DNA of 64,000 nucleotides from Selaginella tamariscina (taxonomy: Eukaryota > Streptophyta > Lycopodiopsida > Selaginellales > Selaginellaceae). A program made the position numbers and the translations under genes. Below the pieces are notes generated by a model, which saw nothing but the letters and a program-made list of their open reading frames with translations, did not search any database and was not told where the DNA came from. Each line of letters begins with the position of its first letter. Position 1 is the first letter of the stretch. The DNA lies in the NCBI GenBank assembly GCA_003024785.1, contig PUQB01000173.1, positions 250,501 to 314,500 of the forward strand. Direction: 5' to 3'. Shown in pieces: positions 1 to 64,000 of this stretch.

Positions 1-236
1 GATGTGTCTCACACATGCCCCTGTGATAAAGCTAAGGCATCGTCACTTACCCCTTGAGGCTCACCCTCATCCGGAAGAACAACCCCTTTAGGGCGACAAG
101 GGTACCTTGAACCACGACTAACCCTTAAGGGTTCGAGTGGCCAAGTCATACTCTAGACCTAGGGCTAGTACTTAGTAAGGACATGAGTGTCCCGTAGGCG
201 AGCATAATGTTCTGCTTAAGCAAACTCCTAAGGCTA
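1..236 (-). repeat. Outer part of an old LTR-like repeat, split by element 1
   Basis: No coding potential is seen. Element 1 is inserted at the GGTTT that ends this stretch, and the sequence resumes at 7077. It is therefore the continuation of the degenerate repeat at 7082-8338. Assignment to the same LTR-like unit is an inference from contiguity across the insertion; direct similarity of this part to the other copy near 11 kb is weak by eye. Confidence 0.5.
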
Positions 237-241
237 GGTTT

Positions 242-834
242 TGTCAAGCCACAATTCAAGAACCAGGAAGAAAGCAGGATTCCAAGAACAAGAAGGCTTG
301 ACTCGGAGCAGGACAGGAACTAGGAACTCAGAAGCAAAATAGGAACATGATAGGATCCGAGAGACAGGAACAAGATAGGATCCGGGAGCAAAATAGGAAG
401 GCGCAGGGTATGATCCAGGAACAAGACAGGAACTGGACAGGATTCAAGACAAGACAGACAAGAGCAAGACAAGCAGGAGGCAAGGAACAAGAGACAAACA
501 AGACAAGAATAAGAATGATGTAGAATGACTGGTGTTGATAGTAACTGATTGTACAACAATTAGGTCGGAGCTTTTATGCTCACAACTCCAAGCTAATCTA
601 GTCATGAGTCTAATCTAGTCATGAGTCTAATCTAGTCATGAGCTAAGAATAGTGACCCTTATCCTCTAGGCATATCCTGTAGCATATCCTATAGGCATAT
701 CCTGTAGGAATATCCTGTAGGTATATCCGTAGGAATATCCTGCAGGCATATCCTGTAGGTATATCCTGTAACCCTATCCTGTATCTGTATCCGGAATCCT
801 GTATCTGAATCCTGTATCTGTATCGGGTGTGACA
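242..834 (-). repeat. 3' LTR of element 1
   Basis: The left LTR on the plus strand is the 3' LTR of the minus-strand element. It runs TG...CA, about 593 bp. The right part (U3) is a run of TATCCTGTAGG-like units. The middle has a TATA-like box (GCATAAAAGC on the element strand), and the left part (U5) is a purine-rich array on the plus strand of AGGA/ACAAGACAGG units. The 13-mer TTGATAGTAACTG lies at 535-547. Confidence 0.92.
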
Positions 835-835
835 G

Positions 836-847
836 CACCTCCTCCCT
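836..847 (-). other. Polypurine tract of element 1
   Basis: On the element strand AGGGAGGAGGTG lies next to the 3' LTR. This is the expected place and composition of the plus-strand primer for reverse transcription. The same tract is at 13937-13948 in element 2. Confidence 0.75.
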
Positions 848-2420
848 AAGGACGAGTTCCACGAGTCTTAGGACCTGGTTTAGCAGGATAATGCCGATGG
901 AAAGCAGCAACTTTGGAAGAAGCATGGAGTAAGTTGGATGCAGGTTCCCAAGTGCGATCGGTAGGCAAATAACCTTTCCAATCCACCAAGTATTGAAGTT
1001 GGCGATGAAGACGAGAATCAAGGATGGCTGCAACTTCGTACTCAGGTTCACCAGCAATGACCACAGGAGGGGGAGGAGAAGAAGCACGACCAGGAAGAGA
1101 AGAAGGATGATACGGCTCCAACAAAGGTGTGAAACACAGGATGAAGTTTCACCGTAGATGGTAACTCGAGTCGGAAAGCTACAGGATTAACCTCCGCCAC
1201 AATCCTGTAAGGGCCCAATCGTTGAAAATCCAACTTAGAAGAAGGCCTGTTGGTGCGAATGTGTCGACGAAGAAGCCACACGAGATCACCAATCTTGTAT
1301 GCAGGTGCGGTTGACGGTGAGCATCAGCATGATGCTTGTATCGTTCCTGTGCCTGCTGAAGATGAACCGGAGATCATCTGTACCTGACGAAGATGCTGAG
1401 ACGATCCTGTACTGCAGGAGCGGAAGAAGGAGAAGCAGGAGGAGCAAAGTCAAAACGTGGATGGTGGCCTGTAAGAGCAAAGAAAGGTGTCTGGCCTGTA
1501 GATGTGTGAACGGAGTTGTTGTAGGCAAACTCCGCCATTGGAAGAAGGTCCAACCAGTTGTCCTGTTGGTAACTGATGAAGCAACGAAGATACTGTTCCA
1601 AGGTCTGAATTGTGCGTTCTGACTGCCCATCAGTTTGCGGATGATATCCTGAAGAAAGATCCGCTTTAACCTGTAGACTCCGAAGAAGCTCTCGCCAAAA
1701 CTTGGACATGAATTGTGGACCTCGATCGGAAACAATGCTCTCAGGAAGACCATGATGTCGGAACACTTCACGGATCACCAACTCGGCAGTTGTTGACCTG
1801 TAGCTGTCTTGTTGCAGGGTAGGAAATGAGCCTGCTTGGTGAAACGGTCAACCACCACAAGAACTGCATCGAATCCACGAGAAGGAGGAAGATCTGTGAG
1901 GAAATCCATAGAAATGGATCTCCAAGGAGCAGAAGGAACAGGAAGAGGACGAAGAAGACCAGAGGGTGCATGATGAGGCATCTTCGACCTGTTACAAGTG
2001 TCACACTCCGTACAAACCTTTCCACAAAACCTCGCAACCCAGGCCACCAATAGTTGCGAGTCACCAACTCCACTGTCTTGGCCACACCAAAATGTCCTGT
2101 AGCCGGGTATCATGACAATCCTGTACCACACGAGTCCTGAAATACCAACAGGAACGTACAGGAGACCTTCCCGGTACAGGAGTCCATCCTGTATGGTGAA
2201 CAGCTTGTAGTCTGAACGGGAACTGGAGGAAGAGGAACTTGCAATGTCAGGATGAATGTGTGAGAACACATTCTTTGCCAAGTCGTCTGTAGCCAACTGC
2301 GAACGGATGTCCTGTAGGAGTGTTGAATTTGCTGGAGCCTGATGAACCTGTAGTGCGCAAGCCGGAATCGATCAGGACCCAACAACACTTGTCTTTGACA
2401 GTCATAGCAGGATCGCCCGG
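846..2420 (-). pseudogene. Integrase plus chromodomain region, element 1
   Basis: Minus-strand pieces in shifting frames cover the zinc-binding region ([15 protein letters not shown] near 2000), the catalytic core ([16 protein letters not shown] and [16 protein letters not shown] near 1600-1780, which hold the second Asp and the Glu of D,D-35-E), the C-terminal integrase part, and a chromodomain ([24 protein letters not shown] near 890-1060). The family inserts the cDNA; the chromodomain is thought to steer integration to marked chromatin. At least four frame breaks separate the pieces, so no intact protein is made as read. The same region in element 2 is cleaner. Confidence 0.88.
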
Positions 2421-3760
2421 GATCGGTGCAAGGTAAGAGCGCCTAGACAATGCGTCCGCCTTGCCATTCCAAAAACCGGGCCTGTAGACGATGACGAAAT
2501 CAAAACGTGATAGGAACTCCGCCCACCTAGCCTGTCGCCGACTGAGAACTCGAGCCGTTTGAAAATACTCCAGGTTCTTGTGATCCGTAAGAACTTGTAC
2601 AGGATGCGCAGCACCTTCCAGGAAATGCCGCCACTCTCGAACGAATCCACAATGGCCTTGAGTTCCTTGTCATGAATCTCGTAATTGATCTCCGCCGAAA
2701 GGAACTTACGAGAGTGAAAAGCTACAGGATGAAGCAACTTGTCTTCTCCAACTTGTGATAGACGGATCCTACTGCAAAATCCGAGGCATCTGCTTCAACG
2801 AAGAAAGGACGAGAAGGATCAGGATGTGCTAAAATCGGAGCTGTCGTGAAGGCGTCCTTGAGTGTTGTGAATGCATGTTCCGCCTTGTCGGACCAAGAGA
2901 AAACCCTGTGCGCTTGGTGAGTTCCGTGAGTGGAAGTACACGCTTGGAGAAGTCCTGTATGAACCGCCTGTAGAAGTTTGCAAAGCCAAGGAAACATTGT
3001 ACATCTCGTACAGACTTGGGCCTCTCCCACTCCACGATGGTCTTCACCTTGTGCATGTCCATGGAAACGCCAGCAGGAGAGACGATGTAGCCCAAGAACT
3101 CCACAGAATCCCTATCGAAAAAACACTTCTCCAACTTCGCATACAGGCCATGCTCGCGAAGCCGCTGTAGAACAATCGTACATGCTTGTCATGTGCCGCC
3201 TGGTCCTTGGAGAAAATCAAAATGTCGTCGAGGTAGATCACCACAAACTGGTCCAAGAAGTCACGAAAGATGTGTTCACCATGTGTTGGAACACGGCTGG
3301 GGCATTGGTAAGGCCGAAAGGCATCACCGTGTACTCGAAGTGTCCATACCTTGTACGAAAGGCAGTCTTCCACTCATCGCCTGGACGAATCCGTACAAGG
3401 TTGTAGGCCCCTCGTAAGTCGATCTTCGTGAACACCTTTGCTCCTCGCAGCCGATCGAGAAGTTCCGGGATCAATGGCAACGGGTACCGATTCCGATGGT
3501 GACTTGATTCAAACCCCTGTAGTCCACAACCAAACGTAAACTCCCATCCTTCTTCTTGACAAAAAGATAGGTGCTCTGCAGGGGACTTTGAGTGACGAAT
3601 GAAGCCGGATGCCAAGTTGTCCTCGATGTACTGACGAAGAACCTCCAACTCTGTGGGTGACAGTGCATAAATCGGTCCGAACGGTGGAGTCTTTCCTTCG
3701 CAAGATCAATAGGACAGTCGTAGGACCTGTGAACAGGAAGAACTGCAGCCTTGTGCTTGT
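2421..3760 (-). pseudogene. Reverse transcriptase and RNase H region, element 1
   Basis: RT motifs seen on the minus strand include [19 protein letters not shown] (about 3500-3570), [15 protein letters not shown] and [14 protein letters not shown] (about 3350-3440), [13 protein letters not shown] (3290-3330) and the catalytic IYLDDILIFSKD (about 3200-3240). RNase H follows with [12 protein letters not shown] (2770-2810) and [23 protein letters not shown] (2650-2720). The wording is close to the sushi/Tf1-type branch of Ty3 elements. Frame breaks lie between most blocks. This segment is entirely missing from element 2. Confidence 0.9.
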
Positions 3761-4439
3761 CAAAAACGTCCTGAAAGGAGTGATACTTGGATGGTAGGGA
3801 AGGAGGAGAAGGAGATTGAAAAACAGGAGAGTCAGACACAGGAAAGGTAGAAGAGGACGTAGGAGTTACTTGAAAGGCAAAAAGGTGGAAAGGAGCAGGA
3901 TCAGTGGCAAGTTCATGCATGGTAGTGGTAAGAACTCGGAGAGGAGAAGGAGGGAGCTGTGACTGAAAAAGAGGAAGGATCTTGGGGGTGGAACAGAAGC
4001 AGAGTAACAAAAGGAGGCAGGATTGGGAGAAACCTGTGTGGATGTTGATGAGTGTACAGGATTGGAAGAATCCTGTACAGAAGTCCGTGGTTGCACAGGA
4101 GTGAGGGAAGCCTGAGTGTGCTGACGAACCAACAGGAGGTGGATCCTGTTGAGGAGGAACCTTCGACACTGATACAGGATTGGAAGAACCCTGTACAGGA
4201 ATCCGCAAACTTACAGGAGTGGAGAGAGCCTGCGGATGTGCTGAGGAACTGACATGAGGTGAATCCTGTCGAGAAGGAGTCTTCAATACTGATACAGGAA
4301 CAGGCACGGTCAATCCTGTAGCTTGTACTGCCTCAGTACTAAGGATGTATCCTGCACGAGGATGGTACAGGATTGATCCTACTGTCGGAGAGGAAAACGT
4401 GAGCGTCCTAGCCCTCCAGTCGATCTGCGGATTTGCAAC

Positions 4440-6366
4440 AACGAACCATGGCATGCCCAAAATGATGGGAGTCGACCGAGTCTTGATCAAGTTGAAGGAA
4501 ATTGAACATTGAATGTGCCATGACTGCAAGAGAGAGGTTCGGTACATGGGTAACTGCAGAAGCAATCAAACACCCATCGGCCACCTCTACAGGAACTGCA
4601 CGCTTCAACTTCACCACCGAAATGCCATGTTGAGTTGCAAAAGTGTCATTCATAAAGCATGCATTTGCACCATGTCTAATAGGCAAACTCCTTGAGCTCT
4701 CGATTATTAAGATGAATGTGTACAGGAAACTTAAGTGATGGAATGGTATGAGCAGCACCAATGGAGCCTACACCTACGTCCAACTTCGCGGCTCCTAGAC
4801 GAAGTGGACATTAGAGTTTTCCGACTGAACTTCAGCTTCAACTTCATGCGTCTTGAACTTCCTAGCTTTAATAGGACATTCTGCCACCTGTCACAACCCG
4901 ATACAGGATACAGGATGCAGGATACAGGATTCCGGATACATGATACAGGATGTAGATTTCGGATACAGGATACGGGTTACAGGATATGCCTGCAGGATAT
5001 TCCTACAGGATATACCTATAGGATATTCCTATAGGATATGCCCATAGGATATGCTACAGGATATGCCTAGAGGATAAGGGACACTATTCTTAGCTCATGA
5101 CTAGATTAGACTCATGACTAGATTAGCTTGGAGTTGTGAGCATAAAAGCTCCGACCTAATTGTTGTACAATTAGTTACTATCAACACCAGTCATTCTACG
5201 ATCATTCTTGTTCTTGTCTTGTCTTGCTTCTTTGCTTCCTTCTCTTGTCTCGCTCCTGGATCCTGTCCTGTTCCTATTTCGCTCCTAGATCCAGTCCTGT
5301 TCCTGTCTTACTCCTGGATCCTGTCTTGCGCATTCCTGTCCTACTCCTGGATCCTGTCCTGTGTCTTCTCTTGCTCCTGAGTTCCTAGTTCCTGTCTTGT
5401 TTCCTATTCTGCTCCTGAGTCAAGCCTTCCTACTCTTAGAATCCTGCTCACTTCCTGTTTCTTGGATTGTGGCTTGACACCACCTTGTGTCCTGCTTCAC
5501 CATAATACAAGCATAGGTTCTCACTGTGGCGATGTTGCTTCTCAGCAGCAAAAGAGAGCCACGCTTGGATTTCTCAACCTCCATAGGGACTATTCCAGAA
5601 GGTGGTGCAGGAACATGTATCACAACTGCAAGATTGGTTTGCATGAACTGCTGACAGGATCTTTCCTGATGACGCTCAAACAAATGGTTGTCACAACGAT
5701 CAGCTTGTTGCATGATCTCCGCTAATGTTTGGGCATCCGGTAACGTAAGGAGAAGGTCCTTCACGTCATCCCTCAACCCAAAACGGAAGTGTTCGATCAA
5801 TGCAGTCTCGTCTCATGGAATGTTCGTGCAAAGTTGCTGAAATTCGAATGCATAGACGGAAGCTGGTCGGGATCCTTGAGTGAGCTTTCGTAACTTCGTG
5901 CATGCAGAATGGTACTTGTCAGGATCCCCAAAGCAGGCTTCAAAGGCAGCCACAAAACTTTCAAAGTCTTCCATTAATGGGTCGTCACACTTCAGCAAGG
6001 GGGCAACCCAAGCCCGTGGAGATCCACTTAGTAAGGATGCCAAAAGGCCAGCCTTTTGTGCATCAGTCGAGTAGCGCCGTGTTGCATGCAGATCAAGAGC
6101 CGGATCTGATTTAAAAAACCTTGGAAATCGGCACGATTGCCATTGAACTTTTTTGGCATGCTGATCTTCGACTCCGAAGAAAAGTTCGATGAAGAGGGAA
6201 TCACCGATGCCTGAGAAAGAGCCTGTGCAGCAGCCTTGAAGGATGCGTCAGCAGCTGCATGTGCCACATTGGTGGAACCTTGCAGATCGGTGACCACTTG
6301 GCACAAAGTGGCCAGCTCATAAAGCAACATTTGGTGCTCACGTTGAAATTACTCAAAATTGGCCAT
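4440..6366 (-). pseudogene. Gag-protease region of element 1, split by a solo LTR
   Basis: Minus-strand gag starts at an ATG at 6366 but meets an in-frame TAA within seven codons. Gag continues in pieces (MPKKFNGNRADFQGFLNQIR; FGDPDKYHSACTKLRKL; HFRFGLRDDVKDLLLTL). It is then broken at 4889-5479 by an LTR of the same family in the opposite direction. The protease follows. In element 2 its active site reads LLDTGAN; here a base is lost and the frame reads PIRHGAN, so the catalytic Asp is gone as read. A proline/serine-rich linker with about 120-bp repeats leads towards RT. Confidence 0.87.
4889..5479 (+). mobile_element. Solo LTR of the same family, reverse orientation, inside gag
   Basis: A 591-bp TG...CA sequence equals the reverse complement of the flanking LTRs. 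It is bounded by the 5-bp duplication CCACC (4884-4888 and 5480-5484). Element 2 shows the uninterrupted gag sequence at the matching place (about 16454-16460, a single CCACC), which proves insertion here. No internal sequence remains, so the copy is the product of LTR-LTR recombination or an LTR-only insertion. It is oriented on the plus strand, opposite to its host element. Confidence 0.93.
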
Positions 6367-6458
6367 GATCTATGAAAGAAAAAAAAAAGGGGGGAGGAAA
6401 ATGAAGAAGAAGAATCAAGGGAAAAAAAAGTAACTGGAAATCAGAAAGCTATGAAATA

Positions 6459-6470
6459 AGTTACTATCAA
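6459..6470 (-). other. Putative self-primer binding site of element 1
   Basis: Directly inside the 5' LTR, after a 2-base spacer, the element strand reads TTGATAGTAACT. This is not the usual plant PBS complementary to initiator Met-tRNA (TGGTATCAGAGC type). It is complementary over 12 bases to the LTR sequence at 6788-6800. See the finding on self-priming. Confidence 0.65.
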
Positions 6471-6472
6471 AC

Positions 6473-7076
6473 TGTCAAGCCACGATCCAGGAACCAGGAA
6501 GAAAGCAGGATTCCAAGAACAAGAAGGCTTGACTCGAGAGCAAGATAGAGAGCAGGACAGGAACTAGGAACTCAGGAGCAAGACAGGAACAGGATAGGAT
6601 TCGGGAGAAACAGGAACATGATAGGATCCGAGAGCAAGACAGGAAGGCGCAGGGTAGGATCCAGGAACAAGACAGAAACTGGACAGGATCCGAGAGCAGG
6701 ACAGGATTCGAGAGCAAGACAAGAGCAGGAGGCAAGGAACAAGAGACAAACAAGACAAGAACAAGAATGATCGTAGAATGACTGGTGTTGATAGTAACTG
6801 ATTGTACAACAATTAGGTCGGAGCTTTTATGCTCACAACTCCAAGTTAATCTGGTCATGAGTCTAATCTAATCATGAGCTAAGAATAGTGACCCTTATCC
6901 TCTAGGCATATCCTATAGCATATCCTATAGGCATATCCTGTAGAAATATCCTATAGGTATATCCCATAGGAATATCCTGTAGGCATATCCTGTAAGTATA
7001 TCTTGTAACCCGTATCCTGAATCCTGTATCCTGAATCCTGTATCCGGAATCCTGCATCCTGTATTAGGTTGTGACA
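6473..7076 (-). repeat. 5' LTR of element 1
   Basis: The right LTR, about 604 bp and TG...CA, matches 242-834 throughout. It is the 5' LTR of the minus-strand element and should hold its promoter. The TATA-like GCATAAAAG on the element strand is near 6824-6832. The sequence complementary to the primer-binding site (6788-6800) lies about 26-30 bases downstream of it, where transcription would be expected to start. Confidence 0.92.
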
Positions 7077-7081
7077 GGTTT

Positions 7082-8338
7082 GGATAACCCTAAGTACATG
7101 ACCTTGCGAGTGTCTCATGATAGGGCTTTTGCTAATGAGCTTAGGTTGTTCAACCCTTAGATCCTAAGGAGAACACCTCCTAACCAAGTATGCCAAAGCA
7201 CACTTAGTTACAAGACCTAACCTCCCTTGAGGCGAATGCCCAAGGTTTAGCACCCTAGTGTAAACACAAACATGTATGTTTACTAAAGTATTTAACCCTT
7301 GGCAACAAACCCATGACACAACCCCAAAGGGCGTGCATCGGGCATTGTATTATGTGACTTCTAGCCCAGTGTCACATCTCCATGTGACACTGCCTTCCAC
7401 AATGTGGGCTATCATGCCATAGCCCTTAGATTCAAGAGTTGCACCAAGTGCCACAAACGTGGCTCCTAAATGTCAACTCTAGAATTCCTTAGTGAACCCT
7501 CAAGAACTGGGTAATGTGAACCCGTCAAACAAGATCCCACGCCCATGGTTGGACAAGGACACGAATGTGCCTTGCTTGGCCATGAGTGCTACACCTAGTT
7601 TGATGTAGAGGAAGAGGCTAGAGACAAGCCTCAACCTCTGCTTCTTGGAATGTGCATTCCAACAAGACCTTCCATGCATGGATTTCCAACGTTAAGGGTG
7701 TGCTACCCAAAGGTGGGACATACCCCTGTCATCTGGAAGTTAAGATGGCACAACATAGGGTTGTGCCTTAACAACACAAGTTGAAGTTTGCACCAGCAAA
7801 AGAGCAACAAACTCAATCATGAACCCAAGAGCTCTCATACTCATACTCACCTTATTTATGTGACGGAGCCCTCCCCCCCCCCCCCCCCACCCACCCTTTC
7901 TTCTTTTCCTGAATGTGTAAGTGGGCTAGCACGAAATTAGCTAGCCCCTTATTTAAGTTAATAAGAGAGTGTTTAACTTAGCCTAACTCTAACCCTAAAA
8001 CCTACCCAAGAGGGTGGATTTTAGGGCGTGGGTTATGGAACCCTAAGGTTAGGTCAACCCTAGGGGTGTTCCTAACCCTACTAAACACGCCGAACTCATC
8101 TACATTAACCAATTAGCCTAACTGGGATATCAAAATTGGGGGTGGGTTTCTAAAAGGTAAGTTCTAGCTTCGCTTAGAGTTTCCTACAAATACCTAATGA
8201 CACTCGGCTGGACCATCACCAGACACTGAAATGCACTAAGCGGCCATGTTTCCTACTACATCTAGGGCCATCAACATAGTACAGTAGGTAACAACAGTCA
8301 ACATCTAAAGTAAAGGGTCGAGTCATAGTAAAACTATG
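7082..8338 (-). repeat. Inverted degenerate LTR of an older chromovirus
   Basis: Read on the minus strand from 8338 leftwards, this matches 10567 rightwards: the paired stretches around 8281-8337 and 10567-10625, 8160-8260 and 10650-10770, 7960-8110 and 10800-10900, and 7690-7760 and 11030-11120. The two copies face each other around a decayed coding remnant. There is a 16-base C run at 7873-7888. Element 1 is inserted at its left end (GGTTT). No gene is seen. Confidence 0.75.
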
Positions 8339-8399
8339 AAGTGTAACTCTAAGATACTTTGAAGCGTAGCCGAAGCTATCACCAAAATATGCCAAATGG

Positions 8400-10566
8400 C
8401 AGCAGAAGTTGGCACGATTTTAGCTTGAAATCGAACATAAAGTTGAAAAAGACAATGTGGTAATGGATGCACTCAATCGGAAAGGTCAACTTCGTATTAT
8501 GTCAGCACCAATGTCAACTTTGGTAGATGAATTTGTGACGGCATATCCTCAAGACGAGTTTGCTAAGGAGGCTATGAACCTAGTAGCAAAGAGGAAACAG
8601 TTTCATCAGTTACGAAAAGATGATAATATTCTAGTAGGAATAGAAAGTCAAATGGATGCGCAGGCTATCGGAAACGATGAGTGCGCAGGCTATCGGAAAC
8701 GATGATCTCAGATCGAGATCCTTGATTTACCAACAAGTTTTGGGGAACATTGTTTAAGTAGTTTGGCATGATGCTGAAGTTCAGTACAGCTTACCATCCA
8801 CAAATAGATGGTCAAACGGAGAGGGTGAACTAACAAGTCAAGGACTATCTCAGATGCTATGTTCAAGGTAATCAACTCAATTGGGCTGAACACTTGGATA
8901 TGGCTGAGGTATATTACAATAACTTAACACACACTACATTGGGTGTATCCCAATGGAGGTGTTACTGGAATAAGGTGGTATTCCTTAAAGTATAGTGTTA
9001 CTGAAAGACAATGTTAACCGAGTTCCCTCTGTAGTAAAATTAACTGGACAATTGTATCGGACATAGGAAACTGCTCGTTAAACAATGGTTGTAGCACAAG
9101 AATGGTATCGTCAGCAGTACAATAAGCATCGATGATATGTAGAGTATTTGGTTGGAGATATGGTATTGTTGAGTACTAGAAACCTGAAGGTTCCAACGAC
9201 TCTTTCGAATTTCTATTGCACTACATAGGTCCATACAAGGTGGTAAAGCAAGTAGGAAGGTGGCTTATGAGTTAGATCTTTCTCCAGAGTTGGAAGCAAC
9301 ACACAATGTATTTTATGTCAATTTGCTCAAGCCATTCCATAAGGATGAGAAACATCTATAGATATATGAAAACTTATGTTCACTTCTTGAGTTGGTCGGC
9401 AATATGATCAATTTGATTGGGCTAAACACTTGGATATAGTTGAGGTATGTTACAATAACTTGACACACACTGGATTGGGTTGCCCAATGGAGGTGTTAAC
9501 TGGGAATAAGGATGGTATTCCTTAGATTATGGTGTTACCGAAAGAAGATTAATCGAGTTCTCTCGTAGCAGAGTTCACTAAACAATTATATCGGACATGG
9601 GAGTTGCTAGTCAAGCAATGGTTACAGCATAAAAAAGGTATCGTTAGCAATACAATAAGCATCGACGAGATGTAAAGTATCAGGTTGGAGATATGGTATT
9701 GTTGAGTACCAGAAACCTGAAAGTTTCAACGACTCTTTCAAGAAAGTTTTTATCTCACATACAAGGTGGTAAAACAAGTAGGGAAGGTGGCTTATGGATT
9801 AGATTTCCTTCAAGCTGGGAGCAATGGACAATGTGTTTCATGTCAATTTGCTCTAGCATTCCATAAGGATGAGAAACATCCATAGATCTATAAAACTTAT
9901 GTCCACTTCCTAAGCTAGTCAGCGATATAAAAGAGTTTAAAGTTGAGTTAATTTTGGAGGCAAAAGATATTAAACGCTGAGGTCGCGGAGACGTAAACGA
10001 GAATATTTATTAAGTGGAAAGGTTACACGGCATGCGAGTCGACATGGGAATCATTAGAGAATCTACAGAACGCGAAGCGAGTTACTGAATGAATTTAAGG
10101 CGAGGTCTCAAATTATTGGTAATGATGATGAGAAATAAAGTGAACTTTATTTCTTATTAACCTAGGGGACAACAATCAACATAACTATATGTCTCCAATA
10201 TAAATTCTAGTTAGCTTGAAGAAATTAAAACTTGTTGTTTGTGTTAGGTAATAAACTTTGCAGACATGCAAAAGGTCTCCAAGTGGACTTCATGTCACAA
10301 GTTGTGCCTTCGGCAGTTCTCAGTGAAACGGGCTGAAGTACTTGGCTTTACGTAATGCAAGGGGGATAATAAAACTTGTGAACTTTTTGTTGACTCTGCA
10401 TAAAGTGATTAGAGTTAGTTTTTTGGTTAATTTTTTTTTAACCTAGTGGAATATATATGATATTGCACAATACAAAAGTCTTGTATAGTTTTAGATATGA
10501 GAAGAAACCCTAGTCTTGGAGTTGGAGGTTAACGAGGACGTTGCATTTTTAAAGGTGGGGAGAGTG
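8400..10566 (+). pseudogene. Decayed Ty3 chromovirus pol (RNase H end, integrase, chromodomain)
   Basis: The plus strand at 8457 encodes VVMDALNRKG, the standard junction after RNase H in Ty3 elements, and runs to about 8700 in one frame. Integrase pieces follow with many stops (for example MVVAQEWYRQQYNKHR near 9085 and VGDMVLLST near 9155). Near 10005-10085 one frame reads FIKWKGYTACESTWESLENL, a chromodomain. The tract AGGTGGGGAGAG (about 10550-10563) just before TGTCATAG fits a polypurine tract. It is a different family from elements 1 and 2. RT, protease and gag are absent. The block about 8878-9416 is repeated at about 9416-9960. Confidence 0.82.
8878..9960 (+). repeat. Tandem duplication of about 540 bp in the old integrase
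   Basis: Two diverged direct copies start near TTGGGCTGAACACTTGGATA (8880) and TTGGGCTAAACACTTGGATA (9417). Both contain the CCCAATGGAGGTGTTA, GTATTGTTGAGTAC and AAACATC landmarks in the same order. The event predates much of the decay, because both copies carry different stops. Confidence 0.75.
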
Positions 10567-11440
10567 TCATAGTTTTTACTATGACTCGACCCTTTACTTT
10601 GGGGTTTGACTGTTGTTACTTACCGAGTTGTGTGACGAACCCTAGATGTAGTGATAAATAGCCCGCTTAGTGCACTTAGGTGTTTAAGGGTAATCCAGCC
10701 GATTCACTAGATTTCTCAAGAAACTCTAAGCAAAGGTAGTACTTACCTTCTAGAAACTCTCCTCCAGCCAAGTAGGTTTTCCACAAAAAGGTAAAGCTTG
10801 TCAAAAAGGGTTAGGGACACCCCTTGGGTTGACCTAACCCTAAGGTTTCCCTAGCCTGCCAGGGGTTAGGGTTAGGTTTAGGTTTAGGGTTTAGGCATCT
10901 CATTTCATTAAGGGTTGGCATTTCCATGCTAGCCCACTTACTCATTTAGGAAAGCAGGGGGGGCTAATAAGGTAGAGTATGTGCAGTGAGGCTTCCTGAG
11001 TTCCTACCGGTGCAAGTTAAGCTTGTGTCATAAAGGCACAACTCTCTATTGTCCCGCCCTAACTTCCACACGTCAGGGGTACGTCCCACCTTTGGGTTAG
11101 AGTATCCTTATCGTTGGTAAGATCTTGCCTTTGTGACCAGGTTTATCACTTCCAAAGAGTTAGTCAAATTCCTTAGTTCGAAAACTTACTCGCAAGTTCA
11201 AAGGCATTGCCCAAGTTTACGTTCTGTAGAACTAGTGGTTGAGGCCTTGCTCTGCCCGTCTCACCCATGCCAAATTAGGAACGACACTTATAGCTCAGCT
11301 AGTCCACTTATCCTGATTCACAAGGTGAGCCTTGATCGTGGACTTGGCCAGCTGGGGTTTAAGTTCCTAAGGGTTGGGTTCCTAATATGGGTTACTTTAC
11401 TAGATTTTGTGGGGTTTCTAGAGAGGAGATTCTAGGGTTG
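10567..11440 (+). repeat. 3' LTR-like end of the older chromovirus, with telomere-like tracts
   Basis: It starts TGTCATAG directly after the polypurine-like tract and matches the inverted copy at 7082-8338. The right edge is not clear. At about 10862-10894 it contains GGGTTAGGGTTAGGTTTAGG and then GTTTAGGG units, close to the plant telomere repeat TTTAGGG. An open frame at 11133-11435 has no recognisable domain and lies in LTR-like sequence, so it is not called as a gene. Confidence 0.7.
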
Positions 11441-12790
11441 GCATTTGGCAAGCCACCTTTGTGCACTAGGTAAAACTCTTATAGTGGAAATTTTTTTTAA
11501 CCTTCTTTGAATTTGCTTTGTTCTCTGTAACGACCTTAGATTTGAGAATGTCTCCACATAGGGCAGCTTCTTCCTTTGAATCACTATCATGATTGTTTTG
11601 CTCAACATGCTTCTATGCAATGGGAACCAAACTCTTCCCCTAGTTGCCCTCATTGTTTATAGCTTTGTTTATCTTGTTGTTGTTGCTACTTGTTTCTTGA
11701 GTCTACAAACTAGCATGTATTAGTAACATGCATGTTGCCAAATACTATACAATGTCATTACTACATTTAATTCCTCTTCCTTTTGTATGTCCCATTTGTT
11801 GATGATTTTAACTTGTAGCATGGTATATGGGTGGCCTTCCTTCATGACCTTCTCAACCATAATGGTTTTACAACCTGAACATCCTTGGCCATTAGTGAAC
11901 ACATACAACTTTGACATAAAATTGGAACTATAATCACCTTCTTCTCTAAGTATGGATGTGGTTTCTGCATCCGAGCTAAGTGTAGCTCAGTAAAGAACCA
12001 ACATTTGTTTCTTTCAGTTTCTACCAATATGCTTGCAATTCCATCAATGTACAGTTCCATACATAATCACCTTCCAATCGACCTAGAGCTCTTTTTTTGG
12101 TGATGTTTTTACGAAAGCTTACAAGCTTAAGCCCAATTTCCTTCCCTGCATGCTCTTGAGTTTGCATTGAGCAGTTCAATCTAGTCGATCTATGATTTCT
12201 ACCCTTCATGGAAGATATCTACCAACAAGCTTTCCCTTGAACCTTGTAGCCCAGTAATTGGGGAATGCAGCTTTTAGCTGCCTATGGTATGGAGTTCCTT
12301 TGTAGTGACAACTCGACTAGCCTTCAAATCAGTCGAAGAAGATGAGACACTATGGTGCCCACCATGTATTTGTTTCACATCCAGAACCATGGATGTGAAC
12401 TTTGGTGTGGCTGCCGTGAATGTGCACTTTAGCATCTGCAAATGCTGATGGGATTCGCAAAGGAGCTTGGGCCTTCAATGACGATTGCACATACCTTGCA
12501 ATAGCGGTAGCTATTCCTCGTGGTACACCCACATTAGACCAATCTTTTGTTCATCCCAACAAGGCCCTCTCCATTGATCTTCTCCTTTGCAACTAGGGTA
12601 TTGAAATTGACCCCAACTAAACCAAACTTTGTGAATAGCAAAGCACCTAACTCTTCTAGCTTTAGTGATTCAAGATTTTGGTGTACAGATGTTGCCATTT
12701 GCCGATGAGTGAAGTGAGGGCGCGGATGAAATAAACTAAACCCACATTCACTAAAGAATAAAATGCTAAACCTAGAGGTCAAAACCCTAA
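11441..12790. other. Unrecognised sequence with short minus-strand frames
   Basis: About 1.3 kb between the old LTR and the next repeat family. Several 60-80 codon minus-strand frames follow one another (for example 11720-11917 with NGQGCSGCKTIMVEKV, 11842-12060, 12021-12209, 12350-12532). They may be pieces of one decayed protein. I recognise no domain. Given the setting it is most likely transposon debris. Confidence 0.4.
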
Positions 12791-13304
12791 ACTTGTAAAA
12801 CTTCTTTGGTGCTTGCTATGAAGTCTTGGTGGTTGCAAGGACGCGTCCAATCTCGAGGGTCCATGCTAGTAAGCTGGCCTTACTCGGGAATACCGAAAGG
12901 TGTTGAATGGCCTCTACCCATACACCTTGAGGGTCCGTGTATAGGGTGGGGGAGTTCTGCTAGAGCAATGATGCCGCTTGGTAGCTGAATACGTTGTTGG
13001 CCTAGGAGCGGAGCGAGAGGAGAATCACCGGAGAGATGGTGAACAAAAGGGACATGTATATATATATATATATATATTGCCTGACTGAGCACAAGATGCC
13101 TCAGGAAGGTGGAGCAAGATACAAGACAAAAACTGGACTAGAAGGACCACGATTCACTACCAACCTTCCTGCTTATATAGTGGATTGGCTAGTGCTAGCC
13201 CTAGGTACAGGTGGCACTCTCTCACTGGTTTGCCGCCATGTGATAGAGTCCTACCTTTCACATTTATGCACTTTCCTTATGTGTGTTATCCCAAGTACCT
13301 TAGG
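12791..13304 (+). repeat. Third repeat family, left part, interrupted by element 2
   Basis: It matches about 25011-25258 (shared landmarks: GGTGTTGAATGGCCTCTAC, GGCACTCTCTCACT, GCCGCCATGTGATAGAG, AAGTACCTTAGG against CAGTACCTTGGG). The sequence continues at 18092 beyond element 2. A short TA microsatellite is at about 13056-13077. No gene is seen. Confidence 0.75.
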
Positions 13305-13935
13305 TGTCAAGCCACGATCTAGGAACAAGGAAGTGAGCAGGATTACGAAAACAAGGAGGCTTGACTCAGGAGCAGGACAAGGAGTAGGACAGGAACTTGG
13401 AACTCAGGAATAGCAGGAGCAAGACAAGGAGCAGGATAGGAACCGGAGCAGGATAGCAGGACAAGGAGCAGGATAGGAACCGGAGCAGGATAGGGACAAG
13501 GAACTGGAGCAGGATAGTAGGACAGGAACAGGATGGAACTGGAACTCAGGAATCAAGTAGGATAGGATCAGGAGCGAGACAAGAACAAGACAGGATCCGA
13601 GAGCAAGACAAGAGCAGGAGGCAAGGAACAAGAACAAAAAGACAAGAACAAGAATGATCGTAGAATGACTGGTGTTGATAGTAACTGATTGTACAACAAT
13701 TAGGTCGGAGCTTTTATGCTCACAACTCCAAGCTAATCTAGTCATGAGTCTAATCTAGTCATGAGCTAAGAATAGTGTCCCTTATCCTCTAGGCATATCC
13801 TGTAGCATATCCTATAGGCATATCCTATAGGAATATCCATAGGTATATCCTGTAGGAATATCCTGCAGGCATATCCTGTAACCCGTATCCTGTATCCGAA
13901 ATCCTGCATCCTGTATCCTGTATCGGGTTGTGACA
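13305..13935 (-). repeat. 3' LTR of element 2
   Basis: About 631 bp, TG...CA, with the same plan as the element 1 LTRs: U3 array of CCTGTAGG/CATATCC units, a TATA-like box (13711-13718 on the plus strand), and a purine-rich U5 array (about 13320-13640). TTGATAGTAACTG is at 13675-13687. Confidence 0.92.
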
Positions 13936-13936
13936 G

Positions 13937-13948
13937 CACCTCCTCCCT
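13937..13948 (-). other. Polypurine tract of element 2
   Basis: AGGGAGGAGGTG on the element strand, next to the 3' LTR; identical to that of element 1. Confidence 0.75.
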
Positions 13949-15440
13949 AAGGACGAGTTCCACGAGTCTTAGGACCTGGTTTAGCAGGATAATGCCGATG
14001 GAAGGCAGCAACTTTGGAAGAAGCATGGAGTAAGTTGGATGCAGGTTCCCAAGTGCGATCGGTAGGCAAATAACCTTTCCAATCCACCAAGTATTGAAGT
14101 TGGCGGCGATGAAGACGAGAATCAAGGATGGCTGCAACTTCGTACTCAGGTTCACCAGCAATGACCACAGGAGGGGGAGGAGAAGAAGCACGACCAGGAA
14201 GAGAAGAAGGATGATACGGCTCCAACAAGGAGGTGTGAAACACAGGATGAAGTTTCACCGTGGATGGTAACTCGAGTCGGAAAGCTACAGGATTTACCTC
14301 CGCCACGATCCTGTAAGGGCCCAATCGTTGAAAATCCAACTTAGAAGAAGGCCTGTTGGTGCGAATGTGTCGACGAAGAAGCCACACGAGATCACCAATC
14401 TTGTATGCAGGTGCCGGCTGACGGTGAGCATCAGCATGATGCTTGTACCGTTCCTGTGCCTGCTGAAGGTGAACCTGGAGATCATCCTGTACCTGCCGAA
14501 GATGCTGAAGACGATCCTGTACTGCAGGAGCGGAAGAAGGAGAAGCGGGAGGAGCAAAGTCAAAACGTGGATGGTGGCCTGTAAGAGCAAAGAAAGGTGT
14601 CTGTCCTGTAGATGCGTGAACGGAGTTGTTGTAGGCAAACTCCGCCATTGGAAGAAGGTCCAACCAGTTGTCCTGCTGGTAACTGATGAAGCAACGAAGA
14701 TACTGTTCTAAGGTCTGAATTGTGCGTTCGGACTGCCCATCGGTTTGTGGGTGATATCCTGAAGAAAGATCCGCTTTAACCTGTAGACTCCGAAGAAGCT
14801 CTCGCCAAAACTTGGACATGAATTGTGGACCTCGATCGGAAACAATGCTCTCAGGAAGACCATGATGTCGGAACACTCACGGATCACCAACTCGCAGTTG
14901 TCTGACCTGTAGCTGTCTTGTTGCAGGTAGGAAATGAGCCTGCTTGGTGAAACGGTCAACCACCACAAGAACTGCATCGAATCCACGAGAAGGAGGAAGA
15001 TCTGTGAGGAAATCCATAGAAATGGATCTCCAAGGAGCAGAAGGAACAGGAAGAGGACGAAGAAGACCAGAGGTGCATGACGAGGCATCTTCGACCTGTT
15101 GCAGGTGTCACAACTCCGTACAAACCTTTCCACAAAACCTCGCAACCCAGGCCACCAATAGTTGCGAGTCACCAACTCAACTGTCTTGGCCACACCAAAA
15201 TGTCCTGTAGCCGGGATCATGACAATCCTGTACCACACGAGTCCTGCAAACACCAACAGGAACGTACAGGAGACCTTCCCGGTACAGGAGTCCATCCTGT
15301 ATGGTGAACAGGTTGTAGTCTGACGGGAACTGGAGAAGAGGAACTTGCAATGTCAGGATGAATGTGTGAGAACACATTCTTGCCAAGTCGTCTGTAGCCA
15401 ACTGCGAACGGATGTCCTGTAGAAGTGTTGAATTGCTGGA
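13947..15440 (-). CDS. Integrase with C-terminal chromodomain, element 2 (frame breaks)
   Basis: Minus-strand frames at 15401-14708 cover the zinc-binding region ([26 protein letters not shown]) and the first catalytic Asp region. The frame 14876-13947 (309 codons) is intact. It runs from [12 protein letters not shown] through [16 protein letters not shown], a [19 protein letters not shown] segment typical of the Ty3 integrase C-terminus, and the chromodomain ([29 protein letters not shown]), ending [12 protein letters not shown]. The chromodomain carries aromatic positions expected for methyl-lysine reading. The protein would insert cDNA. Its upstream partner RT is deleted in this copy. Confidence 0.9.
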
Positions 15441-15454
15441 GCCTGATGAACCTG

Positions 15455-17343
15455 TAGTGCTGATGAACGGAAAAGAGGTGAATCCTGTCGAGGAGGAACC
15501 TTCGACACTAATACAGGATTGGAAGAACCCTGTACAGGAATCCGCGACCTTACAGGAATGGAGAAAGCCTGCGGATGTGCTGAGGAACTGACATGAGGTG
15601 AATCTTGCCGAGGAAGAGTCTTCAACACTGATACAGGATTGGAAGAACCCTGTACAGGAATCCGCAACTTACAGGAGTGGAGAAAGCCTGCGGATGTGCT
15701 GAGGAACCAACAGGAGGTGGATCCTGTTGAGGAGGAACTTTCGACACTGATACAGGATTGGAAGAACCCTGTACAGGAATCCGCAAACTTACAGGAGTGG
15801 AGAGAGCCTGCGGATGTGCTGAGGAGCTGACATGAGGTGAATCCTGTCGAGGAGGAGTCTTCAACACTGATACAGGAACAGGCACAGTCAATCCTGTAGC
15901 TTGTACTGCCTCAGACACCAAGGATGTATCCTGCACGCAGGAAGGTACAGGATTGATCTTGGCTGCTGGAGAGGAAAACGTGAGCGTCCTAGACCTCCAG
16001 TCGATCTGCGGATTTGCAACAACGAACCATGGCATGCCAAAAATGATGGGAGTCGACCGAGTCTTGATCAAGTTGAAGGAAATCGAACAGTTGAATGCGC
16101 CATGACTGCAAGAGAGAGGTTGGTAGCGTGGGTAACTGCGCCAGAAGCAATCAAACGACCATCGGCCACCTCTACAGGAACTGCACGCTTCAACTTCACC
16201 ACCGGAATGCCATGCTGAGCTGCAAAAGTGTCATCCATGAAACATGCATTTGCACCAGTGTCTAACAGGGCAAACTCCTTGAGCTCTCGGTTATTGAGGC
16301 GAATGTGTACAGGAAACTTGAGTGATGAAATGGTATGAGCAACACCAATGGAGCCTGCACTTACGTCCAACTTCGCGGCTCCTAGACGGAGTGGACATTG
16401 AACTTCGGCTTCAACTTCGCACGTCTTGAACTTCTTGGCTTTAGCAGGACATTCCGCCACCTTGTGTCCTACTTCACCACAATACAAGCATAAGTTCTCA
16501 CTACGACGGCGTTGCTTTTCCGCAGCTGAAAGTGGACCACGCTTGTATTTCTCAACCTCCATAGGGACTACTCCAGAAGGTGTCACAGGAACATGTGCTA
16601 CAGCTGCAGGATTGACTTGCAGGAACTGCTGACGAGATTTTTCCTGACGACGTTCGAACAAACGGTTGTCACAGCGAACGGCCTGTTGGATGATCTCTGC
16701 TAAGGTTTGGGCATCCGGTAACGTAAGGAGAAGGTCCTTCACGTCATCCCTCAACCCAAAACGGAAATGTTCGATCAATGCAGTCTCATCCCATGGAACG
16801 TTCGTGCAAAGTTGTTGAAATTCGGATGCATAAACAGAAACTGGTCGGGATCCTTGTGTGAGCTTGCGTAACTTCGTGCATGCGGAATGGTACTTATCAG
16901 GATCTCCAAAGCAGGCTTCAAAGGCAGCCACGAATCCTTCAAAATCTTCCATCAATGGATCGTCACGTTCCAGCAAAGGGGCAACCCAAGCCGGGAGATC
17001 CACTTAGTAAGGATGCCAAAAGGCCAACCTTTTGTGCATCAGTCGAGTAGCGGCGTGGTTGCATGCGGATCAAGAGCCGGATCTGATTCAGGAAACCTTG
17101 GAAATCGGCACGGTTGCCACTGAACTTTTCTGGCATGCTGATCTTCGGCTCCGAAGAAAAGTTCGATGAAGAAGGAACCACTGATGCCTGAGAGAGAGCC
17201 TGCGCAGCAGCCTTGGAGGATGCATCAGCAGCTGCATGTGCCGCATGGGTGGAGCCTTGCAGATCGGTGACCACTTGGCGCAAAGTGGCCAGCTCATGAA
17301 GCAACATTTGGTGCTCGCGTTGAATCTGCTCAAAAACGGCCAT
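15455..17343 (-). CDS. Gag-protease polyprotein of element 2 (frame breaks)
   Basis: The ATG at 17343 opens a gag with a coiled-coil-like N-terminus, then FSGNRADFQGFLNQIR. A frame change near 16985-17000 leads to a long frame (17003-16068) with the capsid-like part, a CCHC zinc knuckle CLYCGEVGHKVAEC (about 16490), and a retropepsin-like protease with LLDTGANACF (about 16265). After another break near 16070 the protease end and a Pro/Ser/Val-rich linker follow. Gag packages the RNA and the protease cleaves the polyprotein. Gag and protease share one frame with no evident stop between them, as in single-ORF Tf1/sushi-type elements. The remaining breaks could be sequence errors. Confidence 0.85.
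15480..15960 (-). repeat. About 120-bp tandem repeats in the protease-to-pol linker
   Basis: Four diverged units start near 15480, 15600, 15719 and 15840 (spacing 119-121 bp). Each encodes variants of PVQGSSNPVSVSK, SSAHPQA and PPRQDSP. Element 1 has the same array with fewer clear units (about 4020, 4141 and 4261). Each unit holds both ATACAGGA and CCTGTACAGG, which can pair with each other in RNA. Confidence 0.82.
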
Positions 17344-17421
17344 GATCTATGAAAGAAAAAAGGAGGAAAATGAAGGAAGAAAACAAGGAAAAAAAGTAAC
17401 TGGAAACGGAAAGCTATGAAG

Positions 17422-17434
17422 CAGTTACTATCAA
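17422..17434 (-). other. Putative self-primer binding site of element 2
   Basis: The element strand reads TTGATAGTAACTG two bases inside the 5' LTR. It is the exact reverse complement of the 13 bases CAGTTACTATCAA predicted at the transcript start (LTR copy at 13675-13687). The match ends sharply on both sides. No match to a common tRNA 3' end is apparent to me. Confidence 0.7.
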
Positions 17435-17436
17435 AC

Positions 17437-18091
17437 TGTCAAGCCACGATCCAGGAACAAGGAAGTGAGCAGGATTCGAAACAAGGAGGCTTGACTCAGG
17501 AGCAGGACAAGGAGTAGGACAGGAACTTGGAACTCAGGAACAGAACAAGGAGCAAGACAAGGAGCAGGATAGGAACTGGAGCAGGATAGCAGACAAGGAC
17601 AGGATAGGAACTGGCAGGATAGCAGGACAAGGAACTAGGATAGGAACTGGAGCAGGATAGCAGGACAGGGAACAGGATAGGAACTGGGAACTCAGGAATC
17701 AAAGTAGGATAGGATCTAGGAGCGAGACAAGAACAAGAAGGATCCGAGAGCAAGACAAAAGTAGGAGGCAAGGAACAAGATACAAACAAGACAAAAACAA
17801 GAATGATCATAGAATGACTGGTGTTATAGTAACTGATTGTACAACAATTAAGTCGGAGCTTTTATGCTCACAACTCCAAGCTAATCTAGTCATGAGTCTA
17901 ATCTAGTCATGAGCTAAGAATAGTGTCCCTTATCCTCTAGGCATATCCTGTAGCATATCCTATAGGCATATCCTATAGGAATATCCTATAGGTATATCCT
18001 GTAGGAATATCCTGCAAGCATATCCTATAACCCGTATTCTGTATCCGAAATCCTGCATCCTGCATCCTGTATCCTGTATCTGGTTGTGACA
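17437..18091 (-). repeat. 5' LTR of element 2
   Basis: About 655 bp, TG...CA. The expected promoter end of the element. The self-primer sequence here has lost two bases (GTTATAGTAACTG at about 17823-17835), leaving about 10 continuous bases complementary to the PBS. The TATA-like GCATAAA on the element strand lies near 17861-17867, about 26 bases upstream of that sequence. Confidence 0.92.
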
Positions 18092-19159
18092 TTAGGTAGT
18101 TAATCCGAACGATTGGATCTATGCCTGGTTAAGCGCCACATGATAGCTGTCGTCATCAGTCCATACCTGTGGCACCTTCCTTGCTCAGCACTCCGTCCTG
18201 TCCCTCGTTTGTGTCGGTTGACAATTTGATGATGGTCAAACCAATGTCAACCAGATGCCCGAACTTATTCATTGGCATGTTCTTATGCCATTCCCTCAGA
18301 CGTTTAACCCCATAGTGCTCCCGATACATGGTGATTTCGCTCTCTATTGCGGCCAACGTTGTCTTTAGAGTGGCAATGGTCGCATCCCGTAGTGTGATTA
18401 CTCTCTGTCATTGCTCCTAGATCTGCTTGAGCTGGACCTCAAGTTCCTGAGTCTGCTCTCACGAGTGTTGCAGCTCCTGTTCCCTTATGGTGAGGAGTTG
18501 AGCCTATAGCTAAGTGTGTACCTCTAATTCCATGGTGGTCCGCAATGAGTCCTGCGAGGCCTCAATCGATCGGCGTTCCTCGAGTGGTGGGAACAAAACT
18601 ATGGCCCATTGCACTTCTGCGTGGGTTTCTCTGAGGAGGGCACGGGAGTGGCTTTGAGCTAGCTGGTTGCCCGGTGCTATTCTTCTTTGGATGCTGCCAA
18701 CTCTTGGTGGACCTTTTTGAGCTCTGTCTCACGTTGCTTGAGTTCAAAGCCAAGCTCGAAAACTCGCCGCTCCCTCTTCCTACTCATAGTTCTGTCCGAG
18801 TTGATCATGGAGCTTTTGGAGGCTATCATACTTGATTTGGAGTTGATTCAAATTGTCGGTTATCTATTAGCACACCTCCTTTACTTGCTTCCTCCCGGCT
18901 TCTGTGATCACTCGTAATTGAACTCCCTAGAGAAGCTATTCCAAATACCCCCGGGCCTCCTTTTGAGCGGTCTAGTAGTTGTCTGTGAGCTTTGTCACTA
19001 TGGCATCATGCTCTGTATACACTTCAAAGAGGTCTGAGTCGTTGTACATTGCTACGGCCTTCTTGATCCGATCAAAGGCCTTGGCCAGTTCAAGATGCAT
19101 TGTGGAGTGGCCCATTGCCCCTTAGCGTTCTAATGTCTGTAAGCCCTGCTCAACACGTT
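18092..19159 (-). repeat. Third repeat family, right part, with broken coiled-coil-like frame
   Basis: The continuation of 12791-13304 beyond element 2; its first 350 bases match about 25252-25620. On the minus strand there are broken frames (18156-18356 with MYREHYGVKRLREWHKNMP, 18562-18753) rich in Gln, Glu and Leu, which look like part of a coiled-coil protein, perhaps a retroelement gag. Not recognised with confidence. It stops abruptly where the inverted-repeat arm begins. Confidence 0.55.
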
Positions 19160-19346
19160 ATGGGAACAACATTGTAACAGGAAGTGCTGTAAAATTTGTT
19201 AGCATAAATGAGAACCTACTATATATATGTTATTATGTATATATGTTCTTACAGTTAACAAGCATGATAAGTGCAATCAAAATCAAGTGCTTTATAGGAG
19301 CTCTAGGCCTATCATCCTCCTTAGGAAGTTCCAATTCGATATGCAT
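19160..19346 (-). pseudogene. 5' stub of ZIFL transporter (duplicated copy)
   Basis: Exon 1 on the minus strand (19346-19253, 94 bp from ATG) matches ZIFL exon 1 at 28996-29089 almost base for base and keeps its splice donor. The start of exon 2 (19186 to about 19160, encoding LPVTMLFP) is cut off at the duplication breakpoint. Without the 12-helix body it cannot make a transporter. It would transcribe outward into repeat DNA. Confidence 0.88.
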
Positions 19347-21985
19347 GGTTCTACAAAATTGCCACAAATAAATTTTCTTGTTTCAAGCATTTGCCTGCAT
19401 ATGTATATACGATTGACCCACAGAGTCAGTCAAACAAACAACGCCAGAGAGTCTCCGAGACTTTAACGCTGTGCATTGCTGTCGTGAGAATTCCTTGCCA
19501 GAATGTTATTCATGTATATGTAAATATTTTATTATTTTACATTAATATTATTATTAGGACTTTATGCTCTAACCCATATGCTTACAGATCATAACTTAAT
19601 ATTACTGAAACTACTATTTCCAAATGCTGACTCATCACGACCATCCAATCGGCATTCTGAATGTATTAAGTGGTAACTATGGTTTAGAATATGCTTATAT
19701 ATGTGCATGTTGGTTAATGACGATACTTCACAGAGTCCATGTTATTACAACTTACAGCAATTAAAAGTAAATATACTATTATATATAATTATACAGTTTT
19801 AGGCGATGAAAGAAGGTTCTTGTTACATTGGTTGTTGAATAACAGCCGTTGAGTAAGTCAATATGCACAATGGCAGCAATCGTTTAGCGTATATATAATA
19901 TTATCCTTGAAGCTGCATATAGACGATAAAGGAGGTTAATCTTGACTCTTAAATATAAAATTTGAAGAGTATTTAGAATTATAGATGGGCATGTGTACTA
20001 GTATACTATTTAAAACTAAATTATGTAATCAAGGGTGCAATATTCTCATCACTTATATCCTTTAGGACTTTATATATCTATGTTCCGTATATGTCTGATT
20101 ATGGCTCTATAATAATTTAACGAGTTGAAATATAAGAGATAATATGTATGAATATACTGTGTGTAAGTTTAATACATGTATTTTGCACTCTTATCGATTA
20201 AGTTACATTTGGAAACTCTAATAGAATGGTCATTTATATCTTTAATATAATATTTAAAATTAAATGATGTAACGTACGATTTTAAAGTAGAAAAATACAC
20301 TCTCTCTATTTGAGATTACTTGTGGTAAACACTGCCGAGAAATTATAATTGGAGATCTGAATCTTTGGGCTGCATGGATACAAATTATAGGTGGGCATTG
20401 GAGTTTTCACAGGATGATTAGCTTTAAAATTATGCATTTTTCCTAGGGAAAATTACATTTATACCTCGAAATTTATCGTCTCTACGTATATATCCTTATA
20501 AGTTTTATATTTCTATATATATCCTTCTAAAAAATTTAGATTTACATGTATATTTTTATAAGAAAATTAATTATAATATTTAATTTTAAAATAATAATAT
20601 TAATTAAAAATATATTTTTCAATTCATAATATAATGCAAACGAAATAATTAAAATTTATTAAGTGTTAAATGTTAAGAAATTATCGTAATAAAAAATGAA
20701 ATATTTTTTAAAAAATATATTGCGATATATATGTTTAATAGGTTATATTTTGAACCTAAATATAATAAAATATAAATTAATTATAATTTTTTATTAATTT
20801 TTAAAAATGATTTTTTAATTTTTAACTTCTAAATTTATAAAATTTTAAATTGAAGTTTAAAGAATATATAAATAAAACTTCTAGAGATTTACATGTAAAT
20901 ATGATAAATTTCAAAAGTATAAATATAATTTTTTTATTAGATGTAAGAAGTTTAAAAAACACAAAATAAACATGGCATTACCTTTGTAACACCAACTGGT
21001 TATTGATGAAATTTTTTTGTGACAAGTCTGCGTTTGCAAATGAGACAAAGGCCGATTGTGACTTGTGAGGGATAGGCAATTAGAAACTGTCTGTCCCACG
21101 AGTCTATGACTTTTCCTGTGGCAAAACGCTGCATTTTTGCCACTGACAGAGCGTTGCATAATTATAATGGTTTCTTATCACAAAAGGAACCATCTTATAG
21201 TGAGCTGATTTGATTTCACTAGAACCGTTTCAGTAAGTCGAAGGGCTGGATAAAACTTTAAGTGTAGAAAATCAATATGACAAACGACTCCGTGGAGCTT
21301 GCCATGGAAGCCTCGAGTAAGTCCGGGACATGTTATAAAGTGGATCCCAGAGAAAAAGAAGGAGGTGATGTGTCTTCGTGTACATATGCCAAACGACTTA
21401 TTTGGACTTTATTAATTACGTGGCCTATATAGGTTTACGACAACAATGACTCTTGAAACCTACGACATGTGTAAGTTCTAGCTAATATCATTTCTTTTAA
21501 ACGGGAGAAAGAAAAAACAATTGGTCAAGTCAATGATGTTGCTCTGGATAATCACGAGACTTGACTTAGGTAAGGAATGTGACAATACACACTCGTAGAC
21601 AAAATTTGCCGAGGCCAGCTGCATGTACTTGTGGGGCTCAATACAGACGTAATATAATTAAGGATAATAAAGATCTACTGGAAATTACCTTGTATGGGAG
21701 GTGTTGATACATAGGATGTATATATAGAGTTAGTTCTGTATGCAAATGGTAGGTAGAAAATGCAAGAGCTATTAAGAAGGAACACTTGGGGATACCCAGT
21801 TCACACTAGTTCCGATGAATGTATTAAATTCATTGATGAATATTATTACCAGGTCTCAGTTTCTAGTTTTTATGTTCTTTTCTTCTTACTCTTGTTTTTA
21901 TATAGGTGCTGAGTTATGGATCCTCGTCTACTAGAGTTATTCTTCAAGCGGTGGAGGAAGACAAGAACTGTGCCTTAGCAAATGC
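19160..21985 (+). repeat. Left arm of a large inverted duplication
   Basis: It matches 25837-29172 in reverse orientation over its whole length. The arm holds, from left to right, a 5' stub of the ZIFL gene (minus), about 2.4 kb of AT-rich upstream DNA, and the first exon and a half of the TTC38-like gene (plus), which continues past the arm. Breakpoints are sharp: inside ZIFL exon 2 on the left and inside TTC38 exon 2 on the right. The arms differ by many substitutions and small indels, so the event is not recent. The AT-rich core (about 20440-20950) is very low in complexity. Confidence 0.92.
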
Positions 21986-23618
21986 TCTAGCTGCTTGGTC
22001 TCTAATGAGTGTTGAACCTGCCCAATCTCAGAAATACCTAGAACACTCCAAACGAGAGGCGGTACCTAGTATCTAAGAATATACTCTTAATTAATTCACC
22101 TTGTTCTTCTAATGCAATATTCATTCATACTTTGACGTAGGAGGAAGCTACAGACTATGAGAAGTCAGTAGTACACGCTCTGGTGATGAGTAGCAAAGGC
22201 CATGTGGAAGAAGCTCTCTCAATCCATTCAGATGTAATTCCATATATGCACTTCTAAAAGAATATGTCATTTGATTGTTCTCTACTGTTAATGATCAGCT
22301 ACTAGAAGAGTTTCCGAGAGACTTGGTGACCCTGAAACGTGGACAGGGGCTTGCATTCTCAAAAGGGAAATCAGAAGCGATGCTCAAGTTGGCCTCACAG
22401 GTATACATGCAGCACATTTAGTATATAAACAAGCTAATCATATTCGCAGGCATTACACAGCAATATCAACCATCCATACATGCATGGGATGATGGCATTT
22501 GCACTGGCTGAGGTTGGAAGAATTGACGAGGCAGATACTGCAGCAAGGAAGGCAATTTCCATTGAAAAGCATGATGTTTGGGCGCAGCATGCAGTATGGA
22601 AATCGAAAATTTCTCTTCGTTTTCATTCTCACATGCGGCTTCCTTTGTTTCAGTTATGTCATGTACTTCAGGAGCGGCAACAATTTCAACGAGCAATCGA
22701 TTTCATGGAGGACAGTAAAGAAACATGGGAGAAATGTGGATGGCTGTAAGTTTGATTCGAGGCCTCGTTTTGCCAGCATTTACTAACTCAGATCGTTTCC
22801 AAAGATATGCGCACAACTGGTGGCATTTAGCTGTTTGCTATATGGACTGTAAAAAGAAGGGTTCAGTCGAAACTGCTCTACACGTTTTCGACACGCGTAT
22901 ATGGGTGACCGCGAACTTGAAAAAGACATTTTTGTGGTACTGTTTTCAGCTGTACATTATATTTGCATCATTTCTTGTGTCGCCGTTGATTCAGGATTCA
23001 CTGGAGCTCCTCCTCTCCATTGAGCTAAGAGGCTTTGGTGATTGCCTAGGCGACAGAGTGTTTCAAGTTGCCACTCAGTTTCTGGATGAGGTGAAGTTTA
23101 ATTTAAGATTAACATTTATGCAGATAGCTAATTCTAAATAGCTTACAGTCTAATTGGCATCAAGATTGGCTTCTCGATTTGCTAATTATTTGGTCACTGG
23201 CACGCAGTTCACACCATGTCAAAGCAAGACGGCTAGTTTCCAGTCTAACCCAAAGGTGTTAGTATAACATTTGCTAATTTAACTTTTTTTATTTCACAAA
23301 CATTTTGCAGAATTCATCTTCTCTGTTCCAATGCAATGTACAAAAAGATGTACTCTCGGTAAATTCTTTAGTTGAATACTTATAATATACTTATTTTAAC
23401 TTCTCAGCTTGCATGGGCATTGTATGAGTATGGTTTGGGAAATCATAAGGCTGTATCATCCCTTCTCGGGTCAGAGTTCGATGCGTACGAGTTAAAGGTA
23501 AATAAAGAAGTTTGCTTCTCTCTCTCTCTCTAAACGGGTACTTCCATTTAAGGTGTTTGCAGCATCTAACCTGCAAATGAAAGTGTTTGACCAACTATGG
23601 TCAAAAACGAAAGGTTAA
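21760..23618 (+). CDS. TTC38-like tetratricopeptide repeat protein
   Basis: Twelve exons can be followed: 21760-21852, 21906-22061, 22141-22233, 22299-22400, 22450-22593, 22654-22745, 22805-22936, 22995-23090, 23149-23255, 23311-23358, 23408-23497 and 23553-23618. Family signatures are NTWGYPVHTSS at the N-terminus, HPYMHGMMAFALAEVGR, HDVWAQHALCHVLQE, AHNWWHLAVCYMDC and EFDAYELK then SNLQMKVFDQLW near the end. TTC38 proteins are conserved TPR proteins of poorly known function. Phase is lost at the end of exon 7 (T run near 22930) and of exon 9 (A run near 23253); each would be repaired by one base, so I suspect sequence error. The C-terminus ends about 40 residues earlier than I expect for plant homologues, so a last exon may be missing. 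The first exon and a half lie in the left inverted arm. Confidence 0.88.
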
Positions 23619-24289
23619 AGCACCTTGCTTACCTGAAGCTAAGAATGGTTAATAACACCGGAGTTAAGGCGTTTTAACTCCATCTCAAATAATAATAAAA
23701 ATGTGTGTTGCCACCCCGTTTGAACGTACCACACACACACACACATAGCGTGAATCATGGCTGTCAAGGTTAGATCGATACCTAATCCAGTTAAGAAAGT
23801 TTTCTAACTTGACGATTGGAACTTGCCTTACAATGAAAAAAGACATTAGAAAATTATAATATTAATACTCATTCCCTATGTGAGTCGTTAATATTATTTT
23901 AGAACTTGTATATATCCTTCCTCCAACTATATAAACTATGTGCATGAGTCGTAAATGCATGCACGTACATCCATGATCGTCTCCACATAAGATGTATATA
24001 CATATGCATAAGTTTGGAAAGGTAAACAACCTTGTTAGTAAGAGTTATATAAGAAAATATATCATGCATATATTAAAGGGATGACGTTGAGTGAAGGAAA
24101 AAAAATCCAAGAATGAGTTTCAGTGTATGAATTAATGAGGCCAGAGGTTAAGTGAATACGTATAAAGTAGACTTACACACGCATCTTTTCAGTGTCTTGT
24201 ATTAACATGTTAATAATTTTATAAAAGAATTATGTTGCCACTACAGTACGTATTTGTAACTGTATTAAAAACTTGGCATGTGTTATTAG
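23619..24289. other. Intergenic, no gene seen
   Basis: AT-rich DNA downstream of the TTC38-like gene, with a short CA run near 23730-23745. I see no coding exon or RNA gene. Confidence 0.6.
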
Positions 24290-24890
24290 TTATAAGTTAA
24301 TTTCCAGTAGATATTTATTATCCTTAATTATATACGTCTCCTCAAGTCCTCGGCAAAGTCACATTCCTTACCTAAGTCAAGTCTCGTGATTATCCAGAGC
24401 AGCATTGACTTGATCAATTGTTTTTTCTTTCTTTCTTTTCCCGTTTAAAAGAAATAATATTAGCCACATGAGACCTTCATGCTTGCACATCCACACACAT
24501 AGGTTACAAGAGTCATTGTTGTCGTAAACCTATGTAGGCCACGTTTCATGTCGGTAATAATAAAGTCCAAATAAGTCGTTTGGCATATGTAGACGAAGCC
24601 ACATAACCCCCTTCTTTTCATCAGCCACGTGATTCATCGTGTGACAGGTGTCTGCTGCCGTGGCTGGTGAAGTGGCTGGTGATGTGGCTGATGACAGGTG
24701 TCTGCTGGCGTGGCTGAAGTCCTAGTAGTAGGTAAGTGAATTAGAAATAAGAGTAGAGAAAAGCTAGGAAGCATTTTTGCCCTTAAATAAACTATAAAAC
24801 CTCCTTTTTCTTTGGGATCCACTTTATAACATGTCTAGGACTTACTCGAGGGAAATGAAGCTTATCCATGGCAAGCTCTATTACAGCGAG
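24290..24890 (-). repeat. Third, partial copy of the TTC38 upstream region
   Basis: It matches 26130-26510 in the same direction and the left arm (about 21270-21660) in reverse. Landmarks are AAGTCAAGTCTCGTGATTAT, TTGTTTTTTCTTTC, CCGTTTAAAAGAAAT, AAATAAGTCGTTTGGCATA and GGATCCACTTTATAACATGT. It keeps a segment (about 24505-24525, TCATTGTTGTCGTAAACC) that the left arm also has but the right arm lacks. A GC-rich minisatellite (about 24630-24722, units of GTGGCTG with GACAGGTGTCTGCTG) interrupts it. Confidence 0.8.
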
Positions 24891-24949
24891 ACGTTGGTCC
24901 ATAGTCTTGGTCAAAGGTTGATTACAATTGATTTTATGCTTAACCTAAT

Positions 24950-25628
24950 CATATCGGTTTTAAGGAGACCCTAACTTTGAAAGTCGTCGGGGACTCCGCA
25001 TGCCAGATGTGATGAAAGTCTTAGTGGTCACTAGGATGCTGTGGGTAGCATCCAATTCTGGGGGTTTGCACCAGTAAGTTGCCTTACCTTGCGAATACTA
25101 GAAGGTGTTGAATGGCCTCTACTCGAACCTACCAGGTCTGTGTAGAGGGGCGGGGGAGTTTAGGGTTTAGGGCACTCTCTCACTCGTTTGCCGCCATGTG
25201 ATAGAGTTCTACATGTCATATTTATGCACCTCCCTTACGCATGTTGTCCTCAGTACCTTGGGTAGTTGATCCGGACGATCAGATTTACGTCTAATTAAGC
25301 GTCACCTTACAGCTGTCATTGTCAGTCCGTACCTGTGGTACTTTCCTTGTTTGTTGCTCCGTCCCATCGCTCATTCGCTCCAGCTAGCAGTTTGACGATG
25401 GTCAAACCACCATCAACCAGATGCCCAAACTTATTTGTTGGCACGTCCTCAGGCCATTCCCTCATACGTCCACCCCATAGTGCTCCCAGTACATAGTGAT
25501 TTCGCTCTCTATTGCAGCTAGCGTTGTCTTCAGAGTGGCAATGGCTGCATCCAGTAGTGCAATCACTCTCCGTAGCCTCATCTCAGACCTTGTCCATTGC
25601 TCATGGATTTGCTTGGACTGGACTTAGT
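24950..25628 (+). repeat. Third repeat family, copy without element 2
   Basis: It matches 12806-13304 joined directly to 18097-18430. At about 25251-25258 it reads CAGTACCTTGGGTAG, the uninterrupted counterpart of the element 2 target TTAGG, and so is an empty-site relative. No gene is seen. Confidence 0.8.
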
Positions 25629-25836
25629 GGGCCAATCATGACATGCTCTTTGTACATCATAGTGGCAATGGACTATGCCACAAAGTAGGTAGAGACAAAG
25701 GCACTCAAGAAGGCAACGGTAGGGCAAACAACAAGATTTATCTATACAAACATCTTAACAAGGTTCGGTTGCCTGCTAGAGTTGATATTAGACCAGGAAA
25801 GCCACTTCATCAATGAGACTATTTGGGAATTGGTTG
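25629..25836 (+). pseudogene. Ty3-type integrase core fragment
   Basis: The plus-strand frame reads IIVAMDYATK, a stop, VETKALKKAT, then ILTRFGCLLELI and DQESHFINETIW. This is the segment of a Ty3 integrase around the first and second catalytic Asp (the usual forms are AxDYxTKWVEA and SDxGxHF). The second Asp context is altered (LDQE) and one stop is present. It ends exactly where the right inverted arm starts, so it marks the duplication junction. Confidence 0.78.
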
Positions 25837-26062
25837 GCATTTGCTAAGGCACAGTTCTTGTCTTCCTCCACCACTTGAAGAATAACTTTAGTAGATGAGG
25901 ATCCATAACTCAGCACCTATATAAAAACGACAGTAAGAAGAAAAGAACATAAAAACTAGAAACTGAGACCTGGCAATAATATTCATCAATGAATTTAATA
26001 CATTCATCGGAACTAGTGTGAACTGGGTATCCCCAAGTGTTCCTTCTTAATAGCTCTTGCAT
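25837..26062 (-). pseudogene. 5' stub of the TTC38-like gene (duplicated copy)
   Basis: Minus-strand exon 1 (26062-25970, 93 bp, ATG kept) and the first 80 bp of exon 2 (25916-25837) match the complete gene at 21760. The splice sites are kept. The copy is cut at the arm boundary next to an integrase fragment, so only about 57 codons could be made. Confidence 0.88.
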
Positions 26063-28189
26063 TTTCTACCTACCATTTACATACAGAACTAACTCTATAT
26101 ATACATCCTACCTCCCATACAAGGTAATTTCCAGTAGATCTTTATTATCCTTAATTATATTACGTCTGTATTGAGCCCCACAAGTACATGCACCTGGCCT
26201 CGGCAAATTTGTCTACGTGTGTGTATTGTCACATTCCTTAGCTAAGTCAAGTCTCGTGATTATCCAGAGCAACATCATTGACTTGACCAATTGTTTTTTC
26301 TTTCTCCCGTTTAAAAGAAATGATATCAGCTAGAACTTACACATGAGACCTTCCTCGTAGGTTTCAAGAGTCAAACCTATATAGGCCACGTAATTAATAG
26401 TCCAAATAAGTCGTTTGGCATATGTAGACACCTCCTTTTTTTCTCTGGGATCCACTTTATAACATGTCCCGGACTTACTCGAGGGAAATAAAGCTTCCAT
26501 GGCAAGCTCCACGGAGTCGTTTGTCATATTGATTTTCTACACTTAAAGTTTTATCCATCTCTTGGACTTACTGAAACGGTTCTAGTCAAATCAAATCAGC
26601 TTGACTACACTATAAGATGGTTCCTTTTGTGATAAGAAACCATTATAATTATGCAACGCTCTGTCAGTGGCAAAATGCAGCGTTTTGCCAAGACTCGTGG
26701 GACAGACAGTTTCTAATTGCCTATCCCTCACAAGTCACAATCGGCCTTTGTCTCATTTGCAAACGCAGACTTGTCACAAAAAAAATTTCATCAATAACCA
26801 GTTGGTGTTACAAAGGTAATGCTATGTTTATTTTGTGTATTTTAAACTTCTTACGTCCAATCAAAATAGAAAAAAAACATATATTTATATCTTTCAAATT
26901 TATCATATTTACATATAAATATCCAAAAATTTATATTTACATCTTACTCTCTAAACTTCAATTTAAAATTTCATAAATTTAAAAGTTAAATATTAAAAAA
27001 ACATTTTAAAAAAATTATAATTAATTTATATTTTATTATATTTAGGTTCACAATACAACCTATTAAACATATATATCACAATATATTTAAAAAAATATTT
27101 CATTTTTATTACGATAATTCTTAATAAATTTTAATTATTTTATTTGCAATATATTATGAATTGAAAATATATTTTTAATTATATTATTATTTTAAAATTA
27201 AATTATTATAATTAAAAATTTTAAAAAATATACATGTAAATTTAAATCTTTTAGAAGGATATATACTAAAATATAAAACTTATAGGATATACATGTAAAT
27301 ACGATAAATTTCGGGATAAAATATGCATAATTTTGAAGCTAATCTTCCGTGTGAAAACTCCAATGCCCACCTATAATTTGTATCCATGCAGCCCAAAGAT
27401 TCAGATCTCCAATTATAATTTCTACGGCAGTGTTTACACAAGTAATCTCAAATAGAAAGAGTGTATTTTTCTAATGTTACATCATTTAATTTTAAATATT
27501 ATATCAAAGATATAAATGACCATTCTATTAGAGTTTCCGAATGTAACTGAATCGATAAGAGTGCAAAATACATGTATTAAACTTACACACAGTATATTCA
27601 TACATATTATCTCTTATATTTCAACTAGTTAAATTATTATAGAGCCATAATCAGACATATACGGAACATAGATATGTAGCATATTATATAATTAAATTTA
27701 AATAAAGTCCTAAAGGATATAAGTGATGAGAATATTGCACCCGTGATTACATAATTTATTTTAAATAGTATGCCCATCTATAATTTTAAATACTCTTAAT
27801 AATTTTATTTCCTTTATATTTAAGAGTCAAGATTAACCTCCTTTATCGTCTATATGCAGCTTCCTCGAACCAACAAGGATAATATTATATATACGCTAAG
27901 AGTTAGAAAACGATTGCTGCCATTGTGCATCTTGACTTACTCAACGGCTGTTATTCAACAACCAATGTAACAAGAACTGTATAATTATAGATAATAGTAT
28001 ATTTACTTTTAATTGCTGTAAGTTGTAATAACATGGACTCTGTGAAGTATCGTCATTAACCAACATGCACATATATAAGCATATTCTAAACCATAGTTAC
28101 CACTTAATACATTCAGAATGCCGATTGGATGGTCGTGATGAGTCAGCATTTGGAAATAGTAGTTTCAGTAATATTAAGTTATGATCTGG

Positions 28190-28763
28190 TTCAGAATGTT
28201 AATTTAAAGTTAAATTGTCAGATTAAAATAAAATAAAGTATATATCGATCAGACTTATTACAATTAATAATTTAATAAAAATAAAATAAAAATAAAGTAT
28301 ATATGTCAATCAGGCTTATCATGTAAGAATTAATTCATAACTTAAATATTAATATCCTTGCACTAACCATTACGTAGATTATGGAACAGAGAAAGTTAGG
28401 TGTTCCTCTAGTTGGCCTGCTAGCTACAGTTAATATCCGTCTGCAACGCAGTTCTTCTAGATAACGAGACCTTCTTGTGTTACCGTAACTATTCTGGGAG
28501 TTGATACATAATTAGACACAGCTTGAAGGGCTCCCTAGTGAAGAAGCGTAGGCACCTAGAGAGAGGAAAAACAATGCAAGAAGAAAAGAACAACGAGATA
28601 AGGTTAAGTTTACCGAACTTTATATGTAATTTAGCTCACTTTTTAAGCTATTAATTTTTTACTAAAAGAATACATATAAACATACATGAAATAAATAAAA
28701 TTTAAATACTAAACTAAATTAAATAAGAAAATATTTCTAGACTCTAGATTTTATTTGAACATG
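28190..28763. repeat. Insertion of about 570 bp present only in the right arm
   Basis: The left arm joins ATAAGTTATGATCTGTAAGCAT directly (near 19585 in reverse), while the right arm has this AT-rich block in between. It holds no evident gene. I saw no clear terminal repeats or target duplication, so its nature (insertion here, or deletion in the left arm) is open. Confidence 0.6.
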
Positions 28764-28995
28764 GATAAGCATAACCTGGGTTAGAGCATAAAGTCCTAAT
28801 AATAATATTAATGTAAAATAATAAAATACATGAATAACATTCTGGCAAGGAATTCTCACGACAGCAATGCACAGCGTTAAAGTCTCGGAGACTCTCTGGC
28901 GTTGTTTGTTTGACTGGCTCTGTGGGTCAATCGTATATACATATGCAGGCAAATGCGTGAACAAGAAAATTTATTTGTGGCAATTTTGTAGAACC

Positions 28996-31212
28996 ATGCA
29001 TATCGAATTGGAGCTTCCTAAGGAGGATGATAGGCCTAGAGCTCCTATAAAGCACTTGATTTTGATTGCACTTATCATGCTTGTTAACTGTAAGAACATA
29101 TATACATAATAACATATATATAGTAGGTTCTAATAAATTTTACAGCACTTCCTGTTACAATGTTGTTCCCATATTTATACTTCATGGTGAGTGGCTGTAC
29201 GATATTTCTACTGGTCTTATTTATGGATGGTTTGGATTTCTCAGGTTCGAGATTTTCATGTTGCAAAATCTGACGAAGACATTGGTTACTTCGTTGGATT
29301 GATTGGTAAAATGCAAACCTTCAAAACTGAGAATTAGTTTTTAATATGTAAAATCCAGGATCTGCTTTCCATTTCGGGAGGTTCTCAACTGGCATACTAT
29401 GGGGATTAGTAGCAGACCGTTATGGACGAAAACCTGTTATCTTCGTAGGAGTCATATCAGTGTTTGTGAAATCACTTCTTTTACATTTCCTTGAGATTTG
29501 ACTCTTTGGGATGTTTAAATTCTGCAGACTCGTGTTTAACACTTGGTTTGGGTTTAGTACGAGTGTCTGGATGGCGTTTGCAACGAGGTTTTGCTTTGGA
29601 GGATTGAATGCAATACTCGGAACAGTGCGCACAGTGGCATCAGAGCTGTGTAGCAAGGACTACCAAGCTTTAGCCATGGCAGTGGTAAGTATAGCTTCTT
29701 AAATGATCTAATTAAAGTTGAGAAACTTCTTTAAAGGTCAGCACTGCCTGGGGATTTGGATTGATCATAGGCCCTGCAATAGGCGGTTTCTTAGCTCAGG
29801 TTGGTGTTTTACTTAATATACAGAAATTATTTTATTTAATTTTATTCTATTTTTTATGAAGCCTGCTATCAAGTACCCAGGAGTTTGGCGGTACAATATT
29901 CTCACGGTTCCATTATTTGTTGGCCCCACTTTGTGCCTCATTCTTTGCACTTGTAGTTCTCATCTTATGTGTGTGGCTTCCGGTAATTGAAATCAGATTT
30001 TGCTACTGTAAATTTGCAGTGAAACTTGATTTCATTACAGGAGACACTGCATCGTGGAGCGAAAACAAGCCTGTGCCACAAGTTTCAAAGCTTGCCCTTC
30101 TACGGAACAGACGGCTGATGGTGTCTCTCACCTTGTACGGTCTTGCTAGCCTACATGATTTTGCATATATGGAGGTAAGCATGTTAACATTGTTAATTTA
30201 ACACTATTTAAACAAAATACAGGTCTTTTCTTTATGGGCTGTTAGTCCCAAAGCTGCAGGTGGACTTTCATATTTCCACTTCAGACGTGGGCAGGGTGTT
30301 GTCAGCTGCAGGTTTATTTCTACACATATATATATTATATAAAGATTATTAAAACATACTCTCGAAATACAGGGTGTGGAATGCTGCTGTGGCAGATATT
30401 AGTATTTCCAAAAATACTACCAGAATGGGACCGACTCTTGTAACCCGTGTTGCAGCGGTAAAACTTACTTTGCATGATTACGTGCTTACAAGGTCTTAAG
30501 TGCAGGGACTGACGATGCCTATGCTATGCTTTTATCCATTTCTGTCCGTGCTCCCTCGACAGTGGATTTGGGTGGCTGTTTTTACACTGTCAACTTTGAA
30601 ATACATTTTGATAGTACTAAATACCTAATCTATATATATATATATATATATATGAATTAAGCTCTCCTTTTTCTTGTCAGGAAGGATAATAACAGGATTG
30701 TGCATTTTACTTAATAATTCCACGGTGAGCGTTAATTATAATAATAATATATATTATATATATATCTTAAGTAACAACAAAATTTGACAGAGACAAGAGG
30801 AACGAGGCACAGCCAATGGTCTCGCTCTCAGCCTGGTCTCACTTTTTAAGAGCGTAGGACCTACAGTTGGTGGCTCGGTGTAAGCATCTCTTCTCACACA
30901 CCCACATACGCGTGTGTATATTTCATGTGTGTGCTGTTGTAATGTAAGTGGTGTGAGTGTGTGTGTGAGAGACATGCTGTGACTAAGATGAATCAATCTT
31001 CAGATTCGCATGGTCTCGAACCCGAAAAAATGCAGAGTATCTCCCAGGTGTGTACTACTAATTAATCAGTGAAATGCGTACTAATTAACGACGTCTTAAT
31101 TATAGGCAACGAGTTTCCGTTCTTCTTCCTTGCGGCTTCCATGTTACTCGTCTTTGCAGGAACATATGACAGGTCCTTAATGGAACCAAACCAGTATCTA
31201 CAAATTACTTAA
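28996..31212 (+). CDS. Zinc-induced facilitator-like (ZIFL) MFS transporter, frame breaks
   Basis: Fifteen exons can be traced: 28996-29089, 29146-29186, 29245-29305, 29359-29461, 29528-29684, 29737-29799, 29862-29982, 30041-30174, 30223-30311, 30373-30457, 30506-30613, 30681-30724, 30791-30879, 31004-31047 and 31106-31212. Signatures are LFPYLYFMVRDFH, GRFSTGILWGLVADRYGRKP (MFS motif A), TAWGFGLIIGPAIGGFLAQP, WLP then ETLH, LHDFAYMEVFSLWAVSP and ERGTANGLALSLVSLFKSVGP. ZIFL proteins are 12-helix plasma-membrane or vacuolar exporters linked to zinc, potassium and auxin handling. One-base breaks occur near 29880, 30066, 30268 and 30422, mostly in A or T runs, so the gene is either a young pseudogene or intact with sequence errors. 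Its first exons lie in the right inverted arm. Confidence 0.86.
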
Positions 31213-33117
31213 ACGTTGACACACATTGAATGACTATTATAATATGGCATAGTGTTACATCAGTCCACTGTTGTATTACAAATACATCCACGCCTTTTAA
31301 ATTGCCAGCACATCAGGTCAAGCAAATAATCATATTGAATGCAAATATGTATCAATACGTACAAAGGTTTGCAAATAAAATAAATAAAATACATGTTGAC
31401 AAACTAGCTGAAATGAAAAATATGACACGTAATTGAGTATTAAACCAAGAGACAACACGTTATATTATTATTTTTCTTTTTCGAGGGAGATTTACATAAA
31501 TAGTGATGAGGTTAAGAACTTGTACTAAGAGGATGAATGTGTGCGCATAAAACTATTATAATTTACATTAGTTATGCTTGTATTGTATAATATACACGTA
31601 TATACCATATTCTATAAATTACATGCATAAATATGTAACTATTATTTGTATGTTTGATATATACATACAATGTATGCGCATGTAGTAATATTATGCAAAT
31701 AATGTTTTACACAGCAATAAGTATATGTGATATATGTTAATATGAATGTTATGATATATAATAATGGCTCTATTGGGTTTATGTGCCCTCTACACGATTT
31801 AAATATGCTGCACTTTAGCAAATATATTAGTATATGCACATTGTAATTAAAATGGGCATGATATATGAAAATAGGAATATAAAATAAATTACTAATTAAT
31901 ATTTAAGTTTTAATTATTATTTAATTCTTTAATAAATATATAATTAAACCTTAAATATAAATTAATTAACAGATTAATTCTTCATTAACGTTACTTAGTA
32001 AAGAATATTCTTAAAATATCTTAAAATATTTGTATTATTTCATTATAAAAAATTTTATAATAATTAAAAATACTTTCAAACATAATTACAAATGAAATCA
32101 TTTTCTTACGAACATGTTAATTTATTTGTAATGACTTTCTCCTTAATCATATAAAGAAATCTCCTCATTTTATTTAAGTCATTACTTTATGAATTAATTA
32201 ATTTATTTTAGTTAATATTTTTATGTTATTACCACCACATAACACTCTCACGAAAGCAGTTAAGAATTGCCATCCTTGTTAATACATAAGCTGTGATAAG
32301 AACATAGTGCATAAAGGCTTATATAAAAAATGATGTTCCTTAATAATAATATTATAAAACGCCTGATTGTTCTCTTTTAATATATAAAATTTAAAAAAAG
32401 CGTCAGGTTATTTTTATACGATGGATATAAATTTTCAAGATTCTTATTTTGAAGGCATGTATTCAAGTAACTTACTAACTCATCTATAATATTAATATTA
32501 AAATATGGGTAAAAAATAATTAAATATATACAATGTTTTGATTGAGAATAGCCTCTTGAGAAGACTTGTCTACCACTAAGATATGTGTGTTCTTTATATT
32601 ATTATTATTATAATTATTAACATGAACTTAAACACTAAACTAGTCGGCAACCCTAAAAAATTAGGTTAAATTTGATTTGTTTTAAAAAAATTGTAAATCT
32701 ATTTAGGGCAGACGGGCTAATATTCTAGCTAGTTTAGGGCTGATGGAAAAGTTAACTGGAACTGAAGTGGGTTCGTGACAAATTCACTCAGGTTTGTGAG
32801 AAAATAAGTTGAGCTCATGACAAACTAACTTGGTTCACGGCCGGTTAACCCCTTATTGTTTGACTCGTTGACTTTGATTTGACTCATTTGCCAAAGGCCA
32901 ACCCCCTTTCATCTTTATTCTGTGTGTATGCCTATAATGTATTAGTATTTACTTAATATGTTTTTTTAATGTACATGCATATATTTATTATGAATATTCT
33001 TAAAATATTTCATAAAGAATTTGAAATGCAAGAACTGCTCATAACCCTAAAACAGGGTCTAGGGTTGGAAATGGCGGCAAGCGAGAGATCCGTGTGCGCG
33101 AGCGGCACCACTCCGTT
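31213..33117. other. AT-rich intergenic DNA, no gene seen
   Basis: About 1.9 kb of strongly AT-rich DNA between ZIFL and SPC25. Only chance frames under 70 codons are found. I see no tRNA, repeat unit or conserved motif, apart from TAGGGTT (33060-33066) near the SPC25 start. Confidence 0.6.
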
Positions 33118-34928
33118 ATGCAATCTCTAGCGAGCGCGGCGACCAGGATTGATGGGTGGGAGTGCACCTGCGAGCATCGAATCCAAGAGCTTTCTGTGTC
33201 CATGGCCATGGACATCTACGGTATGTTCCTTCCTGATGAAAACCCATTTGTGGTTTTACACACTTCAGTACAATGTGTGTCATACATGTGTATATATCCA
33301 TATGTGCATACATGTATTATGACTACACAACGAATGTACTCATCTGTACACTTTGCATTGTCCATTGACAGCATAATAGATCCTTAATAAACAGCTTAAT
33401 AAGCAGAAACAGGCACTGAATTCTCCGTTTAATGAAGAAAACGGGAATTTATAGATCGATTTGTTCATTATATGAAGACTTTAAAGGCCAGATAGGTACA
33501 TGGATATAAATATTATAATTCACCCTTCGTGACTTTGTGTATAATATAAAACACTGTCTTTCTGTGTGTACATACATACACCAGGTACACAACGCATACA
33601 TATGTATATGCAAGTCCATGTGACAATAGTGCATGATGACCATATGAGATTTTACGTTTACATGAACGCATGTATACAAACACAAATGTCTACATCTTAT
33701 ATTCTATGTCATGTGTATATTTCACATTAGAAATGAGCAAAACCAGGTATAAACTTTCCGTTTAATGAACATATGTCCGTTATGCAGTAGGATGTAGAAA
33801 AAAAAAGGAGATAGATAAATAAATAGACAAATAAATCACCTCTTGCAGGTTTAAAAAGAGTTTTGTGGTAAGCAGGTGTTTCTGAAGATCTGAAAAGGCA
33901 ACTGCAAGTATTGAAGGAACAAAACGGCCAGAAGGAAACAGGTATGTTTATATGTGTAATACCATGTAGTGACTATCTTGAAACACATAAGTAAGTCATA
34001 TGGTGTTTGTCATACACACGCACACACGCAGGCTGTTTGTTTACTCAACTTGTGATTACGTGTAGAGAATATAAGTAGACAGGAGCAGCAAGAGGCTTTG
34101 AAGAAGATGATTGATGAAGCAAGTGAGAGGAGGTCTTATCTTTTCCAAAGGGTGGAGCTGCTTAAACAGAGAAGGAAAGATCATGCTCATGTTCCACTTG
34201 ACTCCTTGAAAGGTTTATTATATCTATAATAATTCATTTACCACGAGTTTCATGTAATTTTTAGTTCTATACATAGTTACGTAAGCTCATAAGTTATAAG
34301 AATCTAAACCTTTCCATTTTAAGTTGTTAAACTATAGCTATAATCTAAGACTTTTAAGGGCTTACTATTCCTTGTCCATATTATAGATATCGAGGAGCGA
34401 GTAATTCAAAGACAGCAGAAGATGAATGCACAAAAAGAAGCCATCAAATGGTACAAAAACGTACTCGGGATCCGTGCCGAATTTTCTAGTGGTAAGTTAC
34501 GAGGGGGAGGGAGAGCAGCTGCAGCTGCAGCAGCGCTATGTAATGGTATATATATACAAGCGTATACTCTGTGTGTGTGTGCGCGTGTTACAAACTCACT
34601 TGGTTGACAGCTATCAAGTTCATCTTCACTAAAGTTAATCCACGGGATTTGGAGCAAGAATTTTCCTGCACTATTCGGCTTGACAGGCAGACAAATAAAT
34701 ATGCAAGTAAGTTTAAACTCTTATATAAAATTCAAAAGGCTCCTTTTATGTATTAAATTAACATAGTTTAACATAATTTAATGTTTTACTATAGTGCTGG
34801 ATTGCGTACCTTATGTAAAGCGGAGCACGGATTTGCTTGACGATCTTAACATCACAAATGAATTCTTCGACTTCATGAGGTCCATGCGACAGGAATTCGA
34901 GAAGCTTGTGATGGAACCCCAGGTGTAG
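33118..34928 (+). CDS. SPC25: Kinetochore protein SPC25
   Basis: Six exons: 33118-33220, 33876-33941, 34066-34212, 34387-34491, 34611-34706 and 34795-34928. Splice phases agree throughout with no break. SPC25 pairs with SPC24 in the NDC80 complex that links kinetochores to microtubules. The N-terminal half is a helical, charged coiled coil (exons 2-4, for example EEQQEALKKMIDEA-like heptads). The C-terminal globular domain is recognisable: AIKWYKNVLGIRAEF, then IKFIFTKVNPRDLEQEFSCTI, LDCVPYV and ITNEFFDFMRSMRQEF. The start is the ATG at 33118; the earlier ATG at 33071 runs into a stop. Intron 1 is long (655 bp) for this gene. A telo-box-like TAGGGTT lies 52 bases upstream of the ATG. Confidence 0.88.
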
Positions 34929-35199
34929 TTTATTACACATGTTATTGTATTCACTTCAAAAAGTACAATAGTTTATTGTATTATTACTTAATATCTTCTC
35001 CTCCTCTTATATATGTGTCAAAGTTTGCAAATGTAGTCTAAGACACACACACACTGTAGTCTAAGACACACACACACACCACATAAAATATAAGTCTGTA
35101 TATAGTAAAAAATGTTAAGAAATGCTTGAATCACTCGCGACCGTTGGATTCGCCTTGATCTAAGGGCTGCGACGAAATGATTTAGGGTTCTTGGGGGCG

Positions 35200-41151
<5,952 letters not shown>

Positions 41152-41600
41152 TAAAAGTATGTAAGTACATGCGTTGTATATCCGTTCTACTTAGCACGAG
41201 TGTGTACGTTTGGCTAATGTGTTCAATTATATTTGGCTTAGTATGGTACTTTAAACTAAACTCTGTATGTATGTGTGTATATATATACACACATCTGATA
41301 ATATTTAGAGAGAGAGAGCACTTACGATGTAAATGAGTAGACATTTGTTGCTCGTATCCAGGAACATCTACTAGTGAAAGTTTACTATATTGGTTTTTCC
41401 GCGTAGATTGTATAATGTACATGAAATGTCCAATCGTGCAAACCATATGTACTACTAACTAATATATATAACAACTAATTAATACACACCGATTATGCGT
41501 AGATGCTATACATTTGTGTTCCACTTATCCCAAAATACACAGATTATGTGAAACTTAGGCAGTGTCATTTACTTGTATACTCAGCTATTCATGTAGAGCT

Positions 41601-41635
<35 letters not shown>

Positions 41636-42299
41636 GATTAATAATATTAATCCCATAAACTTTGGTGAGCCACAGTCGGCTACTTTTGTCATCAGACACT
41701 GCGGTGGTCACCACGGGTCTTTGCAAGAAGAATCCTTGTCGGCTCTCAAACTCCAATCTCTTCCGCTTGAGTGCCAGGGAAAACAGACAGTGGCAGCCGT
41801 GCATGTTCCTTGTTTAAGAACTTTTCTCCATTGTCTTGCTCCATAATATTAGAAGCCCGTAGCCAGAAGCAGAAACGATCTTCAGAGCCTGAGCCATTAT
41901 TTGCAGAGACATCCTCACTCTCCACGCAATGTTTGCAACCCTAAATCCGTGTCTCGATTCCAACCTAGCTGCAGCGTGTTTTGGACTTAAGTCGGAAATC
42001 TCTAGGTGAGTCAGATACCTTTGATCTGTATCAGACAGTTTTAGCTTCATCCTGCACGCTCCTTCTCTAGACATGCTTTCTCCAGCAGCAAAGGGTCATG
42101 AACAGGAGTGTTGGCTTGTTGTTCTTGTAGAGGATTTGCCCATCTTAGCATTGTCTTCTTCATTGTACTAGCTAGGACAGACAAGACCCACATCGAATTT
42201 GGCCTCTCATTGCCATCGGATCCTTCTCTTTCCTGGTCACCCTAGTATAAGGAAACAAATATATTAACGTGGGAAAACCCTATAATAGGAACCTATCAG
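41152..42299. other. Intergenic, with an unrecognised minus-strand open frame
   Basis: It holds a (TA)n microsatellite (41602-41630) and, on the minus strand, an 86-codon open frame (42074-41814) containing SREGACRMKLKLSDTDQRYL and GLLILWSKTMEKSS, followed by another frame at 41804-41589. I recognise no domain. Composition is less AT-rich than its surroundings, so it may be a decayed gene or the 3' part of one. No function is proposed. Confidence 0.4.
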
Positions 42300-42772
42300 A
42301 TGAACACATCAACATACTTGGAGCGACTAGGACAGTTGATAGTTGATGTGATGGATGTGCACTATCCAATCCATGGTGAAGATGTACGGATTACAGACAT
42401 GAATCTGAACACATCAACATCATACTTGCAGCAACTAGAACATGGTGAAGATGGTCTGATGGCTGCAGACGCTACTCGGGTGCTTCATTGGCGTCTATAC
42501 GTGGGATGCCTGCTGTGCGTGTGTCAGAATTGCATACGTGTGCTGTGTGTCTTGAACAGTTTAAGCTTGGCACTGTAGCGAGAGAAATGCCATGCAAGCA
42601 TCTGTATCACGACGACTGTCTCCTTCCATGGCTTGAAAACCACAATTCATGTCCACTGTGCAGATATCAGCTACCAACTCGAATACACGCATACAAAGTT
42701 CCGAGATGTAGTAATCTTATACATATATTGGGAATATCCCAAGGTGAACCATTATATAGATTACTGCAATGA
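42300..42772 (+). CDS. Small RING-H2 protein A (one frame break)
   Basis: The ATG at 42300 opens a frame (MNTSTYLERLGQL) that contains an internal near-repeat (NTSTYLERL and NTSTSYLQQL). It passes to the RING frame near 42478 across a GGG run. The RING-H2 reads CAVCLEQF, then CKHLYHDDC and CPLC, with the C-x2-C-x14-C-x-H-x2-H-x2-C-x10-C-x2-C spacing of zinc-binding E3 ubiquitin ligases. It is preceded by GMPAVRVSE, as in the full-length E3 at 53292 (GLPAVRISQ). The N-terminal zinc ribbon of that protein is absent. It probably acts as a small E3; no substrate can be inferred. The tail after CRYQLPT is unrelated to the other RING copies. Confidence 0.72.
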
Positions 42773-42958
42773 ATCTCACATGTTGAAACTATAATATAAT
42801 TCTAATAATTAGGGAAAATGTTATTACTTAGGCAGTATCTACGAAATTTGTCTATATAATCTCATGCAGACATAATAGATCTACATATATCTACTGTCTG
42901 TCTGTGACACACACACCAAATTAATTGATATTCAACAGTACTGTTTTATTTGTGGTTG

Positions 42959-42989
<31 letters not shown>

Positions 42990-43012
42990 GAGAGAGGAGA
43001 GAGAGAGAGAGT
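42959..43012. repeat. Compound (TA)n(GA)n microsatellite
   Basis: A TA run changes directly into a GA/GGA run, just beyond the 3' end of the FQR1-like gene. Confidence 0.9.
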
Positions 43013-43115
43013 GAATGGAAAGCATTATCAACAAACTGTGACACAGTCATCTGCGATGAAAACCATTATTAAGAAATAGTATACAAGTACAAATTAATAA
43101 AACAAATGAGACAGA

Positions 43116-44050
43116 TTATTTAGTACCAATTAGTTTTTTAACAATACCCGCAGTATATCTTCCTTGGTGCTCAGCCAGTGCAAGCTCGTCCTCACTGGTA
43201 ACCTAGAACCATCGCCAGCATACGTCCCAGCTCCATATGGTGAGCCCCCTCTTATCTCATCAAGCTTAAACATCCCTGCACCGTATGTGTAACCTATGGG
43301 TACGAACAGCATTCCATGGTGAACTAGCTGAGTTATTGCTGTCCATCTGTAACATAAAAGTTGCATTTTAAAACTTCATTAATAATTTAATCATTTGCTT
43401 TATAACGTTGTGTGTGTATGTCAATACTTTCACTTGAATGTTACTCTCTCTCTCTATCTCTCTCACACACACACAACATATGAGTGTTTGCGTGCCAAAG
43501 AACACATATTCATACATATAATATAGCACATAAAATATGCAATATATCACACACACGCACGCACGCACGCACAACTATAATGGATATCCACATAGACTAG
43601 GAACATCATGTTTATGATTATACTTACGCAGTTGTTTCTTGGCCGCCACCTTGTGTGCCAGTACTCACAAAGAAACCAGCAGGTTTACCAGCTAATGACT
43701 GTTTTTGCCATAGACCGCCTGTAGTATCAAAGAAAGCCTTCATTTGAGCGGCCATGGCACCGTAGCGTGTGGGAAACCCAAATAAGAATGCATCTGCTTC
43801 AGTTAACTGTGCCGAGGTTATTATGGGAATTTCCTCATTCTTTGGAGGTGCGTGCTTTTTCCAACACTTGTTGTGATAGAGTCTCTGCAACTCTGAATAA
43901 TATTCCTTCCGTACCCTCCACGCTGTCTACGCCATCCTTCACCTTCTTTGCCAGTGCTTCAACATGTCCGTACATTGAGTAGTATCTGTAGAAATCAAGT
44001 TAGAAAACCATATCATATAATAACAATCTGTGTGTGTGTGTGTGTGTGTG

Positions 44051-44095
<45 letters not shown>

Positions 44096-44762
44096 AGCTT
44101 ACACATGTGACAACAGATGCACAACATAGATACAGAGACCCCACACAATGACACACACATATATACATGTGTGTTGTGTTTATCTCTTTGCATACGTAGA
44201 CACACACACACGTCCCTCATGTGTATATACGGAGGGGACGTGCTGCAACAAGACATACAGTAATATACAGGAGTACACACATACACATACAGACATACGA
44301 AGGATCTGATTATATAAAGAAATATAGCAATGTGTGTTTTCCTGTGTGTGTAAGTTGTCTTTTGTGTGTGTTTATGAAAATGACATCAAAAAAGTAGAAG
44401 AGACAACACATTACTGATCAAGGCATATTTGTATTAAATATATTCACGTTTTCCAAAGCATCCATTTACATCTTACAGCAATTGCTCATTATATATATTA
44501 TGTGTGTGAACTACAGATCTACGCGGAAATTATGTGGTCCTTTATATAAAACTACCAATTACGATGTATATTTCCTATAATTGAGTACTTACATAATGTA
44601 CACCTTGATAGTATTGATCTTCTGCGGGGATTCACGGGCAGCAACAGGAGCAGATTGATCTTGTTGGGCAGATTCAGAATGATGGGATTTGGGAGATTGT
44701 GGGGGAGAACCACCCACAACACGGGGACTCTTGCTGGGCAAGCATCCCCCTCCTCGCCCCAT
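43116..44762 (-). CDS. FQR1/WrbA-type NAD(P)H:quinone oxidoreductase
   Basis: Three minus-strand exons: 44762-44593, 43985-43628 and 43346-43116. The protein is a flavodoxin-fold quinone reductase that makes two-electron reductions of quinones with FMN. Motifs are [13 protein letters not shown] (phosphate loop), [56 protein letters not shown] and [16 protein letters not shown]. The N-terminal extension begins [11 protein letters not shown], which has the Gly2 needed for myristoylation and a nearby Cys, as in membrane-bound plant relatives. Two one-base breaks lie in A runs, near 43858 (AAAAA) and 43199 (AA). With the second repaired the natural end would be the TAA at 43116-43118; as read a stop comes at 43130. 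Confidence 0.88.
44030..44094. repeat. Compound (GT)n(GA)n microsatellite
   Basis: It lies in intron 1 of the FQR1-like gene, close to the 3' splice site. Confidence 0.9.
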
Positions 44763-45049
44763 GTATTCTGCTTAACCGAACGCTTAACTGTTTAGGTTTA
44801 GCGCTAAACTCCTCTTCTTGTGCCTGCACCATGAGGAGAAAAATCTACAGTGGTTTTCTCTGTATTGTTTTATATTCGGAAAAATCAAGAAAGATGCCTC
44901 ATACGCACGACTCCAGCCAAGTGTGGAACATGATTGTGCCCGTAGTATAATTAAATTAAATTTAATTAAACTTTATTACATCTAATTAATTTCGCAGCAT
45001 ATGCTAGAATATGTATCTCAGATACTAGAATCTAAATTAATTAAAGGCG

Positions 45050-45081
45050 TATAAAAACCTAGCGACAGTAGGCTAGGGTTT
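45050..45081 (+). promoter_or_regulatory. TATA box and telo-box before Dof-like gene 1
   Basis: TATAAAAA at 45050-45057 lies 35 bases before the ATG, with CTAGGGTTTC at 45073-45082 between them. The FQR1-like gene starts 330 bases away on the other strand, so the region is a short divergent promoter. Confidence 0.5.
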
Positions 45082-45091
45082 CATTAGCAGA

Positions 45092-45809
45092 ATGGTGTCT
45101 ACAGCTTTAGAGGCGGCCGTGACACAGGCAATGTTTAACGGGGAAAACTGGGACGAGCCTTTGCTAGAATACTTGAAGCTCGAGGATCCCATACCGCCCT
45201 ACATACACTTGAAGCTGGAGGAGCCCATACCGCTGTACACCAATATGTGCGCACTTCCTTTTGTTACACCGTTCCCATGGGTTCCTTCCGAGTACCAAGA
45301 AGAGTGCGAAGTAACCGAGGAAGAACTGGAAGCAGCTGTGCACAGGGCCGGAGGTAGAAAGAATGTCCAATACTGCTCCAGTGACAAAGAAGAGGAAGGC
45401 AGAGACTATGCCTTCTCGGAATGCTCCTGTTACAAGGAGCCGGGCACCTCCAGAGGAGAGTACGCCAGCTGCAAAGAAGAAGAAAGAGGCTGCCCCTGCA
45501 GTATCTGAGCCTGAGGAGGATCTTCCAGACAAGGTGAGGTCCCCAGAGGAATATTATAAGATTGTGTACAGGAACATGCACAGGATGGACGCCGAGTGGC
45601 TTAATCAGATGAAGGAGATACTACCTGATACACAAGAGTGTGAATCGTGCGGCGGAACTGGTGGGTTTTATGACTTCAATCAATACAAGCCGTATTCGCC
45701 AAGGTACAAGTGCCTTTCGTGTCCCAAGAGGTTCACTTATGGCAAACCCCAGAGGTCCAACAGAAGCTGTAAGAAAAACAAAGCAAAAACGAATAAGAAG
45801 AGATTGTAA
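45092..45809 (+). CDS. Dof-like zinc-finger protein 1 (one frame break)
   Basis: A single-exon gene of about 239 codons. The N-terminal part (45092 to about 45345) is acidic, with two near-repeats (LKLEDPIPPYIH and LKLEEPIPLYT) and EVTEEELEAAV. The frame changes at a GGG run near 45346. The second part is Lys-rich, then LPDKVRSPEEYYKIVYR, and a zinc finger at about 45637-45720: CESC, 20 residues with GFYDFNQY and SPRYK, then CLSC, followed by PKRFTYGKPQRS. From the Phe onward this aligns with the plant Dof finger (CX2CX21CX2C) without gaps, but one residue is missing before it. Dof proteins bind AAAG in DNA. A basic tail may be a nuclear signal. It has two relatives at 47.0 and 48.1 kb. Function is not known. 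Confidence 0.72.
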
Positions 45810-46313
45810 AGCAGTTTAACATGTATAATGTAATTCAGATTTCTACATAATTAGTACCTTGTTCGGCGTGATCCCTTGTAAACATATCTTGTGTGCACAT
45901 ATCCCTGTATATAAACAATATTAATTGCCTGGTAAGTAAAAAAAAAACTATTATAGAAAAATAGTTGAATAAATAATTAATAAATATAATTATGAGTTTA
46001 AAAAAAAATGTTTAATTTACAAGTTAATTATAAATAAGTTTGGCTATACTTAATATTCTATAAATATAAACTTAAAGTATATACGTAAATTATATATTAG
46101 AATATTTATGAAAATGAAATATATAAACAAATAAATTATATATGTATGTAATAATGATTATGCTTATATATATTGAAAGTGATTTAAAATTTAGAGTTCC
46201 TTCCCATAAATTTAGAAACACACACACACATATATCTGTGTGTATGCATATATATATTCTTCACAAGTTTCCAATATTTATAATTATTAATTTATTACAA
46301 TGATTAATATCAA

Positions 46314-46357
<44 letters not shown>

Positions 46358-46487
46358 CATATCCATATACATATACATCAAGGGCTCATCCCCATTACCT
46401 TTTAATTGATCATGTAAAGGTAAAATAATAACCTTTTTCTTTGCTTGAAATACGGGATTCAAGTGCTAGGTTTACCTAGTTTAAGAA
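45810..46487. other. AT-rich intergenic, no gene seen
   Basis: The 3' flank of Dof-like gene 1 and the 5' flank of RING-H2 protein B. It holds a (TA)n run at 46321-46351. No exon or RNA gene is seen. Confidence 0.6.
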
Positions 46488-46844
46488 ATGGATCCAGCGC
46501 AAGCAAGGACCGTAACTAATTTGCTAGCAATAAATGAGTTTAGAACCTTGGAACAGAGGTTAGATAATATCCAATGGCTCATGGATTCCCTGGACGATAT
46601 TCTAAACGGGATAGAACAGAATGGTAAAAAGAATGCGTCATTGTCTTGGATTCATCATCAACCTACTGTACGTGTTTCACAAGAGGATACGGTGTGTGCC
46701 GTCTGTTTGGAAAGGTTTAACTTAGAAACTGCAGCTCGAGAAATGCCATGTAAGCATCTATACCACGAAAGATGTATCCTCCCCTGGCTAGAGAAGCACA
46801 ATACTTGTCCTATATGTCGATTCAAACTTCCCATTGATGCTTAA
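46488..46844 (+). CDS. Small RING-H2 protein B
   Basis: An intact single-exon frame of 118 codons. Residues 1-60 are a helical segment (RTLEQRLDNIQWLMDSLDDIL) with no zinc ribbon. The RING-H2 occupies about residues 72-113: CAVCLERF, CKHLYHERC and CPIC, canonical C3H2C3 spacing, with the Trp (LPWL) that contacts E2 enzymes. The lead-in PTVRVSQED matches PAVRISQEH of the full-length E3 at 53292. It is probably a truncated derivative of that E3 type acting as a small soluble E3. It lies between Dof-like genes 1 and 2. Confidence 0.82.
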   Translation: MDPAQARTVTNLLAINEFRTLEQRLDNIQWLMDSLDDILNGIEQNGKKNASLSWIHHQPTVRVSQEDTVCAVCLERFNLETAAREMPCKHLYHERCILPWLEKHNTCPICRFKLPIDA

Positions 46845-47035
46845 AGAGTACAGGCTGTTCGTTTAAGTGCTAAATATACATATGTTGTTCAGACATCGAC
46901 ATATAGAGAAGTTGGCGGGATGAGTGTCCTGAATGTCCAGGCTATTACGTACACTTGTACTAGAGGAACGATAGTTCAATAGTAATTATCTTTTGTATAG
47001 ATACATGCTTTAGAAATCTAATTACATTATACATG

Positions 47036-47698
47036 TTAAACTGCTTCACTTTCTTTTCTTATACTTCTTGGCTTAAGGGGGTTTTGCCATAAGTGAACCT
47101 CTTTTGGGACACGACATGCATTTGTATCTTGGGGAGTACTGCTTGCTAGATTGAAGTCATGAAACACACCAGCTCTCACACTCCTGTGTATCTGCCTCAT
47201 CTGATTCAGCCACTGTGGATCCATCCTATGCTGGTTTCTGTACACAATCTCGTAATACTCCTCTTGGGACTTCACCTTGTCTGGCAGATTCTGGATGATC
47301 TTCCTTCTCCTTTGCAGCTGGTATAATCTCTCTTTAAGAGGTGAGGAGCACGTCCGCTCCTTATAACTCGAATGTTTATAATCGGTTTAGCCTCTGCAGT
47401 CTTCTTCTTTGCTTTGGTACGTTCAACCTTCACCTTCCTGCTCAAAGGTAATTCGAATTCTTCCTCACTTGCAACTTGAGAGCTGCTTCTAGTTCCTCCT
47501 CACTTATCTCCGAGTCAGAACGAATGCCTTTCTCGAGGAAGCCACATACTGGGGAAAGCTACAGATTTCGAAGCATCGAACGAGGAGTTGGTGTACATAC
47601 GACTGTAGCATGAGATCTCTCTTGTTGAATTCTAGGAAATACTTTGCCCAATTCTTATCATTCGCTTCTATTGCTTCAGCTACGACCTCGAGCTCCAT
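47036..47698 (-). pseudogene. Dof-like zinc-finger gene 2, decayed
   Basis: The minus-strand ATG at 47698 gives MELEVVAEAIEANDKNWAKYFL, matching the start region of Dof-like protein 3 (AVVAQAIEEDDKKWAKYFL). The frame soon breaks. The conserved module reappears at 47275-47036 (KVKSQEEYYEIVYRNQHRMD). The finger itself is damaged: the second Cys of the first CX2C pair is a Trp codon in its old frame, several residues are lost, and the second half (CMSC in its old frame) is out of register. The number of breaks and the lost Cys argue for true decay rather than sequence error. Confidence 0.75.
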
Positions 47699-48138
47699 TA
47701 TGAAACAAAACAGAAAGGTCATATATATGTCCCTTTTATATGTCACATATGCCTCTCTATGAAGGATGTTATGCTTATATGGTAACGAATTTATATGTAT
47801 AGATGAATGTTTTGTACCTGATTCTTACTCTTGCGTGTGTGTTATAAACTATGTAGAGATGCTTGAATTCATTTTGGAGGATTCGAAATGGCTCGCTTCC
47901 TTTAAATACAAAATACGATCTTTTCAAGACCATGCTTTAACGAAAATTCCCGCACACATAGTACATTTTCAAATATATACGCGTGTCGGTATTTATACTT
48001 ACCACAAGAACAAACAAACACAAACGTGAATGCATGGATAAGCACGCACACATAAAGGCAGCACGCGCATGCATAGGCACGCACGCAGTCACGTGACTTC
48101 CTTATATAAGAGTCAATCTCCATCATAGGCTTTTAAGA
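47699..48138. promoter_or_regulatory. Shared divergent promoter of Dof-like genes 2 and 3
   Basis: A 440-bp interval between two divergent starts. Towards gene 2 it has TATAAAAG on the minus strand (47733-47740), 35 bases from that ATG. Towards gene 3 it has TATATAA (48103-48109), 30 bases from that ATG, and a perfect G-box palindrome GTCACGTGAC (48088-48097). bZIP or bHLH factors bind G-boxes. A plus-strand open frame (47766-48029) has no recognisable domain. Confidence 0.5.
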
Positions 48139-48725
48139 ATGGATCCTGCGTCATCGTATATGGGCTTGGATGCAGTGGTTGCTCAAGCAATAGAAGAAGA
48201 TGACAAGAAGTGGGCAAAATACTTTCTTCAATTGTTCATGCCACATTCTCATTTGGACACCAGTACCCACAATGTGGATCCTTCGGATAAAGATTTCTTC
48301 ACTGCTTGGGTTCCTAGAGAGTATCCCAGTAAGGAATTCTCTGACTCGGAGGCAAGTGAGGAAGAACTAGAGGCAGATCCTAACAGGAAGACAAGTGAGG
48401 AGGAAGAACCGGAAACACCCTCCTGGGTTGTCTCTCCTGCAGCAAAGAAGATAGAGGATATAGAGGAGAATCTTCCAGACAAGGTGAGGTCCCAGAGGAA
48501 TATTACGAGATTGTGTATAGGATGGATGAGGAGTGGCTGAAGAAGATGAGGCGTGTTCTACCTGATACACAGGAGTGTGAGAGCTGTGGGGGAACTTGTA
48601 TGTTCCATGGCTTCAACCGAAGGACGGTCCGCTCACCAAGGTATAGGTGCCTTTCTTGCCGCAAGAGGTTCACTTATGGCAAACCGCAGAGGTCCAGGGC
48701 CCCTAATGGAAGCCGCAAGAAGTGA
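48139..48725 (+). CDS. Dof-like zinc-finger protein 3 (one frame break)
   Basis: A single-exon gene of about 195 codons. The N-terminal module AVVAQAIEEDDKKWAKYFL is shared with gene 2. An acidic middle follows (FSDSEASEEELEADPNRKTSEEEEPE), then LPDKVRS. The frame changes near 48492, where this copy has CCC and gene 1 has CCCC. The finger is at about 48577-48660: CESC, 20 residues with CMFHGFNRR and SPRYR, then CLSC, followed by RKRFTYGKPQRS. SCRKRFTYGK is closer to the Dof SCRRYWTKGG than gene 1 is. It ends in a basic tail (SRAPNGSRKK). A transcription-factor role is suggested by the fold only. Confidence 0.72.
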
Positions 48726-48904
48726 AACAGTTCATTACGTACTCATATTGTAGAACCATGTAAATACAAGATTCTGATTCAAATGAACTCTCTAGCAAGA
48801 GCGTGTGTGTGCTTTTAAGTGATAAGGATCCAAAATGGTGTTGGAATTCCTGGTTCCATGTCACTCGTGACAATGATAACACTTCTATTAGAGCCTTAAG
48901 TCTT

Positions 48905-48906
48905 GT

Positions 48907-48957
<51 letters not shown>
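48905..48957. repeat. Compound (GT)n(GA)n microsatellite
   Basis: A perfect GT run (48905-48931) turns directly into a GA run (48932-48957), between Dof-like gene 3 and the end of the PPR gene. Confidence 0.92.
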
Positions 48958-49050
48958 TGTGCATCTATCGAAAGAGGGAGAGAGCTTTTTAACATATAAA
49001 TATTGATATGTTTGTACATCATTACAAAAGGTGTTATATGTCTATGAAGT

Positions 49051-52000
49051 TCAGTCCTTGCAAGAACAATTACCTTCCACAAAGTGATGAAACCTGATTG
49101 CGTCTTTTACAACAATGTCTCTCCCAACAATCCAGGACAGACACTTCAGAGCAACATGACACCTCTCACATACACATTCAGTTGTCATCTCCACCCTGAG
49201 TGTTGTCCCAGCCCGTGTATTAATGATCCCATATGCTACTGCTAACATCTCACTGTGATAGTCTCCTTGTATTCCAGTTTGTTCGGGTACTATTCCCTGC
49301 TCTTTCATGAGCAAGTCGAGCTTCTCTAGCTCCTTATACATCTCATCGCTTCCTGTATGTGATCGGTCCCCTGCCATAAACTCATGTACCTCAGTGCCAA
49401 TCTGGATTTTGCTCACTCCAGACACGTCACCAGCTTTCCCTGAGAAAGAACAACCAAGTGCATAGTAAGAGAGAGAGAGATTCGATAAGGTATATCTAAC
49501 GTGTGTATATGCTTACCTCTGGGATGGTGACATTGTTGCCCTTCCACACACCAGCAGCACACAAGATATTCGACAAGATAACATGTACAGCAGAGTTATC
49601 CGGATCGAGTTCCAGAATGCGCTGTGCACAGCATTTACCACGTTCTACGTCTCCCTGTAGCTTACAGGCAGACAGCAAGCTCATCAAGACAAGCTGATTC
49701 TCTGCGAATGGCATGGCACGAACTAGCTCTTCAGCATGCGCCACACGCCCAGCACGACCCAGAAGGTCTACCGCACAAGCATAGTGCTCCACAGTCGGCG
49801 ATAGGGTGTAGTACTCTTGCATATGGAAGAAGATTTCCAGGCCGAAGTCCAGCAGGCCAGAGTGCACGCACGAAGATAGCACACTCGTGAGTGTCACCAC
49901 GTCGGGTCTAGTCCCTTCCTGTTGCATTCTTGAGAAGAGCTTCACTGCTTCCCTGGGGTGTCCGTGCTGAGAGAGCGCACCTAGGACAGAGTTCAAGAGT
50001 GAGATTCTCCACTCTGATGTGTTCTGGTATATGTTCCTTGCTTCTTCCAGATTTCCGCATCTTGCGTACATTTTAACCAGCCCAGTTGCGACTCCCACGT
50101 CAGATTCCACGCTGGCTTCCCTTGTGAGTGCGTGGAGCTCTACATATACACTTTTTAGTTTCCCCTCGTGTGTGCGTGTGTGTTTAAGCATGATGATAAA
50201 CACTATGTTGATCTTGACATTCGCAAAAAAAAAAACTAGACTTAAGGCAATACATGATCATACACCACAATAAAAGTACGCACACACATACCACACAACA
50301 TAGATGGATCTCCATTATCTGGTATGCATATGTAAGAATACAAGTAGATTGTTCCAGAGAGAGAGAGAGACGTGTAATTATGAGTTAATCCTCATTCATT
50401 CAGTACATGCATGTCCACACATACATATAGATACAGAAGCACACACATACACACACACAACCATAGATTATGTCACACACACACACAAGTGAGACAACTT
50501 ACCTGGGGAAAGTACTCCTAGACTTGCACGAGAATTGAGAACAGCCGCAAAAGTTAGCCTGTCCGGCCTTACCCCTTCGAGCTGCATCCGTCTGAAGAGA
50601 GGAAAAGCTTCTTCACTGTATGCTGCAATTACGATGTTCCACGAGACCACATCTCTTCTCTTCATGGTATAAAACACTCTCCATGCATCATCTACATTTC
50701 CACAGACCTCTGTATATAGTACAGTACACACATATACATATACAGTTGCTAAGATTTGTGTGTATGTGACTGTTACAATCTATCTATCGACCTGTTTTAT
50801 CTATAACATATGATACATGAGAGGGTGTACTGCAGAGAGATCTCTCTCCTTCCCTCCCCTCTCTCTACATATGTATACACATATAAACAAGTGCACAAAT
50901 CTAAGGGTATTCTGACCTGGACTTGCACATCTTGTATACATGTCAACGAGTGCATTTTCCACAACAACATCCACGACACTGCTCTCCATGATACACCTCT
51001 GGACCAACCTACCAAGGGCTAGGTCCAAAACACAATCTAAAACACTGGCGAATGCGAAGTTATCTGGTTTAATGCCTTCAAGGAGCATTCTTTTGAAGAA
51101 ATAATGAACCTCTTCAGAGCTCTTGTTCTCTGAAAATGCAGTAAACATGCTTGTCCATGACACAACATCAATCCTGTTCATGCTCTCAAATATCTTCCGT
51201 GCATCCTCTAGACGGTTGGTCTTCGAATACATACCTGAAAAATGTATATATAGGCATTCAGCTATAACAAAGACAAATAGAGAGATACACAGAGCGCATC
51301 CACACACAGACACGCACACACCTTACCAATAAGTGCAGTATCAAGGCAGGCAGACTGATAGCCGCTTTCGGCAATACACGCCTCGAGAAGTTCACCATCT
51401 TCAGCACACGAACATGCACTTAACACAGTAGTGAGAGTGAGCTCATCAGGAGTCTGTCCTTGAAGAAGCATGTCACGTAGTATCTTACATGAATCCACAC
51501 TCGGCCCGCGCTGTACTGCGACTGCTGTAAGCATTGCATTGTACAATATGCGGTTCTTTAAAGGGACTGAATTGAACACAAGTTGGGCATCAAGCAAGCT
51601 GCCGCACTTCCCATACATGTTCACAAGTGCTGTTGCCAGAGAAACCGAAGCCTACATAACACGTTCTTCAATACTACTCTCTCTCTCTCTCTCTCCTCAC
51701 CGTATAGTGGATATCTCTCCCGTTGCGTCTTGCATCAGAAACAAAAGCATGAATACTACTGCCAAGCTTAAGTTCTAAATTCTCAGCACATGCATTCAGA
51801 ACGCTGATGAAAGTCACCTAATTCACATATAGTTATTAAATTCATAGGCATATCATATACTGTAACATAAAATAATACTATATTTATATCTCTCTCTCAC
51901 ACACTATATACCTTGTTTGGTGTGATACCAAGATGCAGCATTTGATGAAACAGCTTCTTAAACTGCTCAAAACCAGGGGCCCCTAACATAGCATTGTAGG

Positions 52001-53203
52001 ACACCAAATCCGCGTCTTTTCTTATGCGTTTAAAAGTATCCCAAGCCTCCAGAACAGCCCCACACCGTGCATACGTAGTAATCACAGCGTTACAAAGTTC
52101 GAGTAGCCTGCCATACCCACTCTCCCTCACCGGTAGTGTAACACCTTCGCTACAGATGCAGAGCTGCCAAACGCAGTAAGCACCGTGATAAAAGTCACAG
52201 AATTCGGCTTCATACCTTCAAGACGCATCTGTCTGAAGAAATACACTGCTCTGTGAGGGCACTCATGCTCGATACATGCAGAGATAACTGCATTCCAGGA
52301 AACTATGTCCCTTGTAAACTCCCCACTAGAAAACATAGCTTCTGCATCCCCAGGCCTCCCACTCTTCGTGTACAGGTTCATAAGTGAGTTAGCTATAAGT
52401 GTATCTGAGCTAAACCCAGCTTCTGTAATCATGGAGTGTATTGACACGCCTTCAGAAAGAAACCTCCTGCCAGTGGAACACGCTCCAATAACTGCAACAA
52501 ATGTAACCTTGTTCGGTGAGAAGCCCTCTAAAAGCACCGTTTGGAAAGTCTGTAATGCCTCGTTTGGATAACCTCCTTGAGCATATGCCCCGATAACCGA
52601 GGTCCATGAAACTATGTCCCTTTCTGGCATCATATTGAAGACTTGAACAGCCTCGTCTACACAGTTACACTTGCTGTATGTGTTGATCAAGGCGTTTCCC
52701 ACAAGGAGCTCTGTTTCACATCCCGATTCAATGATCAAGCCGTGGATATATCCAGCAAGAGTTGGGTCTTCAATGCCTCCTAATATACCAACAAATGTGT
52801 AACTGTTGGGAGAAGCTTCTGAATGGAGTAGCATTCTTCTGAAGAGTTTTAATGATTCATTGAAATGCCCATTCTGGACATTTGCTGCGATGAGGGAGGT
52901 CCAAGTGACTACATTCCTCTCAGGCATCTTCTCGAACATGGACCGTGCATCTTGGATACTAATGCATCTAATGTACATGTTGATTATACAGTTCCCCAAG
53001 AACATGTGCTGTTCAAGACCCGCATTGATGATGTGCTCGTGAAGGAGCTTACCTTGTGACAGAGAATTAGAGCCCACGCAGGACTGAAGGGCTGCGGCGT
53101 ATTCCTGTACATCGGTTCTCGTGCTGCTGCTGCTGCTGCAGAACGCTCTCCTCTCTCGAAGCGCAAGTAGTGCATTTCTTCGCATGAACCCTAATACGGG
53201 CAT
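49051..53203 (-). CDS. DYW-class pentatricopeptide repeat protein, intron-rich
   Basis: Seven minus-strand exons: 53203-51912, 51817-51701, 51651-51327, 51234-50917, 50709-50503, 50139-49517 and 49439-49051. The N-terminus (MRRNALLALRERRAFCSSSSS) looks like a mitochondrial or plastid presequence. PLS-type repeats follow (MYIRCISIQDARSMFEKMPERNVVTW and so on), then an E/E+ region and a DYW cytidine-deaminase domain with HSEMLA (catalytic Glu) and CERCH. Such proteins edit C to U at specific organelle RNA sites. The chain stops at FVEGNCSCKD, so the terminal Tyr-Trp is absent. Breaks lie near 52135 and at the exon 6-7 join. The start could be 53203 or 53185; both give the same presequence. Six introns are unusual for angiosperm PPR genes and more like mosses and lycophytes. 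Confidence 0.88.
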
Positions 53204-53291
53204 AAGCCCTAAACCCCACACCCTAAAAAGAATTTATTATTGAAATTAGGAATATACACATAGCCTTTTAGGGTTAGGGTTTCTGAAAGAG
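53204..53291. promoter_or_regulatory. 88-bp head-to-head promoter with telo-boxes
   Basis: The PPR gene (minus) and the RING-H2 E3 (plus) start only 88 bp apart. The interval contains TAGGGTTAGGGTTT (53269-53282) facing the E3 and CCCTAAACCCC (53208-53218) facing the PPR gene. Telo-box (AAACCCTA) motifs are known near the starts of many plant housekeeping genes. Confidence 0.55.
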
Positions 53292-54473
53292 ATGGATCGA
53301 GGAGGGACGTATTACTGGTGCCACCAGTGCCAGAGGACGGTACTGCTCAACACGAACACGAACGAGATAGCGTGTCCAATATGTAACGGTGGGTTCATCG
53401 AGGCGGTTGAACAGCAGCAGCAGCACCATTATCAACCCGTGAGGGGACACGTGGGCAATCCGCCGGTGATAGGGTCACCGGAATCGGTGTTGCATATGCT
53501 ACAGAGCATTCTCCTTGGTCGTGCTAACAGGAACACTTCTGAGGGAGGAGCGCTCCACAGGATTGTACTGCCCGTGCCGAACAGTATATTGGGGAGCATG
53601 ATGCTTGGTAGTCCTGACAATGTAGAGATTGCGTTCGAGGGGAACTTCAATCCCCAGGGTTTGTTCCGCGACATGTTTGAGGGCGGAGACCAGCTAGACC
53701 AGGTAATCCAGCATTTAATGGAGAACGACCCCAACAAGTACGGTGCTCCCCCAGCTTCCACGTCTGCCATCCAGGGTTTGCCAGCAGTCCGTATATCTCA
53801 GGAGCACCTGGGAACAGACTCATCCATGTGTGCCGTTTGTAAGGACGAGTTTGAAATTGGTACCGAGGTGCGGCAGATGCCGTGCAGCCATCTGTACCAT
53901 GGAGATTGCCTGCTTCCTTGGCTGCAGCAGCACAACTCGTGCCCGGTTTGCCGGTTTGAGTTGCCCACAGATGATTCCGATTACGAAGCCCAGAAGCAAA
54001 CGGGCCAATCTAGTGGTAGTGCGAGTGGTTCTCGCTTGACCAACCGTGGCAGCTTGAACATTGGGAATGTTTCAGCTGGTGCAGTGAACAACAATAGTAC
54101 GAGGTTTATGAGGGACAGCAGTGATACAGTGACATACACATTCCCAGCTGGCCAACCCACAGCAGTGAACAACAATAGTACGAGTAGGCCGCCCAGGGAC
54201 AGCGGTGATACAGTGACATACGAGCTGAACACTGACGGTGGCAGGATGCTTGTGAGGGCCACTCCCGGATCTCCGAGGGAGACCTCGCAGGACGGGAGGA
54301 ACACGAGGAGGAGAGTCTCTATGTCGTCCCTCTTCCAGTATGTCTTGAACCGCTTCGGCGTTGGTAACAGTCCCAGCTCCAACCAGGGTGGTAACAGTCC
54401 AGCTCCAACCAGGGTGGTGATAGAACCGATTCCGACGACGACTGAATGTTGTGATATTTATAATGTGAAATGA
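53292..54473 (+). CDS. RING-H2 E3 ubiquitin ligase with N-terminal zinc ribbon
   Basis: An intact single-exon gene of 393 codons. Residues 9-36 form a zinc-ribbon-like motif (YWCHQCQRTV and CPICNGGFIE), typical of the plant RING1-like/BCA2-related E3 family. A Gln/His-rich stretch and a middle domain follow (about 45-155). The RING-H2 at about 178-218 reads CAVCKDEF, CSHLYHGDC and CPVC with LPWLQQHNSC. The C-terminal third is low in complexity and has a near-perfect duplication, AVNNNSTRFMRDSSDTVTY and AVNNNSTSRPPRDSGDTVTY, separated by about 29 residues. It ubiquitinates unknown substrates, probably in the cytosol. It is the full-length relative of the two small RING-H2 genes at 42.3 and 46.5 kb. 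Confidence 0.9.
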   Translation: MDRGGTYYWCHQCQRTVLLNTNTNEIACPICNGGFIEAVEQQQQHHYQPVRGHVGNPPVIGSPESVLHMLQSILLGRANRNTSEGGALHRIVLPVPNSILGSMMLGSPDNVEIAFEGNFNPQGLFRDMFEGGDQLDQVIQHLMENDPNKYGAPPASTSAIQGLPAVRISQEHLGTDSSMCAVCKDEFEIGTEVRQMPCSHLYHGDCLLPWLQQHNSCPVCRFELPTDDSDYEAQKQTGQSSGSASGSRLTNRGSLNIGNVSAGAVNNNSTRFMRDSSDTVTYTFPAGQPTAVNNNSTSRPPRDSGDTVTYELNTDGGRMLVRATPGSPRETSQDGRNTRRRVSMSSLFQYVLNRFGVGNSPSSNQGGNSPAPTRVVIEPIPTTTECCDIYNVK

Positions 54474-55295
54474 ACTATATGTACAGCAGAGATTCTCTAT
54501 CCTTTAATACCATCTTTTTGACTTCTTTCCTCTTACACTCAATCATGTCAAGCAAAGGAATAAGTACATACAGAGAGACTGTACAATGACAAGGAATATA
54601 TACATACATAGATATACAGAGAGACAGTACAATGACAAGGAATATATACATACAGAGACTGTACAATGTCTAATTACATTGGACAAGATCCAACAATTTT
54701 TAACTTTTCTTTACCAGAACTACACACAACACGCACTCACACACACTTTTATGTATACATACATATACATGCATGTTGAAACCAAGAAATGACTGTGTTA
54801 AAACCTCTCTTAGACCTAAAAGTCTCATCTCTCCGGTGTTTAGCCAGTGCATGATCATCCATTCAACTCCCTGGATCACTACGTGCCCTCGTAAAACCTG
54901 GTTGTTCTCGTCATCGATTTGGCGGCAATTCCGAGGTGGGTCGTAGTGTAGAATGCTTGGTTCTTCATAAATTGTTCATGGGTAGCTCAAGATTCAGCTC
55001 GGAAGCTCCAAAGACGGCTCAATTTCTTGGTGGGCAGTTCTAGAGTCGTCTCAAATCGATGCAGTCGCTGCAAATCGATCGAAGAAGCTCGATCTGGGGC
55101 ACCTTGAATCGATACTTTCTGACTGAGAGCTTCTAACGGGGCATTTGCGAGTGGGCGATGAAAAGCTTGTTTGATCGACTAGGGCATCTGGAAACGGTGC
55201 ATTTTGAAGTGGGTCGGGGCATTCTTAAGTGGGCAGCCGCAGATTGTTGAATAATCAGAGAGAGAAGTATGAGACAGTTCCAGTAGATCATTCCG
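54474..55295. other. Intergenic: 3' flank of the E3 and 5' flank of PMI1
   Basis: At 54560-54660 there are two near-identical copies of AGAGAGACTGTACAATGACA-like units with AAGGAATATATACATACA. From about 54830 to 55290 the DNA is less AT-rich and full of short related phrases (GTGGGCAG, GGGGCATTT, AATCGAT). It may be the PMI1 leader or a small degenerate repeat. No coding exon is seen. Confidence 0.5.
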
Positions 55296-56421
55296 ATGGT
55301 AGGATCACGGGCAGATGCTGGAGGGCAGCTCCTGCGTGAGCTAGAGGCTCTCAGCCAGGCACTCTACAAAGCAAAAACAGGCAGCAGAAGAGAGCAACAA
55401 AACGAGCGTTTCCATCATCACCATCATCAAGGACTATTAACATGGCATTCACAAGGATTCGAGAAGACAAACGCTTCTGATATCCCAGAGTTCTTGAAAG
55501 AACAGGTCTCACATGAAGAACACAGGAAGAAGAAAGGAGGTAGTTTATGGGACTGGAAGCCGCTCAGGAAGCTTGCACATATCGGGCAAACCAGATTTGA
55601 GTGCGAATTCGTCGCTCATGTTCATGGCATCACTAAACTTCCCAGCTCTCTTGAAGGTTTACGGCTCCAGGTCCGTCTTAAACACAAGGAGTCCGATGCG
55701 AAGTCTGTCCCTTCCTTGGTCTTCAAAGGCTGTGCAGGTATGTACACACATAGATATAGATATACATATAGACATTTGTTTGTGTAGATTTTGAGGAGTC
55801 GCTGAAGATTAAGTGTTCTGTATACGGATCTTCATCTGAGTCCGGAGTACGGTATATGTCCAAGACTTTCACGCTCTCTGTTGTGGCACCGGATGCAAGT
55901 GAGCTTGATCTCGGGAAACACAGGCTGGATCTCAGCAGGATTCTACCAGATGAGCCAGCAAAGGTGTGTTTCTGTGTGTCATACGTACATGTATATGTTG
56001 TATGTATGGACGTACAAGTGTATTGATGCAACGTAGTGTTTTATGTACACATGTCTAGAGAGAGAGAGCAGATTAGTTTTATACACATACAGATGATAAG
56101 TTGCTAAAGATAGCTTTTACTATATTGTTTACAGAGTAAAAGGTTCGTTCTTTGAATGATGTGTGTATATAACGTGTGTACAACTGTCTCTTTGTCTGTA
56201 TGTAATACATGACAATACATTTATCCATGGATGCCAATTATGAAAGCAGTTAATATAATACAAATCGCAGGTGTCTTTTCTGCTACATTTGGCTTTGAAT
56301 ATATTCAAAGCTATTATCAGACAAGGTGTATGTGTGTGTGTGTGTGTGTGAATGCATACATGCTCAGGCACACGCACACACACACTGATATATATATATA
56401 TATATATGTGTGTGTGTATAT

Positions 56422-56489
<68 letters not shown>

Positions 56490-59400
56490 GTATATAGATG
56501 TATGTAGTATGTATGTACGTATATGTGCATGTAGGTAGTACTAGAACAAACATAAGCCCTGCTAAGTGTCCCGCATTTGTAGCAGGGGTTGTCTTAATTA
56601 TAGTTACTAACACACAGCATACACACAACCACACAAAGACACACAAATTTATGCACACATATATTCGTGATATGTAGGTGGGAGCAAGCAAGAACAGCTG
56701 CTGGAATACAAGCTTTAAGCTTTCAGGGCGTGGCAAAGGCGGGATTCTTACAATAACATTTGGATACGAAATGGCTGGTGGAATATCCTCGTCATCAGTT
56801 TCTGCTCATGGTGAAGTAAATAATGACAAGTTAAGCTACCCACAGCCGGATTTAAACTCCGTTAACCTGAGGTCCTACAACAGTTTACCGAGTTCACCTA
56901 TAAGAAAGAAACCAGGTACGTGTATGTATTGTTTATATATATTATTTACTTCATATATTTACTTTTTCTAAAACACATAGATACATATCAAGTATTTATA
57001 CAATATTTAACATATCGTATGTTCGTATGTCTACCAAGTATTCGTAAAAACTTCCATATGTATACACATGCCAATAGGTTTGCATTATTAATGCAACTGC
57101 TTAATAGAATAATTGGCTGTGTGTGTTTGCCTTGTTGAATACACACACATGTTTACATGCATAGATGCACGTGATGTCTCTGTTTATCCGTATATTTATT
57201 GCCAATGTATGCTGGAATATATATATATAGTATGTACATATTTAAGCTTGCTGTTTACTTATATATATTTATAGGTGGCGGGGCTTCTCCTACGCAGTCA
57301 GAGCCAGATGCTTCGGAATATGCTATTGATATTGAGCATCTAAATCTGGACGATGACGATGACGATGAAGCAACAACGATGACGATGAGTTCTGGGTTAA
57401 TTGCACCGGATACTCCCAGCCGTCCAGATGAAGAAGACCTCAAACACTTCAGTTTAGAGCAATCTGACGAGGTGCATTAAGTATATTATAACTATAACAC
57501 ATCACCATATAATATAGTTTATGGTTATGCTAAGTATATGAAATTATTGCAGATATGATGTATATGCAAAGTATTTATCGTGTAGGTATAGTTGCATTAT
57601 ATGGAGATTCTCTATATCATAGTTCTACTATGGTAACATTAACATACTTCAGTGAGATGCACACACAGGATATAGTTACACTGTACTGTTATAGCTATAT
57701 CATAGTTTAGTATGCAAAACGTACCATGGAGCAAATAAATGTTTGTGTGGTTGATATACATATGCCTGTTTAGATGCATGTGTATGTGCTGTATGATGAT
57801 GAACATGTCTTTATTCTGTAGACGTATAATGACGAGGACGCAGAGTTTTCAGTAATCGAACAAGGGGTGGAGGAAGCCACGCAAGACAGAAAAGCTTGTC
57901 CAGACGAAGAACAACACCAGCTAGAAGTAAGACATGCATGCTATATTATGTGCTTTATACTATGTGTATATACGTATGCATAATTGTTTTGTGCAGGATT
58001 ACAAAGAAGACAATGATTTAGAAAATGAAGCCGAGAAATTTCTACATATGCTTGGACCGGGCTCGGACAGTGAAGAGGCCGAATCCAACGTGTCCGACTA
58101 CTCTCCACGTGGACTTCTGCTTAAACAGTTTGAAATGGAGCAACAGGTACATTATTTATAAACTTTAAATGTTATGTATACTAGCATCGAATAAGATAGT
58201 GTTTTCTTATATCATGTGTATATATGTGTTAAACTTTAAACTCTGGTATAACTAAACTGGTTTTATTGATAGGATTTGCTTAAGGGTGTAGTACACGAGG
58301 AAGAGTTTACTGTTCAAGGAAACCCTGAGGATGATCTTTTCGAGTTTTTGGATGCTGCCGAGAGTGAACTTCAAAAAGCTACACAAGCTATGAGGAGCAA
58401 GGTGAGGAGCAAGGTGTTATGTCTGTCGGGATTAATATCATCAATTACTGACTCAATCTGTATATACATATCTCTAGATACACTGCAAAATGTGTACTGA
58501 TTTATTGTATTGGAAATCATATATATACTAATCATGTGAAGATGGGTTCTGTAGGCTCGTGCTAAGATGCTGGAAGATGCTGAAGCAGAGGCTCTAATGC
58601 AGGAATGGGGACTTAATGAAAAGGCTTTTCAAAGCTCGCCTCCTAAACCAGCGCCAGAAATTTCTAGTGCATTGGTTATTTCACAGGTAATTGCATCATC
58701 TATGAATGTGTCTGTGTATATATATATATATATATATTATGTTTTGTTTGTTTGTTCGTGTGTCGGTGTGTGTGTACATATGCGTGTATATATATGTATG
58801 TAAGTGTGTTTGTATTACTACCTTGATCTGTTTTACATATATCCGGACTCTTTTATGTAAATATAAATATCCTGAAATGTTTATTCATGCATAGGGGTGT
58901 TGCTAGCATGTGACATCTCAATGAGTGATATAGATGTTCTGCAATACAAAGTACAATGTACATGTAGTCATATGTAGATACATCAAGCGCACACACACAG
59001 AGTAACGTGTTGTGTGTTCTGCAGCCGCCTAGTCTAGCAGAGGGTTTGGGGAGTATGATTCCAACCAGGGATGGAGGCTCGTTGAGAACAATGAATCCGA
59101 TGCATTTTCGAGGAGGTAGGAATGACGGACGTTTAGTGTTACAGGTTTCGAAACCTGTTGTTGTCCCTGCTGAGATGGGTTCCGGTGTCTTAGACATATT
59201 CCGCAGTCTTGCTGCTGCTGGTGCTGATAATATGGCTCTCCAGGTTAATTACTCTTAATCACGCTCTAATGTCCTTTCTCTTAACTGCACCGCATGTGTG
59301 TGTTGATATGGATGGGTTTACAGGTTATGGAGACAATGCCTCTAGAGGATATTACTGGGAAGAACATATATCAGATTGCTATGGAGGGCCAAGCTGCTCT

Positions 59401-61442
59401 TGAAGGTGGAAACAAGCCAAGGTATGTGTATGATTATGTGTATATCTGATGAATATTATGATTAAGAGCCCCAAGACACATGACTTGTTTAGTGTATCTG
59501 TGATTTATATTCGTACATCTCTCTTCGCGCACGTACACGTAAACATACACATTGTGAGTTTTTGTTATACGTGTAAATGTACATGATCTCTCTCTCCGTC
59601 TCTCTCACATTTGTATGTCATACACTATTCCTGGCAGATACTGATATGGCAAACCCAGTATTGTCGTATTTGTTTTTTTATGCATGTGTCCATCTCTCTC
59701 TCTATATGTGTGTGTGTGTGTGTGTGTGTATGTATATGTATATATGTATGGGTGTGTATTTGGAGCAGGTACACACTTGAAGGTGGGAACAGATACGCCA
59801 TAGAGCAAGGCAGCAGCAGTAACTCCTCACTTACAACTTCAGATAAGGCAATAAATAGGAAGTACCAAAGGCAACAACCAAGGAGCCAAGCAGGAAGCCA
59901 CATGGACGACACGTTCATGTCATTGGAGGACCTGGCACCAGTCGCAATGGAGAAAATTGAGGAGCTAGCAATGCAGGGATTGAAGATACAGTCCGATATG
60001 GCGGAGGAAGATGCTCCGTACACTATGGAATCTACTGGTGGTAGTTACGGTGGCAATTACGGTGGTAGTAACTTGTTAGAAGGTGGCAGTTCAAGTATGC
60101 ATATGATTGATTATGACGGTGGTAGTAATAGTACTACCTCTTCTACAGACGGTTTAATGGCTATGTCCATCTCTCTCGACGAGTGGATGCGGCTTGACTC
60201 AGGTGTGTGTGCGTGTTATAGCTGTATATATATATATATATGTACGTACGTACTATCGGGTGCTTGTATGTGTATCTAGATTTGCTGTATTATTATGTTG
60301 TGTTTACATGATACAGTAATATACAGCAAACCTGCATTATAAATAGACTTACCTCACATCCACGCAAAGTAATCGAACATGACTGGGTTTGCGTCTGAAT
60401 GGTACAGGTCTATAGAAACAATGTTGGGAATAGAATAGCATATGCTCTCTCTCTCTCACACACACTCACACATGCCCCCTTGATTATATTTCCCCACACG
60501 CACACACACAGATTAGTCCTATCAGTGTGTGTACCGTATGTATAGTCATTTATGCATGTCTACAAACACATATACATGCATAAGCACCTCCCACCTCTAG
60601 TTCCAAATGTGAATCCTGTGCGTGTGTGTGAAATGCGAATGATATATCAACAGACAGACAGACATCGTTTATTTACTATGGATTATACTTACACACACAT
60701 ATATATGTGTATGTTTATATGACACGCTTGTGTATGCAGGTGTGTGTAACGAGGGAGAAACAGACGAGAAGACAAAGGCCATACTTGACGCTCACCATGC
60801 AGCGCACTCGGACATAGTCTTAGTTGCAAACACAGATTCTTCAGGTTCCGATTCTAGCTCCTCTGGATGCATGGGAGACACATTAACACTGGCAATGCTC
60901 GTCCAACTCCGTGACCCGTTACGGAACTTTGAACCCGTGGGTGCTCCTATGATGGCATTTGTACAGGCCGAGCGTGTTATGGTTCCCCCTAAGCCCAGGA
61001 TGTTTAAGCGGGTTTCGGTACGTGGTAACAGCGAGGAAGGGGATGATGAAGAGGTTAAACCACAGTTTAAGATAACTGGGGTGCATATGGCAGGAGTTAA
61101 ACCGAGTGAAACAGATAGTAAGAAAGTTTGGGGAACACAGAAACAGCAGCAGTCAGGATCTCGGTGGCTTCTCGCCAATGGGATGGGGAAGTCTGGGAGT
61201 TCTAAGCATCCTTTACTCAAGTCGACTAGCAGTGCTTCAAGTGCATCTAAGAGTACTACTAGTAAAGGGAGTCTCTATGGAGTATATCTGCGAGATTTGG
61301 TGGGAAGAGTTCTGGATCGGGAAATGTGGGGAATGCTGGGAGTTCTTCAACTAAGGGGTCGGGAAGTACTGGGATTACGAGGAATCCCGACGTGAAGTTT
61401 GCTAGTAGATTGTCACTGGGGAGTAAGAAGAAGAAATGGTGA
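55296..61442 (+). CDS. PMI1: PLASTID MOVEMENT IMPAIRED 1-like protein (NT-C2 domain)
   Basis: Twelve exons: 55296-55737, 55788-55963, 56678-56915, 57275-57471, 57822-57926, 57997-58146, 58273-58401, 58555-58686, 59025-59243, 59324-59421, 59769-60202 and 60740-61442. The N-terminal lead LLRELEALSQALYKAK and KPLRKLAHIGQTRFECEFVAHVHGI open the NT-C2 domain (exons 1-3, ending GKGGILTITFGYEM). An acidic middle follows (LDDDDDDEA). The conserved C-terminal block has VVVPAEMGSGVLDIFRSLAAAG, LEDITGKNIYQIAMEGQAAL, DDTFMSLEDLAPVAMEKIEELA and LTLAMLVQLRDPLRNFEPVGAPMMA. PMI1 acts at the plasma membrane in blue-light chloroplast movement. One break at a G run near 61266 changes the last 60 codons; the other frame gives LWSIS and ends GSKKKKW at 61442, which fits the family better. 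As read a stop occurs at 61395. Confidence 0.9.
56388..56495. repeat. Long TA/GT microsatellite in PMI1 intron 2
   Basis: TA runs at about 56388-56406 and 56427-56483 with a GT interlude; one of the longest simple repeats in the window. Confidence 0.9.
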
Positions 61443-62047
61443 AGTTTGGTTACTTGTTTGTTTATTGTTTCCCACTCTGGGTGTCAACTTGATATTGGCA
61501 AGTGCAGATTTGTGTAAAGTTTGGTTCGAACAAGCATGCTTTATTTATCATTGAACGCTCTTTAATGATATTTAAGAGTTTTAAAATGAATGTAACAAAG
61601 TAAAATTTTTATTTCAGTTTTAAATAATGTATTTAATAATGCACTATTTAATTAATTAGATTTAATATGATAAATATAAACAAGCTGACAAGGTGTAAAC
61701 AAAGCGTGTGTAAGTATAAAAACATACAAATATAATCTGTGTAAATCTAAATGGAAAAAAGTGTTAATTATTAGTATTGTATTTGTATCATTTTATTTGA
61801 ATAGCAAATTATTTTAACTTCTAAATTAATTTGAAATTTAAGTAAGAATATTCATAGATAATAATTTCTAAATTTTATTAGAAAGTAGATTTTAAATAAT
61901 ATGTAATGCATAACGTAAATTTAATGTGTAAAATATATATATTACATAGTATATAAAATCAAAATTTCTTATCTAAAATTACAAATCTAGATATTATTCT
62001 TTTAATTTTATAATTTAAATATAAAATGTTTCCCCTTAAGACAAGTA

Positions 62048-62100
<53 letters not shown>

Positions 62101-62395
62101 AGATCAGCGGTGATGTATACACGTTTATAGCAATAAAACAAGAGCTCCTTGTCTGAAGATTTCAAGTTCACGAGAATCGAGCTTGACTTCTGACACGTTT
62201 CGGACTCTCGTTCGTACATTCAGCCGGCAACCACCGAGATTCCCGCCATCCCATACATTCCGCGGAATCCCACAACAACAATTCCAGAAAAAGAACAGAA
62301 CAGACAGATTGCCCATATATATATAGCCTCCATAGAATCCGATAAAATCCCATCCATCGTCACTCATATAATATCATAGTTCTTCCGATATACAA
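61443..62395. other. AT-rich intergenic, with LTP promoter at the right end
   Basis: The 3' flank of PMI1, then AT-rich DNA. A compound (TA)n(GA)n microsatellite is at 62049-62094. A TATATATATATA stretch at 62315-62325, about 70 bases before the LTP ATG, is the likely TATA box. No other gene is seen. Confidence 0.6.
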
Positions 62396-62940
62396 ATGGC
62401 AAAGCTCATCTTCTTTGCAGTCTTCTTCTTCATTGTCACTCTCAACATATTCGAACAGGCAAATGCTGCACAATGTGTGCCAATGAACAACGTACCCAAG
62501 TTGCTTGCTTGCCGACCTGCTGCAGTAAAGAATGGTAAGGATCCGAAAGCCCTAAAGGGCTGCTGTGACACTGTGAAGCCTTATGGAGGCAGTAAGCAAG
62601 CTGCTGATTGCCTGTGCCAGAGTCTGATGGCTGCCCGCAAGCTCGACCCTAGTGTGGATCTTCGCACTGCCATTAGCATCCCAGCTAAATGTAACCTCAA
62701 AGTTCTCCCCAACCTCTCCTGCAACGGTAACATGCGAACACATGTGTGTGTGTTTTGCAGATCTGTGTGTGAAAGATCTTCCTAGGTTCTAATGTGCATG
62801 CATATATATATATACATGGCCATGTTAGTTTAAAGTAGAATTATTTTAATAATAAAATAACTTATAAAATTATTAAAATGACATTCTGTTGATGTTTTGT
62901 TTGAATTTTTGGAGCAGGGATGCCGATTCCGCAGCATTAA
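62396..62940 (+). CDS. Non-specific lipid-transfer protein (8-Cys)
   Basis: Two exons: 62396-62726 and 62918-62940, joined in phase 1. The second exon adds only the last few codons (ending MPIPQH). A signal peptide covers about residues 1-24 (MAKLIFFAVFFFIVTLNIF then ANA before AQC). The mature part has the eight-cysteine motif C, C, CC, CLC, C, C (QCVPM, LLACRP, GCCDT, DCLCQS, PAKCN, LSCNG). Such proteins are secreted, bind lipids in a hydrophobic cavity, and help build cuticle or act in defence. Spacing and the single intron near the C-terminus are typical. If the intron were retained, translation would run 20 codons further to a stop at 62785. Confidence 0.9.
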
Positions 62941-63370
62941 TAACGTGGTGACGGGATCAAATAAGAGAAGGCTGTATGCTATTATATTGTTTAGGGTGTG
63001 TCTTAGCATTGTCCTGGTCACTATCTACGTAATTGCTGCTCAAGATCTCGTATGTCGTTACTATAATGCCTTCTCAGTAATGCAAATTATTTAGTTTATA
63101 TTTAGCATTATACACACACTATGTACAAGAATGAGCTTAAATTCAAAAAGGAAATTAGAAACAATGTGTATGTGCGTATGTTTGTGTGTGCGCGCGTGCG
63201 TGCGTATATGCAACCTATAAAGTTCTAATGAAAGCGTACTTTGTTAGTTTCTTTAAAATGCCTCACACAAAGTTTAGTCCACACATGCAGGTACAGTTTA
63301 GAGTTTCATAATCCCAAGGTTGCTCTTGCAGAGATGGCAGGCCTTGGATGGGCGAGGCCACTTAGAAAAT

Positions 63371-63413
<43 letters not shown>

Positions 63414-63508
63414 GTTTTATAGGCTATCGTGGATTTACCATGGACGAGTGCATAAACAATTCGCCATTCAACCTGTTCCAATCTATATTCATGAACTCTC
63501 TATCCAGT

Positions 63509-63546
<38 letters not shown>

Positions 63547-64000
63547 CTTTGAAAAATCAGGAATTAAACTTGAATTAACAATTAACGTGGAACAAACGTA
63601 AAGAATCAGTAGTTCAAACTGCTCTACATGGACCATGCACACCTCAATATAGTTTGAAGATTTTCTAGGGATAAAAATATCATACCTAGACTAGTGCTTG
63701 ATACTATATTTATAATTTACCAACCCAATTAGCTCTGAATTTTGAACAAATACATTGTTCTTACTTATACAAATTCTTTAATCACCATTGTGTTAAATGG
63801 ATATAAGGCCAATCCAAACAAATGCAACTCACCTAGATCAATGTTCTCTCAGCACCAGAAATTACTTTGATGGCCTAATCTAAAAGCACAATATATATTA
63901 TCGTATATATGTGATAATATATGTGTGTGTGTGTGTGCATATATGTATATGTATGTGTGTGTGTGCGAATTACCGACATGTTTCATCAATTACGTGGCAT
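62941..64000. other. Intergenic, no gene seen
   Basis: It contains a (TC)n run (63374-63411), a (TA)n run (63512-63542) and a GT-rich tract (63922-63965). A plus-strand frame at 63241-63552 is mostly microsatellite translation. I see no recognisable gene up to the window end. Confidence 0.6.

Follow-up and report, generated by a model that had tools for sequence, protein, structure and literature searches.

The LTR retrotransposon family described here, which is represented by two elements in a 64-kb stretch of Selaginella tamariscina DNA, is very probably a Ty3 chromovirus of the Tf1/sushi type (Tcn1-like), in which the element's own RNA serves as primer for reverse transcription. Self-priming of this type had been proposed in the original prediction from the sequence, and it is now supported by the position of the PBS, by covariation between the PBS and the LTR primer (in R), by the predicted fold of the leader RNA, by the absence of TGG after the LTR, and by a reverse transcriptase (RT) that stands apart from that of angiosperm chromoviruses.

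Elements of the window and their relatives

The window, meaning the whole 64-kb stretch analysed (C475:250501-314500), carries two minus-strand Ty3-type elements, element 1 (242-7076) and element 2 (13305-18091), with the features given below. Genome counts throughout refer to the assembly of 300,702,823 bases in 1391 contigs.

Element 2
18092-18096 and 13300-13304: target site duplication (TSD) CCTAA, read by hand
17437..18091, minus strand: 5' LTR, TGTCA...TGACA (LTR alignment)
17824..17835, minus strand: damaged self-primer CAGTTACTATAA in the element's own 5' LTR, one base missing
17805..17812, minus strand: LTR strand of the predicted second duplex, CTATGATC in element 2 and CTACGATC in most listed copies (coordinates by counting)
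17444..17451, minus strand: U5 strand of the second duplex, GATCGTGG in element 2 (predicted folds; coordinates by counting)
17422..17434, minus strand: PBS, TTGATAGTAACT plus a drifting 13th base, G
17341..17343, minus strand: likely gag start codon, where the pyrimidine-rich leader ends (by eye)
16068..17003, minus strand: frame for gag capsid and aspartic protease (Pfam)
13947..15352, minus strand: two frames for integrase (H2C2, rve, SH3_Tf2-1) and chromodomain (Pfam)
13711..13719, minus strand: TATA-like GCATAAAAG upstream of the primer, also at 571-579, 6824-6832 and 17859-17867
13675..13687, minus strand: self-primer CAGTTACTATCAA in the 3' LTR, with the predicted transcript start at the A at 13686
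13305..13935, minus strand: 3' LTR (LTR alignment)

Element 1
237-241 and 7077-7081: TSD AAACC, read by hand
6473..7076, minus strand: 5' LTR, primer at 6788-6800 (LTR alignment)
6459..6470, minus strand: PBS, 12 nt
4889..5479, plus strand: solo LTR belonging to this family, nested in element 1, with TSD CCACC (LTR alignment)
242..834, minus strand: 3' LTR, primer at 535-547 (LTR alignment)

Compared with the related copy L033, element 2 is missing about 1.8 kb of RT-RNase H, and its integrase carries at the C-terminus SH3_Tf2-1 together with a chromodomain (PF00385, E 7e-14, Pfam). A tandem duplication at 15457-15914 adjoins this gap, the integrase and chromodomain frames being kept. In element 1 the RT is present and the frames are broken. 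The Pfam domains of L033, namely gag, protease, RVT_1, RNase H, H2C2 and rve, follow the Ty3 order gag-PR-RT-RH-IN, and its best PDB match is Ty3 Gag-Pol; a chromodomain was not among the Pfam hits of its four frames. Elsewhere in the window there are a large inverted duplication (19159-21985 and 25837-29173; 88-94% over long pieces and locally up to 100%, with a spacer of 3.9 kb), a short palindromic repeat that is self-complementary in numerous registers (56372-56526), and genes of the PPR/DYW and PMI1 types, the host being a land plant. For a RING sequence the top hit came from Turnera, with proteins of moss and further non-seed plants among the best named hits, and the host is probably a non-seed plant.

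The RT core of L033 is 51-62% identical to that of four frog elements, which we take to be sushi-like, and 63-74% identical to that of five listed metagenome elements, as against 48-50% in four of the angiosperm rows, 33-38% in the other two, and 50% in Closterium. An RT tree of 31 rows, built without a named Tf1, sushi or Tcn1 reference, places L033 with the four frog and 19 metagenome sequences, opposite six angiosperm sequences and one from Closterium (100/99). In 31 and 53 of more than 20,000 candidates, scored with the queries P0082 and P0001 and thus no census, the hits look like this same lineage together with a second chromovirus, family X (below). Open frames of about 1000-1420 aa in many of the scored hits indicate that this lineage did not die out long ago, and it needs a primer of some kind. 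Hits on C80, C224, C592, C666 and C689, apparently of the same lineage, score alike and have a 1361-aa open frame each, which probably reflects recent activity, and a scored hit on C451 belongs to the same family and has both 12-mers. Relatives were not found in viral contigs, and no other LTR families were recognised inside the fetched loci among the matches listed.

Complementarity and covariation of primer and PBS

On the plus strand of the window CAGTTACTATCAA occurs once, at 17422-17434, where the PBS of element 2 starts 2 nt (GT) past the TGACA end of the LTR, and its reverse complement occurs at 535, 6788 and 13675. The 13-base PBS of element 2, two nucleotides in from the 5' LTR, its exact complement in the LTRs, and the 12-base match of element 1 at 6459-6470 all lie where they had been placed originally, and a TATA-like box does stand upstream of the LTR 13-mer, at a spacing of 24-32 nt that varies with the base of the box from which it is counted. 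The match had further been described as 13 bases long and abrupt on both sides. Its length holds for element 2; the conserved unit, however, is 12 bases, and the LTR side is not abrupt, as AC:GU pairing goes on past one bulged C in the predicted fold.

At offsets 0-5 the longest complement was 13 for element 2 against its own 3' LTR and 12 for element 1, lengths that Markov-shuffled 3' LTRs reached in 0 of 20,000 cases (13) and 3 of 20,000 (12); matches to the 3' LTR from elsewhere in the internal region of element 2 reach 10 at most. Genome-wide, the 13-mer is present in 4950 copies (2482 + 2468, in 300.7 Mb), against eight (7 + 1) for the reversed control. Not every family copy pairs perfectly, which counts against the self-priming reading, as does the non-random choice of the copies sampled. 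All 12 bases are paired with the 5' R by Watson-Crick pairs in 19 of 30 BLAST-chosen junctions (21 when G.U is counted), and with the R of the 3' LTR in 13 of the 21 junctions that have this R in reach. Element 2 itself has lost one base of the primer in its 5' LTR, which reads TATAA in place of TATCAA, so that the element's own transcript would pair imperfectly; intact primer partners are present in its 3' LTR and in element 1.

Co-variation of the PBS and the LTR primer, which the original prediction had named as a check, was looked for, and matching changes in the two were found together. The PBS variant TTGATTGTAACT is present at 62 genome sites (control, 0), and the R variant AGTTACAATCAA, in its context, at 191 exact sites beside 3453 of the main form, giving a baseline of 5.2% (191/3644). 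The sample fetched from the 62 PBS-variant sites numbered 20: the 19 that head the list, and C527:973790, a neighbour of an open-frame hit. In 17 of them R is in reach (within 400 nt), and the compensating AGTTACAATCAA is found in 15 of these 17, or 14 of 16 when C527 is set aside. L065 and L068 carry the PBS variant with the matching R absent, and R is unreadable in the fetched stretch of L061, L066 and L073. When coordinates are joined over contigs up to C694, 30 of 37 PBS-variant places are preceded on their own strand by an exact R variant, with pattern-start spacings of 198-512 nt; the remaining seven are L065, L068, L066, L073 and three places whose R was not read. Set against the 5.2% baseline, 30 of 37 gives a binomial value of 3e-32, which is not a true probability because the copies are related.

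In a rival explanation the R and PBS variants are linked only by shared inheritance in one subfamily, with no mechanism behind it. A table of 67 copies (49 listed junction copies, 17 fetched PBS-variant copies, and L055) comprises 46 with the main form of both, 15 with both variants, three with the R variant only (L012, L013, L018) and three with the PBS variant only (L025, L065, L068). Common descent is favoured by a single tight LTR clade that holds 12 of the 15 copies with both changes, and by an independent-pairs sign test that is not significant, its pairs being too few (mostly three for, none against and two ties; run the other way round, two or three for, and again not significant). On a tree of the LTR flanks, from which the 12-mers were removed and L061, L066 and L073 omitted, the doubly changed state nevertheless has four origins, at least three of them forced by well-supported branches, and the PBS-to-R pattern distances range over the 198-512 nt given above. 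Furthermore, of 318 aligned positions only one separates L013, in which R is variant and the PBS ordinary, from each of L067 and L069, in which both are variant, and this position is the pairing PBS base. Such a difference would be expected if the primer rewrites the PBS, although selection for pairing would look similar, whereas plain linkage offers no reason for the linked change to be complementary. We therefore regard shared inheritance by itself as very unlikely. The 97 genome places with a second class of PBS variants, TTGATAHTAACT, are nearly all G to A changes, for which plain decay may be the cause.

The genome also contains a separate chromovirus, family X (C1076, L053/L054, C1076:59000-66800), whose LTRs are 98.9% identical and whose PBS, LTR-AT-TGGTATCGAAGCAAG, begins 2 nt past the LTR. 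This PBS appears tRNA-Met-like by its motif TGGTATC, which we take to be the PBS for initiator tRNA-Met, and family X has no self-complement of at least 9 nt at offsets -8 to 59. The presence of such a family, together with the use of tRNA-Met by most plant chromoviruses as given in the accessible part of Neumann et al. (2019; PMC6317226), would favour a host tRNA, whole or as a half or fragment, as the primer of the present family as well, the LTR complement being incidental. That is highly improbable, since a mature 3' CCA end needs TGG at the start of the PBS, and TGG after the LTR is absent from all 49 listed junctions, every one of which reads (G/A)T-TT(G/A/C)AT. Likewise, no exact GGTTCGANTCC T-arm in the genome has a 12-mer in the 30 nt before it, a search confined to that form of T-arm and that interval, and the joint change of R and PBS is left unexplained by a tRNA primer. 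ARAGORN found no tRNA in the window or in L009-L033 (25 loci).

Primer length and predicted folding of the leader

The length of the primer was read from 31 PBS junctions, BLAST-chosen with element 2, which are those of L009-L032 minus L010 (overlapping L013) plus that of the window. Departures from the reference letter number 8 in the 372 cells of PBS bases 1-12, as against 10 in the 31 of base 13 (Fisher p 5e-8), and the 16 columns past base 12, base 13 included, depart from the majority letter in 64 of 496 (p 1.5e-9). The working primer unit thus looks like 12 nt, with a 13th base that drifts. This 12/13 boundary and a CA initiator that follows CATAAAAG at a distance, taken by eye, of about 32 nt lead to the prediction that transcription starts at the A of the CA initiator in CAGTTACTATCAA.

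Leaders of 196-784 nt from 49 copies, including 20 (L033-L052) picked for exact 13-mers, were folded from the predicted start to 28 nt beyond the PBS; two of 51 junctions were omitted for want of a recognised primer (L021 and the second of L032), as were L031, with its junction off the pattern, and L010. Pairing of primer and PBS over at least 10 bp is present in 45 of the 49 MFE folds, and 24 of the 49 show 5 bp or more of the U5 duplex. The predicted order of pairing is AGUUACUAUCAA, one bulge, AC:GU, GUCA:UGAC and CUACGAUC:GAUCGUGG, and the flanking LTR duplexes so predicted resemble the Tf1 'pretzel'. In 41-44 of 44 distinct copies the pairs of the U5 duplex are preserved, the last GUCA pair being preserved in just 22, and 29 of 41 distinct R-tail/U5 pairs are matched or bettered by no more than 5% of mononucleotide shuffles. 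Support for the U5 stem consists of conservation and of changes tolerated as G.U, with no double compensation; most of these changes replace C by T opposite G, a direction that plain decay favours as well, so they are weaker evidence than the covariation of the primer. Element 2's own leader, when folded, has no pairing between primer and PBS, owing to the deletion in its primer. The U5 of the L009-L052 LTRs is about 76% pyrimidine, has a middle part of 85 to 673 nt, and by eye seems to consist of degenerate CCTGTTCCTATCC-like repeats.

About 20 nt past the PBS of element 2 there is a second primer-like sequence, CAGTTACT (17395-17402), that could form a hairpin with the PBS. As the main function of the PBS this hairpin was rejected, the CAGTTACT copy being exact in few of the 49 copies. 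A local hairpin of this kind would speak for a non-priming role of the 12-nt complementarity, such as RNA dimerisation or packaging, and the complementarity might otherwise be the relic of a dead family, yet both are highly improbable when the complement lies exactly at the place of the PBS, 2 nt from the LTR end, when PBS bases 1-12 are kept where CAGTTACT is not, and when so many scored hits have long open frames.

Proposed mechanism and comparison with known systems

If the family primes with its own RNA, the transcript, beginning at the predicted A of CAGTTACTATCAA, would fold its first 12 nt, AGUUACUAUCAA, back over the pyrimidine-rich U5 (about 100-700 nt) and pair them with the PBS, UUGAUAGUAACU; here the complementarity is observed and the folding predicted. 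The LTR bases just 3' of the primer would pair with the last bases of U5 in the two duplexes named above and hold the junction. By analogy to Tf1, RNase H would then cut after the 12th nucleotide and RT would extend the freed 3' end, and during plus-strand synthesis the attached primer would be copied into the new PBS. Copying of the attached primer may be why PBS bases 1-12 follow R and base 13 drifts, as the covariation suggests, although selection for pairing would leave the same pattern. We lean somewhat towards the view that replication rewrites the PBS with sequence from the 5' end of the element's own RNA, so that a point change in R reaches the PBS within a few cycles. In that case the comparison of L013 with L067 and L069 would be a rewriting event caught in the act, the drifting base 13 would mark the start of the transcript, and the genome would be a record of priming events, from which both primer length and transcript start could be read in the DNA alone.

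The expectation that self-priming would be notable in a plant holds in part. In the accessible part of Neumann et al. (2019; PMC6317226), most plant chromoviruses of the Tcn1 clade (moss, club-moss) are predicted to be self-primed, which was deduced from complementarity of at least 10 bp; the priming mode is already predicted for this clade, and the covariation evidence is what is added. As described there, the clade resembles the present family in being chromoviruses with a chromodomain, in an RT that groups with non-plant elements and in predicted self-priming, and the present family differs in that covariation and structure now stand beside complementarity. For SM-Tcn1, which has a similarly pyrimidine/T-rich leader, neither tRNA priming nor self-priming was found according to the accessible part of Novikova et al. 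(2010; PMC2864245), where the mechanism is called unclear. Neither a primer length nor a pretzel is given for the Tcn1 clade in the accessible parts of the two papers. In the accessible parts of these sources, self-priming in plants has so far come from sequence complementarity alone, and the mode of the first Selaginella Tcn1 element was left open. Within the open-access subset of the literature, by titles and abstract openings, no report of R/PBS covariation or of a pretzel in a plant element was recognised. The plant elements TAR/Houba/Osr-1 are likewise predicted to be self-primed in the accessible part of PMC6317226, but they belong to Ty1/copia, whereas the Selaginella tamariscina family is Ty3/gypsy.

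Another close likeness is to Tf1 of Schizosaccharomyces pombe, the leader 'pretzel' of which is described in the accessible part of PMC10085805. As in Tf1/sushi elements, a self-primer from the 5' end of the mRNA would pair with a PBS just inside the LTR, and two more duplexes, predicted here, would join PBS-adjacent bases to the LTR bases 3' of the primer (PMC10085805, same part). SH3_Tf2-1 and a chromodomain in the integrase are a further shared trait. The Tf1 primer is 11 nt, and that of the present family appears to be 12 nt; unlike in Tf1, both extra duplexes here would use bases upstream of the PBS, the U5 is long and pyrimidine-rich, and the host is a plant. The thousands of LTR sites in this family, and the covariation that occurs naturally among its copies, make self-priming testable without transposition assays, and the family predicts its transcript start to the base. 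The finding supports the view that the priming mode of this plant lineage is common to fungal and vertebrate elements.
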